From Spirochaetia bacterium (lineage in GTDB: Bacteria; Spirochaetota; Spirochaetia; Treponematales; Rectinemataceae), in the NCBI GenBank assembly GCA_029975555.1, contig JARKOY010000082.1, positions 1-40,014 on the forward strand: DNA of 40,014 nucleotides. Direction: 5' to 3'. Shown in pieces: positions 1-40,014 of the stretch. The notes beneath the pieces are model-generated. The model searched no databases. It was given only the letters and a program-made list of their open reading frames with translations, and was not told the DNA's origin. A program made the translations under genes and the position numbers. Every line of letters starts with the position of its first letter. Within the stretch, counting starts at the first letter, position 1.

Positions 1-1
1 C

Positions 2-211
2 ACCGTACCTGGACAAAAGCCTGGAAAACCCCAGGCAAAACCAGCCCTGAGTATGTCCCCCGCTTCGTCCTGGCTTGAAACCATTGAAAACCACCCCGTT
101 CTCCGCGCTCCTGCCCTTTGCACAAGCTTGAGAGCACTAACCAAAGATTCCGAACCTCTGGATCGAAACGTACAAGGGACAGGTCGACGTGATCACAAAA
201 AAAATTACTAA
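2..211 (+). other. Open frame entering from the left edge, status unclear
   Basis: A reading frame is open from base 2 to a TAA at 209-211. It could be the 3' end of a gene that starts outside the window, or a short ORF from the ATG at 50. The translation is not recognisable and no ribosome site precedes the ATG. Bases 19-36 form a 6-bp hairpin (GCCTGG/CCAGGC) that is followed by TTTTG only when read on the minus strand, so it could be a weak terminator for a leftward transcript. Nothing else is seen between here and the regulator gene at 285. Confidence 0.15.
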
Positions 212-267
212 AAATAATTCATGAAGAACCACAGGCAGAATAGCCCTCACCCCATATTGCATTTTCC

Positions 268-279
268 TACATTTTTGTA
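268..279. promoter_or_regulatory. Dyad TACATTTTTGTA at the start of the activator gene
   Basis: A near-palindrome (TACA-N4-TGTA, flanked by a further C/G pair) ends five bases before the GTG start of the sigma-54 activator. It matches at 11 of 12 positions the two TACATTTATGTA copies upstream of glnN. Its place over the translation start region, where no clear Shine-Dalgarno is seen, would suit autorepression by the activator. Binding is inferred. Confidence 0.5.
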
Positions 280-284
280 GTAAT

Positions 285-1883
285 GTGGCCTCCATGAATT
301 TGACGCTGATTCCTGACGAGAAGGAGACTCTGCAGTTCTTATTGGATGTCGCACGGACGCTGGACAAACATGTTGAACTTCGGAGCGCTCTGGGGCCTCT
401 CTTGTCCCTCTTGGAAGTACGCGCAGGGCTTGTCCGCGGCATGGTGACACTCTTGGAGCGGAGTACAGGGGTGTTGAAAATAGAGGAAGCCAATGGCCTT
501 TCGGCCGAAGAGAAGGGCAGAGGGACGTACCGCCTTGGTGAGGGGCTCATCGGCCGAGTGTTCGAAACCGGGCTCCCCGTGGTGGTGCCAGACCTTTCCA
601 AGGAACCTCTCGTTTTGAATAGGGCCGGCATGCGCTCAAAAGAAGATTTAGCAGGGCTCGCGTTCTATTGCTTTCCCATCCTGGCCGGGGGCTCGGTGAT
701 CGGGACTCTGAGTGCGGAGCGCCGGTTGCCCGCAGCACAGCAGGATGCATGGATGCAGTGGGACAAAAGCCTGCTGGAACAGGTGGCCTCCATCATCGCC
801 GACTCGGCAAAACTGAGGGAACGCATCCAGGAAGAGCAGTTCCGTCTCAGACAGGAATTGCTGAAGGACGATGCAGATCAGAAAACGATTCCTCTCTCTT
901 CTTCCCGGACCGCGCTCTCCGGCTCCTCAATGATCGGCACCAGCACCTCAATGCAAAAAGTGTATGAGCTCATCGCACAGGTGGCTCCCAGCAATGCGAC
1001 GGTCCTCATTACTGGGGAAAGCGGCACTGGCAAAGAGTTGGTTGCCCAAGAAATACACCGGCTTTCTCGCAGGGCGGACAAGCCCTATATAACGATAAAC
1101 TGTGCTGCACTTCCTGAGTCGGTCATCGAAAGCGAGCTCTTTGGCCACGAAAAGGGAGCCTTTACAGGTGCGGTAGCCCAGCGCAAGGGACGCTTTGAAC
1201 TGGCGCATCGAGGGACCCTCTTCCTCGATGAAATCGGAGAGCTTTCGCCGCAGGTCCAGGTCAAGCTTCTCCGAGTGCTTCAAGAGCGCGAAATCGAACG
1301 CGTGGGCGGGGATCATCCCATCAAGGTGGATGTCCGTCTGATTGCCGCAACAAACCGGAAACTGGAACAGGAGGTGAAAGCAGGAAGGTTCAGGGAAGAT
1401 CTCTATTATCGTCTGAACGTGTTTCCTATCCATGTACCGCCGCTCCGCGAGCGGAAGAGCGACATTGTGCTCCTGGCGGATTATTTTGTGGAAAAGTATG
1501 CAGAAAAGAACGGAAAGTTGATAAAACGCATTTCCAGCCCTGCGCTCGACTTACTGACGAGCTATCACTGGCCGGGAAATGTTAGAGAACTGGAAAACTG
1601 CATCGAACGGGCCGTCATCCTCTCCACCGATATGGTGATTCACTCTTACCATCTGCCGCCAAGCCTTCAGTCGGCCATGTCCACCAACACCGAACCCACC
1701 ACCACCCTGGAAGCGGCGCTTTCTCGGCTCGAGAAGGAACTCATCGTCGAAGCGTTGAAAATCACAAACGGAAACATGGCGGCAGCGGCCAGGCGCCTAG
1801 GCATTACAGAACGGCAGATAGGCCTGAGGGTGCACCATTACGGGATCAACTGGCGCCTGTATCGATCGACGAGAATACAATAA
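285..1883 (+). CDS. NifA-like sigma-54-dependent transcriptional activator
   Basis: This is a bacterial enhancer-binding protein of 532 residues that should remodel RNA polymerase-sigma-54 at -24/-12 promoters using ATP. An N-terminal GAF-type sensor spans about residues 14-175. The AAA+ domain follows at about 215-440, with Walker A GESGTGKE (244-251), the sigma-54-contact motif GAFTGA (291-296) and Walker [11 protein letters not shown] (311-320). A Fis-type helix-turn-helix lies near 490-526. The domain order and the final helix resemble NifA. The start is either GTG 285 or ATG 294; neither has a strong ribosome site. The next gene is glnN, which has a sigma-54 promoter, so nitrogen assimilation is the likely regulon. 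In NifA the GAF domain can bind 2-oxoglutarate; whether that holds here is unknown. Confidence 0.9.
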
Positions 1884-2083
1884 AATATCTCTACGATGTT
1901 TACTCTTCACGCTGATTAAAGATGCAATGATGGGTCTGGACTTAGCCGATTACACGTCGGAAGCATAATCAGATTCAGATATTCAGCGACGAAGAAAAAA
2001 ATGTATCCGAATTCGCACCGGCAAAACCGAACCTCTAGCCACAGAAGCCACAGAGGACCTTGAGACGCGCATCCATGCGCACC

Positions 2084-2127
2084 TTACATTTATGTATGAA
2101 TCGGGTGCAGTTCATACATAAATGTAA
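2084..2127. promoter_or_regulatory. Perfect 17-bp inverted repeat, candidate upstream activator sites
   Basis: The arms TTACATTTATGTATGAA (2084-2100) and its exact reverse complement (2111-2127) are separated by ten bases. Each arm contains the dyad TACATTTATGTA (2085-2096 and, inverted, 2115-2126), so two binding sites sit 30 bp apart centre to centre, close to three helical turns. They lie about 190-220 bp upstream of the -12 element, a normal enhancer distance for sigma-54 activators. No T-run follows, so it is unlikely to be a terminator. A structured RNA or small mobile-repeat remnant is possible but less likely because the same dyad also precedes the activator gene. Confidence 0.6.
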
Positions 2128-2298
2128 TACTCAGGCCGATTGTCCTGGCAAGCTAAAGAAAAAGGCGGATATCGCCGGAACATTATTCCGAAGGAAACGA
2201 AGTTTTTGGATCGTATTTTAATGGATCGGGGCTTCTTTTTGCCCACTTGCCCCTGAAGAGGGGGCTGATTTCAAGTTTTTTGAAATATGTTCAATTTA

Positions 2299-2314
2299 TG
2301 GTATGGTTTTTGCT
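2299..2314 (+). promoter_or_regulatory. Sigma-54 (-24/-12) promoter of glnN
   Basis: TGGTATGGTTTTTGCT matches the consensus TGGCAYRNNNNTTGCW at nearly all positions, with the invariant GG (2300-2301) and GC (2312-2313) ten bases apart. Transcription should start near 2325, about 60 bases before the glnN ATG. The adjacent activator carries the GAFTGA motif needed to use such a promoter. Confidence 0.75.
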
Positions 2315-2386
2315 AAAACTACAACATAACGAGTGATGGGGCGATCTCGTGCCCCGTCACAGTACATTACGTGTGTAGGAGTAACT

Positions 2387-4510
2387 ATGAGTGAAGCCTT
2401 CGATCTCACCGAAAACCCCATATCTAATCTGTATGGAAGCAATTGTTTTTCCAATGCAGTGATGCGTGAACGTCTGCCCAAAAATGTGTACAAGGAAATT
2501 CTTGCGGTTCAGGCTGGAGAAAAAGAACTGACGCTGGAAGTCGCGGACGTAGTGGCCGCCTCGATGCGGGCGTGGGCCATGGAAAAGGGAGCCACTCATT
2601 ACACTCACTGGTTCCACCCCCTCACCGGCCTCACCGCCGAAAAGCACGACTCCTTCATCGCACCCACCTCGGACGGCAAAGTCCTCATGGAGTTCTCCGG
2701 CAAAGAGCTCATTAAGGGAGAGCCCGATGCATCGAGCTTCCCTTCTGGAGGGCTGCGGGCGACCTTCGAGGCCCGGGGTTACACAGCCTGGGATGTGACT
2801 AGCCCAGCCTTTCTAAAACAGGACCCCACCGGAACCACTCTGTGTATTCCTACCGCATTCATCAGTTACTACGGACAAGCGCTCGACAAAAAGGTGCCCC
2901 TGCTCCGCTCTATGGACGCGTTGAGTACACAGGCGATGAGGGTACTGCGAGCTCTTGGGAATACTACCTCCAAGCGGGTCACCACCACCGTGGGGCCTGA
3001 GCAGGAGTACTTCCTGGTGGACAAACAGTATTTTGACAAACGCCCGGACCTGCTTTTGACCGGCAGAACAGTCTTCGGCTCCATGCCCGCCAAGGGGCAG
3101 GAAATGGAAGATCATTACTTCGGAGCCCTTAAGGAGCGAGTCGCTGCTTTCATGCGGGAACTGAACATAGAGCTCTGGAAAATGGGTGTCGCCGCCAAGA
3201 CCCAACACAATGAGGTTGCACCAAACCAATTTGAAATAGCCCCCATTTTCAGCACCACCAACGTTGCGGTGGACGCAAACCAGTTGGTGATGGAGACGCT
3301 CAAGAAGGTCGCCCGTCGGCACGGCATGGAAGCCCTGCTCCATGAAAAACCCTTTGCGGGCGTCAATGGTTCGGGAAAGCACAACAACTGGTCCATGGCC
3401 ACCGACGATGGAATCAACCTCCTCGATCCTGGAGAAAATCCTGAGTCCAATGCCCGCTTCTTACTATTTACCGCCGCGATCATCGAAGCGGTAGACCGGT
3501 ATGCGCTGTTGCTCAGAGCCTCCACCGCAACCGCCGGCAACGATCATCGCCTAGGGGCCAACGAGGCGCCTCCCGCCATCGTCTCTGTCTTCCTGGGCAG
3601 CCAGCTCACGGAGATTTTTGACAACATCGCGGAAGGCAAGGCGTCCAACGGCATCGCCGGCGGAGAGAAAATTAGACTCGGCGTCACTTCTTTGCCCTCA
3701 CTCCCCAAGGACGTGTCGGACCGCAACCGAACCAGTCCCTTTGCGTTCACAGGAAATAAGTTCGAATTCCGCATGGTCGGTTCTTCCCAGTCCATCGCCA
3801 CGCCCAACACCTATCTCAATACGGCGGTAGCCCAAGTGCTCTCCGAATTTGCGGATAAACTTGAAAAAGCCTCCGACAAAAATGCGGCGATCCAGGCAAT
3901 CATCAAGGAATCATACGGCAAACATCGCCGGGTGGTATTCAACGGCAACAACTACTCGGAGGAATGGGTGCGAGAAGCGGAACGCCGAGGACTGCCAAAT
4001 GTTCGGGCCACCGTCGACGCGCTGCCGGTGCTCATCCAGAAAGAGACGATCGCCCTCTTCGAGGCCCACAAGGTCTTGTCCCGCGAAGAACAGGAGAGCC
4101 GTTACCACATCTATCTGGAACGATATTCCAAGCAGATCAACATCGAAGCCGGAGTGATGATCGAGATGGCCCGCCGTTCGATCTTCCCCGCAGTCTCTTC
4201 CTACGCCAGCTCCCTCGCCAGAGATGCTGCGGCCTTGGCGGCCCTCGGAGCGACCAGCGCTCCTCAGGAAAAACGCGCAAAGAAAATTGCAGAGCTCGCC
4301 AGCGAGTTGTACGAGGAAACAGAAAAGCTTGAAAAAGTGCTGGGGGATGCCCAGGCCATAGAGGACACCTTTACCCAGGCCAAGGCCTACCGCGAGAAGG
4401 TAGTGCCACAGATGGCCAGCCTACGGAGTAAGGCTGATGCGCTGGAAAAACTGGTGGCAAAGGAGGTCTGGCCCTTCCCAGGCTATGAAGAATTGCTGTT
4501 CAAGCTATAA
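2387..4510 (+). CDS. glnN: Glutamine synthetase type III
   Basis: A 707-residue cytoplasmic glutamine synthetase that makes glutamine from glutamate, ammonia and ATP. Its length and motifs are those of the GSIII class (about 700 residues) and not the roughly 450-residue GSI. Visible family blocks include SSFPSGGLRATFEARGY near residue 110, the catalytic TVGPEQEYF, HNEVAPNQFEIAP, GSGKHNNWS and RLGANEAPPAI. The C-terminal part after about residue 600 is a helical GSIII extension. The start at 2387 is chosen because TAGGAG lies six bases upstream; the frame is open further upstream without such a site. A sigma-54 promoter and candidate activator sites precede it, indicating nitrogen-responsive expression, and a strong terminator follows. 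Confidence 0.95.
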   Translation: MSEAFDLTENPISNLYGSNCFSNAVMRERLPKNVYKEILAVQAGEKELTLEVADVVAASMRAWAMEKGATHYTHWFHPLTGLTAEKHDSFIAPTSDGKVLMEFSGKELIKGEPDASSFPSGGLRATFEARGYTAWDVTSPAFLKQDPTGTTLCIPTAFISYYGQALDKKVPLLRSMDALSTQAMRVLRALGNTTSKRVTTTVGPEQEYFLVDKQYFDKRPDLLLTGRTVFGSMPAKGQEMEDHYFGALKERVAAFMRELNIELWKMGVAAKTQHNEVAPNQFEIAPIFSTTNVAVDANQLVMETLKKVARRHGMEALLHEKPFAGVNGSGKHNNWSMATDDGINLLDPGENPESNARFLLFTAAIIEAVDRYALLLRASTATAGNDHRLGANEAPPAIVSVFLGSQLTEIFDNIAEGKASNGIAGGEKIRLGVTSLPSLPKDVSDRNRTSPFAFTGNKFEFRMVGSSQSIATPNTYLNTAVAQVLSEFADKLEKASDKNAAIQAIIKESYGKHRRVVFNGNNYSEEWVREAERRGLPNVRATVDALPVLIQKETIALFEAHKVLSREEQESRYHIYLERYSKQINIEAGVMIEMARRSIFPAVSSYASSLARDAAALAALGATSAPQEKRAKKIAELASELYEETEKLEKVLGDAQAIEDTFTQAKAYREKVVPQMASLRSKADALEKLVAKEVWPFPGYEELLFKL

Positions 4511-4542
4511 ATCAATTCAAAAACGTCAGCCTCCTAATAATA

Positions 4543-4585
4543 GGCCCTTGTCTTCAGCGTCGGCCGGGACAAGGGCCTTCTTTTT
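4543..4585 (+). terminator. Rho-independent terminator of glnN
   Basis: A perfect 10-bp stem, GGCCCTTGTC (4543-4552) with GACAAGGGCC (4568-4577), is closed by a 15-base loop and followed by TTCTTTTT. It lies 32 bases after the glnN stop. The interval from here to the fprA stop codon holds nothing I recognise. Confidence 0.9.
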
Positions 4586-4709
4586 AGGCTGATCGACAGC
4601 TTGAGTCTGGCCTACATGGGGGTGCCACACAGTGTTGCGTAGTGCGGCCCATTCTGACGTTCCGCATGGTTCCAGCGAGGGTGCTATACATTCTGTATTA
4701 CCCTGTAAA

Positions 4710-5924
4710 TTACCGCACGTGGCTCAACACCGAACCGCCAACAGCATCTGCAAGCGCCAACAATGCATCCACCAGGGATGGCTTGAGGGAAGAGGAGATG
4801 ACAAGCGGCGGGGCGAGCAGTTCCATGCCCTTCATCTCGCCGATCAGCTTCCTCATGACGGTGTGGGCGGCAGGGGCCCAGGAGCCATTGCCGATTAAGG
4901 CCACCTTTCTATTCTGCAGATTCAATACGGCCATGTCTCGCAGAAGCGCCTCCATGCCGAAATAGAGCCCGGCGTTGTAGGTCGGGGCAGCAAAGACTAG
5001 GTGGCTGTATTTGAACGCATCCGCGATGATATAGGATGCGTGGGTCTTGGAGACGTCGTACACCCGCATATCCTCTACACCTTTTTCGGCGAGATGGTTG
5101 GCGACGACGGCAACCGCGTTCTCCGTATTGCCGTACATGGAGGCATAGGCCAGCACGACACCCGTCTTTTCTGGCACGTATCGGCTCCAAAGATCGTACT
5201 TGTTCAGAATATAATCCAGATTTTTGCGCCAGATCGGGCCGTGCAGCGGACAGATCATCCGCACCTCAAGCCCCGACACCTTCTTCAGCGCCGACTGCAC
5301 TTGTGCACCGTATCTGCCCACGATATTCGTGTAATAGCGGCGCGCTTCATCGAGGAAAAGGCTTTCGAAATCGAGTTCGTCGCTGAAAAGGTTCCCAGAG
5401 AGCGCGCCGAATGCCCCGAACGCATCGGCAGTGAAGAGGATGCCTTCTCGCACTTCATAGGTGAACATCACCTCGGGCCAGTGCACCATGGGAGCAAAAT
5501 AAAAGCGCAGCGTGTGCCGGCCTAGAGGAAGTTCGTCGCCTTCCCGCACCTCGTGGATCTTGGCCTCGACATCGAAGTTGTAGAACTGACGGATCATCTG
5601 GAAGGTCTTGGAGTTGCCCACGATCTTCATCCTCGGAAACCGTCTGCAGAGCTCCTCGATATTGGCGCAGTGATCCGGCTCCATGTGGTTGACGACGAGA
5701 TAGTCGACGGCCCTGCCCTGGAGCACATGCTCGATGTTCTCGAAAAACTGCCTGCTGATCGAAAAATCGACCGTATCGAGCAGCGCGACCTTCTCGTCCA
5801 TAATCAGATATGAATTGTAGGCGATGCCGTTCGGCAGAGGAAACATGTTCTCGAACAGCGCCAGCCTTCGATCGTTACCTCCTACCCAGAACATGTGGGG
5901 AGTTATGTGCCTCGTACAATACAT
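4710..5924 (-). CDS. fprA: Flavodiiron protein (A-type flavoprotein, O2/NO reductase)
   Basis: A 404-residue flavodiiron protein of anaerobes that reduces O2 to water and/or NO to N2O in the cytoplasm with electrons from rubredoxin or a similar donor. The N-terminal metallo-beta-lactamase domain (about 1-250) keeps the diiron ligands H80-x-E82-x-D84-H85, the His of MVHWPE, the Asp of FTADAFG and the His of CPLHGP. A flavodoxin domain follows (about 255-400) with the FMN loop YASMYGNTENA. The start at 5924 (MYCTRHIT, typical of FprA) is favoured over an in-frame ATG seven codons upstream because AGGAAAGGA (5931-5939) lies six bases before it. It is transcribed away from the DUF2207/radical SAM operon. 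No rubredoxin gene is adjacent. Confidence 0.93.
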   Translation of the reverse strand: MYCTRHITPHMFWVGGNDRRLALFENMFPLPNGIAYNSYLIMDEKVALLDTVDFSISRQFFENIEHVLQGRAVDYLVVNHMEPDHCANIEELCRRFPRMKIVGNSKTFQMIRQFYNFDVEAKIHEVREGDELPLGRHTLRFYFAPMVHWPEVMFTYEVREGILFTADAFGAFGALSGNLFSDELDFESLFLDEARRYYTNIVGRYGAQVQSALKKVSGLEVRMICPLHGPIWRKNLDYILNKYDLWSRYVPEKTGVVLAYASMYGNTENAVAVVANHLAEKGVEDMRVYDVSKTHASYIIADAFKYSHLVFAAPTYNAGLYFGMEALLRDMAVLNLQNRKVALIGNGSWAPAAHTVMRKLIGEMKGMELLAPPLVISSSLKPSLVDALLALADAVGGSVLSHVR

Positions 5925-6215
5925 ACCATTTCCTTTCCTACGCATACGTCGCCCCGTGAGGCAACGTCATACATCAACGACTTAGGAATACCTAACTTAT
6001 ATGTAAAAATATACTGTTTTTAGGACGGGGTACAAAGCAAAACTACGCAAGACCCTCGAGGACGCCATCCGGGTACAGGTCAAAAACTTACAAAGCGGAC
6101 TCTACGACGTGCAAGCCCACGTCGAATCGCACATGGGACTACAGTCTTGTACTTTATCTTGAGGGGAACAAATACTACAATAAAAGTATTAGTCCCGGAC
6201 AAGGTCGGAGCGAAG
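5925..6215. other. Divergent intergenic region, fprA / DUF2207 operon
   Basis: About 290 bases between divergent genes. A small dyad TTAGG-AATA-CCTAA (5982-5995) lies 58 bases upstream of fprA and could be an operator. A second weak inverted repeat, AATACT/AGTATT, lies near 6173-6190. A stop-bounded open frame without a start codon runs to about 6163 and is helical in predicted character; it may be a gene remnant but resembles nothing known to me. No clear -35/-10 pair was identified. Confidence 0.4.
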
Positions 6216-6893
6216 GTGTCGAACTTGCAGAACAACGAGAGTCACCAAAGTAGGTCTCAAATGCAGAATCTGATAACGAAGTTCCTTCGGTCTCCTCTGG
6301 CCATTGGCGTCGTGTGTGGCAATGCCCTCTTGGCAGTGGGTGCGGCGCTCGCCGGCATTGCGCCTGTGCTTGTTGTCGCGCCTCTCTTTGTGTTCGTGAC
6401 GGGAGGAGAGCTCGCCATGATACTGCTCTCGAAGTCGGGAGCCAAGGCAATTCTTGCTGAACAAAAGCGAGAGCGGGATGAACACGATGCCGAGTGCCTT
6501 GAAGAGACGGCCCGCCAGCGAAAGCGCCTTGCCATGCTCCGCATCGAAAATCCTGAAGTGAAGGCAGCCATAGACCGGCTCGTGTTTGTGGCCGGCGTGT
6601 ACCTTGAATCCTGCGCAAAGGGGAATGCAAGGAATCCTATTGTGGAGGATGCTGTGCAGAATGCAGCCAAAACAGTGGATGGATATCTCCACCTGATCGA
6701 TGCCGGCCGGATCGGCTCGCGCATCGAAAGCAAAGCTCCCACGGGGCCACAGGACCTCGAACAGAAAGCAATCCTCTCCCTCGATGGATCAACTCGCCTC
6801 ATCGCAGAACAGCTTGCCCTGCCCTTTGGAGGCCTCGAAGGAAATCATACGGTGCTCGATGCAGTGGATGGACGACAGGAGCTGGAAAAATGA
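6216..6893 (+). CDS. Small membrane protein, first gene of the DUF2207/radical SAM operon
   Basis: About 225 residues, family not recognised. Two or three hydrophobic segments near residues 25-75 are followed by a highly charged stretch (lysine, arginine and glutamate rich, probably helical or coiled coil) and a soluble C-terminal half. It therefore looks like a membrane-anchored cytoplasmic protein. The start is uncertain. GTG 6216 has GGAG five bases upstream, ATG 6261 has only a weak site, and the frame is open from TTG 6147. The stop codon overlaps the next ATG by four bases (ATGA at 6890-6893), so it is translationally coupled to the DUF2207-like gene and is probably part of the same complex or pathway. 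Function unknown. Confidence 0.75.
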   Translation: MSNLQNNESHQSRSQMQNLITKFLRSPLAIGVVCGNALLAVGAALAGIAPVLVVAPLFVFVTGGELAMILLSKSGAKAILAEQKRERDEHDAECLEETARQRKRLAMLRIENPEVKAAIDRLVFVAGVYLESCAKGNARNPIVEDAVQNAAKTVDGYLHLIDAGRIGSRIESKAPTGPQDLEQKAILSLDGSTRLIAEQLALPFGGLEGNHTVLDAVDGRQELEK

Positions 6894-8593
6894 AACGGAG
6901 CAGATTTTGGCTGGTCATGCTGGTGTTGTTCGGATGGTCGGGACAGGCGCTCGCTGCGCTCGAAGCTCGGGCAGAATCTGTAGAAATATTCCTCACGCTG
7001 CACAGCGACGGCAAGGCGGTGGTGCAGCACTCCATCGTCTGGAACGTGAGCTCAGGCACTATGGGCGGTTTTTATTTCCAAGGAGAAAAGGCTCCCCTGG
7101 CATGGGACCGACAGCGCTGCTGGGCCGATCTGCCGGACGGAACGCGCAGCCCTCTCGACATCAAAGAGGTGGAAGACAAATGGGATATTCTCCTCGCCCA
7201 AGGCAAGCGCACGTTGGGCACCTCGACTTGGGTGCTCACCTACGGCGCCGATCTTGCCGCGGGGAAGATGGTGGGGCTCACCGAACGATCCGGCGGCGAA
7301 AAGCTCTTCTATTTCCACTGGGCTCCGCCTGAGTGGGACCAGCCGCTTGGGCACCGGGCCGTCACGGTCGTCTTCCCCATCGAGGTAAATGCGGGCGAAG
7401 CGGGGGATTCTCGATCCGAACGACTCTCGCAGCTTGGGTTCGCCACAGAAGAGTTCGTGAATAAGGAGAACAAGATCGACTGGTACGCGGCACGCGGTTC
7501 TGACGACAAAAACTATCTCGCGCTGCGGTTCTACCAAAAGGCGCCCGCCGCGCACGCCGCTCAGAATATCCAATTCTATCTGTCGGCCGAAAATGTGGCC
7601 CTCGCATTCTCTCCCCTCTTCGATGCCTTGGCAGCCAGGCAGACTGGCTCGGCGAACCCGTTAGGAGCCCTTCAATCCGAAGCACAGCCCGGCACTCCGG
7701 GCGCCGTCGGCGTAGTGCGCCCCGGTATTGGGCCAACATGGCAGCGCACGCCCCTTCTCGCCTTATTTCTGTGCGGCGGCATCGCCGCGCTCGGCGTGTT
7801 TCTCTACCGGAAGAAAATAGCAGGGTATCCGAAGGCCATGGCAAAGGCGGAGGGCATTGCATGGGCCGGCGATTCGTGGACGCCTCCCAGGCTGAGCGAA
7901 GGAACATATGCAGTGCCCGGCAAGGTGGCCGAGGACCTGCACCCCGTCGAAGTCGCGCTGCTGTTCGAACTGCCCCTGCCCCGCGTCGTGGCCGTCATGA
8001 TCAAGATCCTCGAGGACGAGGGCGTCGTCCGCGTCGTGCAGGAAGCCCCTCTGCGGCTAGAGATACTTAAAGCGGAGAGCGTAGACGAGTACGGCGACGC
8101 CTTCCTGGCAGCCTTCGATGCGGAGGGCTGGGTACTCTCGGGATGCATGGCCGATTTCTTCGAAGCAGCCCTCAAAAAGCTTCAAGAAAAGATATGGGAC
8201 TGCGACATCGAGGCCACCAAGGCGTACTACAGGAAAAAGCTTGCAGAAGCAGAGGCAGGAGGGGCTGCCGAGACTGCAGTTGCAGCGGGCACAGCGGCGA
8301 TGCCGAGCTACAGCTGCTGGACATCCTTCATCTACGTGTACTCGCATCCGCACTACTACGGGAATCTCGGTCTTCCTAAAGAGTTTTCAGGAACATATGC
8401 CTCGTTCATGGCTTCTTCGGCCTGTTTTTCGGGGTGTTTCTCGCCGAAGAATCTCTCGGGCACCGCCGGCGCCTGCTATTCGGCCTGCCACAATGCCTGT
8501 CACAGCGCGTGCCACCAGGCCTGTCACAGCGCCTGTCATTCCGCGTGTCACTCGGCCTGCCACAGCGCATGTGTGTCTGGAGGACCACATTGA
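6890..8593 (+). CDS. DUF2207-like membrane protein with C-terminal Cys/His tetrapeptide repeats
   Basis: A 567-residue protein. Residues 1-23 form a signal peptide ending in ALA. Residues about 25-280 form an exported beta-rich domain of DUF2207 type (the pattern beginning VEIFLTLHSDGKAVVQHSI). One transmembrane segment lies at about 286-306. A cytoplasmic region follows (about 307-480), including the winged-helix-like stretch usual after the membrane segment in this family. A cysteine-containing linker leads to nine tandem tetrapeptides (528-563) of the form Ala-Cys-His-Ser, then GGPH. DUF2207 proteins often end in Gly/Ser-rich low complexity; a Cys/His tail is unusual. With this topology the tail is cytoplasmic, on the same side as the radical SAM enzyme encoded next. 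It overlaps both neighbouring genes by four bases. The tail is inferred to be the enzyme's substrate or a metal-binding element. Confidence 0.85.
   Translation: MKRSRFWLVMLVLFGWSGQALAALEARAESVEIFLTLHSDGKAVVQHSIVWNVSSGTMGGFYFQGEKAPLAWDRQRCWADLPDGTRSPLDIKEVEDKWDILLAQGKRTLGTSTWVLTYGADLAAGKMVGLTERSGGEKLFYFHWAPPEWDQPLGHRAVTVVFPIEVNAGEAGDSRSERLSQLGFATEEFVNKENKIDWYAARGSDDKNYLALRFYQKAPAAHAAQNIQFYLSAENVALAFSPLFDALAARQTGSANPLGALQSEAQPGTPGAVGVVRPGIGPTWQRTPLLALFLCGGIAALGVFLYRKKIAGYPKAMAKAEGIAWAGDSWTPPRLSEGTYAVPGKVAEDLHPVEVALLFELPLPRVVAVMIKILEDEGVVRVVQEAPLRLEILKAESVDEYGDAFLAAFDAEGWVLSGCMADFFEAALKKLQEKIWDCDIEATKAYYRKKLAEAEAGGAAETAVAAGTAAMPSYSCWTSFIYVYSHPHYYGNLGLPKEFSGTYASFMASSACFSGCFSPKNLSGTAGACYSACHNACHSACHQACHSACHSACHSACHSACVSGGPH
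8471..8578 (+). repeat. Nine 12-bp codon repeats encoding ACHS-type tetrapeptides
   Basis: The units translate as ACYS, ACHN, ACHS, ACHQ, four ACHS and ACVS, giving nine cysteines at every fourth residue (529 to 561) and seven histidines each directly after a cysteine. The codons vary between units (gcc/gcg/gca, tgc/tgt, cac/cat, agc/tcc/tcg). The repeat is therefore conserved as protein and is not a recent slippage tract. Confidence 0.95.
8579..8584 (+). promoter_or_regulatory. Ribosome site fixing a TTG start for the radical SAM gene
   Basis: GGAGGA lies inside the last codons of the DUF2207-like gene, five bases before TTG 8590 and 17 before the in-frame ATG 8602. The spacing selects TTG 8590. 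This gives a TTGA overlap with the upstream stop, matching the ATGA overlaps at the other two junctions of the operon. Confidence 0.7.
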
Positions 8594-10080
8594 GTGCGCA
8601 CATGCACGCCGTAAACAGGCCCACGACCACGCCTCGGGAGGCCGTCGGTCCATTGGACGCGCACATGCGCGCCAGCTCTTCGATGCCGCCATCAGCCGAT
8701 CTACCCAACCTCTCCTGGGTCGACGATTTTTGGGCTCAGGCAGGAGAGCACATCTTCTCCAGAGAGGAGGACGGCGTCCTCATCCTGCCGCCGAACCGCG
8801 TCTACAAGGTCAACGCGACGGGCGCAAGGCTCATCGCCTACCTCAGGCGCGGCGGTTCGATGAGGGCACTGAAGCTTCCTTCGGCCGAAGCTGTGCGCGA
8901 CACGGCGCTCTTTTTTGGGGACCTCGCTGCGCTCTACCGCGGTGAGGCGCCAGACAACGGCACGGTGTCTTCGGAGCCCTTCTCCTTCTCGTTTACGCGG
9001 CTGCCGGTGCTGGGCGAAATCGCGCTGACCTACCGCTGCAACAACGCGTGCCGTTTCTGCTACGCGGGCTGTAATCTGGCAGAGGACCGCCTTCCCGATG
9101 CCGAGCACTCCGCACAATCGTCGGCCTCTGGGTGCAGCGCCGCACCGACCGACCTCTCCGCCTCGGCGCCTCTTTTCCGACATCCCGAGCGCTCTACCGA
9201 GGACTACCGGCGCATCATCGACACCTTTGCGGACGAGGCTAAAATTCCATTTTTCTCGTTCACGGGAGGAGAACCCACACTGCGGGATGACCTCGAAGCG
9301 CTCGTCGAGCATGCTCGCCGGCGCAGGCTCATCACCAACCTCGTCACGAACGGCACACTGATCGACGAAGCGCGCGCCGCCGGGCTCAAAAAAGCGGGAC
9401 TCGGGAGCGCTCAGGTCTCCATCGAGGGGCCAGATGAGGAAACGCACGATTTCCTCACAGGCAGGATCGGCGCCTTCCGCGAGACGCTCGAAGGAATTGC
9501 CGCGCTGCGGAAAGCTGGCATTCCCACGCAGACCAACACGACCATCACGCGCGGAAACCTTCGGCTCATCCACCGCATGCCCGCCTTTCTTGCGTCGCTA
9601 GGAATCCACCGTTTTGCCATGAACCTCTTCATCCCCACCATCCCAGGAAAAGAAGCCGATCGGCTCTTCGTCTCCTACGAAGAGATCGGCCCCTACGTCG
9701 ACTCGGTGTCCAAGGCGGCGCGCGCGCTCGACATGACTTTTTTCTGGTACAGCCCCACACCTTTCTGCACCTACAACCCCCTCGCGCGCGGCCACGGCAA
9801 CAAGAGTTGCGCCGCAGCGGACGGACTCATCTCGGTCGCGCCCGACGGCGCGGTGTTGCCCTGCTCCTCCTGGGATGAACCGATCGGCAACCTTCTTGAG
9901 CGGCCTTTCGATGCAGTATGGTTTTCGGGGCGCGCTCGATTCTATAAAGAGAAACACTTCGCCCCTGCACAATGCCGTACCTGCGGCAGCTTTATCGCCT
10001 GTCAGGGGGCCTGCCCGCTCTACTGGCGTTACACGCACACCGAACCATGCGGATTCGGAAAAAGCAAGGAGCTTCTATGA
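8590..10080 (+). CDS. Radical SAM/SPASM peptide-modifying enzyme with PqqD-like N-terminal domain
   Basis: About 496 residues. Residues about 54-100 resemble a PqqD-type peptide-recognition domain (pattern GVLILPPNRVYKVNATGARL). The radical SAM core carries the cluster motif C150-x3-C154-x2-C157, a GGEP motif at 226-229 and a Cys-containing Ser/Ala-rich insertion near 163-195. The C-terminal SPASM-like region has eight cysteines (393, 407, 425, 462, 465, 471, 475, 487), enough for two auxiliary iron-sulfur clusters. Enzymes with this layout modify ribosomal peptides, for example by forming thioether or carbon-carbon crosslinks. No separate small precursor gene is seen in the operon, so the repeat tail of the preceding protein is the obvious candidate substrate. 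Start TTG 8590 is chosen from the ribosome site; ATG 8602 is the alternative. The product chemistry is unknown. Confidence 0.9.
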   Translation: MSAHMHAVNRPTTTPREAVGPLDAHMRASSSMPPSADLPNLSWVDDFWAQAGEHIFSREEDGVLILPPNRVYKVNATGARLIAYLRRGGSMRALKLPSAEAVRDTALFFGDLAALYRGEAPDNGTVSSEPFSFSFTRLPVLGEIALTYRCNNACRFCYAGCNLAEDRLPDAEHSAQSSASGCSAAPTDLSASAPLFRHPERSTEDYRRIIDTFADEAKIPFFSFTGGEPTLRDDLEALVEHARRRRLITNLVTNGTLIDEARAAGLKKAGLGSAQVSIEGPDEETHDFLTGRIGAFRETLEGIAALRKAGIPTQTNTTITRGNLRLIHRMPAFLASLGIHRFAMNLFIPTIPGKEADRLFVSYEEIGPYVDSVSKAARALDMTFFWYSPTPFCTYNPLARGHGNKSCAAADGLISVAPDGAVLPCSSWDEPIGNLLERPFDAVWFSGRARFYKEKHFAPAQCRTCGSFIACQGACPLYWRYTHTEPCGFGKSKELL

Positions 10081-10970
10081 ATACAGCCGTCATTCGCTAT
10101 CGGATTCCCGGCATGGGAACCTTTTCTCGCTTGCTCGTCTTCGGGACCTGCAGCCTTGGCGGTATTCTGCTGCAGGTCTTCTGGGGAGGCGCAGGCATTG
10201 TCATTGGTACACTGCTTCTCGTGCTGCCGCTCTTTTTTCTGTCCGCAAAGCCATGGACCAATAAGCCTAAGGACATCGGTGAGGAAGACTGGCAGCCCGT
10301 CACAGATGCGGAGCTCGACCGCCTTGCCGACGCGTTCAGCGCCACTAGACATATACAGCTTCCACTGTGGTATCGCCCTGGTTTCGGCATTCCCTTTACG
10401 GTGGGCCTCGCGGTTCTGGCCGTAGTGTTCGGAACCGCGCTCACACTCCCTGGGCTCCTCGCCACGGACGCGCTCATCCTGCTGTGGCCCGCCCTCAACT
10501 TCCTCAAAATACGGCTGTGGATTCCCAAGGAATTCGAGATGGTCATGCGCGCACTGCAGGCCGCCCGTTCCGTACCCCTGCCTCCGGACATCGTCTGCAC
10601 GCCCTACCTGCGGCTCGACCGCGACGTGCAAGGTCTTCGGATACCCGAGAATGCCAGACTCATGCTCGAACCACGGCGGAAACCCGACGATCTTATAGGC
10701 GTCCAGATGCAGGTGGCAATTAACAAAGGGCCGAACGGACAAGTGCCGTACCTCTACGCGGTAGTACTCACGCGCGGGCAAGGAGCGACGTGGAAAAAGG
10801 CCAGCAGCTTCAGCGCCTCAGGGTACGCGGTCGAACCCGGCGGCGATGCTTCCTACGGCACCGTCGTCATACGCCAGCACACCGAAGGCGGGGGCTACCA
10901 CACCACCGCTCAGGACTGCGCGAGGCTGGTGGAAACGGTCATAACTGTGCTTAACAAAATTACGTATTGA
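10077..10970 (+). CDS. Membrane protein, last gene of the DUF2207/radical SAM operon
   Basis: About 297 residues, family not recognised. Four hydrophobic segments are visible: about 15-35 and 38-56, then 105-122 and 125-145. A charged loop separates the pairs and a soluble C-terminal domain of about 150 residues follows. The start at ATG 10077 overlaps the radical SAM stop by four bases and has AAGGAG five bases upstream; the frame is open further upstream but lacks such a site. No cysteine-rich region is present. Its position suggests a membrane partner of the DUF2207-like protein. No terminator with a T-run was found before the convergent regulator gene. Confidence 0.75.
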   Translation: MNTAVIRYRIPGMGTFSRLLVFGTCSLGGILLQVFWGGAGIVIGTLLLVLPLFFLSAKPWTNKPKDIGEEDWQPVTDAELDRLADAFSATRHIQLPLWYRPGFGIPFTVGLAVLAVVFGTALTLPGLLATDALILLWPALNFLKIRLWIPKEFEMVMRALQAARSVPLPPDIVCTPYLRLDRDVQGLRIPENARLMLEPRRKPDDLIGVQMQVAINKGPNGQVPYLYAVVLTRGQGATWKKASSFSASGYAVEPGGDASYGTVVIRQHTEGGGYHTTAQDCARLVETVITVLNKITY

Positions 10971-11007
10971 AGCGCAGCGGGGTTCGAGCTAGACAATCGT
11001 TCTGGTT

Positions 11008-11997
11008 CTACAATCTGTCGATAAACCCTGTTTCCAGAAAAATAGTCGTACCAATCTTTTTATCCTCACTCTCGTTCTGCATCATGCGAATAAGATTATC
11101 TATCGCCATAAAACCAATTTCGACAGTGGGCTGTGTGATGACAGAAATCGGGTATTTAAGGTAATCGAGCCATTTGTTGTCATCGTAAGTCACAATTTTT
11201 ATCTGCTGAGGAATACTGATACCCATTTCTTCCAAGCTTCCTATGAGCTGGTAACATATATCCGAAGTCGCGCAGAGGACCCCGTCCGGTTTTGTATCCT
11301 CGATGAATTTGCAGATCAGCTTGTTCGAATCTTCCTGTTTATAGTTCAATGTCAGAACATTGGTCGGGGTGTTTGCGAAATTCTTTTGAACATAAAAGCT
11401 GTACCCAAGCAAACGCTGCTGACATGTGTAGACCGTCTCCGGATAACTTATGAAGCCTATATTTTTGCAGCCCTTTGTCGCAAGATAATGAGTTCCATTA
11501 TAGCCACTCTCAAAATTATTTATTCCCACAAAAATCTTATCGATGCCTTCATATTTTCTATCCACAAATACTATAGGAATGGTCGCGGTCAAAATTTCTT
11601 TAGGGCATTTTCGGGAATCCACAGGAGCGATGATTATCCCCCCCACATTTTTTTCCAAAATGCTACGGACGTTCAATTTCTCGAGTTCAGCATCGTTTTC
11701 CGAATCGCAGAGCAGAATAGAAAAACCCTGTTCAGAGGCATATGTCTCTATGGCCTTGATGACGGAAATATAATAATCTTCCAAGATGTTTGCCACAATG
11801 ACGCCAATAAATCTCGTCGTAGAATGAAGAGATTTTGGTTTTTTTTTCTCATAACTGAGTTCTTCCATTATTTTAAGAATATACTCGCGCGTTTCACGTT
11901 TGACATAGCGGGTTTTGTTTATGACATGCGAAACCGTCGTAATCGATACACCTGCTTTTTGCGCAATATCAATAAGCCTGACAGGTTTGTTTTTCAA
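11008..11997 (-). CDS. LacI family transcriptional regulator
   Basis: A 329-residue sugar-responsive repressor. A LacI helix-turn-helix occupies residues 1-25 (RLIDIAQKAGVSITTVSHVIN), followed by the hinge and a periplasmic-binding-protein-like effector domain from about residue 60 to the end. The start is taken as TTG 11997, because AGGAGG-like GGAGGA (12004-12009) lies six bases before it and the N-terminus then fits the family; an in-frame ATG six codons upstream would lie within the ribosome site. It is the last gene of a minus-strand block with the sugar ABC genes and probably controls them and the divergent dehydrogenase. The base composition is AT-richer than the flanking operons. Confidence 0.92.
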   Translation of the reverse strand: MKNKPVRLIDIAQKAGVSITTVSHVINKTRYVKRETREYILKIMEELSYEKKKPKSLHSTTRFIGVIVANILEDYYISVIKAIETYASEQGFSILLCDSENDAELEKLNVRSILEKNVGGIIIAPVDSRKCPKEILTATIPIVFVDRKYEGIDKIFVGINNFESGYNGTHYLATKGCKNIGFISYPETVYTCQQRLLGYSFYVQKNFANTPTNVLTLNYKQEDSNKLICKFIEDTKPDGVLCATSDICYQLIGSLEEMGISIPQQIKIVTYDDNKWLDYLKYPISVITQPTVEIGFMAIDNLIRMMQNESEDKKIGTTIFLETGFIDRL

Positions 11998-12091
11998 TCC
12001 TATTCCTCCATGCACAGCGCAGCTAGGTTCGATTTACGGACAAGCCCATCATCGACTTTATCTTTCGAATGCCCCTATGTCAATCAATTGC

Positions 12092-13075
12092 CTATTTGGA
12101 CACTGCTTTGGCAAAACGTCTACTTCGCCTGTTCTTAGTCGAAATGTCGTACATCACTGCGAGCGCGATGATCGCTCCTCTCACGATTTGCTGCATATAC
12201 GAATTCACGCTCGCAAGGTTCATAATGTTGTTGAGAAAGCCAACAATAAGCGCTCCAACAACGGTACCACCCGCAGTTCCGAGGCCGCCAGAGAAACTCG
12301 TTCCTCCAATGATCGAGGAAGTAAGGGCCTGAAATTCATAGTTTATGCCGCCATTGGGCAAACCGGCATTGACTCTCGACATGAAGAGTACACCCGCAAT
12401 GCCCACAATCACTCCGTTGAGGATAAAGGCCAATACTTTGGTCTGATTGACTGCTATCCCTGAGGCTTTCGCCGCTTCCTGGTTGCCTCCAATCGCATAG
12501 AGCGAACGCCCAAATCTTGTATGGTTCAAAATGTACCATGTGAGGACGAAGAACCCCACTAAAAAGAAAATGGGAATAGGCACTGGGCCGACAGAGCCCT
12601 GACCAAGAACCGTATATCCGCCTATCTGATAAATGTTTTGCCCTTTAGAGAACAAAAGGGCAGACCCCCTCGCCATCTCCTGCATCGCCAGCGTCGCGAT
12701 AAAAGCCGGCACGGAAAATCTCGTAACGATGACCGCATTGATCAGGTTGCACAGCACGGCAATGGCTATGGCCACGATTATGGCCAAGGGCATGGACCCC
12801 GTCGCTTTGTAGCTTGCAACGGAAAGCAGCCCGGACAGCGCAAGAACCGAACCGGAGGACAAGTCGAGGAGCCCGCATATGATCAGCATTGTCTCGCCAA
12901 ACGCCAGTATCGTGGTGACTGAAATCTGACGCGCCACGTTGGATATGTTTTGGGCTGAGAAAAAATTGCTATTCACCAATGAACTAATTACTATCAACGC
13001 GATAAGCACTAAATAAATACTATAGCGTCGAGTAAGGCTGGACCAAGAAATATGCTGTCTTGAATTCTCTTTCAT
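12092..13075 (-). CDS. Ribose-type sugar ABC transporter permease
   Basis: A 327-residue inner-membrane permease of the RbsC/XylH family (BPD_transp_2 fold) with eight to ten hydrophobic helices. Family marks include ETMLIICGLLDLSSGSVLA near residues 60-78 and FVLTWYILNHTRFGRSLYAIGGN near 175-197. The start codon overlaps the stop of the ATPase gene by four bases (13072-13075), giving the order binding protein, ATPase, permease, regulator. With the divergent polyol dehydrogenase, the substrate may be a polyol or pentose; specificity cannot be read from the permease. Confidence 0.92.
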   Translation of the reverse strand: MKENSRQHISWSSLTRRYSIYLVLIALIVISSLVNSNFFSAQNISNVARQISVTTILAFGETMLIICGLLDLSSGSVLALSGLLSVASYKATGSMPLAIIVAIAIAVLCNLINAVIVTRFSVPAFIATLAMQEMARGSALLFSKGQNIYQIGGYTVLGQGSVGPVPIPIFFLVGFFVLTWYILNHTRFGRSLYAIGGNQEAAKASGIAVNQTKVLAFILNGVIVGIAGVLFMSRVNAGLPNGGINYEFQALTSSIIGGTSFSGGLGTAGGTVVGALIVGFLNNIMNLASVNSYMQQIVRGAIIALAVMYDISTKNRRSRRFAKAVSK

Positions 13076-14580
13076 TGTCGTACCCCCGTCATTTTCTCAT
13101 ATCCTGTAGCCAGTCTCATAATTTTTTCTTGACTGAATTCCTCCCTCTGAAGTTCACCGGCAATTTCTCCTTTGCATATGACATATATCCTGTCGCACAT
13201 TCCGATCAGTTCGGGCAGTTCAGAAGAAACCATGACCAGAGCCTTTCCTTCCGCTGCAAGATCTCCCATGAGTTTGTAAATTTCGTATTTTGCCCCGACA
13301 TCAATACCTCTTGTAGGCTCATCGAGAATAAGGACTTGAGATTTACAAAGAACCCATTTGCCAAGGACCACTTTCTGCTGGTTACCACCACTTAGCTCTT
13401 CTACTGTTGTGGAAAGAGAAGGGGCTTTTACCGCCATTCTTGAACAGATTTGATTAATAGTATCATTTTCCACCGCGCTGTGCAGATATCCCCCATAAAA
13501 AAAGAGCCTAAGGTTCGCGAGCCCCACATTTTCCCGGATATTGCGCACAGGGATTATTCCAAAGCGACGCCTATCCTCGGACAGCATGGCTATTCCGTAT
13601 TTGATCGCATCTCTTGGATCATGGATGGAAACCTTTTTGCCCAAAATTGCTATTTCTCCTGATGTATACGGATCCAATCCAAAAATAGCGCGCATGATTT
13701 CTGTACGCCCCGAGCCCATAAGCCCGGCGAATCCCACGATTTCGCCTTTTCTTACAAAGAAATCAATGTTTTTGAAGGCCTTTTCAGAAGAAAGTCCTTT
13801 AACAGCCAAAGCCACTTCCCCAACCGAGACTTGCCGCTTGGGGAAATTGTTCTCCAGCTTTCTGCCCACCATGAGGGAGATAACCTCATCGATGGTAAAA
13901 GCATCGCGTGGCCTGGTATCGATCACTTTCCCGTCGCGCAGCACTGAAATGTCGTCAGCAATGCGGAATATCTCTTCCATTTTATGAGAGATGTATATTA
14001 TGCTCTTTCCTCTTGCTTTCAAATCTTCAATCTTATCGAATAATCGAGCGACCTCGCGTTCCGAAATGGCAGAGGTGGGCTCGTCCATAATAATGATACC
14101 CGCATCGATTGAAATTGCCTTCAATATCTCGAGCATTTGAATGTCGGACACCGACAGATCTTTCATTTTCATTGTCGGAGAATACGGCAAATTTTCCTGT
14201 TCCAGAAGCTCGAGAGTATGGGCACGGATGGCTTTCCAATCAACGGAGCCTTGTTTCATGGGCCATCTACCGCAAAAGAGGCTCTCTTCCACCGTCATTT
14301 CGGGGATATAGTTTAGCTCTTGAAAGATCATCGAAATCCCAAGCGCCCTCGCCTGTATTGGATTCCGAATATGCACCTTTTTCCCTTCTACAAATATCTC
14401 TCCCTCGTCCGGTTGATACACGCCGTCAATAATCTTCATTAAAGTAGATTTGCCAGCACCATTTTCTCCACAAAGCACAAGCACAGAACCTTTTCTGACT
14501 TTCAGACTCACATTGTCGAGCGCACGTACACCAGGAAAAGATTTACTTATATTCCTAACTTCTAGTCTGCAGGAATCCAT
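13072..14580 (-). CDS. Ribose-type sugar ABC transporter ATP-binding protein (double NBD)
   Basis: A 502-residue RbsA/MglA-type protein with two nucleotide-binding domains. The first has Walker [10 protein letters not shown], a weak signature (LSVSDIQ) and Walker B IIIMDEPTS. The second has the usual altered Walker A GLMGSGRTE, a full LSGGNQQK signature and [12 protein letters not shown]. The start is placed at ATG 14580 (MDSCRLEVRN), which has AGAGG six bases upstream; two in-frame ATGs further upstream lack one. It powers the permease at 12092 with the binding protein at 14669. Confidence 0.92.
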   Translation of the reverse strand: MDSCRLEVRNISKSFPGVRALDNVSLKVRKGSVLVLCGENGAGKSTLMKIIDGVYQPDEGEIFVEGKKVHIRNPIQARALGISMIFQELNYIPEMTVEESLFCGRWPMKQGSVDWKAIRAHTLELLEQENLPYSPTMKMKDLSVSDIQMLEILKAISIDAGIIIMDEPTSAISEREVARLFDKIEDLKARGKSIIYISHKMEEIFRIADDISVLRDGKVIDTRPRDAFTIDEVISLMVGRKLENNFPKRQVSVGEVALAVKGLSSEKAFKNIDFFVRKGEIVGFAGLMGSGRTEIMRAIFGLDPYTSGEIAILGKKVSIHDPRDAIKYGIAMLSEDRRRFGIIPVRNIRENVGLANLRLFFYGGYLHSAVENDTINQICSRMAVKAPSLSTTVEELSGGNQQKVVLGKWVLCKSQVLILDEPTRGIDVGAKYEIYKLMGDLAAEGKALVMVSSELPELIGMCDRIYVICKGEIAGELQREEFSQEKIMRLATGYEKMTGVRQ

Positions 14581-14611
14581 GCACGACCTCTGGATCATCA
14601 AATAAGATAAA

Positions 14612-14645
14612 AGCATGCCTCGAGCACAAATGCTCTCAGCATGCT
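14612..14645 (-). terminator. Intercistronic hairpin after the first sugar-binding-protein gene
   Basis: Nested stems AGCATGC/GCATGCT (14612-14618 with 14639-14645) and GAGCA/TGCTC (14622-14626 with 14631-14635) surround a four-base loop. Read on the minus strand the structure is followed by TTTATCTTATTT, a moderate T-rich tract. It lies between the binding-protein and ATPase genes, so partial termination or mRNA 3'-end protection would raise binding-protein output. Confidence 0.7.
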
Positions 14646-14668
14646 CGTTGTTGCTTCAAGTGAATATT

Positions 14669-15613
14669 TTATTTTAATGCTCCGGCTTTTTTGTGGATAT
14701 CGATGAGCATATTTACATTATCTTTTGTAATGAGCGGGCAATCAATATCGACATCAATCTGTTTGGCCTTTCCTGTCAGAAGCTTATTGGTGGTATCGAG
14801 GATCTTCGAGGCAAGCTCGTACGCGTTCTGGAAGCTTGTGGCAGTCAAGAGGCCGGCTTTAATCAGCAAGGCCGCTTCGGCGGTGCCATCGACACCATAG
14901 GCAAGAATGCCCTTATATGCAGGATTGTTTTTCACGACTTCAAGAGCACCGGCCGCCATATTGTCGTTCATCGAGATGATCGCATCGATTTTCGGATTCG
15001 CCTGGACCCAGTCTTCCATATAATTCATGGCTTCATCCTTATTCCAGTGTGCAATCTGTTCTCCGACGATCTTCACATCTTTGCGCTTATCGAAAAATTC
15101 CTTTTGCCAGCTCTGACGGCGGGCATCGGCGTGGAAGTTGCCGGAAGGACCGTTGAGCACGACGACTTTTGCGTTCTGCGGCACCTGTTTGAGGGCCAAA
15201 CGGGCGTTGACTGCAGCCTGCTCATAAGGATCGGCGTCTACTGACGACGCACCCTTAATGCCAGCGATTCGAGCATTGGTAGTGATAGCGATGATTCCCG
15301 CAGCAACGATCTTCTCGACAAAAGGCCGCTGCGACTCGCCATTGTTCGGCTGGACGATGATTGCGTCGTATTTATTGGTAATTGCATTCTCAATAAGAGA
15401 ATTTTCGATATCATCGCTCGCCTGACCATCGAAGACCTTCAGACTGATGTTCGGGTACTTCTTGGCTTCCTCTACAATGGAATTCGCCAGCCACGCTGCA
15501 AACGAATCCCCTTGCGCACGGGCAATATATGCCACCTTGTACACCTTGCCCTGAGCGAAGGCCACACCCGACACCAGAGCCACCAACAATAGCATTACGG
15601 CTATTTTTTTCAT
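14669..15613 (-). CDS. Sugar ABC transporter periplasmic substrate-binding protein
   Basis: A 314-residue exported binding protein of the ribose/galactose class (Peripla_BP_4). The signal peptide MKKIAVMLLLVALVSGVAFA ends near residue 20. The mature protein has two Rossmann-like lobes, with the family patterns NSLIENAITNKYDAIIVQPNN and AIISMNDNMAAGALE. The start at 15613 has GGAGGAGG five bases upstream; an ATG five codons earlier overlaps that site and is rejected. It is the first gene of the minus-strand sugar operon, with its own promoter and a large inverted repeat in the leader. The substrate is not determined, but a polyol or pentose is plausible from the neighbouring dehydrogenase. Confidence 0.93.
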   Translation of the reverse strand: MKKIAVMLLLVALVSGVAFAQGKVYKVAYIARAQGDSFAAWLANSIVEEAKKYPNISLKVFDGQASDDIENSLIENAITNKYDAIIVQPNNGESQRPFVEKIVAAGIIAITTNARIAGIKGASSVDADPYEQAAVNARLALKQVPQNAKVVVLNGPSGNFHADARRQSWQKEFFDKRKDVKIVGEQIAHWNKDEAMNYMEDWVQANPKIDAIISMNDNMAAGALEVVKNNPAYKGILAYGVDGTAEAALLIKAGLLTATSFQNAYELASKILDTTNKLLTGKAKQIDVDIDCPLITKDNVNMLIDIHKKAGALK

Positions 15614-15652
15614 ATCCGCCTCCTCCATTCTCCTTCCTTATGGATAATGACC

Positions 15653-15699
15653 AAAATTCAATAGATTCTGCCAATTTGCTGCAAAATCTATTGAATTTT
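15653..15699. promoter_or_regulatory. Perfect 15-bp inverted repeat in the leader of the sugar operon
   Basis: AAAATTCAATAGATT (15653-15667) is exactly complementary to 15685-15699 across a 17-base spacer. It begins a few bases downstream of the predicted start of the minus-strand transcript and ends about 40 bases before the binding-protein start codon. It may be a paired operator for the LacI regulator at 11008, or an mRNA hairpin. Confidence 0.6.
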
Positions 15700-15712
15700 T
15701 GCTTTAAGTAGT

Positions 15713-15742
15713 ATTATGTAGCCAGCTTTTCAGAATTGTCAA
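15713..15742 (-). promoter_or_regulatory. Sigma-70-type promoter of the sugar operon
   Basis: On the minus strand TTGACA (15742-15737) and CATAAT (15718-15713) are separated by 18 bases, matching six and five of six consensus bases. Transcription should start near 15706. Confidence 0.7.
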
Positions 15743-15905
15743 GCAAAATTTTCAAAATTTTTTAGAATCAAATGATATATAAAATGTGATTACATTGAAA
15801 TAAATAAAAATATATTTATTTAACGCCACTTGAAACATTTGAAAGCTTATCTTGTTTTTTCTCATATATTTTTGCGCAAATTTATAGATTTTTTGCTATT
15901 TTTCC

Positions 15906-15935
15906 TTGACAATTTTTGCTTTTCGTGTGGAAAAT
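15906..15935 (+). promoter_or_regulatory. Possible promoter of the polyol dehydrogenase gene
   Basis: A perfect TTGACA at 15906-15911 lies 78 bases before the dehydrogenase start in AT-rich DNA. The best -10 at normal spacing is only GAAAAT (15930-15935). The interval 15743-15905 is very AT-rich and contains an AT-only inverted repeat (AAATAAATA/TATTTATTT near 15798-15821); nothing else is seen in it. Confidence 0.4.
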
Positions 15936-15988
15936 ATAGCAACCTTGCTTTAGCTTGGTAAAAGTTCCTTGCAAGTTTGGAGAATACC

Positions 15989-17023
15989 ATGAAAGCCCTT
16001 GTATTAAAGGAAAAAAACAGACTAGTCGTTGAAGATTTCGCCATCGATGAGAAGCTCTCTCCTTCCGATGTCAGGATTGCAATTAGAAATGTTGGCATAT
16101 GCGGCAGCGACATTCATTACTACTTGCACGGACGCATCGGAGATTTCGTCGTAAAAGAGCCCTTGATTCTTGGCCACGAGGCCAGCGGAATCGTCATAGA
16201 GACAGGCGCCGAGGTCAAAAACCTCAAAGTGGGCGACAGAGTCTGCATGGAGCCAGGTATACCATCGTTTGGCAGCAATATGACACTAAAAGGAAAATAC
16301 AACCTCGATCCCACCGTCCGTTTTTGGGCAACACCGCCAATTCATGGCTGTATGAGAGAATCTGTGGTACATCCCGCCAGTTTCACTTTCAAACTTCCAG
16401 ATAATGTCTCCCTAGAAGAGGGAGCCCTCGTCGAACCTCTCGCGATCGGTGTTTATTCCGCTTCTACTGCAACAGTCCAGCCTGGCGACATCGCCATTGT
16501 CTTCGGTGCAGGGACCATCGGCATAGTCACTGCCCTGGCTGCACTTTCCTCCGGCTGCTCAAAAGTGATAGTGTGTGATATCAAACAGGGAAAGCTGGAT
16601 ATCATAAAAAAACATTTTTCCAAGAACATCATATGCGTAAACACATCCAAAGAATCGCTCGATACGATCATTCAGGACATTGCTCCGGAAGGAGTCGATA
16701 TCGTCTTTGAAGCGACCGGCAATCCGGCAGTCATAGCGAATATCATCAAATATATCCGGCCCGCAGGGCGTGCGATCATGATAGGAATGCCTCCAGCCCC
16801 CGCAGCCTACGATGTTGTCGCAGCCCAAGTAAAAGAAGTAGAAATTCGGCACATCTTCAGGTACAGAAACATGTATCCGCGCACCATCAACCTGATAGCC
16901 TCGGGTGCAATGAGCGTAAAACCACTCATCACGCATTCGTACAATTTCAGCGATGTCATAGAGGCATTCCATTTTGCCGCCAGCATGCCGGAAGACGCCA
17001 TAAAAATAATGATTACCATGTGA
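15989..17023 (+). CDS. Zinc-dependent polyol (sorbitol/xylitol-type) dehydrogenase
   Basis: A 344-residue medium-chain dehydrogenase that should oxidise a polyol to a ketose with NAD+. Catalytic zinc ligands are C38 (GICGSD), H63-E64 (GHEAS) and E149 (VEPL). The Rossmann motif is FGAGTIG, and an Asp ends the next strand (VCDIKQ), consistent with NAD preference. The stretch [21 protein letters not shown] closely follows sorbitol and xylitol dehydrogenases. The loop at about 90-106 ([16 protein letters not shown]) lacks the cysteines of the structural zinc site. The start at 15989 has GGAG six bases upstream. It is divergent from the sugar ABC operon, probably sharing its LacI control, and would act on the imported substrate. 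Confidence 0.88.
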
Positions 17024-17101
17024 ATCATGATAGAACGCGTATGAGGAAACAGCAAAACAACGATGCTCAATAATGGTCAGTGGCGACAACTCCAGGGCCC
17101 G

Positions 17102-17488
17102 TCATAGCGGGCAATACCACCGCGCGAATGCCAGATTTGCGTGGAGCTTGAGTTCGCCCAGTCGACGCAACAGCTCTCCCATCAACGCGGTGCCGATACC
17201 TTCACCAAGGTGATCTGCGCTGACATAGATCGTTGTTTCCGCGACAAATCGGTAGGCTGAACGATCCTTCCAGCGGCTCGCATACGCATAACCCAGAATG
17301 GAGCCCTCCGATTCATAGACGATCCACGGGTAATGGAGTGTGATCGCCTCGATCCGACGCGCCATCTCATCGTCCCCGACAGGCTCCTCCTCAAAGGAAA
17401 TTGAGGTATTTTGGACATAGTAATTGTAAATTTTGCAGATACGCGCCGCATCTTCGAGGCACGCGCTTCGAATTTTCGCACCGTGCAT
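17102..17488 (-). pseudogene. Truncated GNAT acetyltransferase (phosphinothricin acetyltransferase-like)
   Basis: The 128-codon frame matches the first two thirds of the Pat/YncA-type N-acetyltransferases (usually 165-180 residues): IRSACLEDAARICKIYNYYV, ISFEEEP, GYAYASRWKDRSAYRF and the start of the acetyl-CoA loop (HLGEGIGTALM). After LKLHA the frame ends in an unrelated tail and a stop. Another frame, entered near 17130, reads GIRAVVLPA, which resembles the expected continuation for a few residues before it too degenerates. The sequence suggests a frameshift followed by decay. The start has AGAGGGG upstream. It is probably non-functional, because the last strands completing the acetyl-CoA site are missing. 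Confidence 0.7.
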
Positions 17489-17642
17489 TACGATCCCCTC
17501 TCTTTTCTATACTATCGCATGATGCGCACTGGATCGAGATTTTTACTATAGTTACTATAGGCTCAGTGACATGATATTATGGTAGCGCCACGCGGTGAAC
17601 GCACACGCTCGAATGACCATCGCGGCGGCTAGGGAGCCACCA

Positions 17643-18140
17643 ATGAAAATTTTGATAGCCTATATCTCCAAGACTGGTACCACCGAAGAAATCGCGAAGC
17701 GGATTGCTGAGATATTGCGCGCCCGATGCGCCGAAAAAAATGTCGACATCGAAGTCAGCCCCATCGATGCAGTCGGCTCCGTACTTGGATATGACAGGCT
17801 CATCCTTGGCAGTCCCATCAATGGGATGAAGGTGCTCCCTCAGTTCAGAGAATTCCTGAGTACAAGGGTTTCGGGCTCCAATATCCCCACCGATATTTTT
17901 ATAGTCTCATACTTATTCGAGCAGGGCAGAAACGTCTGGCGGAGGGCGATCCGCAAAGAGCTCGAGAGCATCAGGACGCTTGCGCACGCATCTTCCGCCG
18001 AAATATTCGCAGGCAGGCTGCCCGGGCCTCTGCCCGCCTTTGCGCGCGTTATGTTCGGCACGCCGAAAGACCTCCCGCTGGACATGCGGAACTGGGGCAA
18101 GATCGAGGCATGGGCCGAGGAGATTGCAAGAAGGGTATAG
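17643..18140 (+). CDS. Flavodoxin-domain protein
   Basis: A 165-residue cytoplasmic flavoprotein. The N-terminus MKILIAYISKTGTTEEIAKRIAEIL is a flavodoxin FMN phosphate-binding loop, and LILGSPINGMKVLPQFREFL follows the second flavin loop. The length and pattern resemble flavodoxin-like proteins related to menaquinone-dependent protoporphyrinogen oxidase (HemG), but a HemG role is not supported by neighbours. The start at 17643 has GGGAG six bases upstream; the frame is open for 16 codons before it. It converges with the LacI gene at 18148, only seven bases away. Confidence 0.85.
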   Translation: MKILIAYISKTGTTEEIAKRIAEILRARCAEKNVDIEVSPIDAVGSVLGYDRLILGSPINGMKVLPQFREFLSTRVSGSNIPTDIFIVSYLFEQGRNVWRRAIRKELESIRTLAHASSAEIFAGRLPGPLPAFARVMFGTPKDLPLDMRNWGKIEAWAEEIARRV

Positions 18141-18147
18141 CAACATT

Positions 18148-19167
18148 TCACCTTCTCCCCGAACAGCCGCACGACTCTCCAATAACGAGCTGGCTGGGGA
18201 TATACACTTCGCGCGGCGGCATCTTCTCTTTGGATTCGATGATGGACAGGAGCATTTCAGCGGCGGCTTGGCCGATCCGTGCCTCGACTTTTTCGAGGGT
18301 GGTGGGACACGGAGAGAGCGCATCGATGATGTCGGGATGCTCAAACGAGGCCACTGCGATGTCGCCGGGAATCGAGAGGCCTTTTTCCCGCAGCGCCTTG
18401 TAGCCGCCTAACAGGAGCTGGGTGTTTCCATAGATGATCGCAGTGGGCCGCGAGCTGCCTTTTTGGTCGAGAAGATCTTTCGTCGCTTCATACCCGCTAT
18501 GGATTTCCCAGTCGACGCTGCGGACAAGGCTCTCGTCGAAGGACAGCCGCGCCTCTTCGAGGGCATCGCGGAAACCGTTCAGTCGTTCGCGGGAGGATGA
18601 CTCTTCCAGCGGCCCCGTGATGAAGCCGATTTGCGTGTGGCCGTGGCCCAGAATATGCTCGGCCAGGCGACGGGAATTGCCTTCGTTGTCCTGAAGCACA
18701 TAGTTGCGTGCAGGACCGCTCAAACGGTTGTCGATCAGGACAAGGGGCGTGTCATCGAGATTGGGTATCTGGTCGATATATTCGCCCTGGTTGCCGATCG
18801 GCGCGAGGATGATACCGTCGATATTCTTCGCGAGGAGGGAACGGATCGATTCGATCTCGTTCTCCCTCGAATCCGAAGTGAAGCAAATGAGCGTCGAATA
18901 GCCCTTGGCGCGGAAGAACGCGTCGATTGCAATGCCGATTTCCCCAAAGAATCCGTTCGTGATGTTCGGAATGATGTAGCCGATCGTGTTGGTCTTTTGG
19001 TTTCTGAGGCTTTGGGCCGCCCAGTTTGGGGTAAAACCGCGTTTGCGGACCACTTCCATGATGAGCTCTTTTGTTTCGCGCTTTATGTCAGGATGGTTGT
19101 GTATGGCCCGCGAGACTGTCTTGATCGAAAAACCCGTTTCTCTTGCGATATCCTCAAGCCTTGTCAC
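18148..19167 (-). CDS. LacI family transcriptional regulator of the glycoside operon
   Basis: A 339-residue LacI/GalR regulator. Residues 1-24 form the DNA-binding helix-turn-helix (RLEDIARETGFSIKTVSRAIHNH). The effector-binding domain runs from about residue 60 to the end and finishes in an unusual CGCSGRR tail. The start is GTG 19167, with AGAGGAG nine bases upstream. The gene is divergent from the eight-gene sugar operon at 19485. Palindromes CGTTGTCGACAACG and CGTTGCCGACAACG lie on both sides of the intergenic region, so it probably represses the operon and itself. Confidence 0.92.
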   Translation of the reverse strand: MTRLEDIARETGFSIKTVSRAIHNHPDIKRETKELIMEVVRKRGFTPNWAAQSLRNQKTNTIGYIIPNITNGFFGEIGIAIDAFFRAKGYSTLICFTSDSRENEIESIRSLLAKNIDGIILAPIGNQGEYIDQIPNLDDTPLVLIDNRLSGPARNYVLQDNEGNSRRLAEHILGHGHTQIGFITGPLEESSSRERLNGFRDALEEARLSFDESLVRSVDWEIHSGYEATKDLLDQKGSSRPTAIIYGNTQLLLGGYKALREKGLSIPGDIAVASFEHPDIIDALSPCPTTLEKVEARIGQAAAEMLLSIIESKEKMPPREVYIPSQLVIGESCGCSGRR

Positions 19168-19222
19168 GGTTTGATTCTCCTCTATTCTATGATCAAATAA
19201 ACATACATTCCTTACCTCCTAG

Positions 19223-19236
19223 CGTTGTCGACAACG
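19223..19236. promoter_or_regulatory. LacI-type operator, regulator-proximal
   Basis: CGTTGTCGACAACG is a perfect 14-bp palindrome with the central CG typical of LacI-family sites. It is followed by TTGGCAAA, as is the second copy at 19428. It lies 56 bases upstream of the LacI gene start, and a TTGACA on the minus strand (19250-19245) lies next to it, suggesting autoregulation. Confidence 0.7.
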
Positions 19237-19392
19237 TTGGCAAATGTCAAGAGCCTCGATTGTCAACTGGCCTCACACGTTTTACACACCATTGTCGTGC
19301 ACCCCGGGGGCAGGTTCTGACATCCTCCTTTGGACGCACCGCAAAAAATGGCGTGTTAGCAGAGAAGATACGCACCGCCCCAAAAAAAGAAC

Positions 19393-19421
19393 TTGACAAA
19401 TCGAAATTTCGATACGATGAT
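19393..19421 (+). promoter_or_regulatory. Promoter of the glycoside-utilisation operon
   Basis: TTGACA (19393-19398) is a perfect -35. With a 17-base spacer the -10 is GATGAT (19416-19421), a four-of-six match. Start of transcription should fall near 19428, inside the second LacI-type operator. Confidence 0.6.
19400..19413. promoter_or_regulatory. Perfect palindrome ATCGAAATTTCGAT in the promoter spacer
   Basis: This 14-bp palindrome fills most of the interval between the -35 and -10 elements. Its sequence is unlike the CGTTGYCGACAACG operators, so it may bind a different regulator. A role is inferred only from position and symmetry. Confidence 0.45.
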
Positions 19422-19427
19422 AGTAAT

Positions 19428-19441
19428 CGTTGCCGACAACG
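19428..19441. promoter_or_regulatory. LacI-type operator at the operon transcription start
   Basis: CGTTGCCGACAACG differs by one base from the perfect palindrome at 19223 and shares the following TTGGCAAA. The two copies are 205 bp apart, suitable for repression by DNA looping. This copy overlaps the predicted transcription start. Confidence 0.7.
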
Positions 19442-19484
19442 TTGGCAAAACGTAGAATTCCAATCAGGAATCATGGAGGAGGCT

Positions 19485-20489
19485 ATGAAAAAGATCGGAG
19501 CATTGATGCTGGTCGTCTTTCTCCTTGCATCCACGGCAGGGTGGGCGCAGACAGCGCCGACACAGACAAAAGGCGGCAAAACTCTCATCGGCGTAAGCAT
19601 CATGGAGCTTACGGCGTATACCTGGTTTCTTGGCGTCATCGACGGCTGCAAACAGTGGGCTGCCGAGCACCCGGAGGCAAACTTTACTTTTCAGTTCGAA
19701 GATTCGCACTCTGATGTGCAGACCATGCTGAACAACATCGACAATCTTCTCGCAGCAGGGGCGAAGGGCATCATTCTGTTTCCCGCGGACGCATCTTCGG
19801 CGATCCCCACGATGAAGCAGAACGTGGCCAAGGGCATTCCCTTCGTCATTGGCGACTACAAACAGCAGCCTGCAAAACCCTCCGATGCGGTGTGGGCCAC
19901 CTTCGTCGGGCACGACATGAGGGCGCTGGGTGTGGTGGCAGGCAAGATCGCGGTCGATTACCTCAAGACGCTGAACAAACCGAACCCTGTGTGTCTCTTC
20001 GTTTCTCGCCCCACGTCGGGCCAAGTGTCGAAGGACAGGTTCGAAGGCTTCAGGGACACTGTGCTCGCCGCCTTCCCCAAGGCGAAAGTGATTGAGGAAG
20101 GCGATGTCGGCGCAGGCAGCAGGGCGTCCGCCCAAGACTTGGTCGAGAATGTGCTCAAAAGAGAGCCTGTCATCGATGTCGTCTCCGGCCACAATGACGC
20201 CGAAGTCGTGGGCGCTTACAACGCTGCGGTGTCCCAGAAGAGGACGAACATCAAATTCATCGGCATTGCGGGTGATAAGGACGTCCTCTCATTCATCACC
20301 AAGGGCAACCCCGCATGGATAGGTGAAGTTCTCCAGAATCCGGTGGTGCTCGGCTATCAGGCCACCGACGCCATGTACAGGGCGCTGAAAGGCGAAAAAC
20401 TGCCCGAGACCTACAATCTTCCTCAGCCAGAAGGAATTACGCCCGCCAACATAAAGAACTACGACTGGCAGAAGTGGTCTTGGCTGTGA
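19485..20489 (+). CDS. Sugar ABC transporter periplasmic substrate-binding protein
   Basis: A 334-residue exported binding protein of the ribose/galactose class. The signal peptide MKKIGALMLVVFLLASTAGWA ends near residue 21. Family patterns include VQTMLNNIDNLLAAGAKGIILFPAD and VSGHNDAEVVGAYNA. The start at 19485 has GGAGGAGG two to four bases upstream; the longer frame before it is not coding. It is the first gene of an operon of at least eight genes under the LacI-type operators, and it should deliver the ligand to the permease encoded at 22176. Ligand identity is unknown; the catabolic genes suggest a glycoside or amino-sugar derivative. Confidence 0.93.
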   Translation: MKKIGALMLVVFLLASTAGWAQTAPTQTKGGKTLIGVSIMELTAYTWFLGVIDGCKQWAAEHPEANFTFQFEDSHSDVQTMLNNIDNLLAAGAKGIILFPADASSAIPTMKQNVAKGIPFVIGDYKQQPAKPSDAVWATFVGHDMRALGVVAGKIAVDYLKTLNKPNPVCLFVSRPTSGQVSKDRFEGFRDTVLAAFPKAKVIEEGDVGAGSRASAQDLVENVLKREPVIDVVSGHNDAEVVGAYNAAVSQKRTNIKFIGIAGDKDVLSFITKGNPAWIGEVLQNPVVLGYQATDAMYRALKGEKLPETYNLPQPEGITPANIKNYDWQKWSWL

Positions 20490-20532
20490 ATCGGTTCGTC
20501 AAAAGGACCATCGGCGCTGACTAGTTGATACT

Positions 20533-20562
20533 GAGGTGGGCGGGGGCATCCTTGCCCACCTC
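20533..20562 (+). terminator. Intercistronic hairpin after the second sugar-binding-protein gene
   Basis: A perfect 9-bp stem GAGGTGGGC/GCCCACCTC with a 12-base loop lies between the binding-protein and ATPase genes. No T-run follows, so it is more likely an mRNA-stabilising element or weak attenuator than a full terminator. Confidence 0.65.
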
Positions 20563-20637
20563 GATTGATATTCGCCGCTAGGGCGATCCTCTATCGAAAA
20601 AAATAAGTACATCGTTGAACACAGGTGGAGAACAGGA

Positions 20638-22179
20638 ATGACAAGTCGTTTTCAGGCTGAGACGGGCATCCCCAATGGAGCGGTTCCATTGGTCGAACTC
20701 AGACACTGCACCATGGAATTTCCTGGCGTGAGGGCCCTGGACAATGTGAATTTTACGCTGATGCCCGGCGAGTGTCACGGTCTGGTTGGTGAAAATGGCG
20801 CCGGCAAATCGACGCTCTCCAAGTGCATCACCGGCGAAAACCATATGACCAAGGGAGAGTTGTTTATAGAGGGGAGAAAGGTACGGCTTTCCGGTTATTC
20901 GATCCATGAGTCCCAAAGGCTGGGTATCCAGGTCGTTCACCAGGAATTTCAGCTGATGAGTGAGATGACGGGCCTCGAAAACATCTTCATCGGTCACTAC
21001 GCCAGAAGAGGGGGCCTGATAGACTGGAAGGCGCTCACCAAGAAGGCACGGGAACTGATGGATTTTCTGCAGTGCGATGTCAACCTAAGCGTGCCGGTCC
21101 GCTATTTGCGTACTGCCGAAAAGCAGATCATTCAACTCGCCAAAGCAGTGCAGGCCGAGTCCAAGGTGCTCATCCTCGACGAGCTCACCGCAGTGCTCCA
21201 GGAAAAGGATATCCTGAATATCTTCAGAATCATCGGTATCCTCAAAGCGAAGGGCATGGGCATCGTCTACATTTCCCACAGGCTCAACGAGATCTTTGAA
21301 TGCTGCGATTCCTACACCGTGCTCTGCGACGGCCGTCACATCCACAGCGGGAATGTGCGCGACATCGACAAAAAAGAACTCATCAAGATGATCATCGGAC
21401 GCGAGCTGACGCAGGTCTATCCGCCCATGAACAGGCGTTTCGGGGATGTCATGCTCGAGGTGAAGGGCCTGACCGCACCGAAAGCTTTCAGGGACATCAA
21501 TTTCTACGTGAGGTCCGGCGAAGTGATCGGCCTTGCCGGCCTCGTTGGTGCGGGAAAAACCGAACTCGTGCAGGCGATCTTCGGCACGCATCCGCTGACG
21601 GGCGGCAAGATATTCATTAAAGGCAAAGAAGTGACAATAAAGAATCCTCGGCACGCAATCATGCTGGGCCTTGGATACGTCCCCGACGAGCGAAGAACCC
21701 TCGGACTGAATATGAAGTTCGACATCAAAGAAAACACGGTGCTCCCTTCGATGAGCAGGTTCAGAAAATTCAAGCTCTTCCAAGACCACAGGGCGGAGGC
21801 GCAGGCCGCCTATGATATCAACGAAAAACTTGAATTGAACTATTACTCCCTCTGGCAAAGCGTCGAAAAGTTGTCGGGCGGCAATCAGCAGAAGATCGTC
21901 ATCGCCAAGTGGATGCTCCGCAACTCCGAGATATTCCTCCTGGACGAACCGACAAGGGGCATCGATGTCGGCGCCAAGTTCGAAATCTACAAGCTCATCG
22001 ATGCGCTCACGCGGCAGGGGAAGAGCGTCATCATGGTCTCCCCCGAGCTCGAGGAGCTGATCGGGCTGTGCAACAGGATCTACATCCTCTACGAAGGTTC
22101 AATTATGGACATCGTCGAAGGAGAAAGAAAGACACAGGAAGTGATTATCAGCAGTCTGCTAGGAGTAAAGGAAAAATGA
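20638..22179 (+). CDS. Ribose-type sugar ABC transporter ATP-binding protein (double NBD)
   Basis: A 513-residue RbsA/MglA-type ATPase. The first domain has Walker [10 protein letters not shown], but a degenerate signature (LRTAEKQ) and Walker [10 protein letters not shown], where the usual DEPT is DELT. The second has GLVGAGKTE, keeping the lysine that is arginine in most relatives including the 13072 copy, then LSGGNQQK and [10 protein letters not shown]. Late in domain two MVSPELEEL replaces the usual SSELPEL. The start has AGGTGGAG/CAGGA upstream. It overlaps the permease start by four bases. It should energise uptake of the same ligand as the binding protein at 19485. Confidence 0.92.
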
Positions 22180-23201
22180 ACACCTTTGAAGAAAAAGCAA
22201 AACGCTACAGCGGGGGATGGAAGTCGTTCGTCAGAGACTGGATGATCCTCTTTCTCTTTGTGGCGCTGGTCGTGATTTTCAGCCTGACCTTGAGCACGTT
22301 CAGGACCACGGACAACATAATGAACATTCTGCGGCAGGCCGCGTTCACCGCCATCATTGCGATGGGAGAGTTCTTCGTCATCCTGATAGGTCAGATGGAT
22401 ATGTCGATCTCGTCGATTATTGGGATGGTATCCATTTTCTTCGCGGGGTTCGTGGTGAAGATGGGCATGCCCGTATGGATCGCCATTGCGCTCGTCGTGG
22501 CGATGGCTGCGATCATCGGCACGATTAACGGCATCCTGGTAGTCTACGGCAAGATGCCTTCATTCATCGCCACGCTCGTCACCATGAACATCATAAAGGG
22601 TTTTAACTACCTGTATTCCAAGGGGCTCCCCATTTCCGGTCTGCCGGATGGTTTCAACTTTTTTGGTTCGGGCTATGTCGGGGTCGTGCCTTTCCCAGTG
22701 ATTCTCATGTTCATCGTGGCGGCGATCCTGTTCATAATCACCGCGCACACGTCGGTAGGAAGGAGCTTCTATGCGGTCGGCGGCAACCTCGAGGCGAGCA
22801 AGCTGTCCGGCATCAATGTGGTCTTTGTCAGTATCCTCGCCTTCGTGTTTTCGGGAGTGCTGACCGCCATCGGTGCGCTGGGGCTGACGGCCAAGACGCT
22901 GGCAGGCAATGTGTCGCTGGGCGAGAACCTCCTCTTCGACGTCATGACCATCGTCGTGCTCGGAGGAACCTCATTGACCGGAGGGCGCGGACGCATTTTC
23001 GGAGTGGTCATCGGAGCCCTCTTTTTACAAGTGATAAGCAACGCCATGGTCCTCATGGGGATCAACACGTACTGGCAGTGGGTCGTCAAGGGCATCATTT
23101 TAATCATCGTCGTCCTCATCGACTCCAACACCAAAAGAGATATCGTAACGGCCGCAAGAAAACCAAAACCGGCACGCGCCGGGGAGAAAGGGGAGAAATG
23201 A
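22176..23201 (+). CDS. Ribose-type sugar ABC transporter permease
   Basis: A 341-residue RbsC-family permease with about nine hydrophobic helices. Family marks include [20 protein letters not shown] near residue 65 and [23 protein letters not shown] near 190. The start ATG 22176 overlaps the ATPase stop by four bases and has AAAGGA upstream; a long open extension in front lies inside the ATPase gene and is not coding. Its own stop overlaps the next start by four bases, tying transport and catabolic genes into one translationally coupled chain. Confidence 0.92.
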
Positions 23202-24376
23202 ACATGCACGGAGACATCTGTATACCCGACCATGAATACAAAGAACGCGTGGGGAGGGCCGCTGCACTCCTGAGGCGCGAGGGGCTCGATGCCATGATCG
23301 TCAACGGCAATGAGGCAGATTACGCCAATACGCGGTATTTTTCAGGATTCTGGCCGCTGTTCGAACGCTGCGGGGTAGCGATCAGCGCGGCAGGCGATGC
23401 GGCGCTCATGGTCGGACCAGAGAGCAGGGCCTTTGGAACCGACCGCAACAAGCTGGACAAGCTCTATGTTCTGAAAGACTACCGCGAAAGCGCCGATCCC
23501 GCGTATCCGGAACTCAAGGCAGATACCTTCAATGATGTCTTTAAAGGGCTGGGCATAACAGGACAAAAACTCAGAATAGGCGTCGCCAGCTACCTCGACA
23601 CCTCGGTCGTCGTCATGGACGGCATCAAGAAAGCCTTCCCCGAGGCAGAGATCGTGCGGGCCGACCATCTGATGGTAGAGCTGCGCTCCATAAAATCCAG
23701 AAATGAAATAGCCTGCCTTCGAGAGGGGTACCGCATCGCGGAGCTTGCGAGCCAGCAGGTGATCAGAGAAATCAAACCAGGCATGACCGAGCTCCAAATG
23801 GTCGGGGTGGCGCAGCGCGTCATCTACGAGCATGGCGCGGAATACGAAGGGCTGCCCATGTACGTATTCTCCGAGGCTTCCACCCGGCATGCCATCTCGA
23901 GGTCTTCCTACCGAAGGTTTGAAAGGGGCGACATCGTGCAACTCAACCTCTCCGCAAAGGTCGACGGCTATTCCGCCTCGATCGGCTACCCCGTCATCCT
24001 CGGCAAGCTGACGGGGAAGCGGCGCGAAATCGTCCTATTCGGCCTAGAAGCCCACAACTGGACGCAACGACAGCTGAAAGCAGGCGTCGTCGCTGCGGAT
24101 GTCGCCCGCGACTTCTACAAATTCTTCGTGGACAATGGATACAGAGATAACTTCGTGTACGGGCCGATGCACGGCACAGGCCTGATCGAAGTCGAGGCCC
24201 CTTGGGTCGAAACAAACTCCAATTACGCCTTCAAACCCAACATGACCTTTCAGATCGACACTTTCATCTCGACCGACACCTTCGGCGTCCGCTGGGAGAA
24301 AGGTGTGGCAATCACAGAAGATGGCGTGGATGTCCTGTCGCCCCCGATCGGCATACTCTACGAACTCGATTTCTAA
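23198..24376 (+). CDS. M24-fold (creatinase/aminopeptidase P-like) protein with altered metal site
   Basis: A 392-residue pita-bread-fold protein with a creatinase N-terminal domain (about 10-155) and a catalytic domain (about 160-390). In metal-dependent Xaa-Pro peptidases five residues (Asp, Asp, His, Glu, Glu) bind two metal ions. Here the equivalents read N250 (VQLN), S261 (GYSAS), H325 (GPMHGTG), D354 (FQID) and E367 (RWEKG), so at least two ligands are lost. H231 is retained. This resembles the metal-free creatinase branch more than a peptidase. It may hydrolyse an amide, urea or amidine-type bond in the imported compound. The start at 23198 overlaps the permease stop by four bases and has GGGGAG upstream. 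Confidence 0.82.
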
Positions 24377-24397
24377 TCGTACGGCAGGAGGCTTACG

Positions 24398-25285
24398 ATG
24401 AACCCAATCTACGTACTGTTCGGCGTCGACATGGAGACCGACGTCGGCAGCTTTACGCCTTTCTACGAAGGAGTCAAACACGGTACACCCCTCCTGCTCG
24501 ACCTGTTTGCAAAAAAAGGCATAAGGGGGACCTTCTTCTTTACCGGAGAGTGCGCAAAAGAAAATCCAGGAGTGGCGAAGATGGTGGCGGAGAGCGGCAA
24601 TGAAGTCGGCTGCCACTCCCTCTACCACGAGACCGTCGGCGACGAGCTCTTTCCCATTCCCGGCGTAAAGCCCCTCCTGCCGCATGAGGTGAAACCGCGG
24701 CTTCAGCTGTGCAAGGAATGGGTTGAAAAGGCCGCGGGGGTGAAGACGACATCCTTCCGCTGCCCTCGGCTCTGGGGCTCGACGGCGGTGGTGAATGCGC
24801 TCGAAGTGCTCGGCTTTACTTGCGACGTCTCATACCCCATGTATTTCTACCGCGAACAGTTCGCGCCCTACCACCCCGATCGCACGGACTGGACGAAGAA
24901 GGGCGACAGTAGGGTGTTGGAGGTACCCAATTTTGCCGATATGAGCATGGAGAGCAAGGACCCTGGCCTCGAACGGGACAGGGACCAGTGGCCACTCTTC
25001 AGGATAATGGGAGCTGAGTACATCTTCGGAAAAAGCGTGTCCTTTATCGAATTCTGCAGGAAGAAAGCCATTCCATCCGTGCTCGCCTTCTACATCCACC
25101 CCTGGGAATTCTGGCCGATGAAAGCGAGCTACCATTTCGGCGAGGCGGCCGTCATCCCGGATGAGTTCATCACGAAGAACTGTGGGCCTATTGCGCTTCA
25201 GGAACTCGGCACGCTTGTGGACGATCTGGCCGAAATAGGAGCACAGTTCGTCACCGCGCGCGAACTTGTGACGATTTTTGCATAG
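24398..25285 (+). CDS. Polysaccharide deacetylase (NodB domain)
   Basis: A 295-residue carbohydrate esterase 4-type deacetylase. The metal-binding motif 1 reads GVDMETD (D11, D15 region), motif 2 is H73-x3-H77 in GCHSLYH, and motif 3 is FRCPRLWG near residue 120. The C-terminal FYIHPWEF supplies the late His. No signal peptide is visible, so it probably acts in the cytoplasm on an imported N- or O-acylated saccharide. Cytosolic relatives include ureidohydrolase-like and deacetylase enzymes. GGAGG lies six bases before the start, 21 bases after the M24 gene. Confidence 0.87.
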   Translation: MNPIYVLFGVDMETDVGSFTPFYEGVKHGTPLLLDLFAKKGIRGTFFFTGECAKENPGVAKMVAESGNEVGCHSLYHETVGDELFPIPGVKPLLPHEVKPRLQLCKEWVEKAAGVKTTSFRCPRLWGSTAVVNALEVLGFTCDVSYPMYFYREQFAPYHPDRTDWTKKGDSRVLEVPNFADMSMESKDPGLERDRDQWPLFRIMGAEYIFGKSVSFIEFCRKKAIPSVLAFYIHPWEFWPMKASYHFGEAAVIPDEFITKNCGPIALQELGTLVDDLAEIGAQFVTARELVTIFA

Positions 25286-25351
25286 CATAAAGATGGGAGC
25301 AGGAAACTCGAAAGAATTTCCGTTTGCCATCCCCGCAAAGGAGGGAACACC

Positions 25352-27457
25352 ATGGTCAACCTTTTCCCCGAACCTAAAATTGTCCGGGAATACGAGGGCA
25401 CCACAAGGCCATTCCGGGGCCTCGCCATCGATTTCTGTGACCTGACGGAGGCAGAAAAAGCGGATTTGCTGGAGATCGCCCGCATGAGGTTCTGGAACCG
25501 CAAAGACCTGCGGATTTCGGCGAACAATCCTGAGCAAGGCTTCCTCAAGATCATTTGTATCCGGGGCCTCCCGGATATCGAGTCCGAACACCGCGACCTC
25601 TTTCTGAAGCAGGGCTATTTCCTCCACATCGAAGAAGACCGCATCCTCCTCAAATACCAAGAAAAACTGGGGTTCATCTACGCGATCACGACCATAAAGC
25701 AGCTCATGGCCCGAAAAGACGGCGCATTTATTCTTCCGCGCTGTGAGATTACCGACTGGCCTTCGGTCGAGCACCGCGCAGTGGCCCCGACCTTCTCTTG
25801 GTACGCAGGCTACGGCCGCCTCGGCTTCGATATGCAGCTCTGGGGCCGCGACGAGTGGATACGTTACCTCAACATCTGCATCGACAACAAAATAAACCAG
25901 ATGAACATGGTCATGTACGGATACTGGCCCTTCGAGTTCGAAGAATACCCGGAGACTGTCTTTAGGGACGTGCCCGTCAAAATCTGGAACAAAGAAAACC
26001 GGCGATGGCTCACCGTTCGCTACTCTCACCCCAACATCGAAGAGAACTTTTTGGCCGACTTCATCGCCCTCGCCCACAGGTTCGACTTCAAAATATTCGC
26101 GTACGTCGGCCTCAACTCCTACAACGGCGCGTACAGCATCAAACACCCCGAAAAGCGCATGATCAAACCCGCCGGCTCCAACTTCATGAACGACTTCGAC
26201 TCGCTCTGCCTCAGCGACGAGGACAACATCAGCTACATCCTCGCGAGCATGAGAAAGATCGCCCAGCTCGGCTTCGACGGCTTTACGCTCGAAGAGAGCG
26301 AGGAAGGTTTCTGGTTCTGCACCTGCGACAGGTGCACCGAGCGCTGGGGCGCAACCTCGGCTTCGCCCGTAGAAGCGAAACACAAGGCCAACATGTGGCT
26401 TCTGAAGCTGATCTACGAAGAGATTCGAAGAGTAAATCCTGAGGCCGTCATTGGCATCCGCGCGTTCAGACAGCCGCCGCTCGAAAAGGATCCGGCCTTC
26501 CTCGAGGAGTGCGTCAGAAGTATGCCGTTGGACATCAAACTCTTCTGGGCCCCTGCGCTCTACGTTCCACCCACGGAATTCAAAAAATGGATCGCCGCCT
26601 TCGGTAGGGACAGAATCTGGGGAAGAGATACCGAGGCCAACGCCATCACCTCGACCATGGGCCGGCTGTTCCGCATATTCGAGTCCAACATGATCCGCTA
26701 CGAAGACGAAGCCAACGCCCAGGTCATCGAGCGCGATATCGAGCAGCACATCACCAGTGCAGCCGAAGGCGTTAGCGGCATCAACGGCTTTATGTTCGAG
26801 TGGTACGGATACTTCATGTTCCAGTGGGCCCACGCCAACTACGGATGGGGTTCCACGATGGACAAGGAGACCTTCTTCCACCGAGCCTGCGAAGCCGCCT
26901 TCGGAAAAGAACTCGGAGAGAGGGTGCTCCTCGTGCTCAGAAGTATACTGACCATCCACGAAAGCCAAATGCCCTTTTACACGACACCCTTCCCCTTTCA
27001 AAAAAACAAGATCACGGAGGCGGACATTCCGCAGATCATGCAGGCAAAGCTGCGGCACCCCGGGCTTTTGGAAGAGATCCACGCCATCCAGCGCGAACTG
27101 GAAAAAGATCCGCAGCTCGCCGAGTACATTCCGCACTTTGCGCGCATCGAACACGCCGAGCGCAGAAACGCCATCATCTACGACATGGTGCTCGCCTCCC
27201 TGAGGTACGAGAAGGCGACATCCCACGAAGAGAAAGCGCGGCTGCTCGACGAGATACTCCAGTACAACGAGGCGGACTTCGACCTAGTGAAGGATATGTT
27301 CTTCGACGTTAACCCTGTAAGCGAATCGGGGGTGAAGAGCTGCATGTACCCCTACCACGAGATCAAGCGCCTGATCCACAACATCAGGCATCCCGAAGCT
27401 CCTGACAACGCAATCGTCTGTTCGGGCATCGAAGCCCTGGGGTGGCTGTGGCTATGA
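25352..27457 (+). CDS. Glycoside hydrolase, GH20/GH84-like architecture
   Basis: A 701-residue protein with no signal peptide. Residues about 1-135 resemble the alpha/beta domain preceding the barrel in GH20-type and related enzymes (GFIYAITTIKQLM at 107-119). A TIM barrel follows, starting CEITDWPSVEHRAV at 131. The strand segment LGFDGFTLEESEEGFWFCTC (307-325) carries candidate acids D309, E314 and E315; a CxCxxC cysteine cluster (C323, C325, C328) follows. The C-terminal 250 residues are helical. The canonical GH20 Asp-Glu dyad is not evident, so the exact family is uncertain. AAAGGAGG lies before the start. In this operon it probably cleaves the imported glycoside in the cytoplasm. Confidence 0.7.
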   Translation: MVNLFPEPKIVREYEGTTRPFRGLAIDFCDLTEAEKADLLEIARMRFWNRKDLRISANNPEQGFLKIICIRGLPDIESEHRDLFLKQGYFLHIEEDRILLKYQEKLGFIYAITTIKQLMARKDGAFILPRCEITDWPSVEHRAVAPTFSWYAGYGRLGFDMQLWGRDEWIRYLNICIDNKINQMNMVMYGYWPFEFEEYPETVFRDVPVKIWNKENRRWLTVRYSHPNIEENFLADFIALAHRFDFKIFAYVGLNSYNGAYSIKHPEKRMIKPAGSNFMNDFDSLCLSDEDNISYILASMRKIAQLGFDGFTLEESEEGFWFCTCDRCTERWGATSASPVEAKHKANMWLLKLIYEEIRRVNPEAVIGIRAFRQPPLEKDPAFLEECVRSMPLDIKLFWAPALYVPPTEFKKWIAAFGRDRIWGRDTEANAITSTMGRLFRIFESNMIRYEDEANAQVIERDIEQHITSAAEGVSGINGFMFEWYGYFMFQWAHANYGWGSTMDKETFFHRACEAAFGKELGERVLLVLRSILTIHESQMPFYTTPFPFQKNKITEADIPQIMQAKLRHPGLLEEIHAIQRELEKDPQLAEYIPHFARIEHAERRNAIIYDMVLASLRYEKATSHEEKARLLDEILQYNEADFDLVKDMFFDVNPVSESGVKSCMYPYHEIKRLIHNIRHPEAPDNAIVCSGIEALGWLWL

Positions 27458-28512
27458 GCGAGCACAGAGCCTTCAGGTGGCGCCTCAATCCATCCATGTT
27501 CACGGAAAAAGAACACACCCTCTTCGAATCCCCTTCTTTCTCCGCAAGCGCTTTTCGTTACAGCTCGGGAGTGGAAGCGCTCCGGATCCGCGCGGGCCGG
27601 GGAGAAATCGTCTGGCTCCCCTATTTGGGCCAGCAAGTCTGGGACTGGAGCGTCGACGGCGCGAGCCTTAAGTTCGAAGGCTTTGTGGAGGAGCCTGCGT
27701 ACGGGAAAAACTTCCTGCAGAACTACGGTGGATTTCTGATCCACTGCGGCGTGACCGCGATGGGCAACCCCTGCCCGCGCGACACGCACCCCCACCACGG
27801 AGAGCTGCCCGTCGCGCGCTTCGACGAAGCGTGGATCGAGATAGAAACAGGGCCCAGCGACGGCTGCGGCGAGGAACTCTCGCTCTGCGGACGGCTCCAC
27901 TGGAAGGTGCCCTTCGTGGCGGAGTACCACTGTGCGCCATCGCTGCGGATATCGGCTGACGGCCTGCGGCTGCGCGCCGAAGTGCGCCTGGAGAACCCGA
28001 CATCCCGCGACATGGAGTATATGTACCTCGCGCACATCAACTTCGCCTTTGCAGGGACAGAGAAGATACTGTCGACCGTCCCCTTCGACGCTGCCCACGT
28101 CAACATCAGGGAAGAGGTACTGCCCGGCATTGCCGCGAACCCGGCTCTCATCAAGCGCATCGACGGAGAGGCTGCCTACGAGCCCGAGCTGGTGGCAACC
28201 CTGGATCACAGAGAGAACCACAAGGGCACAGCGTCCCCTGCCGGCTCGGTCCTGGTGCACAAGGACGGCAGCGTGCGCTGGGTGCGCCAGGATAGTCCAG
28301 AGCTCGACCACCACGTGGTATGGATCACTCACGACCGCGACCGCGGCGCCTGCGGCTTCCACCTCCCCGCCACGGCCGGCCCGACGGGCTTTGAACGCGA
28401 AAAAGCCCTCGGCAACGTGAAGCGTCTCCCCGCAGGCGCCGATACCACCCTCCGCTACGAGTGCGGTTTCGCCGACAGGCTCGAGGACGCCCCCATTCCT
28501 GGCGTCTTTTGA
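27454..28512 (+). CDS. DUF4432 aldose 1-epimerase-like protein
   Basis: A 352-residue cytoplasmic protein with a galactose-mutarotase-like beta-sandwich. It matches DUF4432/aldose-epimerase-related proteins: GEIVWLPYLGQQVWDW near residue 50, NYGGFLIHCGVTAMG near 92, and LENPTSRDMEYMYLAHINFAFA near 185. It presumably interconverts anomers or binds the freed sugar. The start ATG 27454 overlaps the glycosidase stop by four bases; an in-frame upstream start is inside the glycosidase. The enzyme substrate is not determined. Confidence 0.8.
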   Translation: MSEHRAFRWRLNPSMFTEKEHTLFESPSFSASAFRYSSGVEALRIRAGRGEIVWLPYLGQQVWDWSVDGASLKFEGFVEEPAYGKNFLQNYGGFLIHCGVTAMGNPCPRDTHPHHGELPVARFDEAWIEIETGPSDGCGEELSLCGRLHWKVPFVAEYHCAPSLRISADGLRLRAEVRLENPTSRDMEYMYLAHINFAFAGTEKILSTVPFDAAHVNIREEVLPGIAANPALIKRIDGEAAYEPELVATLDHRENHKGTASPAGSVLVHKDGSVRWVRQDSPELDHHVVWITHDRDRGACGFHLPATAGPTGFEREKALGNVKRLPAGADTTLRYECGFADRLEDAPIPGVF

Positions 28513-28587
28513 ATGCTGCACGAAACGGTCCAACGGCGGCTCGCTGCCACGGGCCGCCTATCAAGGAGCTCTGAAAGGAAAAAGCAC

Positions 28588-28965
28588 ATGGACGATCAGC
28601 ACAACAACATGGGCAGAACCCAGTGGGTGTACCCCGACCTCGAACTGCCGCCCCCCGGCGAGTTCCCCTTGAAAGGGCACGAATCCCTCATCGTCCTGAA
28701 CATGAACGATGCAGACGCCGCCATCACCCTCACGCTCTACTTCACCGACAGAGAGCCCGTCGTGCTGCCCACACTGAAAGTCCCGGCCCGGCGCGTCCGC
28801 TGCCTCAGGCTGGACAACGAGGGCGACATCGGCATCCAGATTCCCCGTGAGACACAGTACGCCCTCCGCCTCAACGCGGACCTTCCCGTCGTCGCCCAGT
28901 ACGGCAGGCTCGACACGCGCCAGCAGAACATGGCCTTCTACACGGTGATGGGGTACTGTGGGTAA
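28588..28965 (+). CDS. Anabaena sensory rhodopsin transducer (ASRT) family protein
   Basis: A 125-residue soluble beta-sandwich protein of the ASRT family. The recognisable core is HESLIVLNMNDADAAITLTLYF, then VPARRVRCLRLDNEG and a final PVVAQYGRLDTRQQNMAFYT. The length equals that of the family. ASRT was named from its rhodopsin partner in Anabaena, but many relatives lie in sugar-utilisation operons, as here, and no rhodopsin gene is present. A sugar-binding or accessory role is inferred. The start is ATG 28588 with AAAGGA six bases upstream. The last 28 bases overlap the 3' end of the convergent AroM gene. Confidence 0.85.
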   Translation: MDDQHNNMGRTQWVYPDLELPPPGEFPLKGHESLIVLNMNDADAAITLTLYFTDREPVVLPTLKVPARRVRCLRLDNEGDIGIQIPRETQYALRLNADLPVVAQYGRLDTRQQNMAFYTVMGYCG

Positions 28966-29678
28966 GTTGACATACCACGCTGTTCCAGCAGCTCCGCGGC
29001 CACTCGCGCGAGGAGCGATCGCGGAAGGATGACCGGAACGCGCGCCACCGAGGCGAACACCGAGCGGATTTTTTCAGTGTACCCGATGCAGTCGAGGACG
29101 ATCATGTCGCACTGAAGCCGGGCGACGCTGCCGGCACACTCCAGGATCTCCGAGTCGCCCGAAGTATAAGGCGACAGGAATTCGAAGAGCAACGTGGCAC
29201 CTGTGCCTTCCCATTTCCGCGCGAGCATAGGGAACTGTTCTCTTGCCGGGGCGACGACGCAGAGCCGCGCCCCGCCACCTTTTCTCGAAGAGAGAACGGC
29301 TGCGACGACCGCTCCGACGATCGCGGAGGGGTAGAGCACTGGCACCGTCGACGCCACAGGCGGAAACGCTCCCGTACAGAAGAGCACGATGACATCCACG
29401 CCTCTGCGCTCCATGTCCGCCACGGCCTGCGGGAGCCTCTCCACCACGCGCTTCTCCGACAGCCTCACTTCCGTGCCGTCCTTAAGCCTCGTCACCAGGG
29501 TCTGATCCTCCGGGTCTCGAGGAGCGAGCGAGGCGATTTCCTCACGCGTCAGCCCGTCGAGCAGACCGTACTGTTCAATCTGCGGCGTCGATCCAAAGGC
29601 ATCGATGAACTCCGGCACCACATCGACGCGGGGCGACTGCCCGATGGTGACGATGCCGAGTCTCGGCGTGCCGATCAT
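28938..29678 (-). CDS. AroM family protein
   Basis: A 246-residue protein of the AroM family, named from an Escherichia coli gene near aroL; its reaction is not established. The family signature is the N-terminal LGIVTIGQSPRVDVVPEF. VDVIVLFCTGAFPP and DMIVLDCIGYTE resemble the cysteine-containing loops of Asp/Glu/hydantoin racemase-type folds. The start ATG 29678 overlaps the DUF1177 stop by four bases; the long open extension upstream lies inside the DUF1177 gene and is not coding. Pairing with a DUF1177 gene, peptide ABC genes and an M20 hydrolase points to uptake or catabolism of an amino-acid derivative. Confidence 0.85.
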   Translation of the reverse strand: MIGTPRLGIVTIGQSPRVDVVPEFIDAFGSTPQIEQYGLLDGLTREEIASLAPRDPEDQTLVTRLKDGTEVRLSEKRVVERLPQAVADMERRGVDVIVLFCTGAFPPVASTVPVLYPSAIVGAVVAAVLSSRKGGGARLCVVAPAREQFPMLARKWEGTGATLLFEFLSPYTSGDSEILECAGSVARLQCDMIVLDCIGYTEKIRSVFASVARVPVILPRSLLARVAAELLEQRGMSTYPQYPITV

Positions 29679-30610
29679 GGCGTCATTCCTTCTGTCTGGA
29701 GGTGCTTCATCGGCCCGTACAACTGCTGCAATCGTGCGAACTCCTGTTCCGAATAGAACGCGCAGGTGCCCGCCGTGAACGACTTCGCCACCTCGAGGCA
29801 GAATCGCGCCGTCTCCTCGATGTCGGTCTCCCTGCTTGCGCCAGTTCCGCAGCCGGGGACAGGCCTGACGGCGGTTATCGCCACGCCGATGACCGGCGCC
29901 TGGGTGGCAGTGCAGGGCTGAAGGATGCTGTTGAGGTGAAAAAGGCCATTCCCATACGGCGTGATGTCCTGCATCGTGATGGGCAAGACCACGGGCGAAT
30001 TGCCCGTGCTCCACTCGACGATATCGAGCACATCCTCGCTGACTCTGAGAATCCAGCCTTCCTTGACCGTGGGAGACACGGCAAAGCCGCGGTGGTTGAC
30101 GATTCTGTTTCCCTTTGTGGTGTCGATCGAGAGTATAGCGTCCATTGCAGGATCGACTTCGTATGCGTTCATGGCCTTCATGTCCACCGGAGAGCCCATA
30201 AAGGGCACCGGCACGTGCGGCTGCGTCGGTGCGTCGGGACAGATGTGCGTCGCGACGATCACGTCGCCGGCCAGGCGATCGCCCTTCCGCAGCATGTCCG
30301 CGAGCTTGGATGCGCAGGCCAGCGCCGCAACCGCCCCGTCCGCGTCCGACACAAGCCCTATCCTCTCTGGGCGTGCCCCGATGCCCCCAAGGCGGCCGAT
30401 GATGCCGAGCGTGGGGCTGCTGCCTCCCACACGCTTGCCGGAAAGCCCGGGGATGACTGCCTTTATAAAATCCGTTTTTCCCTTTTCGCCCCTTATCTCG
30501 TGGACCTCGACATGTTCGAGCCCCTTTTGTCTGAGAAAATCGGCCACTCGGCCGCCATCTACACCTGCATCGTCCAATAGCTCATAGACTTCGATTACTT
30601 GTTTCAGCAT
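29675..30610 (-). CDS. DUF1177 family protein
   Basis: A 311-residue protein of the DUF1177 family, function uncharacterised. Its sequence includes GIIGRLGGIGARPERIGLVSDADGAV near residue 70, VIVATHICPDAPTQPHVPVPFMGSP near 118 and ILSIDTTKGNRIVNHRGFAVSPT near 160. The patterned His, Asp and Glu residues could bind metal, but this is only inferred. The start has AGGAGG (30617-30622) six bases upstream. It is cotranslated with the AroM gene and is divergent from the response regulator gene across a 68-base gap. Confidence 0.85.
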   Translation of the reverse strand: MLKQVIEVYELLDDAGVDGGRVADFLRQKGLEHVEVHEIRGEKGKTDFIKAVIPGLSGKRVGGSSPTLGIIGRLGGIGARPERIGLVSDADGAVAALACASKLADMLRKGDRLAGDVIVATHICPDAPTQPHVPVPFMGSPVDMKAMNAYEVDPAMDAILSIDTTKGNRIVNHRGFAVSPTVKEGWILRVSEDVLDIVEWSTGNSPVVLPITMQDITPYGNGLFHLNSILQPCTATQAPVIGVAITAVRPVPGCGTGASRETDIEETARFCLEVAKSFTAGTCAFYSEQEFARLQQLYGPMKHLQTEGMTP

Positions 30611-30678
30611 GCAAAACCTCCTAATATATGAAACAATTTTGTTTTCTGATTTTGAAGTCGAAGGACTGGTTCATCTGG

Positions 30679-31371
30679 ATGAATATCCTTGTTGTGGAAG
30701 ACGAACATGCGCTCGCAAGGATGATTGAAGTCGAACTTCTCCTGCAAAACATGAATGTCGAAGTGTGCTACGATGGGAAATCTGCCCTTGTGAGCGCGTT
30801 TGAAAAGAAATTCGACCTCGTGATCCTCGACTGGATTCTGCCGGACATCGAGGGCATAGAGGTCTGCCGAATCTTGCGAAATAGGGGTCTGCAGACCCCC
30901 ATAATCATGATCACCGCGCGGCAAGAAGTGTCCTTCGAAGTCCGCGGGCTCACCGAAGGAGCGGACGATTTCATCGTAAAGCCCTTCGACATCGAGCAGC
31001 TCGTCGCGCGGATCCACGCGGTCATGCGGCGCGCGACCGCCAACAAAGGCGCTCTTTCCAGAATCGTCATCGACTCGCTGGTCATCGATCCCGCCACAAA
31101 GGCCGTGTACGACAACGGGCAGCGCGTCCACATCACGAAAAAGGAGTTCGAGATCCTCATGCTCCTTTTGGCCAACAGGGGCAAGGTCGTCACCAAGGAC
31201 GAAATCCACCGCTCGGTGTGGGGTGAGGATGTTCATATCGAGGAGGGGGCCATCGCCGTGCACATAAAAGCCATCCGTGACAAACTCAAGGGGCTCAAGA
31301 TCGAAAATGTACGGGGGTTTGGCTACATGGTAGAGAATTCTGACCATGAATTCCCCTTGGGGCCCACTTGA
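30679..31371 (+). CDS. OmpR-family response regulator
   Basis: A 230-residue two-component regulator. The receiver domain (1-120) has the acidic pocket ILVVEDE, the phospho-acceptor D51 (LVILDW), T/S in ITAR and K in VKPF. The C-terminal winged helix (about 130-225) includes ITKKEFEILMLLL and IRGFGYMV-like VRGFGYM. The start at 30679 is chosen from receiver homology; the frame is open from ATG 30628, and neither ATG has an ideally placed ribosome site. It is followed by its sensor kinase and then the peptide transporter operon, which it probably controls together with the divergent DUF1177/AroM genes. Confidence 0.9.
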   Translation: MNILVVEDEHALARMIEVELLLQNMNVEVCYDGKSALVSAFEKKFDLVILDWILPDIEGIEVCRILRNRGLQTPIIMITARQEVSFEVRGLTEGADDFIVKPFDIEQLVARIHAVMRRATANKGALSRIVIDSLVIDPATKAVYDNGQRVHITKKEFEILMLLLANRGKVVTKDEIHRSVWGEDVHIEEGAIAVHIKAIRDKLKGLKIENVRGFGYMVENSDHEFPLGPT

Positions 31372-31431
31372 CCTTGCCCTGTCGCCGAAAACCGAGGCCG
31401 CCCGCCGCGCCGTTCTAGGAATCAGACGGAT

Positions 31432-32673
31432 ATGAAAAAGAGGTTTCTTGCGATTCTTGCCGTGGTGATATGCATCATGAGTGCTGTCACCTTCGTCCTC
31501 TCGTACTTCGCCGCGAAGGGCAGCATCGAACAGCTCGTCCTCGAAAGGGCGAACACGCGCCTGTCCATCATCGTGCAGGGGTTCAGCAGCATAGCGAACG
31601 ACATCGACATCTATTCTTACATCGTGTTCCCACACGAGAGCATCTCCATCAAAAAAGGCGCGCTGTCCGTCTTTCAATACGGCACTTCCAGGCTGGACGA
31701 AAATTCGCCGCGGGTGAAGAAAATCGAAACCAGAAAAGGAGACTACGACTTTGTCCTCTACGTCGACCTGGACGCTGAAGTCTCGGGCTACATCGCCCCG
31801 TTCAGGCAGATCATCGCGATCACCGTGGTACTCTACGCGGTGATCTTCGCGGCCTCCGGCATAATATTCATCAACACCGTAGTGGGGCCAATTTCTTCGC
31901 TTGCGGCGAGCATGGCGAAGATTACGTCGCAGAACCTGCGCGAACGCATCCCTGTCCCGAAGAAAAAGGACGAGATCGGCCAACTGGTGCGGACCTTCAA
32001 CTCTATGCTCGACGAAATTGAGGGGACCTACACGCGGCTCAAGACGTTCGTGGACGACATGACCCACGACATCGTCACGCCGGTACAGATTCTGGAAGGG
32101 TACCGTCAGCTCATCGAGCGGCACGGAAAGAACGAAAAAATCATCGACGAGTACCTCGACGTCTCCAAGGTCCAGCTCTTTAGGCTCAAGGAAATGACGA
32201 GCTCTCTCAAGGCGGCATTCCTCGTCGAAAAGCGGCGCCGCGTCGAATTTGCGGATGCATCGGAAATCACATCGAGGAACGTCGCATACTACCGGGAACT
32301 CTACCCCACCATTCATTTCGACGCCTCCATAGAAAAAAGTGTCAGGCTCCCCATCGAGGCTATGGACCTCGAGCGCATCGAAAACATTCTCATCGACAAC
32401 GCGGTGAAGCACGGAGGCGAAGGTGGGCGCATCGAGATTCTCCTCAAGCGCAACGAGCTCGTCGTGAGGGACTTCGGCAGGGGCATTGCCGAACCGGCGC
32501 TCGCCTTCGAAAGGAGCAAGCGGGCCGAAGATTCGGAAAAGCACACGGAGGGCGCAGGTATAGGGCTCTCGATCGTCAAGAGGTTTTCTGAAGAGTACGG
32601 CTTCACGCTCGAGCTCGAAAGCCGCCCCGGAGCCGGCGCCAGTTTCATCCTACGATTCCCTGAAAGAACGTAA
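31432..32673 (+). CDS. Membrane sensor histidine kinase
   Basis: A 413-residue kinase. Transmembrane segments at about 4-26 and 126-149 enclose a 100-residue extracytoplasmic sensor. A HAMP domain follows (about 150-200). The phospho-acceptor is H212 in FVDDMTHDIVTPV, where the usual HE is HD. The ATPase domain has an N box (ENILIDNAVKHGG), a G1 box (VRDFGRGI) and a G2 box (GAGIGLSIVKRF). The start ATG 31432 lies 60 bases after the response regulator. The sensor domain is not recognised. Given the neighbours, it may sense an external peptide or modified amino acid. Confidence 0.9.
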   Translation: MKKRFLAILAVVICIMSAVTFVLSYFAAKGSIEQLVLERANTRLSIIVQGFSSIANDIDIYSYIVFPHESISIKKGALSVFQYGTSRLDENSPRVKKIETRKGDYDFVLYVDLDAEVSGYIAPFRQIIAITVVLYAVIFAASGIIFINTVVGPISSLAASMAKITSQNLRERIPVPKKKDEIGQLVRTFNSMLDEIEGTYTRLKTFVDDMTHDIVTPVQILEGYRQLIERHGKNEKIIDEYLDVSKVQLFRLKEMTSSLKAAFLVEKRRRVEFADASEITSRNVAYYRELYPTIHFDASIEKSVRLPIEAMDLERIENILIDNAVKHGGEGGRIEILLKRNELVVRDFGRGIAEPALAFERSKRAEDSEKHTEGAGIGLSIVKRFSEEYGFTLELESRPGAGASFILRFPERT

Positions 32674-32832
32674 AAAACAGCGATTTTTTATTCATTCTGC
32701 ATAAATATCGCGAGCGCAAGGGCCGCAGCGTCATTTTTATACAATCTTCAGACTATCTTAATCGTTTCTTTAGAATCATTCCGAGAAAAGCTGTGTAAGA
32801 TAATAAAAATTTCCAGGAAAGGAGGTAACGAC

Positions 32833-34548
32833 ATGTTCCTGAAGAAATTCGGAACGGTGGCGCTCATGCTGTGCGCATCCATCGTTCCGCTGGTGGCGCA
32901 GACGACGCTGGTGGTCGGGCAGGCGACAGATCCGATCATTCTGGATCCGCCCATGTATTCCGACACGCCGACACACAACGTAAACCTTCTCATCTACGAT
33001 AGGCTCTATGACCTGTCCAGCGATGGGAAAGTGGTTCCGGGGTTGGCCGTCGATTTACCCAAAATCGAGGAAAACGGCACCAAATACACCATCAAGATAA
33101 AGAGCGGCGTCAAATTCCACAACGGCCAGCCGCTGACCATCGACGATGTGATCTATTCCTTCCAGCGGGGCGCATTCAACGACAAATCGCAGATGAAATC
33201 CATCTTCGCCATGATGTACGATGTAAAAAAGATCGACACCTACACCTTCCAGTTCAGGACAGGGTTTTTCGACAAATCGAAGGCTCCGGCCAATGTGCAG
33301 GACAGCGATCTCAAGTCCTTTGAAGACCGTGCCAAGTATTACAAGCCTGCGGCCTTCGGATCCCAGCTCAACCAGCTTACCTGGCTGGGCGCGTCCATCG
33401 TCAGCAAGGCCACGCTCGAAAAAGCCCAGCAGGATGGAACCCTTAAGGACTACGGCGTGACTTGGGCTGTCGGCTCCGGGCCTTTCAAGTTCGATTCGTG
33501 GAAACAGGGCGACAGCGTCACGCTCGTCAGAAACAAGGATTACCATGATTCGAGCATCCAGACGAATGTCGACAAGATCGTCTTCAAGACCATCCGCGAT
33601 CCTTCCGCGCTCAAGAGCGCGTTCCTGAACAAAGAGGTCGACCTCATCATGAACGTCGCCCCCCTCGACGCCAGGGAGATCGAGCAGGCCGGCGGGAAAA
33701 TTCTCCTCACCAACGGATATTTCGGCTACCACTATCTGGGCTTCAACATGAAATCTCCGAGGGTGGGCCAGGTCAACGCAGACGGAACGCCCGACATGGA
33801 TGGAGAGTACGACCTCTCTTCGCCTTCCGCCAAGCTGAGATTCGCCATTCTGTATTCGATCAATCCGTCAGACATCGTCAATTCGCCCGACATCATGGAC
33901 AAGCGCGGCAAGGTGACGCTCCAGTATGTCGAGAGCCTCCCGTTCGGGCACATCGACGACCCCAAGGGTACGCGGCTCGAGGAAGGCAACCTGAAGACCG
34001 GCTATTACAACCCGACAAAGGCCAAAGAGCTCTTCGCATCCTTGCCTGATTCGCTGAAGAAACCGGGACTATTGAAGTGCACGGCGCTGTCCGGAAGTGT
34101 GTTCGTCAAAGAAGCCCTCGTCATCAAAGATCAGGTGAAGCGGGTGCTCGGCGTCGATCTCATCTCCATCGAGCAGGTCGCGCTCTCGGAGCTCGCCACG
34201 CGCAGATCGAAGAGCGATCCCGACGTGTGGGACCTCATCGTCAACTGGACCCAGACCGACGATTCCTACTACATCTTCGTGGCCTTCGATGGATTCAACA
34301 CATCGCTGCTCCACGACACCAAATTCTACACGAAGGCTGCACAAGAGTGGATCGACAAGGGCAACTCGCTGCCGAACGGTCCGGAGCGGAACATCGCCTA
34401 CCAGAACGCCCAGAAAGAGGTCTTAAAAGCGCTGCCCCGTGTCCCGCTTGTGGCGATCATGGGCATCTCCGCGTCCCAGCAGAACATATCCGGGGTATTC
34501 CTTTCGCCCTCAGGTTCATTCATGCTCGACAACGTCGTCAAAAAATAA
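32833..34548 (+). CDS. Peptide ABC transporter substrate-binding protein (Dpp/Opp family)
   Basis: A 571-residue SBP_bac_5 family binding protein, exported by a signal peptide ending near AQ at 22-23 (MFLKKFGTVALMLCASIVPLVA). No lipobox cysteine is present at the cleavage point. Family patterns include ITIKSGVKFHNGQPLTIDDVIYSF-like residues 85-107 and WAVGSGPFKFDSWKQGDSV near 212-230. AAAGGAGG lies nine bases before the start. It is the first gene of a complete transporter operon (binding protein, two permeases, two ATPases) ending with an M20 hydrolase. The 159-base gap upstream contains no clear promoter I can defend. Confidence 0.93.
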   Translation: MFLKKFGTVALMLCASIVPLVAQTTLVVGQATDPIILDPPMYSDTPTHNVNLLIYDRLYDLSSDGKVVPGLAVDLPKIEENGTKYTIKIKSGVKFHNGQPLTIDDVIYSFQRGAFNDKSQMKSIFAMMYDVKKIDTYTFQFRTGFFDKSKAPANVQDSDLKSFEDRAKYYKPAAFGSQLNQLTWLGASIVSKATLEKAQQDGTLKDYGVTWAVGSGPFKFDSWKQGDSVTLVRNKDYHDSSIQTNVDKIVFKTIRDPSALKSAFLNKEVDLIMNVAPLDAREIEQAGGKILLTNGYFGYHYLGFNMKSPRVGQVNADGTPDMDGEYDLSSPSAKLRFAILYSINPSDIVNSPDIMDKRGKVTLQYVESLPFGHIDDPKGTRLEEGNLKTGYYNPTKAKELFASLPDSLKKPGLLKCTALSGSVFVKEALVIKDQVKRVLGVDLISIEQVALSELATRRSKSDPDVWDLIVNWTQTDDSYYIFVAFDGFNTSLLHDTKFYTKAAQEWIDKGNSLPNGPERNIAYQNAQKEVLKALPRVPLVAIMGISASQQNISGVFLSPSGSFMLDNVVKK

Positions 34549-34550
34549 TT

Positions 34551-34580
34551 GTATGCGGTGGGCAGGCGCCCGCCGCGTAC
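34551..34580 (+). terminator. Intercistronic hairpin after the peptide-binding-protein gene
   Basis: GTATGCGGTGGGC pairs with GCCCGCCGCGTAC through 13 positions, two of them G-U, around an AGGC loop. No T-run follows and the permease gene starts 35 bases later. It should act as an mRNA 3' stabiliser or attenuator. Confidence 0.65.
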
Positions 34581-34614
34581 AGTCTGTCTCTCGCGCGCTT
34601 TGAGAGGATTCGAC

Positions 34615-35604
34615 ATGATCAGATATATCGCTAGACGCCTTCTCATGATTATTCCTGTGCTGATCGGCGTCACTTTCATCGTGTTCTCACTGACCTACAT
34701 CTCACCTGGAGACCCCGCGCGCATGATCCTTCCTCAGGATGCGACGGATGCGGACATCGCTCACATGCGCCACCTCATGGGGTTGGATGAATCTTTTCTC
34801 ATGCAGTACGTGCACTTCCTCTTCGGGTTCAAAAGCCCGAGCGAGGACAGCTCGTTCAGCTACAAGGGGCTCCTCGCCCTCGACCTCGGCCGTTCGTATG
34901 TCTCCAACAGGCCGGTGTTCAAGACGATTCTCGAGCGCTTTCCGAATACGGCCCTGTTGTCGCTATTTGCGCTCGTTCTCTCCGTCTTGCTGTCCATCCC
35001 AGCAGGCATCATCTCTGCCACGCACCAGTATTCGCCCTCGGACATGGTCGTCTCGGTACTGTCCCTTTTGGGGCTCTCAATGCCGGCCTTCTGGCTCGGC
35101 ATGATATTGATATGGATTTTTTCGGTAAAATTGAGAATTTTCCCCTCGCTGGCGAACCCGAACAACCTGAAGTCGCTGGTGTTGCCGGTCATTACGCTGG
35201 CCACCATGAATACGGCGGTCCAGGCTCGAATGACGAGGTCGTCGATGCTGGAGATAATCCGCCAGGACTACATTAGGACGGCCAGAGCAAAAGGTCTGGA
35301 CGAGAAAAAGGTGATCAGGAAACACGCGCTGAACAATGCGCTGATTCCGGTCGTCACGGTGATAGGTCTTCAGGTCGGCCAGCTCCTCGTGGGCGCGGTG
35401 CTCACGGAAACAGTGTTCTCCTACCCCGGCATCGGGACGATCATGGTCGACGCGATTCAGAGAAAAGACACGCCGCAGATTCTAGCCTCGGTGGTGTTCG
35501 TGGCCATCGTGTTCGCGCTCGTGAATCTGGTCGTGGACATCGTGTACGCCTTCATCGATCCGCGCATAAAGGCCCAGTATGAAGGCATGACGAAAGGCAA
35601 GTGA
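34615..35604 (+). CDS. Peptide ABC transporter permease, DppB type
   Basis: A 329-residue inner-membrane permease with six predicted helices. It starts with the DppB-type MIRYIARRLLMIIPVLIGVTF and has the cytoplasmic EAA-like loop ARTARAKGLDEKKVIRKHALNNALIPVV near 225-250. GAGGA lies seven bases before ATG 34615; the longer frame starting just after the binding-protein stop lacks a site. It should pair with the DppC-type permease encoded two bases downstream. Confidence 0.93.
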   Translation: MIRYIARRLLMIIPVLIGVTFIVFSLTYISPGDPARMILPQDATDADIAHMRHLMGLDESFLMQYVHFLFGFKSPSEDSSFSYKGLLALDLGRSYVSNRPVFKTILERFPNTALLSLFALVLSVLLSIPAGIISATHQYSPSDMVVSVLSLLGLSMPAFWLGMILIWIFSVKLRIFPSLANPNNLKSLVLPVITLATMNTAVQARMTRSSMLEIIRQDYIRTARAKGLDEKKVIRKHALNNALIPVVTVIGLQVGQLLVGAVLTETVFSYPGIGTIMVDAIQRKDTPQILASVVFVAIVFALVNLVVDIVYAFIDPRIKAQYEGMTKGK

Positions 35605-35605
35605 C

Positions 35606-36550
35606 ATGGAACAACAGATGACAAGCGCGAATCTGCCGGTTTCAGGAATAAGCACAGACAGGAAAAGAAAATCCGCTTTCCAGGAATTCTGGAGACGGTT
35701 CAGGAAGAATAAGCTGGCCGTCGCCGGACTTGCCGTCGTGGTGCTGTACATTCTGATGGCCATCTTCGCGGACCTGTTCTATTCATACGATTTCATTACT
35801 CAAAACCAAATATCCAACGCCTTCGCAAAACCGCTGACAAGGGCGGAAGTTGACGACGGTAATACCACGGTGCAGCACCTCTATATCCTGGGCGCCGACA
35901 ATTTCGGCAGGGACATCTTGGGCAGAATCATCCACGGGGCCCGCGTCTCCATGGTGATAGGCTTCACCACCATCGCCTTCGCGTGCATTGTGGGCTCGGC
36001 GCTCGGCGCGATCGCCGGGTATTACGGCGGCAAAATCGAATCGGTCATCATGAGGGGCACCGACATACTCCTCGCCATCCCGAATATCCTTTTTGCCCTG
36101 GCGATCGTCGCCGCCCTCGGCCCAAGCTTCCAGAATCTCCTGCTGGCCATCGGCATCACCTCGATACCGGCCTTCGTCCGCCTCATGCGAGCTTCCGTGC
36201 TGACGGTCAAAAATCAAGAGTTCGTAGAGGCCGCGAGGGCGCTCGGTGCGCGCGACTTCCGCATCATCGTAAGGCACATTATGCCGAACTGCATGGCGCC
36301 CATAATCGTGCAGGCTACGCTGGGGATAGCACAGTCGATCCTGTCCGCCACTTCATTGTCCTTCCTGGGCCTGGGGATACAACCGCCTTCGCCGGAATGG
36401 GGAAACATGCTCTCCGACGCGCGGTCCTACATAAGCTATGCGCCCCACACGCTGCTCTTCCCTGGGCTCGCGATCATGACGGTCATCCTCGCGTACAATC
36501 TGATCGGCGACGGGCTGCGGGACGCCCTCGATCCAAAGCTCAAACGATAA
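35606..36550 (+). CDS. Peptide ABC transporter permease, DppC type
   Basis: A 314-residue inner-membrane permease. The N-terminal cytoplasmic segment (FWRRFRKNKLAVAGL) precedes the first helix. The periplasmic loop contains HLYILGADNFGRDILGRIIHGAR, a DppC/OppC hallmark, and the EAA loop reads VEAARALGARDFRIIVRHIMPN near 210-232. It starts two bases after the DppB-type stop. Both permeases form the translocation channel for the peptide or related ligand. Confidence 0.93.
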   Translation: MEQQMTSANLPVSGISTDRKRKSAFQEFWRRFRKNKLAVAGLAVVVLYILMAIFADLFYSYDFITQNQISNAFAKPLTRAEVDDGNTTVQHLYILGADNFGRDILGRIIHGARVSMVIGFTTIAFACIVGSALGAIAGYYGGKIESVIMRGTDILLAIPNILFALAIVAALGPSFQNLLLAIGITSIPAFVRLMRASVLTVKNQEFVEAARALGARDFRIIVRHIMPNCMAPIIVQATLGIAQSILSATSLSFLGLGIQPPSPEWGNMLSDARSYISYAPHTLLFPGLAIMTVILAYNLIGDGLRDALDPKLKR

Positions 36551-36559
36551 GGTGAGATC

Positions 36560-37555
36560 ATGGACGAGCTTTTGCTTTCAATAAGAGAACTTACGACACA
36601 GTACATTACCGAAGACAGCGTTGTCCACGCAGTAAACGGCATAAGCCTGGAACTCAAGACCGGCGGAAGCGTAGGCCTCGTGGGTGAATCCGGCGCAGGC
36701 AAGACGACGACAGCCTATTCCATCATGGGCCTGTTGCCGAAGCTGACGGGCAAAATCACCGGGGGGAGCATCATCTTCCAGGGAAAAGACCTGACCAAAA
36801 TCCCCGAGGACGAGATGAGAAAAATACGGGGCAATCAGATATCCATGATATTCCAAGACCCCATGACATCCCTCAATCCCATCCTCACCGTCGGGGACCA
36901 GATCGCCGAGGTCCTCGAAATTCACGGTACCGCAACCAAGGAAGAGGCCATCGCCAAGGCCGGCGACATGCTCGAAATGGTCGGCATCCCTCGGGAGAGA
37001 ATGCACGAGTATCCCCACCAGTTTTCCGGCGGTATGAAGCAGCGCGTGATCATCGCCATCGCCCTGGCGTGCAACCCCAAGCTCCTGATCGCCGACGAGC
37101 CCACGACCGCGCTGGACGTGACCATCCAGGCGCAGGTCCTCCGAATGATCAAAGAGCTCAAGGCAAAGCTGAACACCAGCCTAATCCTCATCAGCCACAA
37201 CCTCGGGGTCGTCGCACAGGTCTGCGAAAACGTGGCGATCATGTACGCCGGACGAATCGTCGAATACGGACCTCTCCGCCAGGTGTTCGAGGCCCCCATG
37301 CACCCGTACACCGAGGGACTTTTGAACTCCATTCCCCGCATAGAGCTCGACAAGACAAGGCTTTCCCCGATCAGGGGAATGATGCCCGATCCCTCGGTGG
37401 TGCCTCCTGGCTGCATTTTCAGGCCTCGCTGTCCATATGCCGAGCAAGAATGCGCGGTAAGGGCACCACGGATCACCGAAAAATCCGGCAGAAACGTGAT
37501 GTGTCTCATGCACGAAGGAATTATCGCCAACAAAATGAGGGTTGACCATGCATGA
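36560..37555 (+). CDS. Peptide ABC transporter ATP-binding protein, DppD type
   Basis: A 331-residue ATPase. Walker A is GESGAGKTT (near residue 42), the Q loop is MIFQDPMTSLNP, the signature is FSGGMKQR and Walker B is LLIADEPTTALD. The switch region reads LISHNLGVV, with Asn in place of the usual Asp after His. The C-terminal oligopeptide extension has the cysteine pattern CIFRPRCPYAEQEC. AAGGTGAG lies before the start. Its end overlaps the DppF-type gene by eight bases. Confidence 0.93.
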   Translation: MDELLLSIRELTTQYITEDSVVHAVNGISLELKTGGSVGLVGESGAGKTTTAYSIMGLLPKLTGKITGGSIIFQGKDLTKIPEDEMRKIRGNQISMIFQDPMTSLNPILTVGDQIAEVLEIHGTATKEEAIAKAGDMLEMVGIPRERMHEYPHQFSGGMKQRVIIAIALACNPKLLIADEPTTALDVTIQAQVLRMIKELKAKLNTSLILISHNLGVVAQVCENVAIMYAGRIVEYGPLRQVFEAPMHPYTEGLLNSIPRIELDKTRLSPIRGMMPDPSVVPPGCIFRPRCPYAEQECAVRAPRITEKSGRNVMCLMHEGIIANKMRVDHA

Positions 37556-38519
37556 ACTATCAGGCGCCGAGCCGATATTACAAGTCAAGAACCTGAAGAA
37601 ATATTTCCACACTCCACGAGGGGAGCTTCATGCCGTCGACGATGTGAGCTTCGAGATTCAAGAAGGAAGGACCCTCGGTGTCGTCGGTGAATCGGGGTGC
37701 GGCAAGACGACCACCGGAAGAGCTATTCTCCGGCTGATAGAGCCCACGAGCGGCTCCATTCTCTTCGACGGAATGGACATTACCTCCATGGACAAACACA
37801 GGCTCAGGATGATCCGCGAAAAGATGCAGATCATCTTCCAGGACCCCTACTCCTCCCTCGACCCGAGGATGACGGTCTCCGGCATCATCGCCGAGCCCCT
37901 CATCATCCACCGACGAGTCTCCGGCAAGAAAGAGCTTGCCAGGCGCGTCCAGAAGCTTATGGAGATGGTCGAACTCGAAGATCGACTTTCCTCCGCCTAT
38001 CCCCACGAGCTCGACGGTGGAAGGCGCCAGCGCATCGGCATCGCCCGCGCCCTCGCGTTGGAGCCCAAGTTCATCGTGTGCGACGAGCCTGTCTCCTCAC
38101 TCGACGTCTCCGTCCAGGCGCAGATTCTCAACCTGATGCAGGACCTTCAAGATCAGCTGGGCCTCACCTACATGTTCGTCACCCACGACATGGCCGTGGT
38201 CAAGCACATCTCCGACGAAATCGCCGTCATGTACCTCGGCCAGATCATCGAAAAATCGCCGGCAAAAGAACTCTTCAGACACCAGTACCACCCCTACAGC
38301 CGCGCGCTCATCTCGGCGATTCCCAAAATCGAAGCGGCGGGCGCAGATACCGCAACGATCCTGAAGGGGGAAATCGGCTCCCCGATCGAACCAAAGCCTG
38401 GCTGCAGGTTTGCGCCTCGCTGCGACTACTGCATAGGAAAATGCCTCAGCGAAAACCCACCTCTCAAAGCCGTAGGACCTGAAAGGTACGCGGCCTGCTG
38501 GAGAGCAGAGGAAATGTAG
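37548..38519 (+). CDS. Peptide ABC transporter ATP-binding protein, DppF type
   Basis: A 323-residue ATPase. Walker A is GESGCGKTT, the Q loop is [13 protein letters not shown] and Walker B is [12 protein letters not shown]. The signature reads ELDGGRRQR where relatives have ELSGGQRQR, losing the conserved serine. The switch THDMAVV and the C-terminal cysteine pattern [10 protein letters not shown] are normal. The start ATG 37548 has GAGGG six bases upstream; a TTG six bases earlier in frame is less likely. It forms the ATPase pair with the DppD-type protein. Confidence 0.92.
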
Positions 38520-38534
38520 AAAAGGAGAAAAGAT

Positions 38535-39791
38535 ATGGATCCGTCCGCCGCAAAGCGCTCCCTTTTGGACATCATCGACGCGAGAAAAAACGAACTCGTC
38601 GCCCTCTGTTCCGATCTCATCAAGATACCGAGCGAAAACCCGCCGGGAAAGGTCGACGAAATCGTCGCATTCATATCCCGATTCCTTGCGAAGAACGGCA
38701 TCGAAAGCCGCATTGTCGGCCCTTCGCCCGCGTATCCCAGCATCGTCGCGGGGATAGGGAAAGGCCGTGCGCTGCTCTTCAATGGCCACTGCGACGTCGT
38801 CCCCGCGGGCGACCGCGCGCGCTGGGACTTCGACCCGTACGGAGGAGATGTCACGTCGACGACCATCAGGGGGAGGGGCACGTCGGACATGAAGTGCGGG
38901 CTTGGCGCCGCCCTCTTTGCCATGAGCCTGTTCGCGCAGGAGCGGATTCCTCTGAAAGGTAGACTCGGCATCCACATAGTCCCCGACGAGGAGACGGGCG
39001 GCGCACACGGCACGAAGTGGCTCATCGAAAACGGCTATGCGGATGACGCCTTCGCCTGCATCGTCGCCGAACCGACGGGCAGCGACACCTGCGAAGTCGG
39101 ACAGAAAGGCCAGGTCAGAATTCACGTCGCCGCCGAAGGAAAGGCGGCCCACGGCAGCATCGGCAACTACGTGGGAGAGAACGCGATCATGAAAATCGTC
39201 GCCCTCCTCGGCCGAATCGAAGAACTCCGCTCCATGACGGGCGAATACTCCGAATCACAGGCCCAGGTGCTGATCGACTCAAAGAGAATCGCCCAGGAAA
39301 AGCTCGACAGGCCGCAGGTGGGGGATGTGATCGACCACGTGACCGTAAATCCCGGCATAATCAAAGGAGGGACAAAAATAAACATGGTGCCAGACCTATG
39401 CGAGGCAGACATCGATGTCCGAGTTCCCATAGGGCTATCGACACGACAGGTCGTATCGCGCTTCGAAGAACTCCTGCGGCAGCTGAACCTGAACTCGGTG
39501 CGGTACAGCGTCGAGTGCAGCGAGGCGAACTACACCGAAGTGTCCGAACCCCTCGTGCGCACAATCGTGGACAACGCAGAGGCCGTATGGCACCACAGGG
39601 TCGTTCCTGCCTACCAGTGGGCCTCCAGCGACGCACGCTACTACAGGCTCAAAGGGGTTCCCACGCTTCAGTACGGGCCGGCGAACACGCCGGGCATCCA
39701 CTCCTACAACGAAGATGTCGACATCGAAGACGTGGTCAACGCGGCGAAGATATACGCGGCCACCATATGCGATCTGCTGGTCGGCATATAG
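38535..39791 (+). CDS. M20 family metallohydrolase (ArgE/DapE/peptidase-like)
   Basis: A 418-residue cytoplasmic zinc amidohydrolase/peptidase. The motifs are complete: H85-x-D87 (NGHCDVVP), D118 (RGTSDMKCG), the catalytic base and ligand E152-E153 (PDEETGG), E179 (AEPTG) and H389 (GIHSYNED). The dimerisation or lid domain spans about 190-300. Substrates of this family include N-acyl amino acids, succinyl-diaminopimelate and dipeptides; the specificity cannot be read here. AAAGGAGA lies eight bases before the start, 15 bases after the transporter. It should hydrolyse the imported compound. Confidence 0.92.
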   Translation: MDPSAAKRSLLDIIDARKNELVALCSDLIKIPSENPPGKVDEIVAFISRFLAKNGIESRIVGPSPAYPSIVAGIGKGRALLFNGHCDVVPAGDRARWDFDPYGGDVTSTTIRGRGTSDMKCGLGAALFAMSLFAQERIPLKGRLGIHIVPDEETGGAHGTKWLIENGYADDAFACIVAEPTGSDTCEVGQKGQVRIHVAAEGKAAHGSIGNYVGENAIMKIVALLGRIEELRSMTGEYSESQAQVLIDSKRIAQEKLDRPQVGDVIDHVTVNPGIIKGGTKINMVPDLCEADIDVRVPIGLSTRQVVSRFEELLRQLNLNSVRYSVECSEANYTEVSEPLVRTIVDNAEAVWHHRVVPAYQWASSDARYYRLKGVPTLQYGPANTPGIHSYNEDVDIEDVVNAAKIYAATICDLLVGI

Positions 39792-40014
39792 TAATGATCA
39801 CTTTAAGCATGTAGATGGACTGAGGATTTGGGAAGAACTGAGCAATTGACTGAGCCCCAATATAGCTTAGAAGGTTAAGAATACGCGTGATCGCTTCATT
39901 TTTTCTCTCTCACAACACATGACCACACAGGGACTCCAAAACCGCACAAAAGAACAACAACAGAATGCAGCACAAATGCATCCCCTTCACACGATCCTCG
40001 CGCAGATACTCTGA
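39792..40014. other. Intergenic sequence at the right edge
   Basis: About 220 bases after the M20 gene. No T-run terminator hairpin is seen. The only open frame of note is a 31-codon one from 39919 to the last base. Confidence 0.5.
39919..40014 (+). CDS. Possible small ORF ending at the window edge
   Basis: ATG 39919 opens a 31-codon frame that ends in TGA at the very last base. The peptide is rich in Gln and Asn, matches nothing known to me, and has no ribosome site in front. It is listed only because it closes exactly at the edge; it may well be chance. Confidence 0.15.
   Translation: MTTQGLQNRTKEQQQNAAQMHPLHTILAQIL

Follow-up and report, generated by a model that had tools for sequence, protein, structure and literature searches.

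A radical SAM/SPASM enzyme and a membrane protein ending in tandem Ala-Cys-His-Ser repeats: a candidate enzyme-substrate pair in bacteria and archaea

In a 40,014-nucleotide stretch of DNA from a Spirochaetia bacterium (GCA_029975555.1, JARKOY010000082.1:1-40014; hereafter the window), the gene of a radical SAM/SPASM enzyme lies next to that of a large membrane protein which ends in a tandem Cys/His repeat. The question raised by this locus is whether the tail of the membrane protein is itself the target of the enzyme.

The cassette and its proteins

The genes form a four-gene operon on the + strand at window positions 6261-10970, comprising ORF1, ORF2, the radical SAM enzyme and ORF4; the initial annotation had placed the cassette at 6216-10970, where it is indeed found, with its boundaries now refined. 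The four genes had been described as overlapping. This holds for two junctions, ORF1/ORF2 and enzyme/ORF4, at which ATGA overlaps are present, but the enzyme ATG at 8602 lies 8 nt past the ORF2 stop. A GTG start at 8434 was rejected for the enzyme in favor of ATG 8602, as it would overlap the tail. ORF1 (6261..6893, +) encodes a 210-aa membrane protein with a TM segment, for which ATG 6261 is the most likely start and TTG 6147 a possible one, and ORF4 (10077..10970, +; ATG 10077) encodes a membrane protein of 297 aa. The upstream flanking genes, which by eye we take to be RluA-, DUF5312-, PgeF- and OmpA-like, are present in several spirochaetes; they have no counterpart in other phyla and were therefore not counted as cassette parts. 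The window is contig 155 of a draft genome, its closest named relatives are Treponema and Spirochaetaceae MAGs, and a plasmid search returned no match.

ORF2 (6890..8593, +; 567 aa), a DUF2207/TIGR04222-like membrane protein, is the proposed substrate. It is predicted to consist of a signal peptide, a beta domain, one membrane helix and a helical domain in the cytoplasm, from which a stretch modelled at low confidence leads into the tail. The extracytoplasmic beta domain (residues 24-238; 6959..7603, +) has a pLDDT mostly above 90 in the AlphaFold model, and its comparison with yeast OST1 (chain 6ezn_A) yielded a VIA-align Z of 15.5 (rmsd 2.8, 184 aligned); as modelled, the fold resembles that of ribophorin I and of the M1 aminopeptidase N-domain. 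The single membrane helix is predicted at residues 287-305 (7748..7804, +; helix 288-321 in the model) and is followed by a cytoplasmic helix/strand domain at approximately residues 342-465 (7913..8284, +), the part that is matched by TIGR04222 in the type-B relatives. The label DUF2207-like suits the relatives better than ORF2 itself, which remains below the gathering score of PF09972 (19.7 bits vs. a cut-off of 24.4), while 10 of 38 relatives match DUF2207 at E<0.01. Ten of the 38 match TIGR04222, a related membrane body, at E<0.01; ORF2 of the window gave no TIGR04222 match, and the best individually scanned member reached 33.1 bits (cut-off 43).

The initial annotation had also put the tail in the cytoplasm. 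A signal peptide, one helix and the positive-inside rule agree with a cytoplasmic tail in most relatives: among the 33 with unequal Lys/Arg counts, 26 have the excess after the last hydrophobic stretch rather than before it, a rough count in that some relatives have, as this stretch, an amphipathic helix that belongs to the inner domain. The literature on DUF2207 proteins likewise puts the C-terminal part inside (PMC10457818), and the tail is thus predicted to lie on the cytoplasmic side.

The tail itself (8471..8590, +) reads ACYS-ACHN-ACHS-ACHQ-ACHS-ACHS-ACHS-ACHS-ACVS-GGPH. Previously described as nine Ala-Cys-His-Ser units, it does contain nine A-C-x-x units, five of which are exactly ACHS, before the closing GGPH. 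It is under strong protein-level constraint while its codons vary. Codon comparison with six close orthologues revealed 110 synonymous differences and not a single nonsynonymous one in the final 40 residues, as opposed to 101 and 24, respectively, in the 40 residues that precede them; the proteins of 13 less closely related members of the order, 44-52% identical overall, carry 2-5 changes in the tail. Within the window, one ACH unit differs from the next at 1-2 of the nine nucleotides of A-C-H, always synonymously, and the units are therefore not the product of a recent DNA duplication; the same synonymous differences rule out chance or a DNA-level repeat as the origin of the tail. In an alignment of 38 proteins (23-59% identity to the window ORF2) most of the invariant columns sit in the tail, the spelling of which is nearly letter-identical in spirochaetes, planctomycetes and many other phyla, with a recognisable version in Asgard archaea. 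Type-A tails (ending ACVSGGxH/R) carry mostly 8-10 Cys across phyla, and type-B tails, which end in ACVSxF or, in Thorarchaeota, in ACVSGGFR, carry 10-13.

Judged by its sequence, the enzyme (8602..10080, +; 492 aa) belongs to a family that bears the marks of a peptide maturase: a radical SAM core, a SPASM region and an N-terminal PqqD-like (RRE) domain. The core (9025..9549, +) matches PF04055 with an E value of 5e-27, and its CX3CX2C cysteines (C146, C150 and C153) are invariant in 50 relatives. PF13186 (SPASM) was matched in 50/50 family members; the SPASM region (9766..10014, +) holds the eight cysteines noted initially, seven of which (C389, 403, 421, 458, 461, 467 and 471) are invariant among the 50 relatives. 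The PqqD-like domain, a RiPP recognition element at approximately 8719..8991 (+), is recognised at the family level, 20 of 50 members matching PF05402 (best 6.6e-11), but in the window enzyme itself the match is sub-threshold (E 0.024). By profile, most of the closest solved structures belong to SPASM enzymes that modify peptides, with SkfB at the top (E 3e-34) and PqqE at 3e-28; two further PDB matches are presumably SuiB and CteB, and anaerobic sulfatase maturases were also among the matches.

Linkage of tail and enzyme across genomes

About 85,000 species genomes were scanned for a DNA pattern of three ACH units, irrespective of neighboring genes, and at least 115 stretches were retrieved. 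Among the matches listed, at least 89 are genuine tails, all of them C-terminal on the same membrane protein, and they occur in more than 20 bacterial phyla as well as in Asgard and Thermoproteota MAGs (phyla counted by record titles). Antisense and out-of-frame matches, in Streptomyces, Lachnospiraceae and others, were set aside as chance frames. One match was a different small protein in Pseudomonas. Among the loci with tail and enzyme, L093 (record NZ_JAFFQC010000005.1) belongs to a cultivated host, Desulfobulbus alkaliphilus.

The enzyme was found adjacent to the tail in 83 of the 86 evaluable cases among these listed matches. In 80 it lies within the same stretch, mostly touching; in Thorarchaeota the two genes are divergent, about 0.5 kb apart. 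Three more are adjacent by way of a second stretch (L076 via L239), by contig ends that overlap by 101 bp (L103) or by position on one contig (L156). Not counted among the 86 were a tail at a contig end (L095), one on a cut piece (L145) and one at a 100-N scaffold gap (L120), in whose genome the enzyme stands at another gap. The three non-adjacent tails (L056, L165 and L166) have an enzyme elsewhere in each genome. Tails commonly devoid of a radical SAM neighbor, the outcome named beforehand as contradicting a substrate role, were thus not what was observed.

Among 393 Spirochaetota genomes, with enzymes called at E<1e-60, tail pattern and enzyme were present in the same 22 and both absent from the other 371. 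The tail pattern was also detected in 9 of 10 checked Asgard-phylum genomes that contain the enzyme. One genome with an ACHS-type enzyme (G784) gave no tail-pattern match, only a fragment of the ORF2 body. In two cases (L272 and the L056/L063 genome) one enzyme is accompanied by two tail proteins, as expected of an enzyme acting in trans. Many of these genomes are related and so do not count as independent cases; a better measure is the range of more than 20 phyla.

As the two genes usually share an operon, co-inheritance could explain their co-occurrence, tail and enzyme being mere passengers of one conserved operon that never come into direct contact. The co-occurrence nevertheless persists where the genes are unlinked or divergent (L165, L166, G722 and Thorarchaeota), and a further argument comes from the sister enzymes described below.

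Sister enzymes and accessory genes

A second group of enzymes, with about half the score, was identified in genomes of Chloroflexota, Asgard and Myxococcota. Its members adjoin the same membrane body, which here ends in a CACACA..GGGR tail (CACACACACACAGGGR or CACACAGCACACAGGGR); a profile of the body only matched the CACA-tailed proteins with E values of 1e-6 to 1e-25, one truncated copy remaining unmatched. A tree of 152 enzymes places every one of the 103 that have an ACHS neighbor in a single clade (support 0.80) and every one of the 30 that have a CACA neighbor outside it, with none crossed. Four more enzymes of the ACHS clade have no full tail ORF in their stretch, three of them standing at contig or stretch edges and one having its tail 8.5 kb away; some sister-type enzymes (L254, L258) have no such tail within the stretch examined. 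Mean identity between the ACHS-group and CACA-group enzymes is 30%. The ACHS clade is nested, with moderate support, within the sister group, and the CACA enzymes are not a demonstrated clade.

The type of tail thus follows the enzyme clade without exception. Tail and enzyme have changed together while the body has not, and this is the best evidence that the two touch; given that a different enzyme group comes with a different tail, we regard the passenger explanation as very improbable.

ORF1 and ORF4, initially described as two unrecognised membrane proteins, have kept that status. ORF1, for which no Pfam or NCBIfam family was matched, adjoins the cassette mainly in Spirochaetota loci (39 loci). 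ORF4 gave a structure model with a pLDDT of 90, for which no significant PDB fold match was found, and no convincing Pfam family. It accompanies the enzyme at type-A (ACVSGGxH) loci of all phyla and is absent beside type-B and CACA loci in the neighborhoods examined; ORF4 is therefore an accessory part and cannot be the general substrate. Beyond it we found no other gene that is shared by cassettes of different phyla.

These data bear on another explanation, by which the tail binds metal or haem, or acts as a thiol buffer, without being modified, and the enzyme serves, for instance, to mature ORF4 or to make a tail-bound cofactor. Cys and His are present in nearly every unit and are good metal ligands, CHSACH has a CX3CH spacing, and the enzyme also scores against the haem-pathway SPASM enzymes AhbD (116.7 bits) and NirJ2 (107.5 bits), far below their cut-offs of 500. 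The CACACA sister tails, however, contain no His, maturation of ORF4 does not account for the loci from which it is absent, and the tail type tracks the enzyme clade. To our knowledge, the cytoplasm is not a place where haem would be attached covalently, which counts against the haem version. We consider an unmodified module unlikely.

Proposed modification and relation to known systems

The reading that we prefer, with a probability of roughly 0.8, is that the cassette encodes a substrate-enzyme pair, in which the tail undergoes repeated modification at its cysteines and the product is kept on the membrane protein. The initial annotation had taken the tail to be the enzyme's target, and the 83/86 linkage, the 22/393 co-occurrence and the sister tails that track the enzyme group all support this. 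The architecture, the near-invariant tail, the near-complete linkage and the correspondence of tail type and enzyme clade are established computationally, whereas a physical modification of the tail, its thioether chemistry, its cytoplasmic location and its function, as outlined here, are inferred. ORF2 would be anchored in the membrane so that the beta domain faces outward and both the helical domain and the tail face the cytoplasm. The enzyme would bind ORF2 there, probably via the PqqD-like recognition domain, and the SPASM clusters may support repeated radical chemistry along the tail, with roughly one event for each A-C unit. A thioether ladder would be the most likely product, each Cys being joined to a carbon atom of a residue close by; as acceptor we tentatively choose Ala, since Cys and Ala are the sole residues common to the ACHS and CACA repeats. 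No protease or exporter gene recurs, and the modified tail therefore most likely stays on the protein, where it may be an integral element that binds metal, is redox-active or is rigid, as opposed to a released peptide.

The tail could also be the substrate of a chemistry other than thioether formation, such as epimerisation, oxidation of Cys to formylglycine or another aldehyde, or Cys-His or C-C crosslinking. SPASM enzymes are known for several of these reactions, the PDB matches include anaerobic sulfatase maturases, and an alternating CACACA sequence would suit a chemistry acting on every second residue. Against this, the closest solved relative by score is SkfB, a thioether-forming maturase. 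We hold a non-thioether product to be quite conceivable, if somewhat short of an even chance; it is a sub-case of the substrate-enzyme pair, so that the two likelihoods overlap. A precedent for tandem Cys-X3 crosslinks is offered by PapB, which installs, in CX3D motifs, six thioethers between Cys and the beta-carbon of Asp (PMC9413430).

Radical SAM families paired with ACGX and CXXX repeat peptides are already known, as are Cys-tailed TIGR04222 proteins proposed as MNIO substrates; the present system combines both ideas, that of a radical SAM Cys-repeat and that of a Cys-tailed membrane protein, and falls outside both memberships. The ACGX system likewise couples a radical SAM/SPASM enzyme (TIGR04340) to tandem four-residue A-C-x-x repeats, but there the partner is a separate repeat peptide, whereas the repeats described here are ACH[S/N/D/Q], contain His, and end a large conserved membrane protein (compared with TIGR04340/TIGR04341); the window enzyme scores 77.7 bits against TIGR04340 (cut-off 400). 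TIGR04117, a Cys-Xaa-Xaa-Xaa repeat target, similarly has a Cys at every fourth residue and a radical SAM partner. It was matched through the repeats only, in 2/38 proteins (best E 2.9e-4), individually scanned members reached at most 15.7 bits (cut-off 50), and the model consists of 98 positions without a membrane body. SkfB, SuiB, CteB and PapB also combine radical SAM and SPASM in peptide maturation; their precursors are small released peptides, and the window enzyme scores 56.9 bits against the PapB family (cut-off 340). In contrast to a classical RiPP, with its small precursor, leader protease and export, the proposed substrate here is a 567-aa membrane protein.

TIGR04222 membrane proteins encoded beside MNIO (DUF692) enzymes have a Cys-rich C-terminal tail, and have been proposed to be bona fide proteins modified at that tail (PMC12452194). 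Those tails are Gly/Ser-rich, irregular and predicted to be periplasmic, and a third of the genomes lack the enzyme (PMC12452194), whereas here the enzyme is of the radical SAM class, the repeats are near-invariant and predicted to be cytoplasmic, and linkage is near-complete; no MNIO (DUF692) match was found among the four cassette proteins and three neighbors in Pfam and NCBIfam. A role in stress tolerance has been reported for the DUF2207 protein SMU.243 of S. mutans (PMC10457818), which likewise has its N-domain outside and a large C-terminal part, including a stretch rich in Gly/Ser, inside. Neither a pairing of DUF2207 with a radical SAM enzyme nor a paper on the string ACHSACH as such a tail was found in the literature searched, a search with most subscription journals outside its scope.

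The pair recurs across more than 20 phyla and in archaea with its repeats almost unchanged, and a widespread, hitherto undescribed tail modification is therefore likely. Most of what is known about radical SAM peptide maturases concerns peptides that are secreted or excised; the target here would be one conserved protein, and the near-identical tail across phyla, together with its Asgard version, points to a basic cellular role. One protein body with two enzyme groups and two tail codes also constitutes a natural experiment. We think it reasonably probable that a Cys/His or Cys/Ala tail, given multiple thioethers (or something similar) by a radical SAM enzyme, serves bacteria and archaea as a permanent, membrane-anchored prosthetic element, its two designs, ACHS and CACA, marking the two enzyme groups; it would then represent an old protein modification and not a peptide natural product.

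A second tail class and an apparently separate ACHx system

The same membrane body as that of ORF2 was also found to carry the tail CACACA(G)CACACAGGGR, adjoining the gene of the sister radical SAM enzyme, in loci of Chloroflexota (L207-L218), the Asgard phylum (L241-L263 and L274) and Myxococcota (L262). This is apparently a second, so far undescribed tail class on ORF2-type proteins. Many Chloroflexota loci contain an additional, more distant radical SAM gene.

What looks like a separate, independent ACHx radical SAM system is present in Pseudomonas mucoides (L105:857-7467). There, the gene of a small protein (124 aa, hydrophobic N-terminus, C-terminal end YCHSACHGACHGACHGARGWR), to which NCBIfam assigns no name, precedes a set of three radical SAM genes that are divergent.

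Genomic surroundings and duplications

Away from the cassette, the window's own genome contains a cluster of five radical SAM genes (G000:C124:313-11313), two of which are distantly similar to the cassette enzyme. The genes flanking the cassette are ordinary: those on the upstream side (2333-5945) encode a flavodiiron-like protein and a glutamine synthetase of type III, those on the downstream side (11008-15628) a LacI-type regulator and a sugar-type ABC transporter; neither flank is conserved beside the cassette in other families. Duplicated ORF2-ORF4 pairs occur at L272:3049-9985 and in L056 and L063, with one radical SAM gene per genome or locus.

The outer domain of ORF2

The predicted model of the ORF2 outer domain (window 6959-7603) adopts the fold of ribophorin I (OST1; Z 15.5) and of M1 aminopeptidase N-domains (Z 13). 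ORF2-type proteins also occur in Asgard archaea. Together, the modelled fold and this occurrence may be relevant to how ribophorin I arose.

Follow-up and report, generated by a model that had tools for sequence, protein, structure and literature searches.

The gene at positions 25352..27457 (+ strand) of the window, the 40,014-nucleotide stretch of a Spirochaetia bacterium contig analyzed here, encodes a glycosidase-like protein of 701 amino acids that is one of a conserved family inside a conserved operon. Our tentative reading is that of a cytosolic, exo-acting glycosidase in a separate family that descends from GH20/GH84-type enzymes, which would catabolize a small amide-containing glycoside with E317 as acid/base and E428 as candidate nucleophile. 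This reading starts from the computed fold, family, invariant residues, operon and exclusivity of partner hydrolases, from which we infer the catalytic roles, the metal, the order of steps and the substrate.

The reading frame opens with ATG and is laid out as a GH20b-type domain, a (beta/alpha)8 barrel (residues ~140-500) and a helical C-terminal domain. GH20 domain 2 (PF02838) was matched at residues 3-136 (25358..25759, +) with 31.5 bits (cut-off, 26.1), and at E <= 0.1 in all 27 family rows. The initial annotation had suggested a comparison with family models, and in Pfam no catalytic-domain model scored above cut-off in the window protein, its only other match being GHL6 (16.9 bits; cut-off, 35). 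The GH20 catalytic model PF00728 gave no match in the window protein and a single one among the 27 family rows (E 0.057, 13.2 bits; cut-off, 22.3). Likewise, the GH84 catalytic model PF07555 was absent from the window protein and from 27/27 family rows at E <= 0.1. DUF4838 (PF16126), which we take to be the catalytic part of GH163, was not listed for the window protein and was weakly matched in 10/27 family rows (E <= 0.1; best E 2.4e-5), with bit scores in three rows of 19.6-20.1, under the cut-off of 26.6. Solved glycosidases found by sequence align to the N-terminal domain of the window protein, the best being GH84 BT_4395 (E 5.7e-6). Visual inspection revealed no signal peptide in the window protein (N terminus, MVNLFPEPKIVREYEG), and a sugar importer adjoins the gene, so the enzyme is probably cytosolic and would act, as had been proposed, on an imported substrate. 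The source genome holds a single copy of the gene.

Structure prediction, which had also been recommended, gave an AlphaFold2 model of the window protein (27-row alignment; pLDDT 88.8, pTM 0.91) whose fold is GH20/GH84-like, with a GH20 barrel. GH20 and GH84 enzymes stood at the top of the Foldseek list (Bt4394, E 1.2e-21), and the full-length VIA list was likewise mostly GH20/GH84 (Z 19.1-21.4), with 2epo as the best match (Z 21.4, rmsd 4.9 over 527 residues). A model of residues 1-315 superposed on the Vibrio harveyi GH20 structure 6ezr with Z 19.3 and rmsd 3.0 over 272 residues. The domain order claimed from the sequence, GH20/GH84-like, is thus borne out by PF02838 above cut-off and by the Foldseek and VIA matches.

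A pattern scan of one genome per species (84,980 species) returned 28 loci. Two of these, a 58-residue match (L032) and a partial one (L027), stayed outside the alignment, and the others plus the window protein form the 27 full-length rows, which are 44-86% identical to the window protein. The family spans four phyla (Spirochaetota, Bacillota, Actinomycetota and Pseudomonadota), and close orthologues are scarce nearby, in 4/194 genomes of the order and 2/392 of the phylum (own genome counted). In the class of Faecalicatena (391 genomes), 26 profile matches were found, of which 3 were full length and 23 partial, all of the latter within residues 1-297. No relatives were found among the viral contigs and plasmids searched.

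Residues 309-321 of the window protein read DGFTLEESEEGFW, with strand 4 of the barrel at residues 310-314 by DSSP and the run E314-E315-S316-E317-E318 (26291..26305, +) at its tip. All five residues of this run, together with W321, C323, C325 and C328, are invariant in 27/27 rows; as these rows reach down to 44% identity, the motif is not due to chance. The open reading frame, the unusual motif and the CTCDRC that follows it, which had first drawn attention to the gene, are therefore confirmed. At the end of strand 7 (residues 425-427 in the AlphaFold2 model) lies D426-T-E428 (26627..26635, +), of which D426 and E428 are invariant. E483 is also invariant (27/27), and invariant carboxylates thus occur at strands 4, 7 and 8.

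The assignment of a catalytic pair within this motif depends on the alignment register. HHalign set E314-E315 on the GH20 D-E, GH84 D-D and DUF4838 D-D pairs, a register that requires a gap of 2-5 residues in or beside strand 4. With the barrel only, its E values were weak for GH20 (0.28 and 0.18) and GH84 (0.0069 and 0.18) and better for DUF4838 (3.1e-5 and 0.0009). MAFFT and HHalign alignments to the bridge rows L076 and L077 placed long gaps around the motif and were left out of the register call. As sequence alone left the register undecided, the model of residues 1-315 (pLDDT 88.4; last block, 71) was folded and its last residue was read on solved chains. Superposition yields alignment ends only, and the places of S316 and E317, outside this model, are extrapolated by one and two residues. 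Five proteins with known pair numbering, among the 50 superpositions listed, gave the structural register. E315 fell on residue 436 of the V. harveyi GlcNAcase (D437A in the structure title), whose pair is D437-E438 according to the available sections of PMC4752478. It also fell on residue 334 of Bt4394 (D335N in the title), residue 312 of SpHex (D313A/N in titles), residue 551 of the Bifidobacterium bifidum enzyme (E553Q in the title) and residue 296 of the GH84 enzyme CpOGA (D298N in titles). Its positions on HexB (353) and OfHex1 (366) agree with what we take to be their pairs. By this model, S316-E317 would occupy the catalytic-pair places in all five superposed GH20/GH84 proteins.

Ungapped scoring of the strand pointed to S316 for the bridge GH20 rows L076 and L077, and also for five rows of DUF4838 and a single one of GH84. 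For two further GH20 sets, of 8 and 5 rows, it did not give S316, and both favored E314 when the pair was scored as well; in the GH20 set of 19 rows, 8 were scored ungapped and the pair motif was readable in 11, some of the remaining 8 possibly being wrong open reading frames. The second pair residue lies 31 residues after the loop cysteine if it is E317, compared with 32 in the GH20 row L040 and in the relative L084, 33 in the DUF4838 row L033 and 36 in the bridge protein L076. This spacing leans to E317 and is not decisive. The bridge protein L076 reaches the GH20 model with 57.1 bits (cut-off, 22.3) and has both HVGLDE and CxCxxC. L084 reads WLSEEESKCYCDKC, with Ser-Glu in place of the pair, and no catalytic-domain Pfam family was found in it at E <= 0.1; it is possibly another Ser-Glu branch. 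Its N terminus is GH20b-like (24.3 bits; cut-off, 26.1), and L085 is similar in length. Under either register, S316-E317 or E314-E315, the orienting Asp is missing in 27/27 rows. The claim that the pair matches no known family holds in that it is neither the D-E of GH20 nor the D-D of GH84 or of DUF4838 (4/5 rows).

These registers bear directly on the mechanism. A substrate-assisted, GH20-type beta-N-acetylhexosaminidase with a Glu-Glu pair, in which E314 would orient the acetamido group and E315 would act as acid/base, agrees with the HHalign register, with the preference of two GH20 sets for E314 when the pair is scored and with the best fold matches being GH20. However, it depends on the 2-5-residue gap noted above, and both the structural register and the nearest GH20 relative favor S316-E317, so we regard a Glu-Glu pair as rather unlikely. 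If the pair is S316-E317, substrate assistance might still persist, with Ser316 or a neighboring Glu (E314, E315 or E318) replacing the Asp. The structural register and ungapped scoring suit this proposal as they do our main reading, the strand tip carries a group of several invariant acids, and GH85 uses Asn at the place of the orienting Asp. It is nevertheless doubtful, as Ser lacks the negative charge of the GH20 Asp and the invariance of the acid E428 at strand 7 would be left without an explanation. In GH20, this Asp supports the substrate's own acetamido group, and the available sections of PMC4752478 describe the D437A mutant as almost inactive. The absence of the canonical Asp, seen alongside partners such as an ASRT protein and the M24 protein, whose metal ligands are altered, could also indicate a degenerate GH20-like protein that binds, isomerizes or eliminates a sugar derivative. 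We consider such a non-hydrolase improbable, because the invariant carboxylates at strands 4, 7 and 8 suggest active chemistry.

In the double-displacement glycosidase that we prefer, a ribose-type ABC importer would bring the small glycoside into the cell, where E317 at the tip of strand 4 would serve as general acid/base. Ser316 would take the position of the GH20 Asp holding the substrate's 2-acetamido group, and the acetamido-assisted mechanism would thereby be altered or lost. For an ordinary double displacement, the most suitable candidate nucleophile within the protein is E428 at the strand 7 tip; its position after strand 7 is, we presume, the site of the clan GH-A nucleophile. Double displacement by E317 and E428 seems the most likely route, and an unusual substrate-assisted route may operate instead. 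The amide part of the same substrate would be processed, before or after glycoside cleavage, by a creatinase-like M24 protein and a partner amide hydrolase, which is NodB-type in the window and MlrC or creatininase in other loci. Processing before cleavage would explain why an acetamido-binding Asp is not needed. Against this reading, MlrC and creatininase are not known as sugar deacylases.

The initial annotation had also pointed to the cysteine cluster as a possible metal site. The motif C323-x-C325-x2-C328 (CTCDRC; 26318..26335, +) and the loop residue Cys286 (26207..26209, +), which might complete a Cys4 site as its fourth ligand, are each invariant in 27/27 rows, and judged from sequence the four cysteines probably hold a putative structural metal. 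A loop Cys with CPxC or CxCxxC also occurs in 11/19 GH20 rows (those with a readable pair motif; the other 8 lack one), in both bridge rows and in 5/5 DUF4838 rows, and CxCxxC is absent in the single GH84 row read (L078). Since the cluster recurs in GH20 and DUF4838 relatives, it appears to be an inherited structural feature, and any metal site there would likewise be inherited. The cluster is thus present as described and may bind a metal, but it is not special to this protein.

The genes around the glycosidase form a sugar transport and processing operon. A divergent LacI-family regulator (18148..19167, -) is followed on the + strand by genes for a Peripla_BP_4 sugar-binding protein (19143..20489), a xylose/ribose-type sugar ABC ATPase (20638..22179), a ribose-type permease (21909..23201), an M24 pita-bread protein of the creatinase/prolidase fold (23078..24376) and a NodB-type polysaccharide deacetylase homologue (24398..25285). 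Downstream lie a DUF4432 protein (27442..28512, +), presumably aldose-epimerase-like, and an ASRT homologue (28513..28965, +), a predicted intracellular sugar sensor. Terminator-like sites were as frequent as in shuffled sequence (11 versus 11.0) and promoter-like sites somewhat more frequent (7 versus 3.4, sd 2.1), neither marking a clear unit boundary. A second LacI and ribose-type sugar ABC cluster lies at 11008-15628 (-), with LacI at 11008-12015 and the ATPase at 13072-14616 by Pfam; the genes at 12092-13075 and 14669-15628 (-) group with permeases and binding proteins from the glycosidase loci. On the other side, an AroM/Asp-Glu-hydantoin racemase-type protein (28938-30014, -) and an oligopeptide-type ABC transporter with SBP_bac_5 and an M20 peptidase (32833-39791, +) form a possible peptide or amide scavenging cluster, near which a two-component system is found (30628-32673).

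The neighborhood was compared by tblastn across 28 loci (the window plus 27), which were gathered by the glycosidase, so that all counts are conditional on that gene. Near the glycosidase, the ATPase was detected in 25 loci, the permease and the binding protein in 24 each, the M24 protein in 23, the LacI-type regulator in 22 and ASRT in 20; the NodB-type gene was found in 14, MlrC and DUF4432 in 8 each, rhaM in 7 and creatininase in 3. These counts are lenient, as the ATPase match of L019 (25% identical) is a phosphonate-type transporter and the M24 match of L017 is partial and 9.5 kb away. Genes shared the strand of the glycosidase in 25/25 (ATPase), 21/23 (M24), 19/20 (ASRT) and 16/22 (LacI) cases. 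Two loci run counter to our main reading: L017 and L019 are without a ribose-type importer and amide hydrolases nearby, although sugar kinases and an isomerase-like gene are found close to L017.

Exactly one of the NodB-type, MlrC and creatininase genes was present in 25/28 loci and two in none; the loci without any of the three were L017, L019 and L027, the last on a 4.2-kb contig. This exclusivity suggests that three unrelated amide hydrolases fill one step. Treating "none" as a further state, we counted six changes of hydrolase type on the glycosidase tree of 27 rows, compared with 11.5 in shuffles. L016 and L023 are sister copies in the same Anaerobacterium chartisolvens genome; of their two paralogous clusters, one carries a NodB-type deacetylase and the other MlrC. 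The NodB-type protein of the window matches PF01522 with 58.3 bits and keeps the candidate Asp/His ligands, and the conserved residues are kept in 14/14 loci that have this gene.

The M24 protein has changes at three of the five metal-ligand positions of aminopeptidase P. Compared with 2zsg, two metal Asp residues are replaced by Asn and Ser and one Glu by Asp, and the His and the last Glu are kept; both Asp positions are also non-Asp in the other rows listed that reach them. The ligand roles (Asp-Asp-His-Glu-Glu) are those that we assign from the aminopeptidase P type. The His of the STRHAIS motif, which we take to be the equivalent of the catalytic creatinase His, is kept in the listed NodB-type rows and in L008 and is Asn in L022 and the listed MlrC-type rows. 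We regard the M24 protein as more likely a creatinase-like C-N hydrolase than a metallopeptidase.

A more far-reaching version of the pathway can be put forward, and we think it unlikely as a whole. A GH20-derived family would have changed its mechanism by dropping the Asp and gaining its own strand 7 nucleophile, with a partner amidase removing the N-acyl group first. The enzyme would then be central to an undescribed pathway acting on a small glycoside that is N-acylated or bears a lactam; one step would be carried out by any of three unrelated hydrolases, and the following C-N bond would be cleaved by a creatinase-fold protein that lacks the usual metal site. A fucose or rhamnose substrate, suggested by rhaM (7/28 loci) and by the SDR, Amidohydro_2 and FAA_hydrolase genes of L021, was rejected because these genes are too patchy. 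At L021:4951-17362, beside the glycosidase, two SDRs, Amidohydro_2, FAA_hydrolase and an aminotransferase are encoded, a set that to us resembles oxidative deoxysugar catabolism; the link of rhaM and the L021 genes to a fucose/rhamnose pathway is likewise our assumption.

GH20 enzymes are a textbook case of substrate-assisted catalysis, and a natural, widely inherited branch with Ser (or Glu) for Asp would test the loss or replacement of such a mechanism. The conserved operon further points to a sugar catabolic pathway, present in several phyla, without prior assignment. It also gives ASRT sensors a defined genetic context. In the available sections of de Souza et al. 2009 (PMC2739507), standalone ASRT proteins are proposed as intracellular sugar sensors and monosaccharide ABC transporter neighbors are noted, a role that by analogy fits the operon. 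The neighborhoods described there resemble ours in the standalone ASRT gene adjoining such a transporter, and those sections make no mention of this glycosidase, the M24 protein or the NodB/MlrC/creatininase alternatives. The literature searched, in which subscription journals are thinly covered and which is thus weak evidence of absence, held no matching operon and no Ser-containing GH20 pair.

Among known glycosidases, DUF4838 proteins share the CxCxxC cluster and loop Cys (5/5 rows) but have a D-D pair in 4/5 rows and D-K in one, whereas our family has no Asp there. GH84 O-GlcNAcases (BT_4395, CpOGA NagJ) are similar in the sequence of the N-terminal domain, overall layout and fold. In contrast to them, PF07555 is unmatched, the D-D pair is not kept (Glu-Glu by HHalign) and the CxCxxC cluster, lacking in the GH84 row, is present. 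The GH20 beta-N-acetylhexosaminidases (Bt4394, V. harveyi GlcNAcase) share the GH20b domain and the barrel and are the best fold matches. Unlike them, the family does not reach PF00728 above cut-off, shows Ser (or Glu) at the Asp position of the D-E pair in 27/27 rows, and carries a helical C-terminal domain and an additional invariant Asp and Glu at strand 7.
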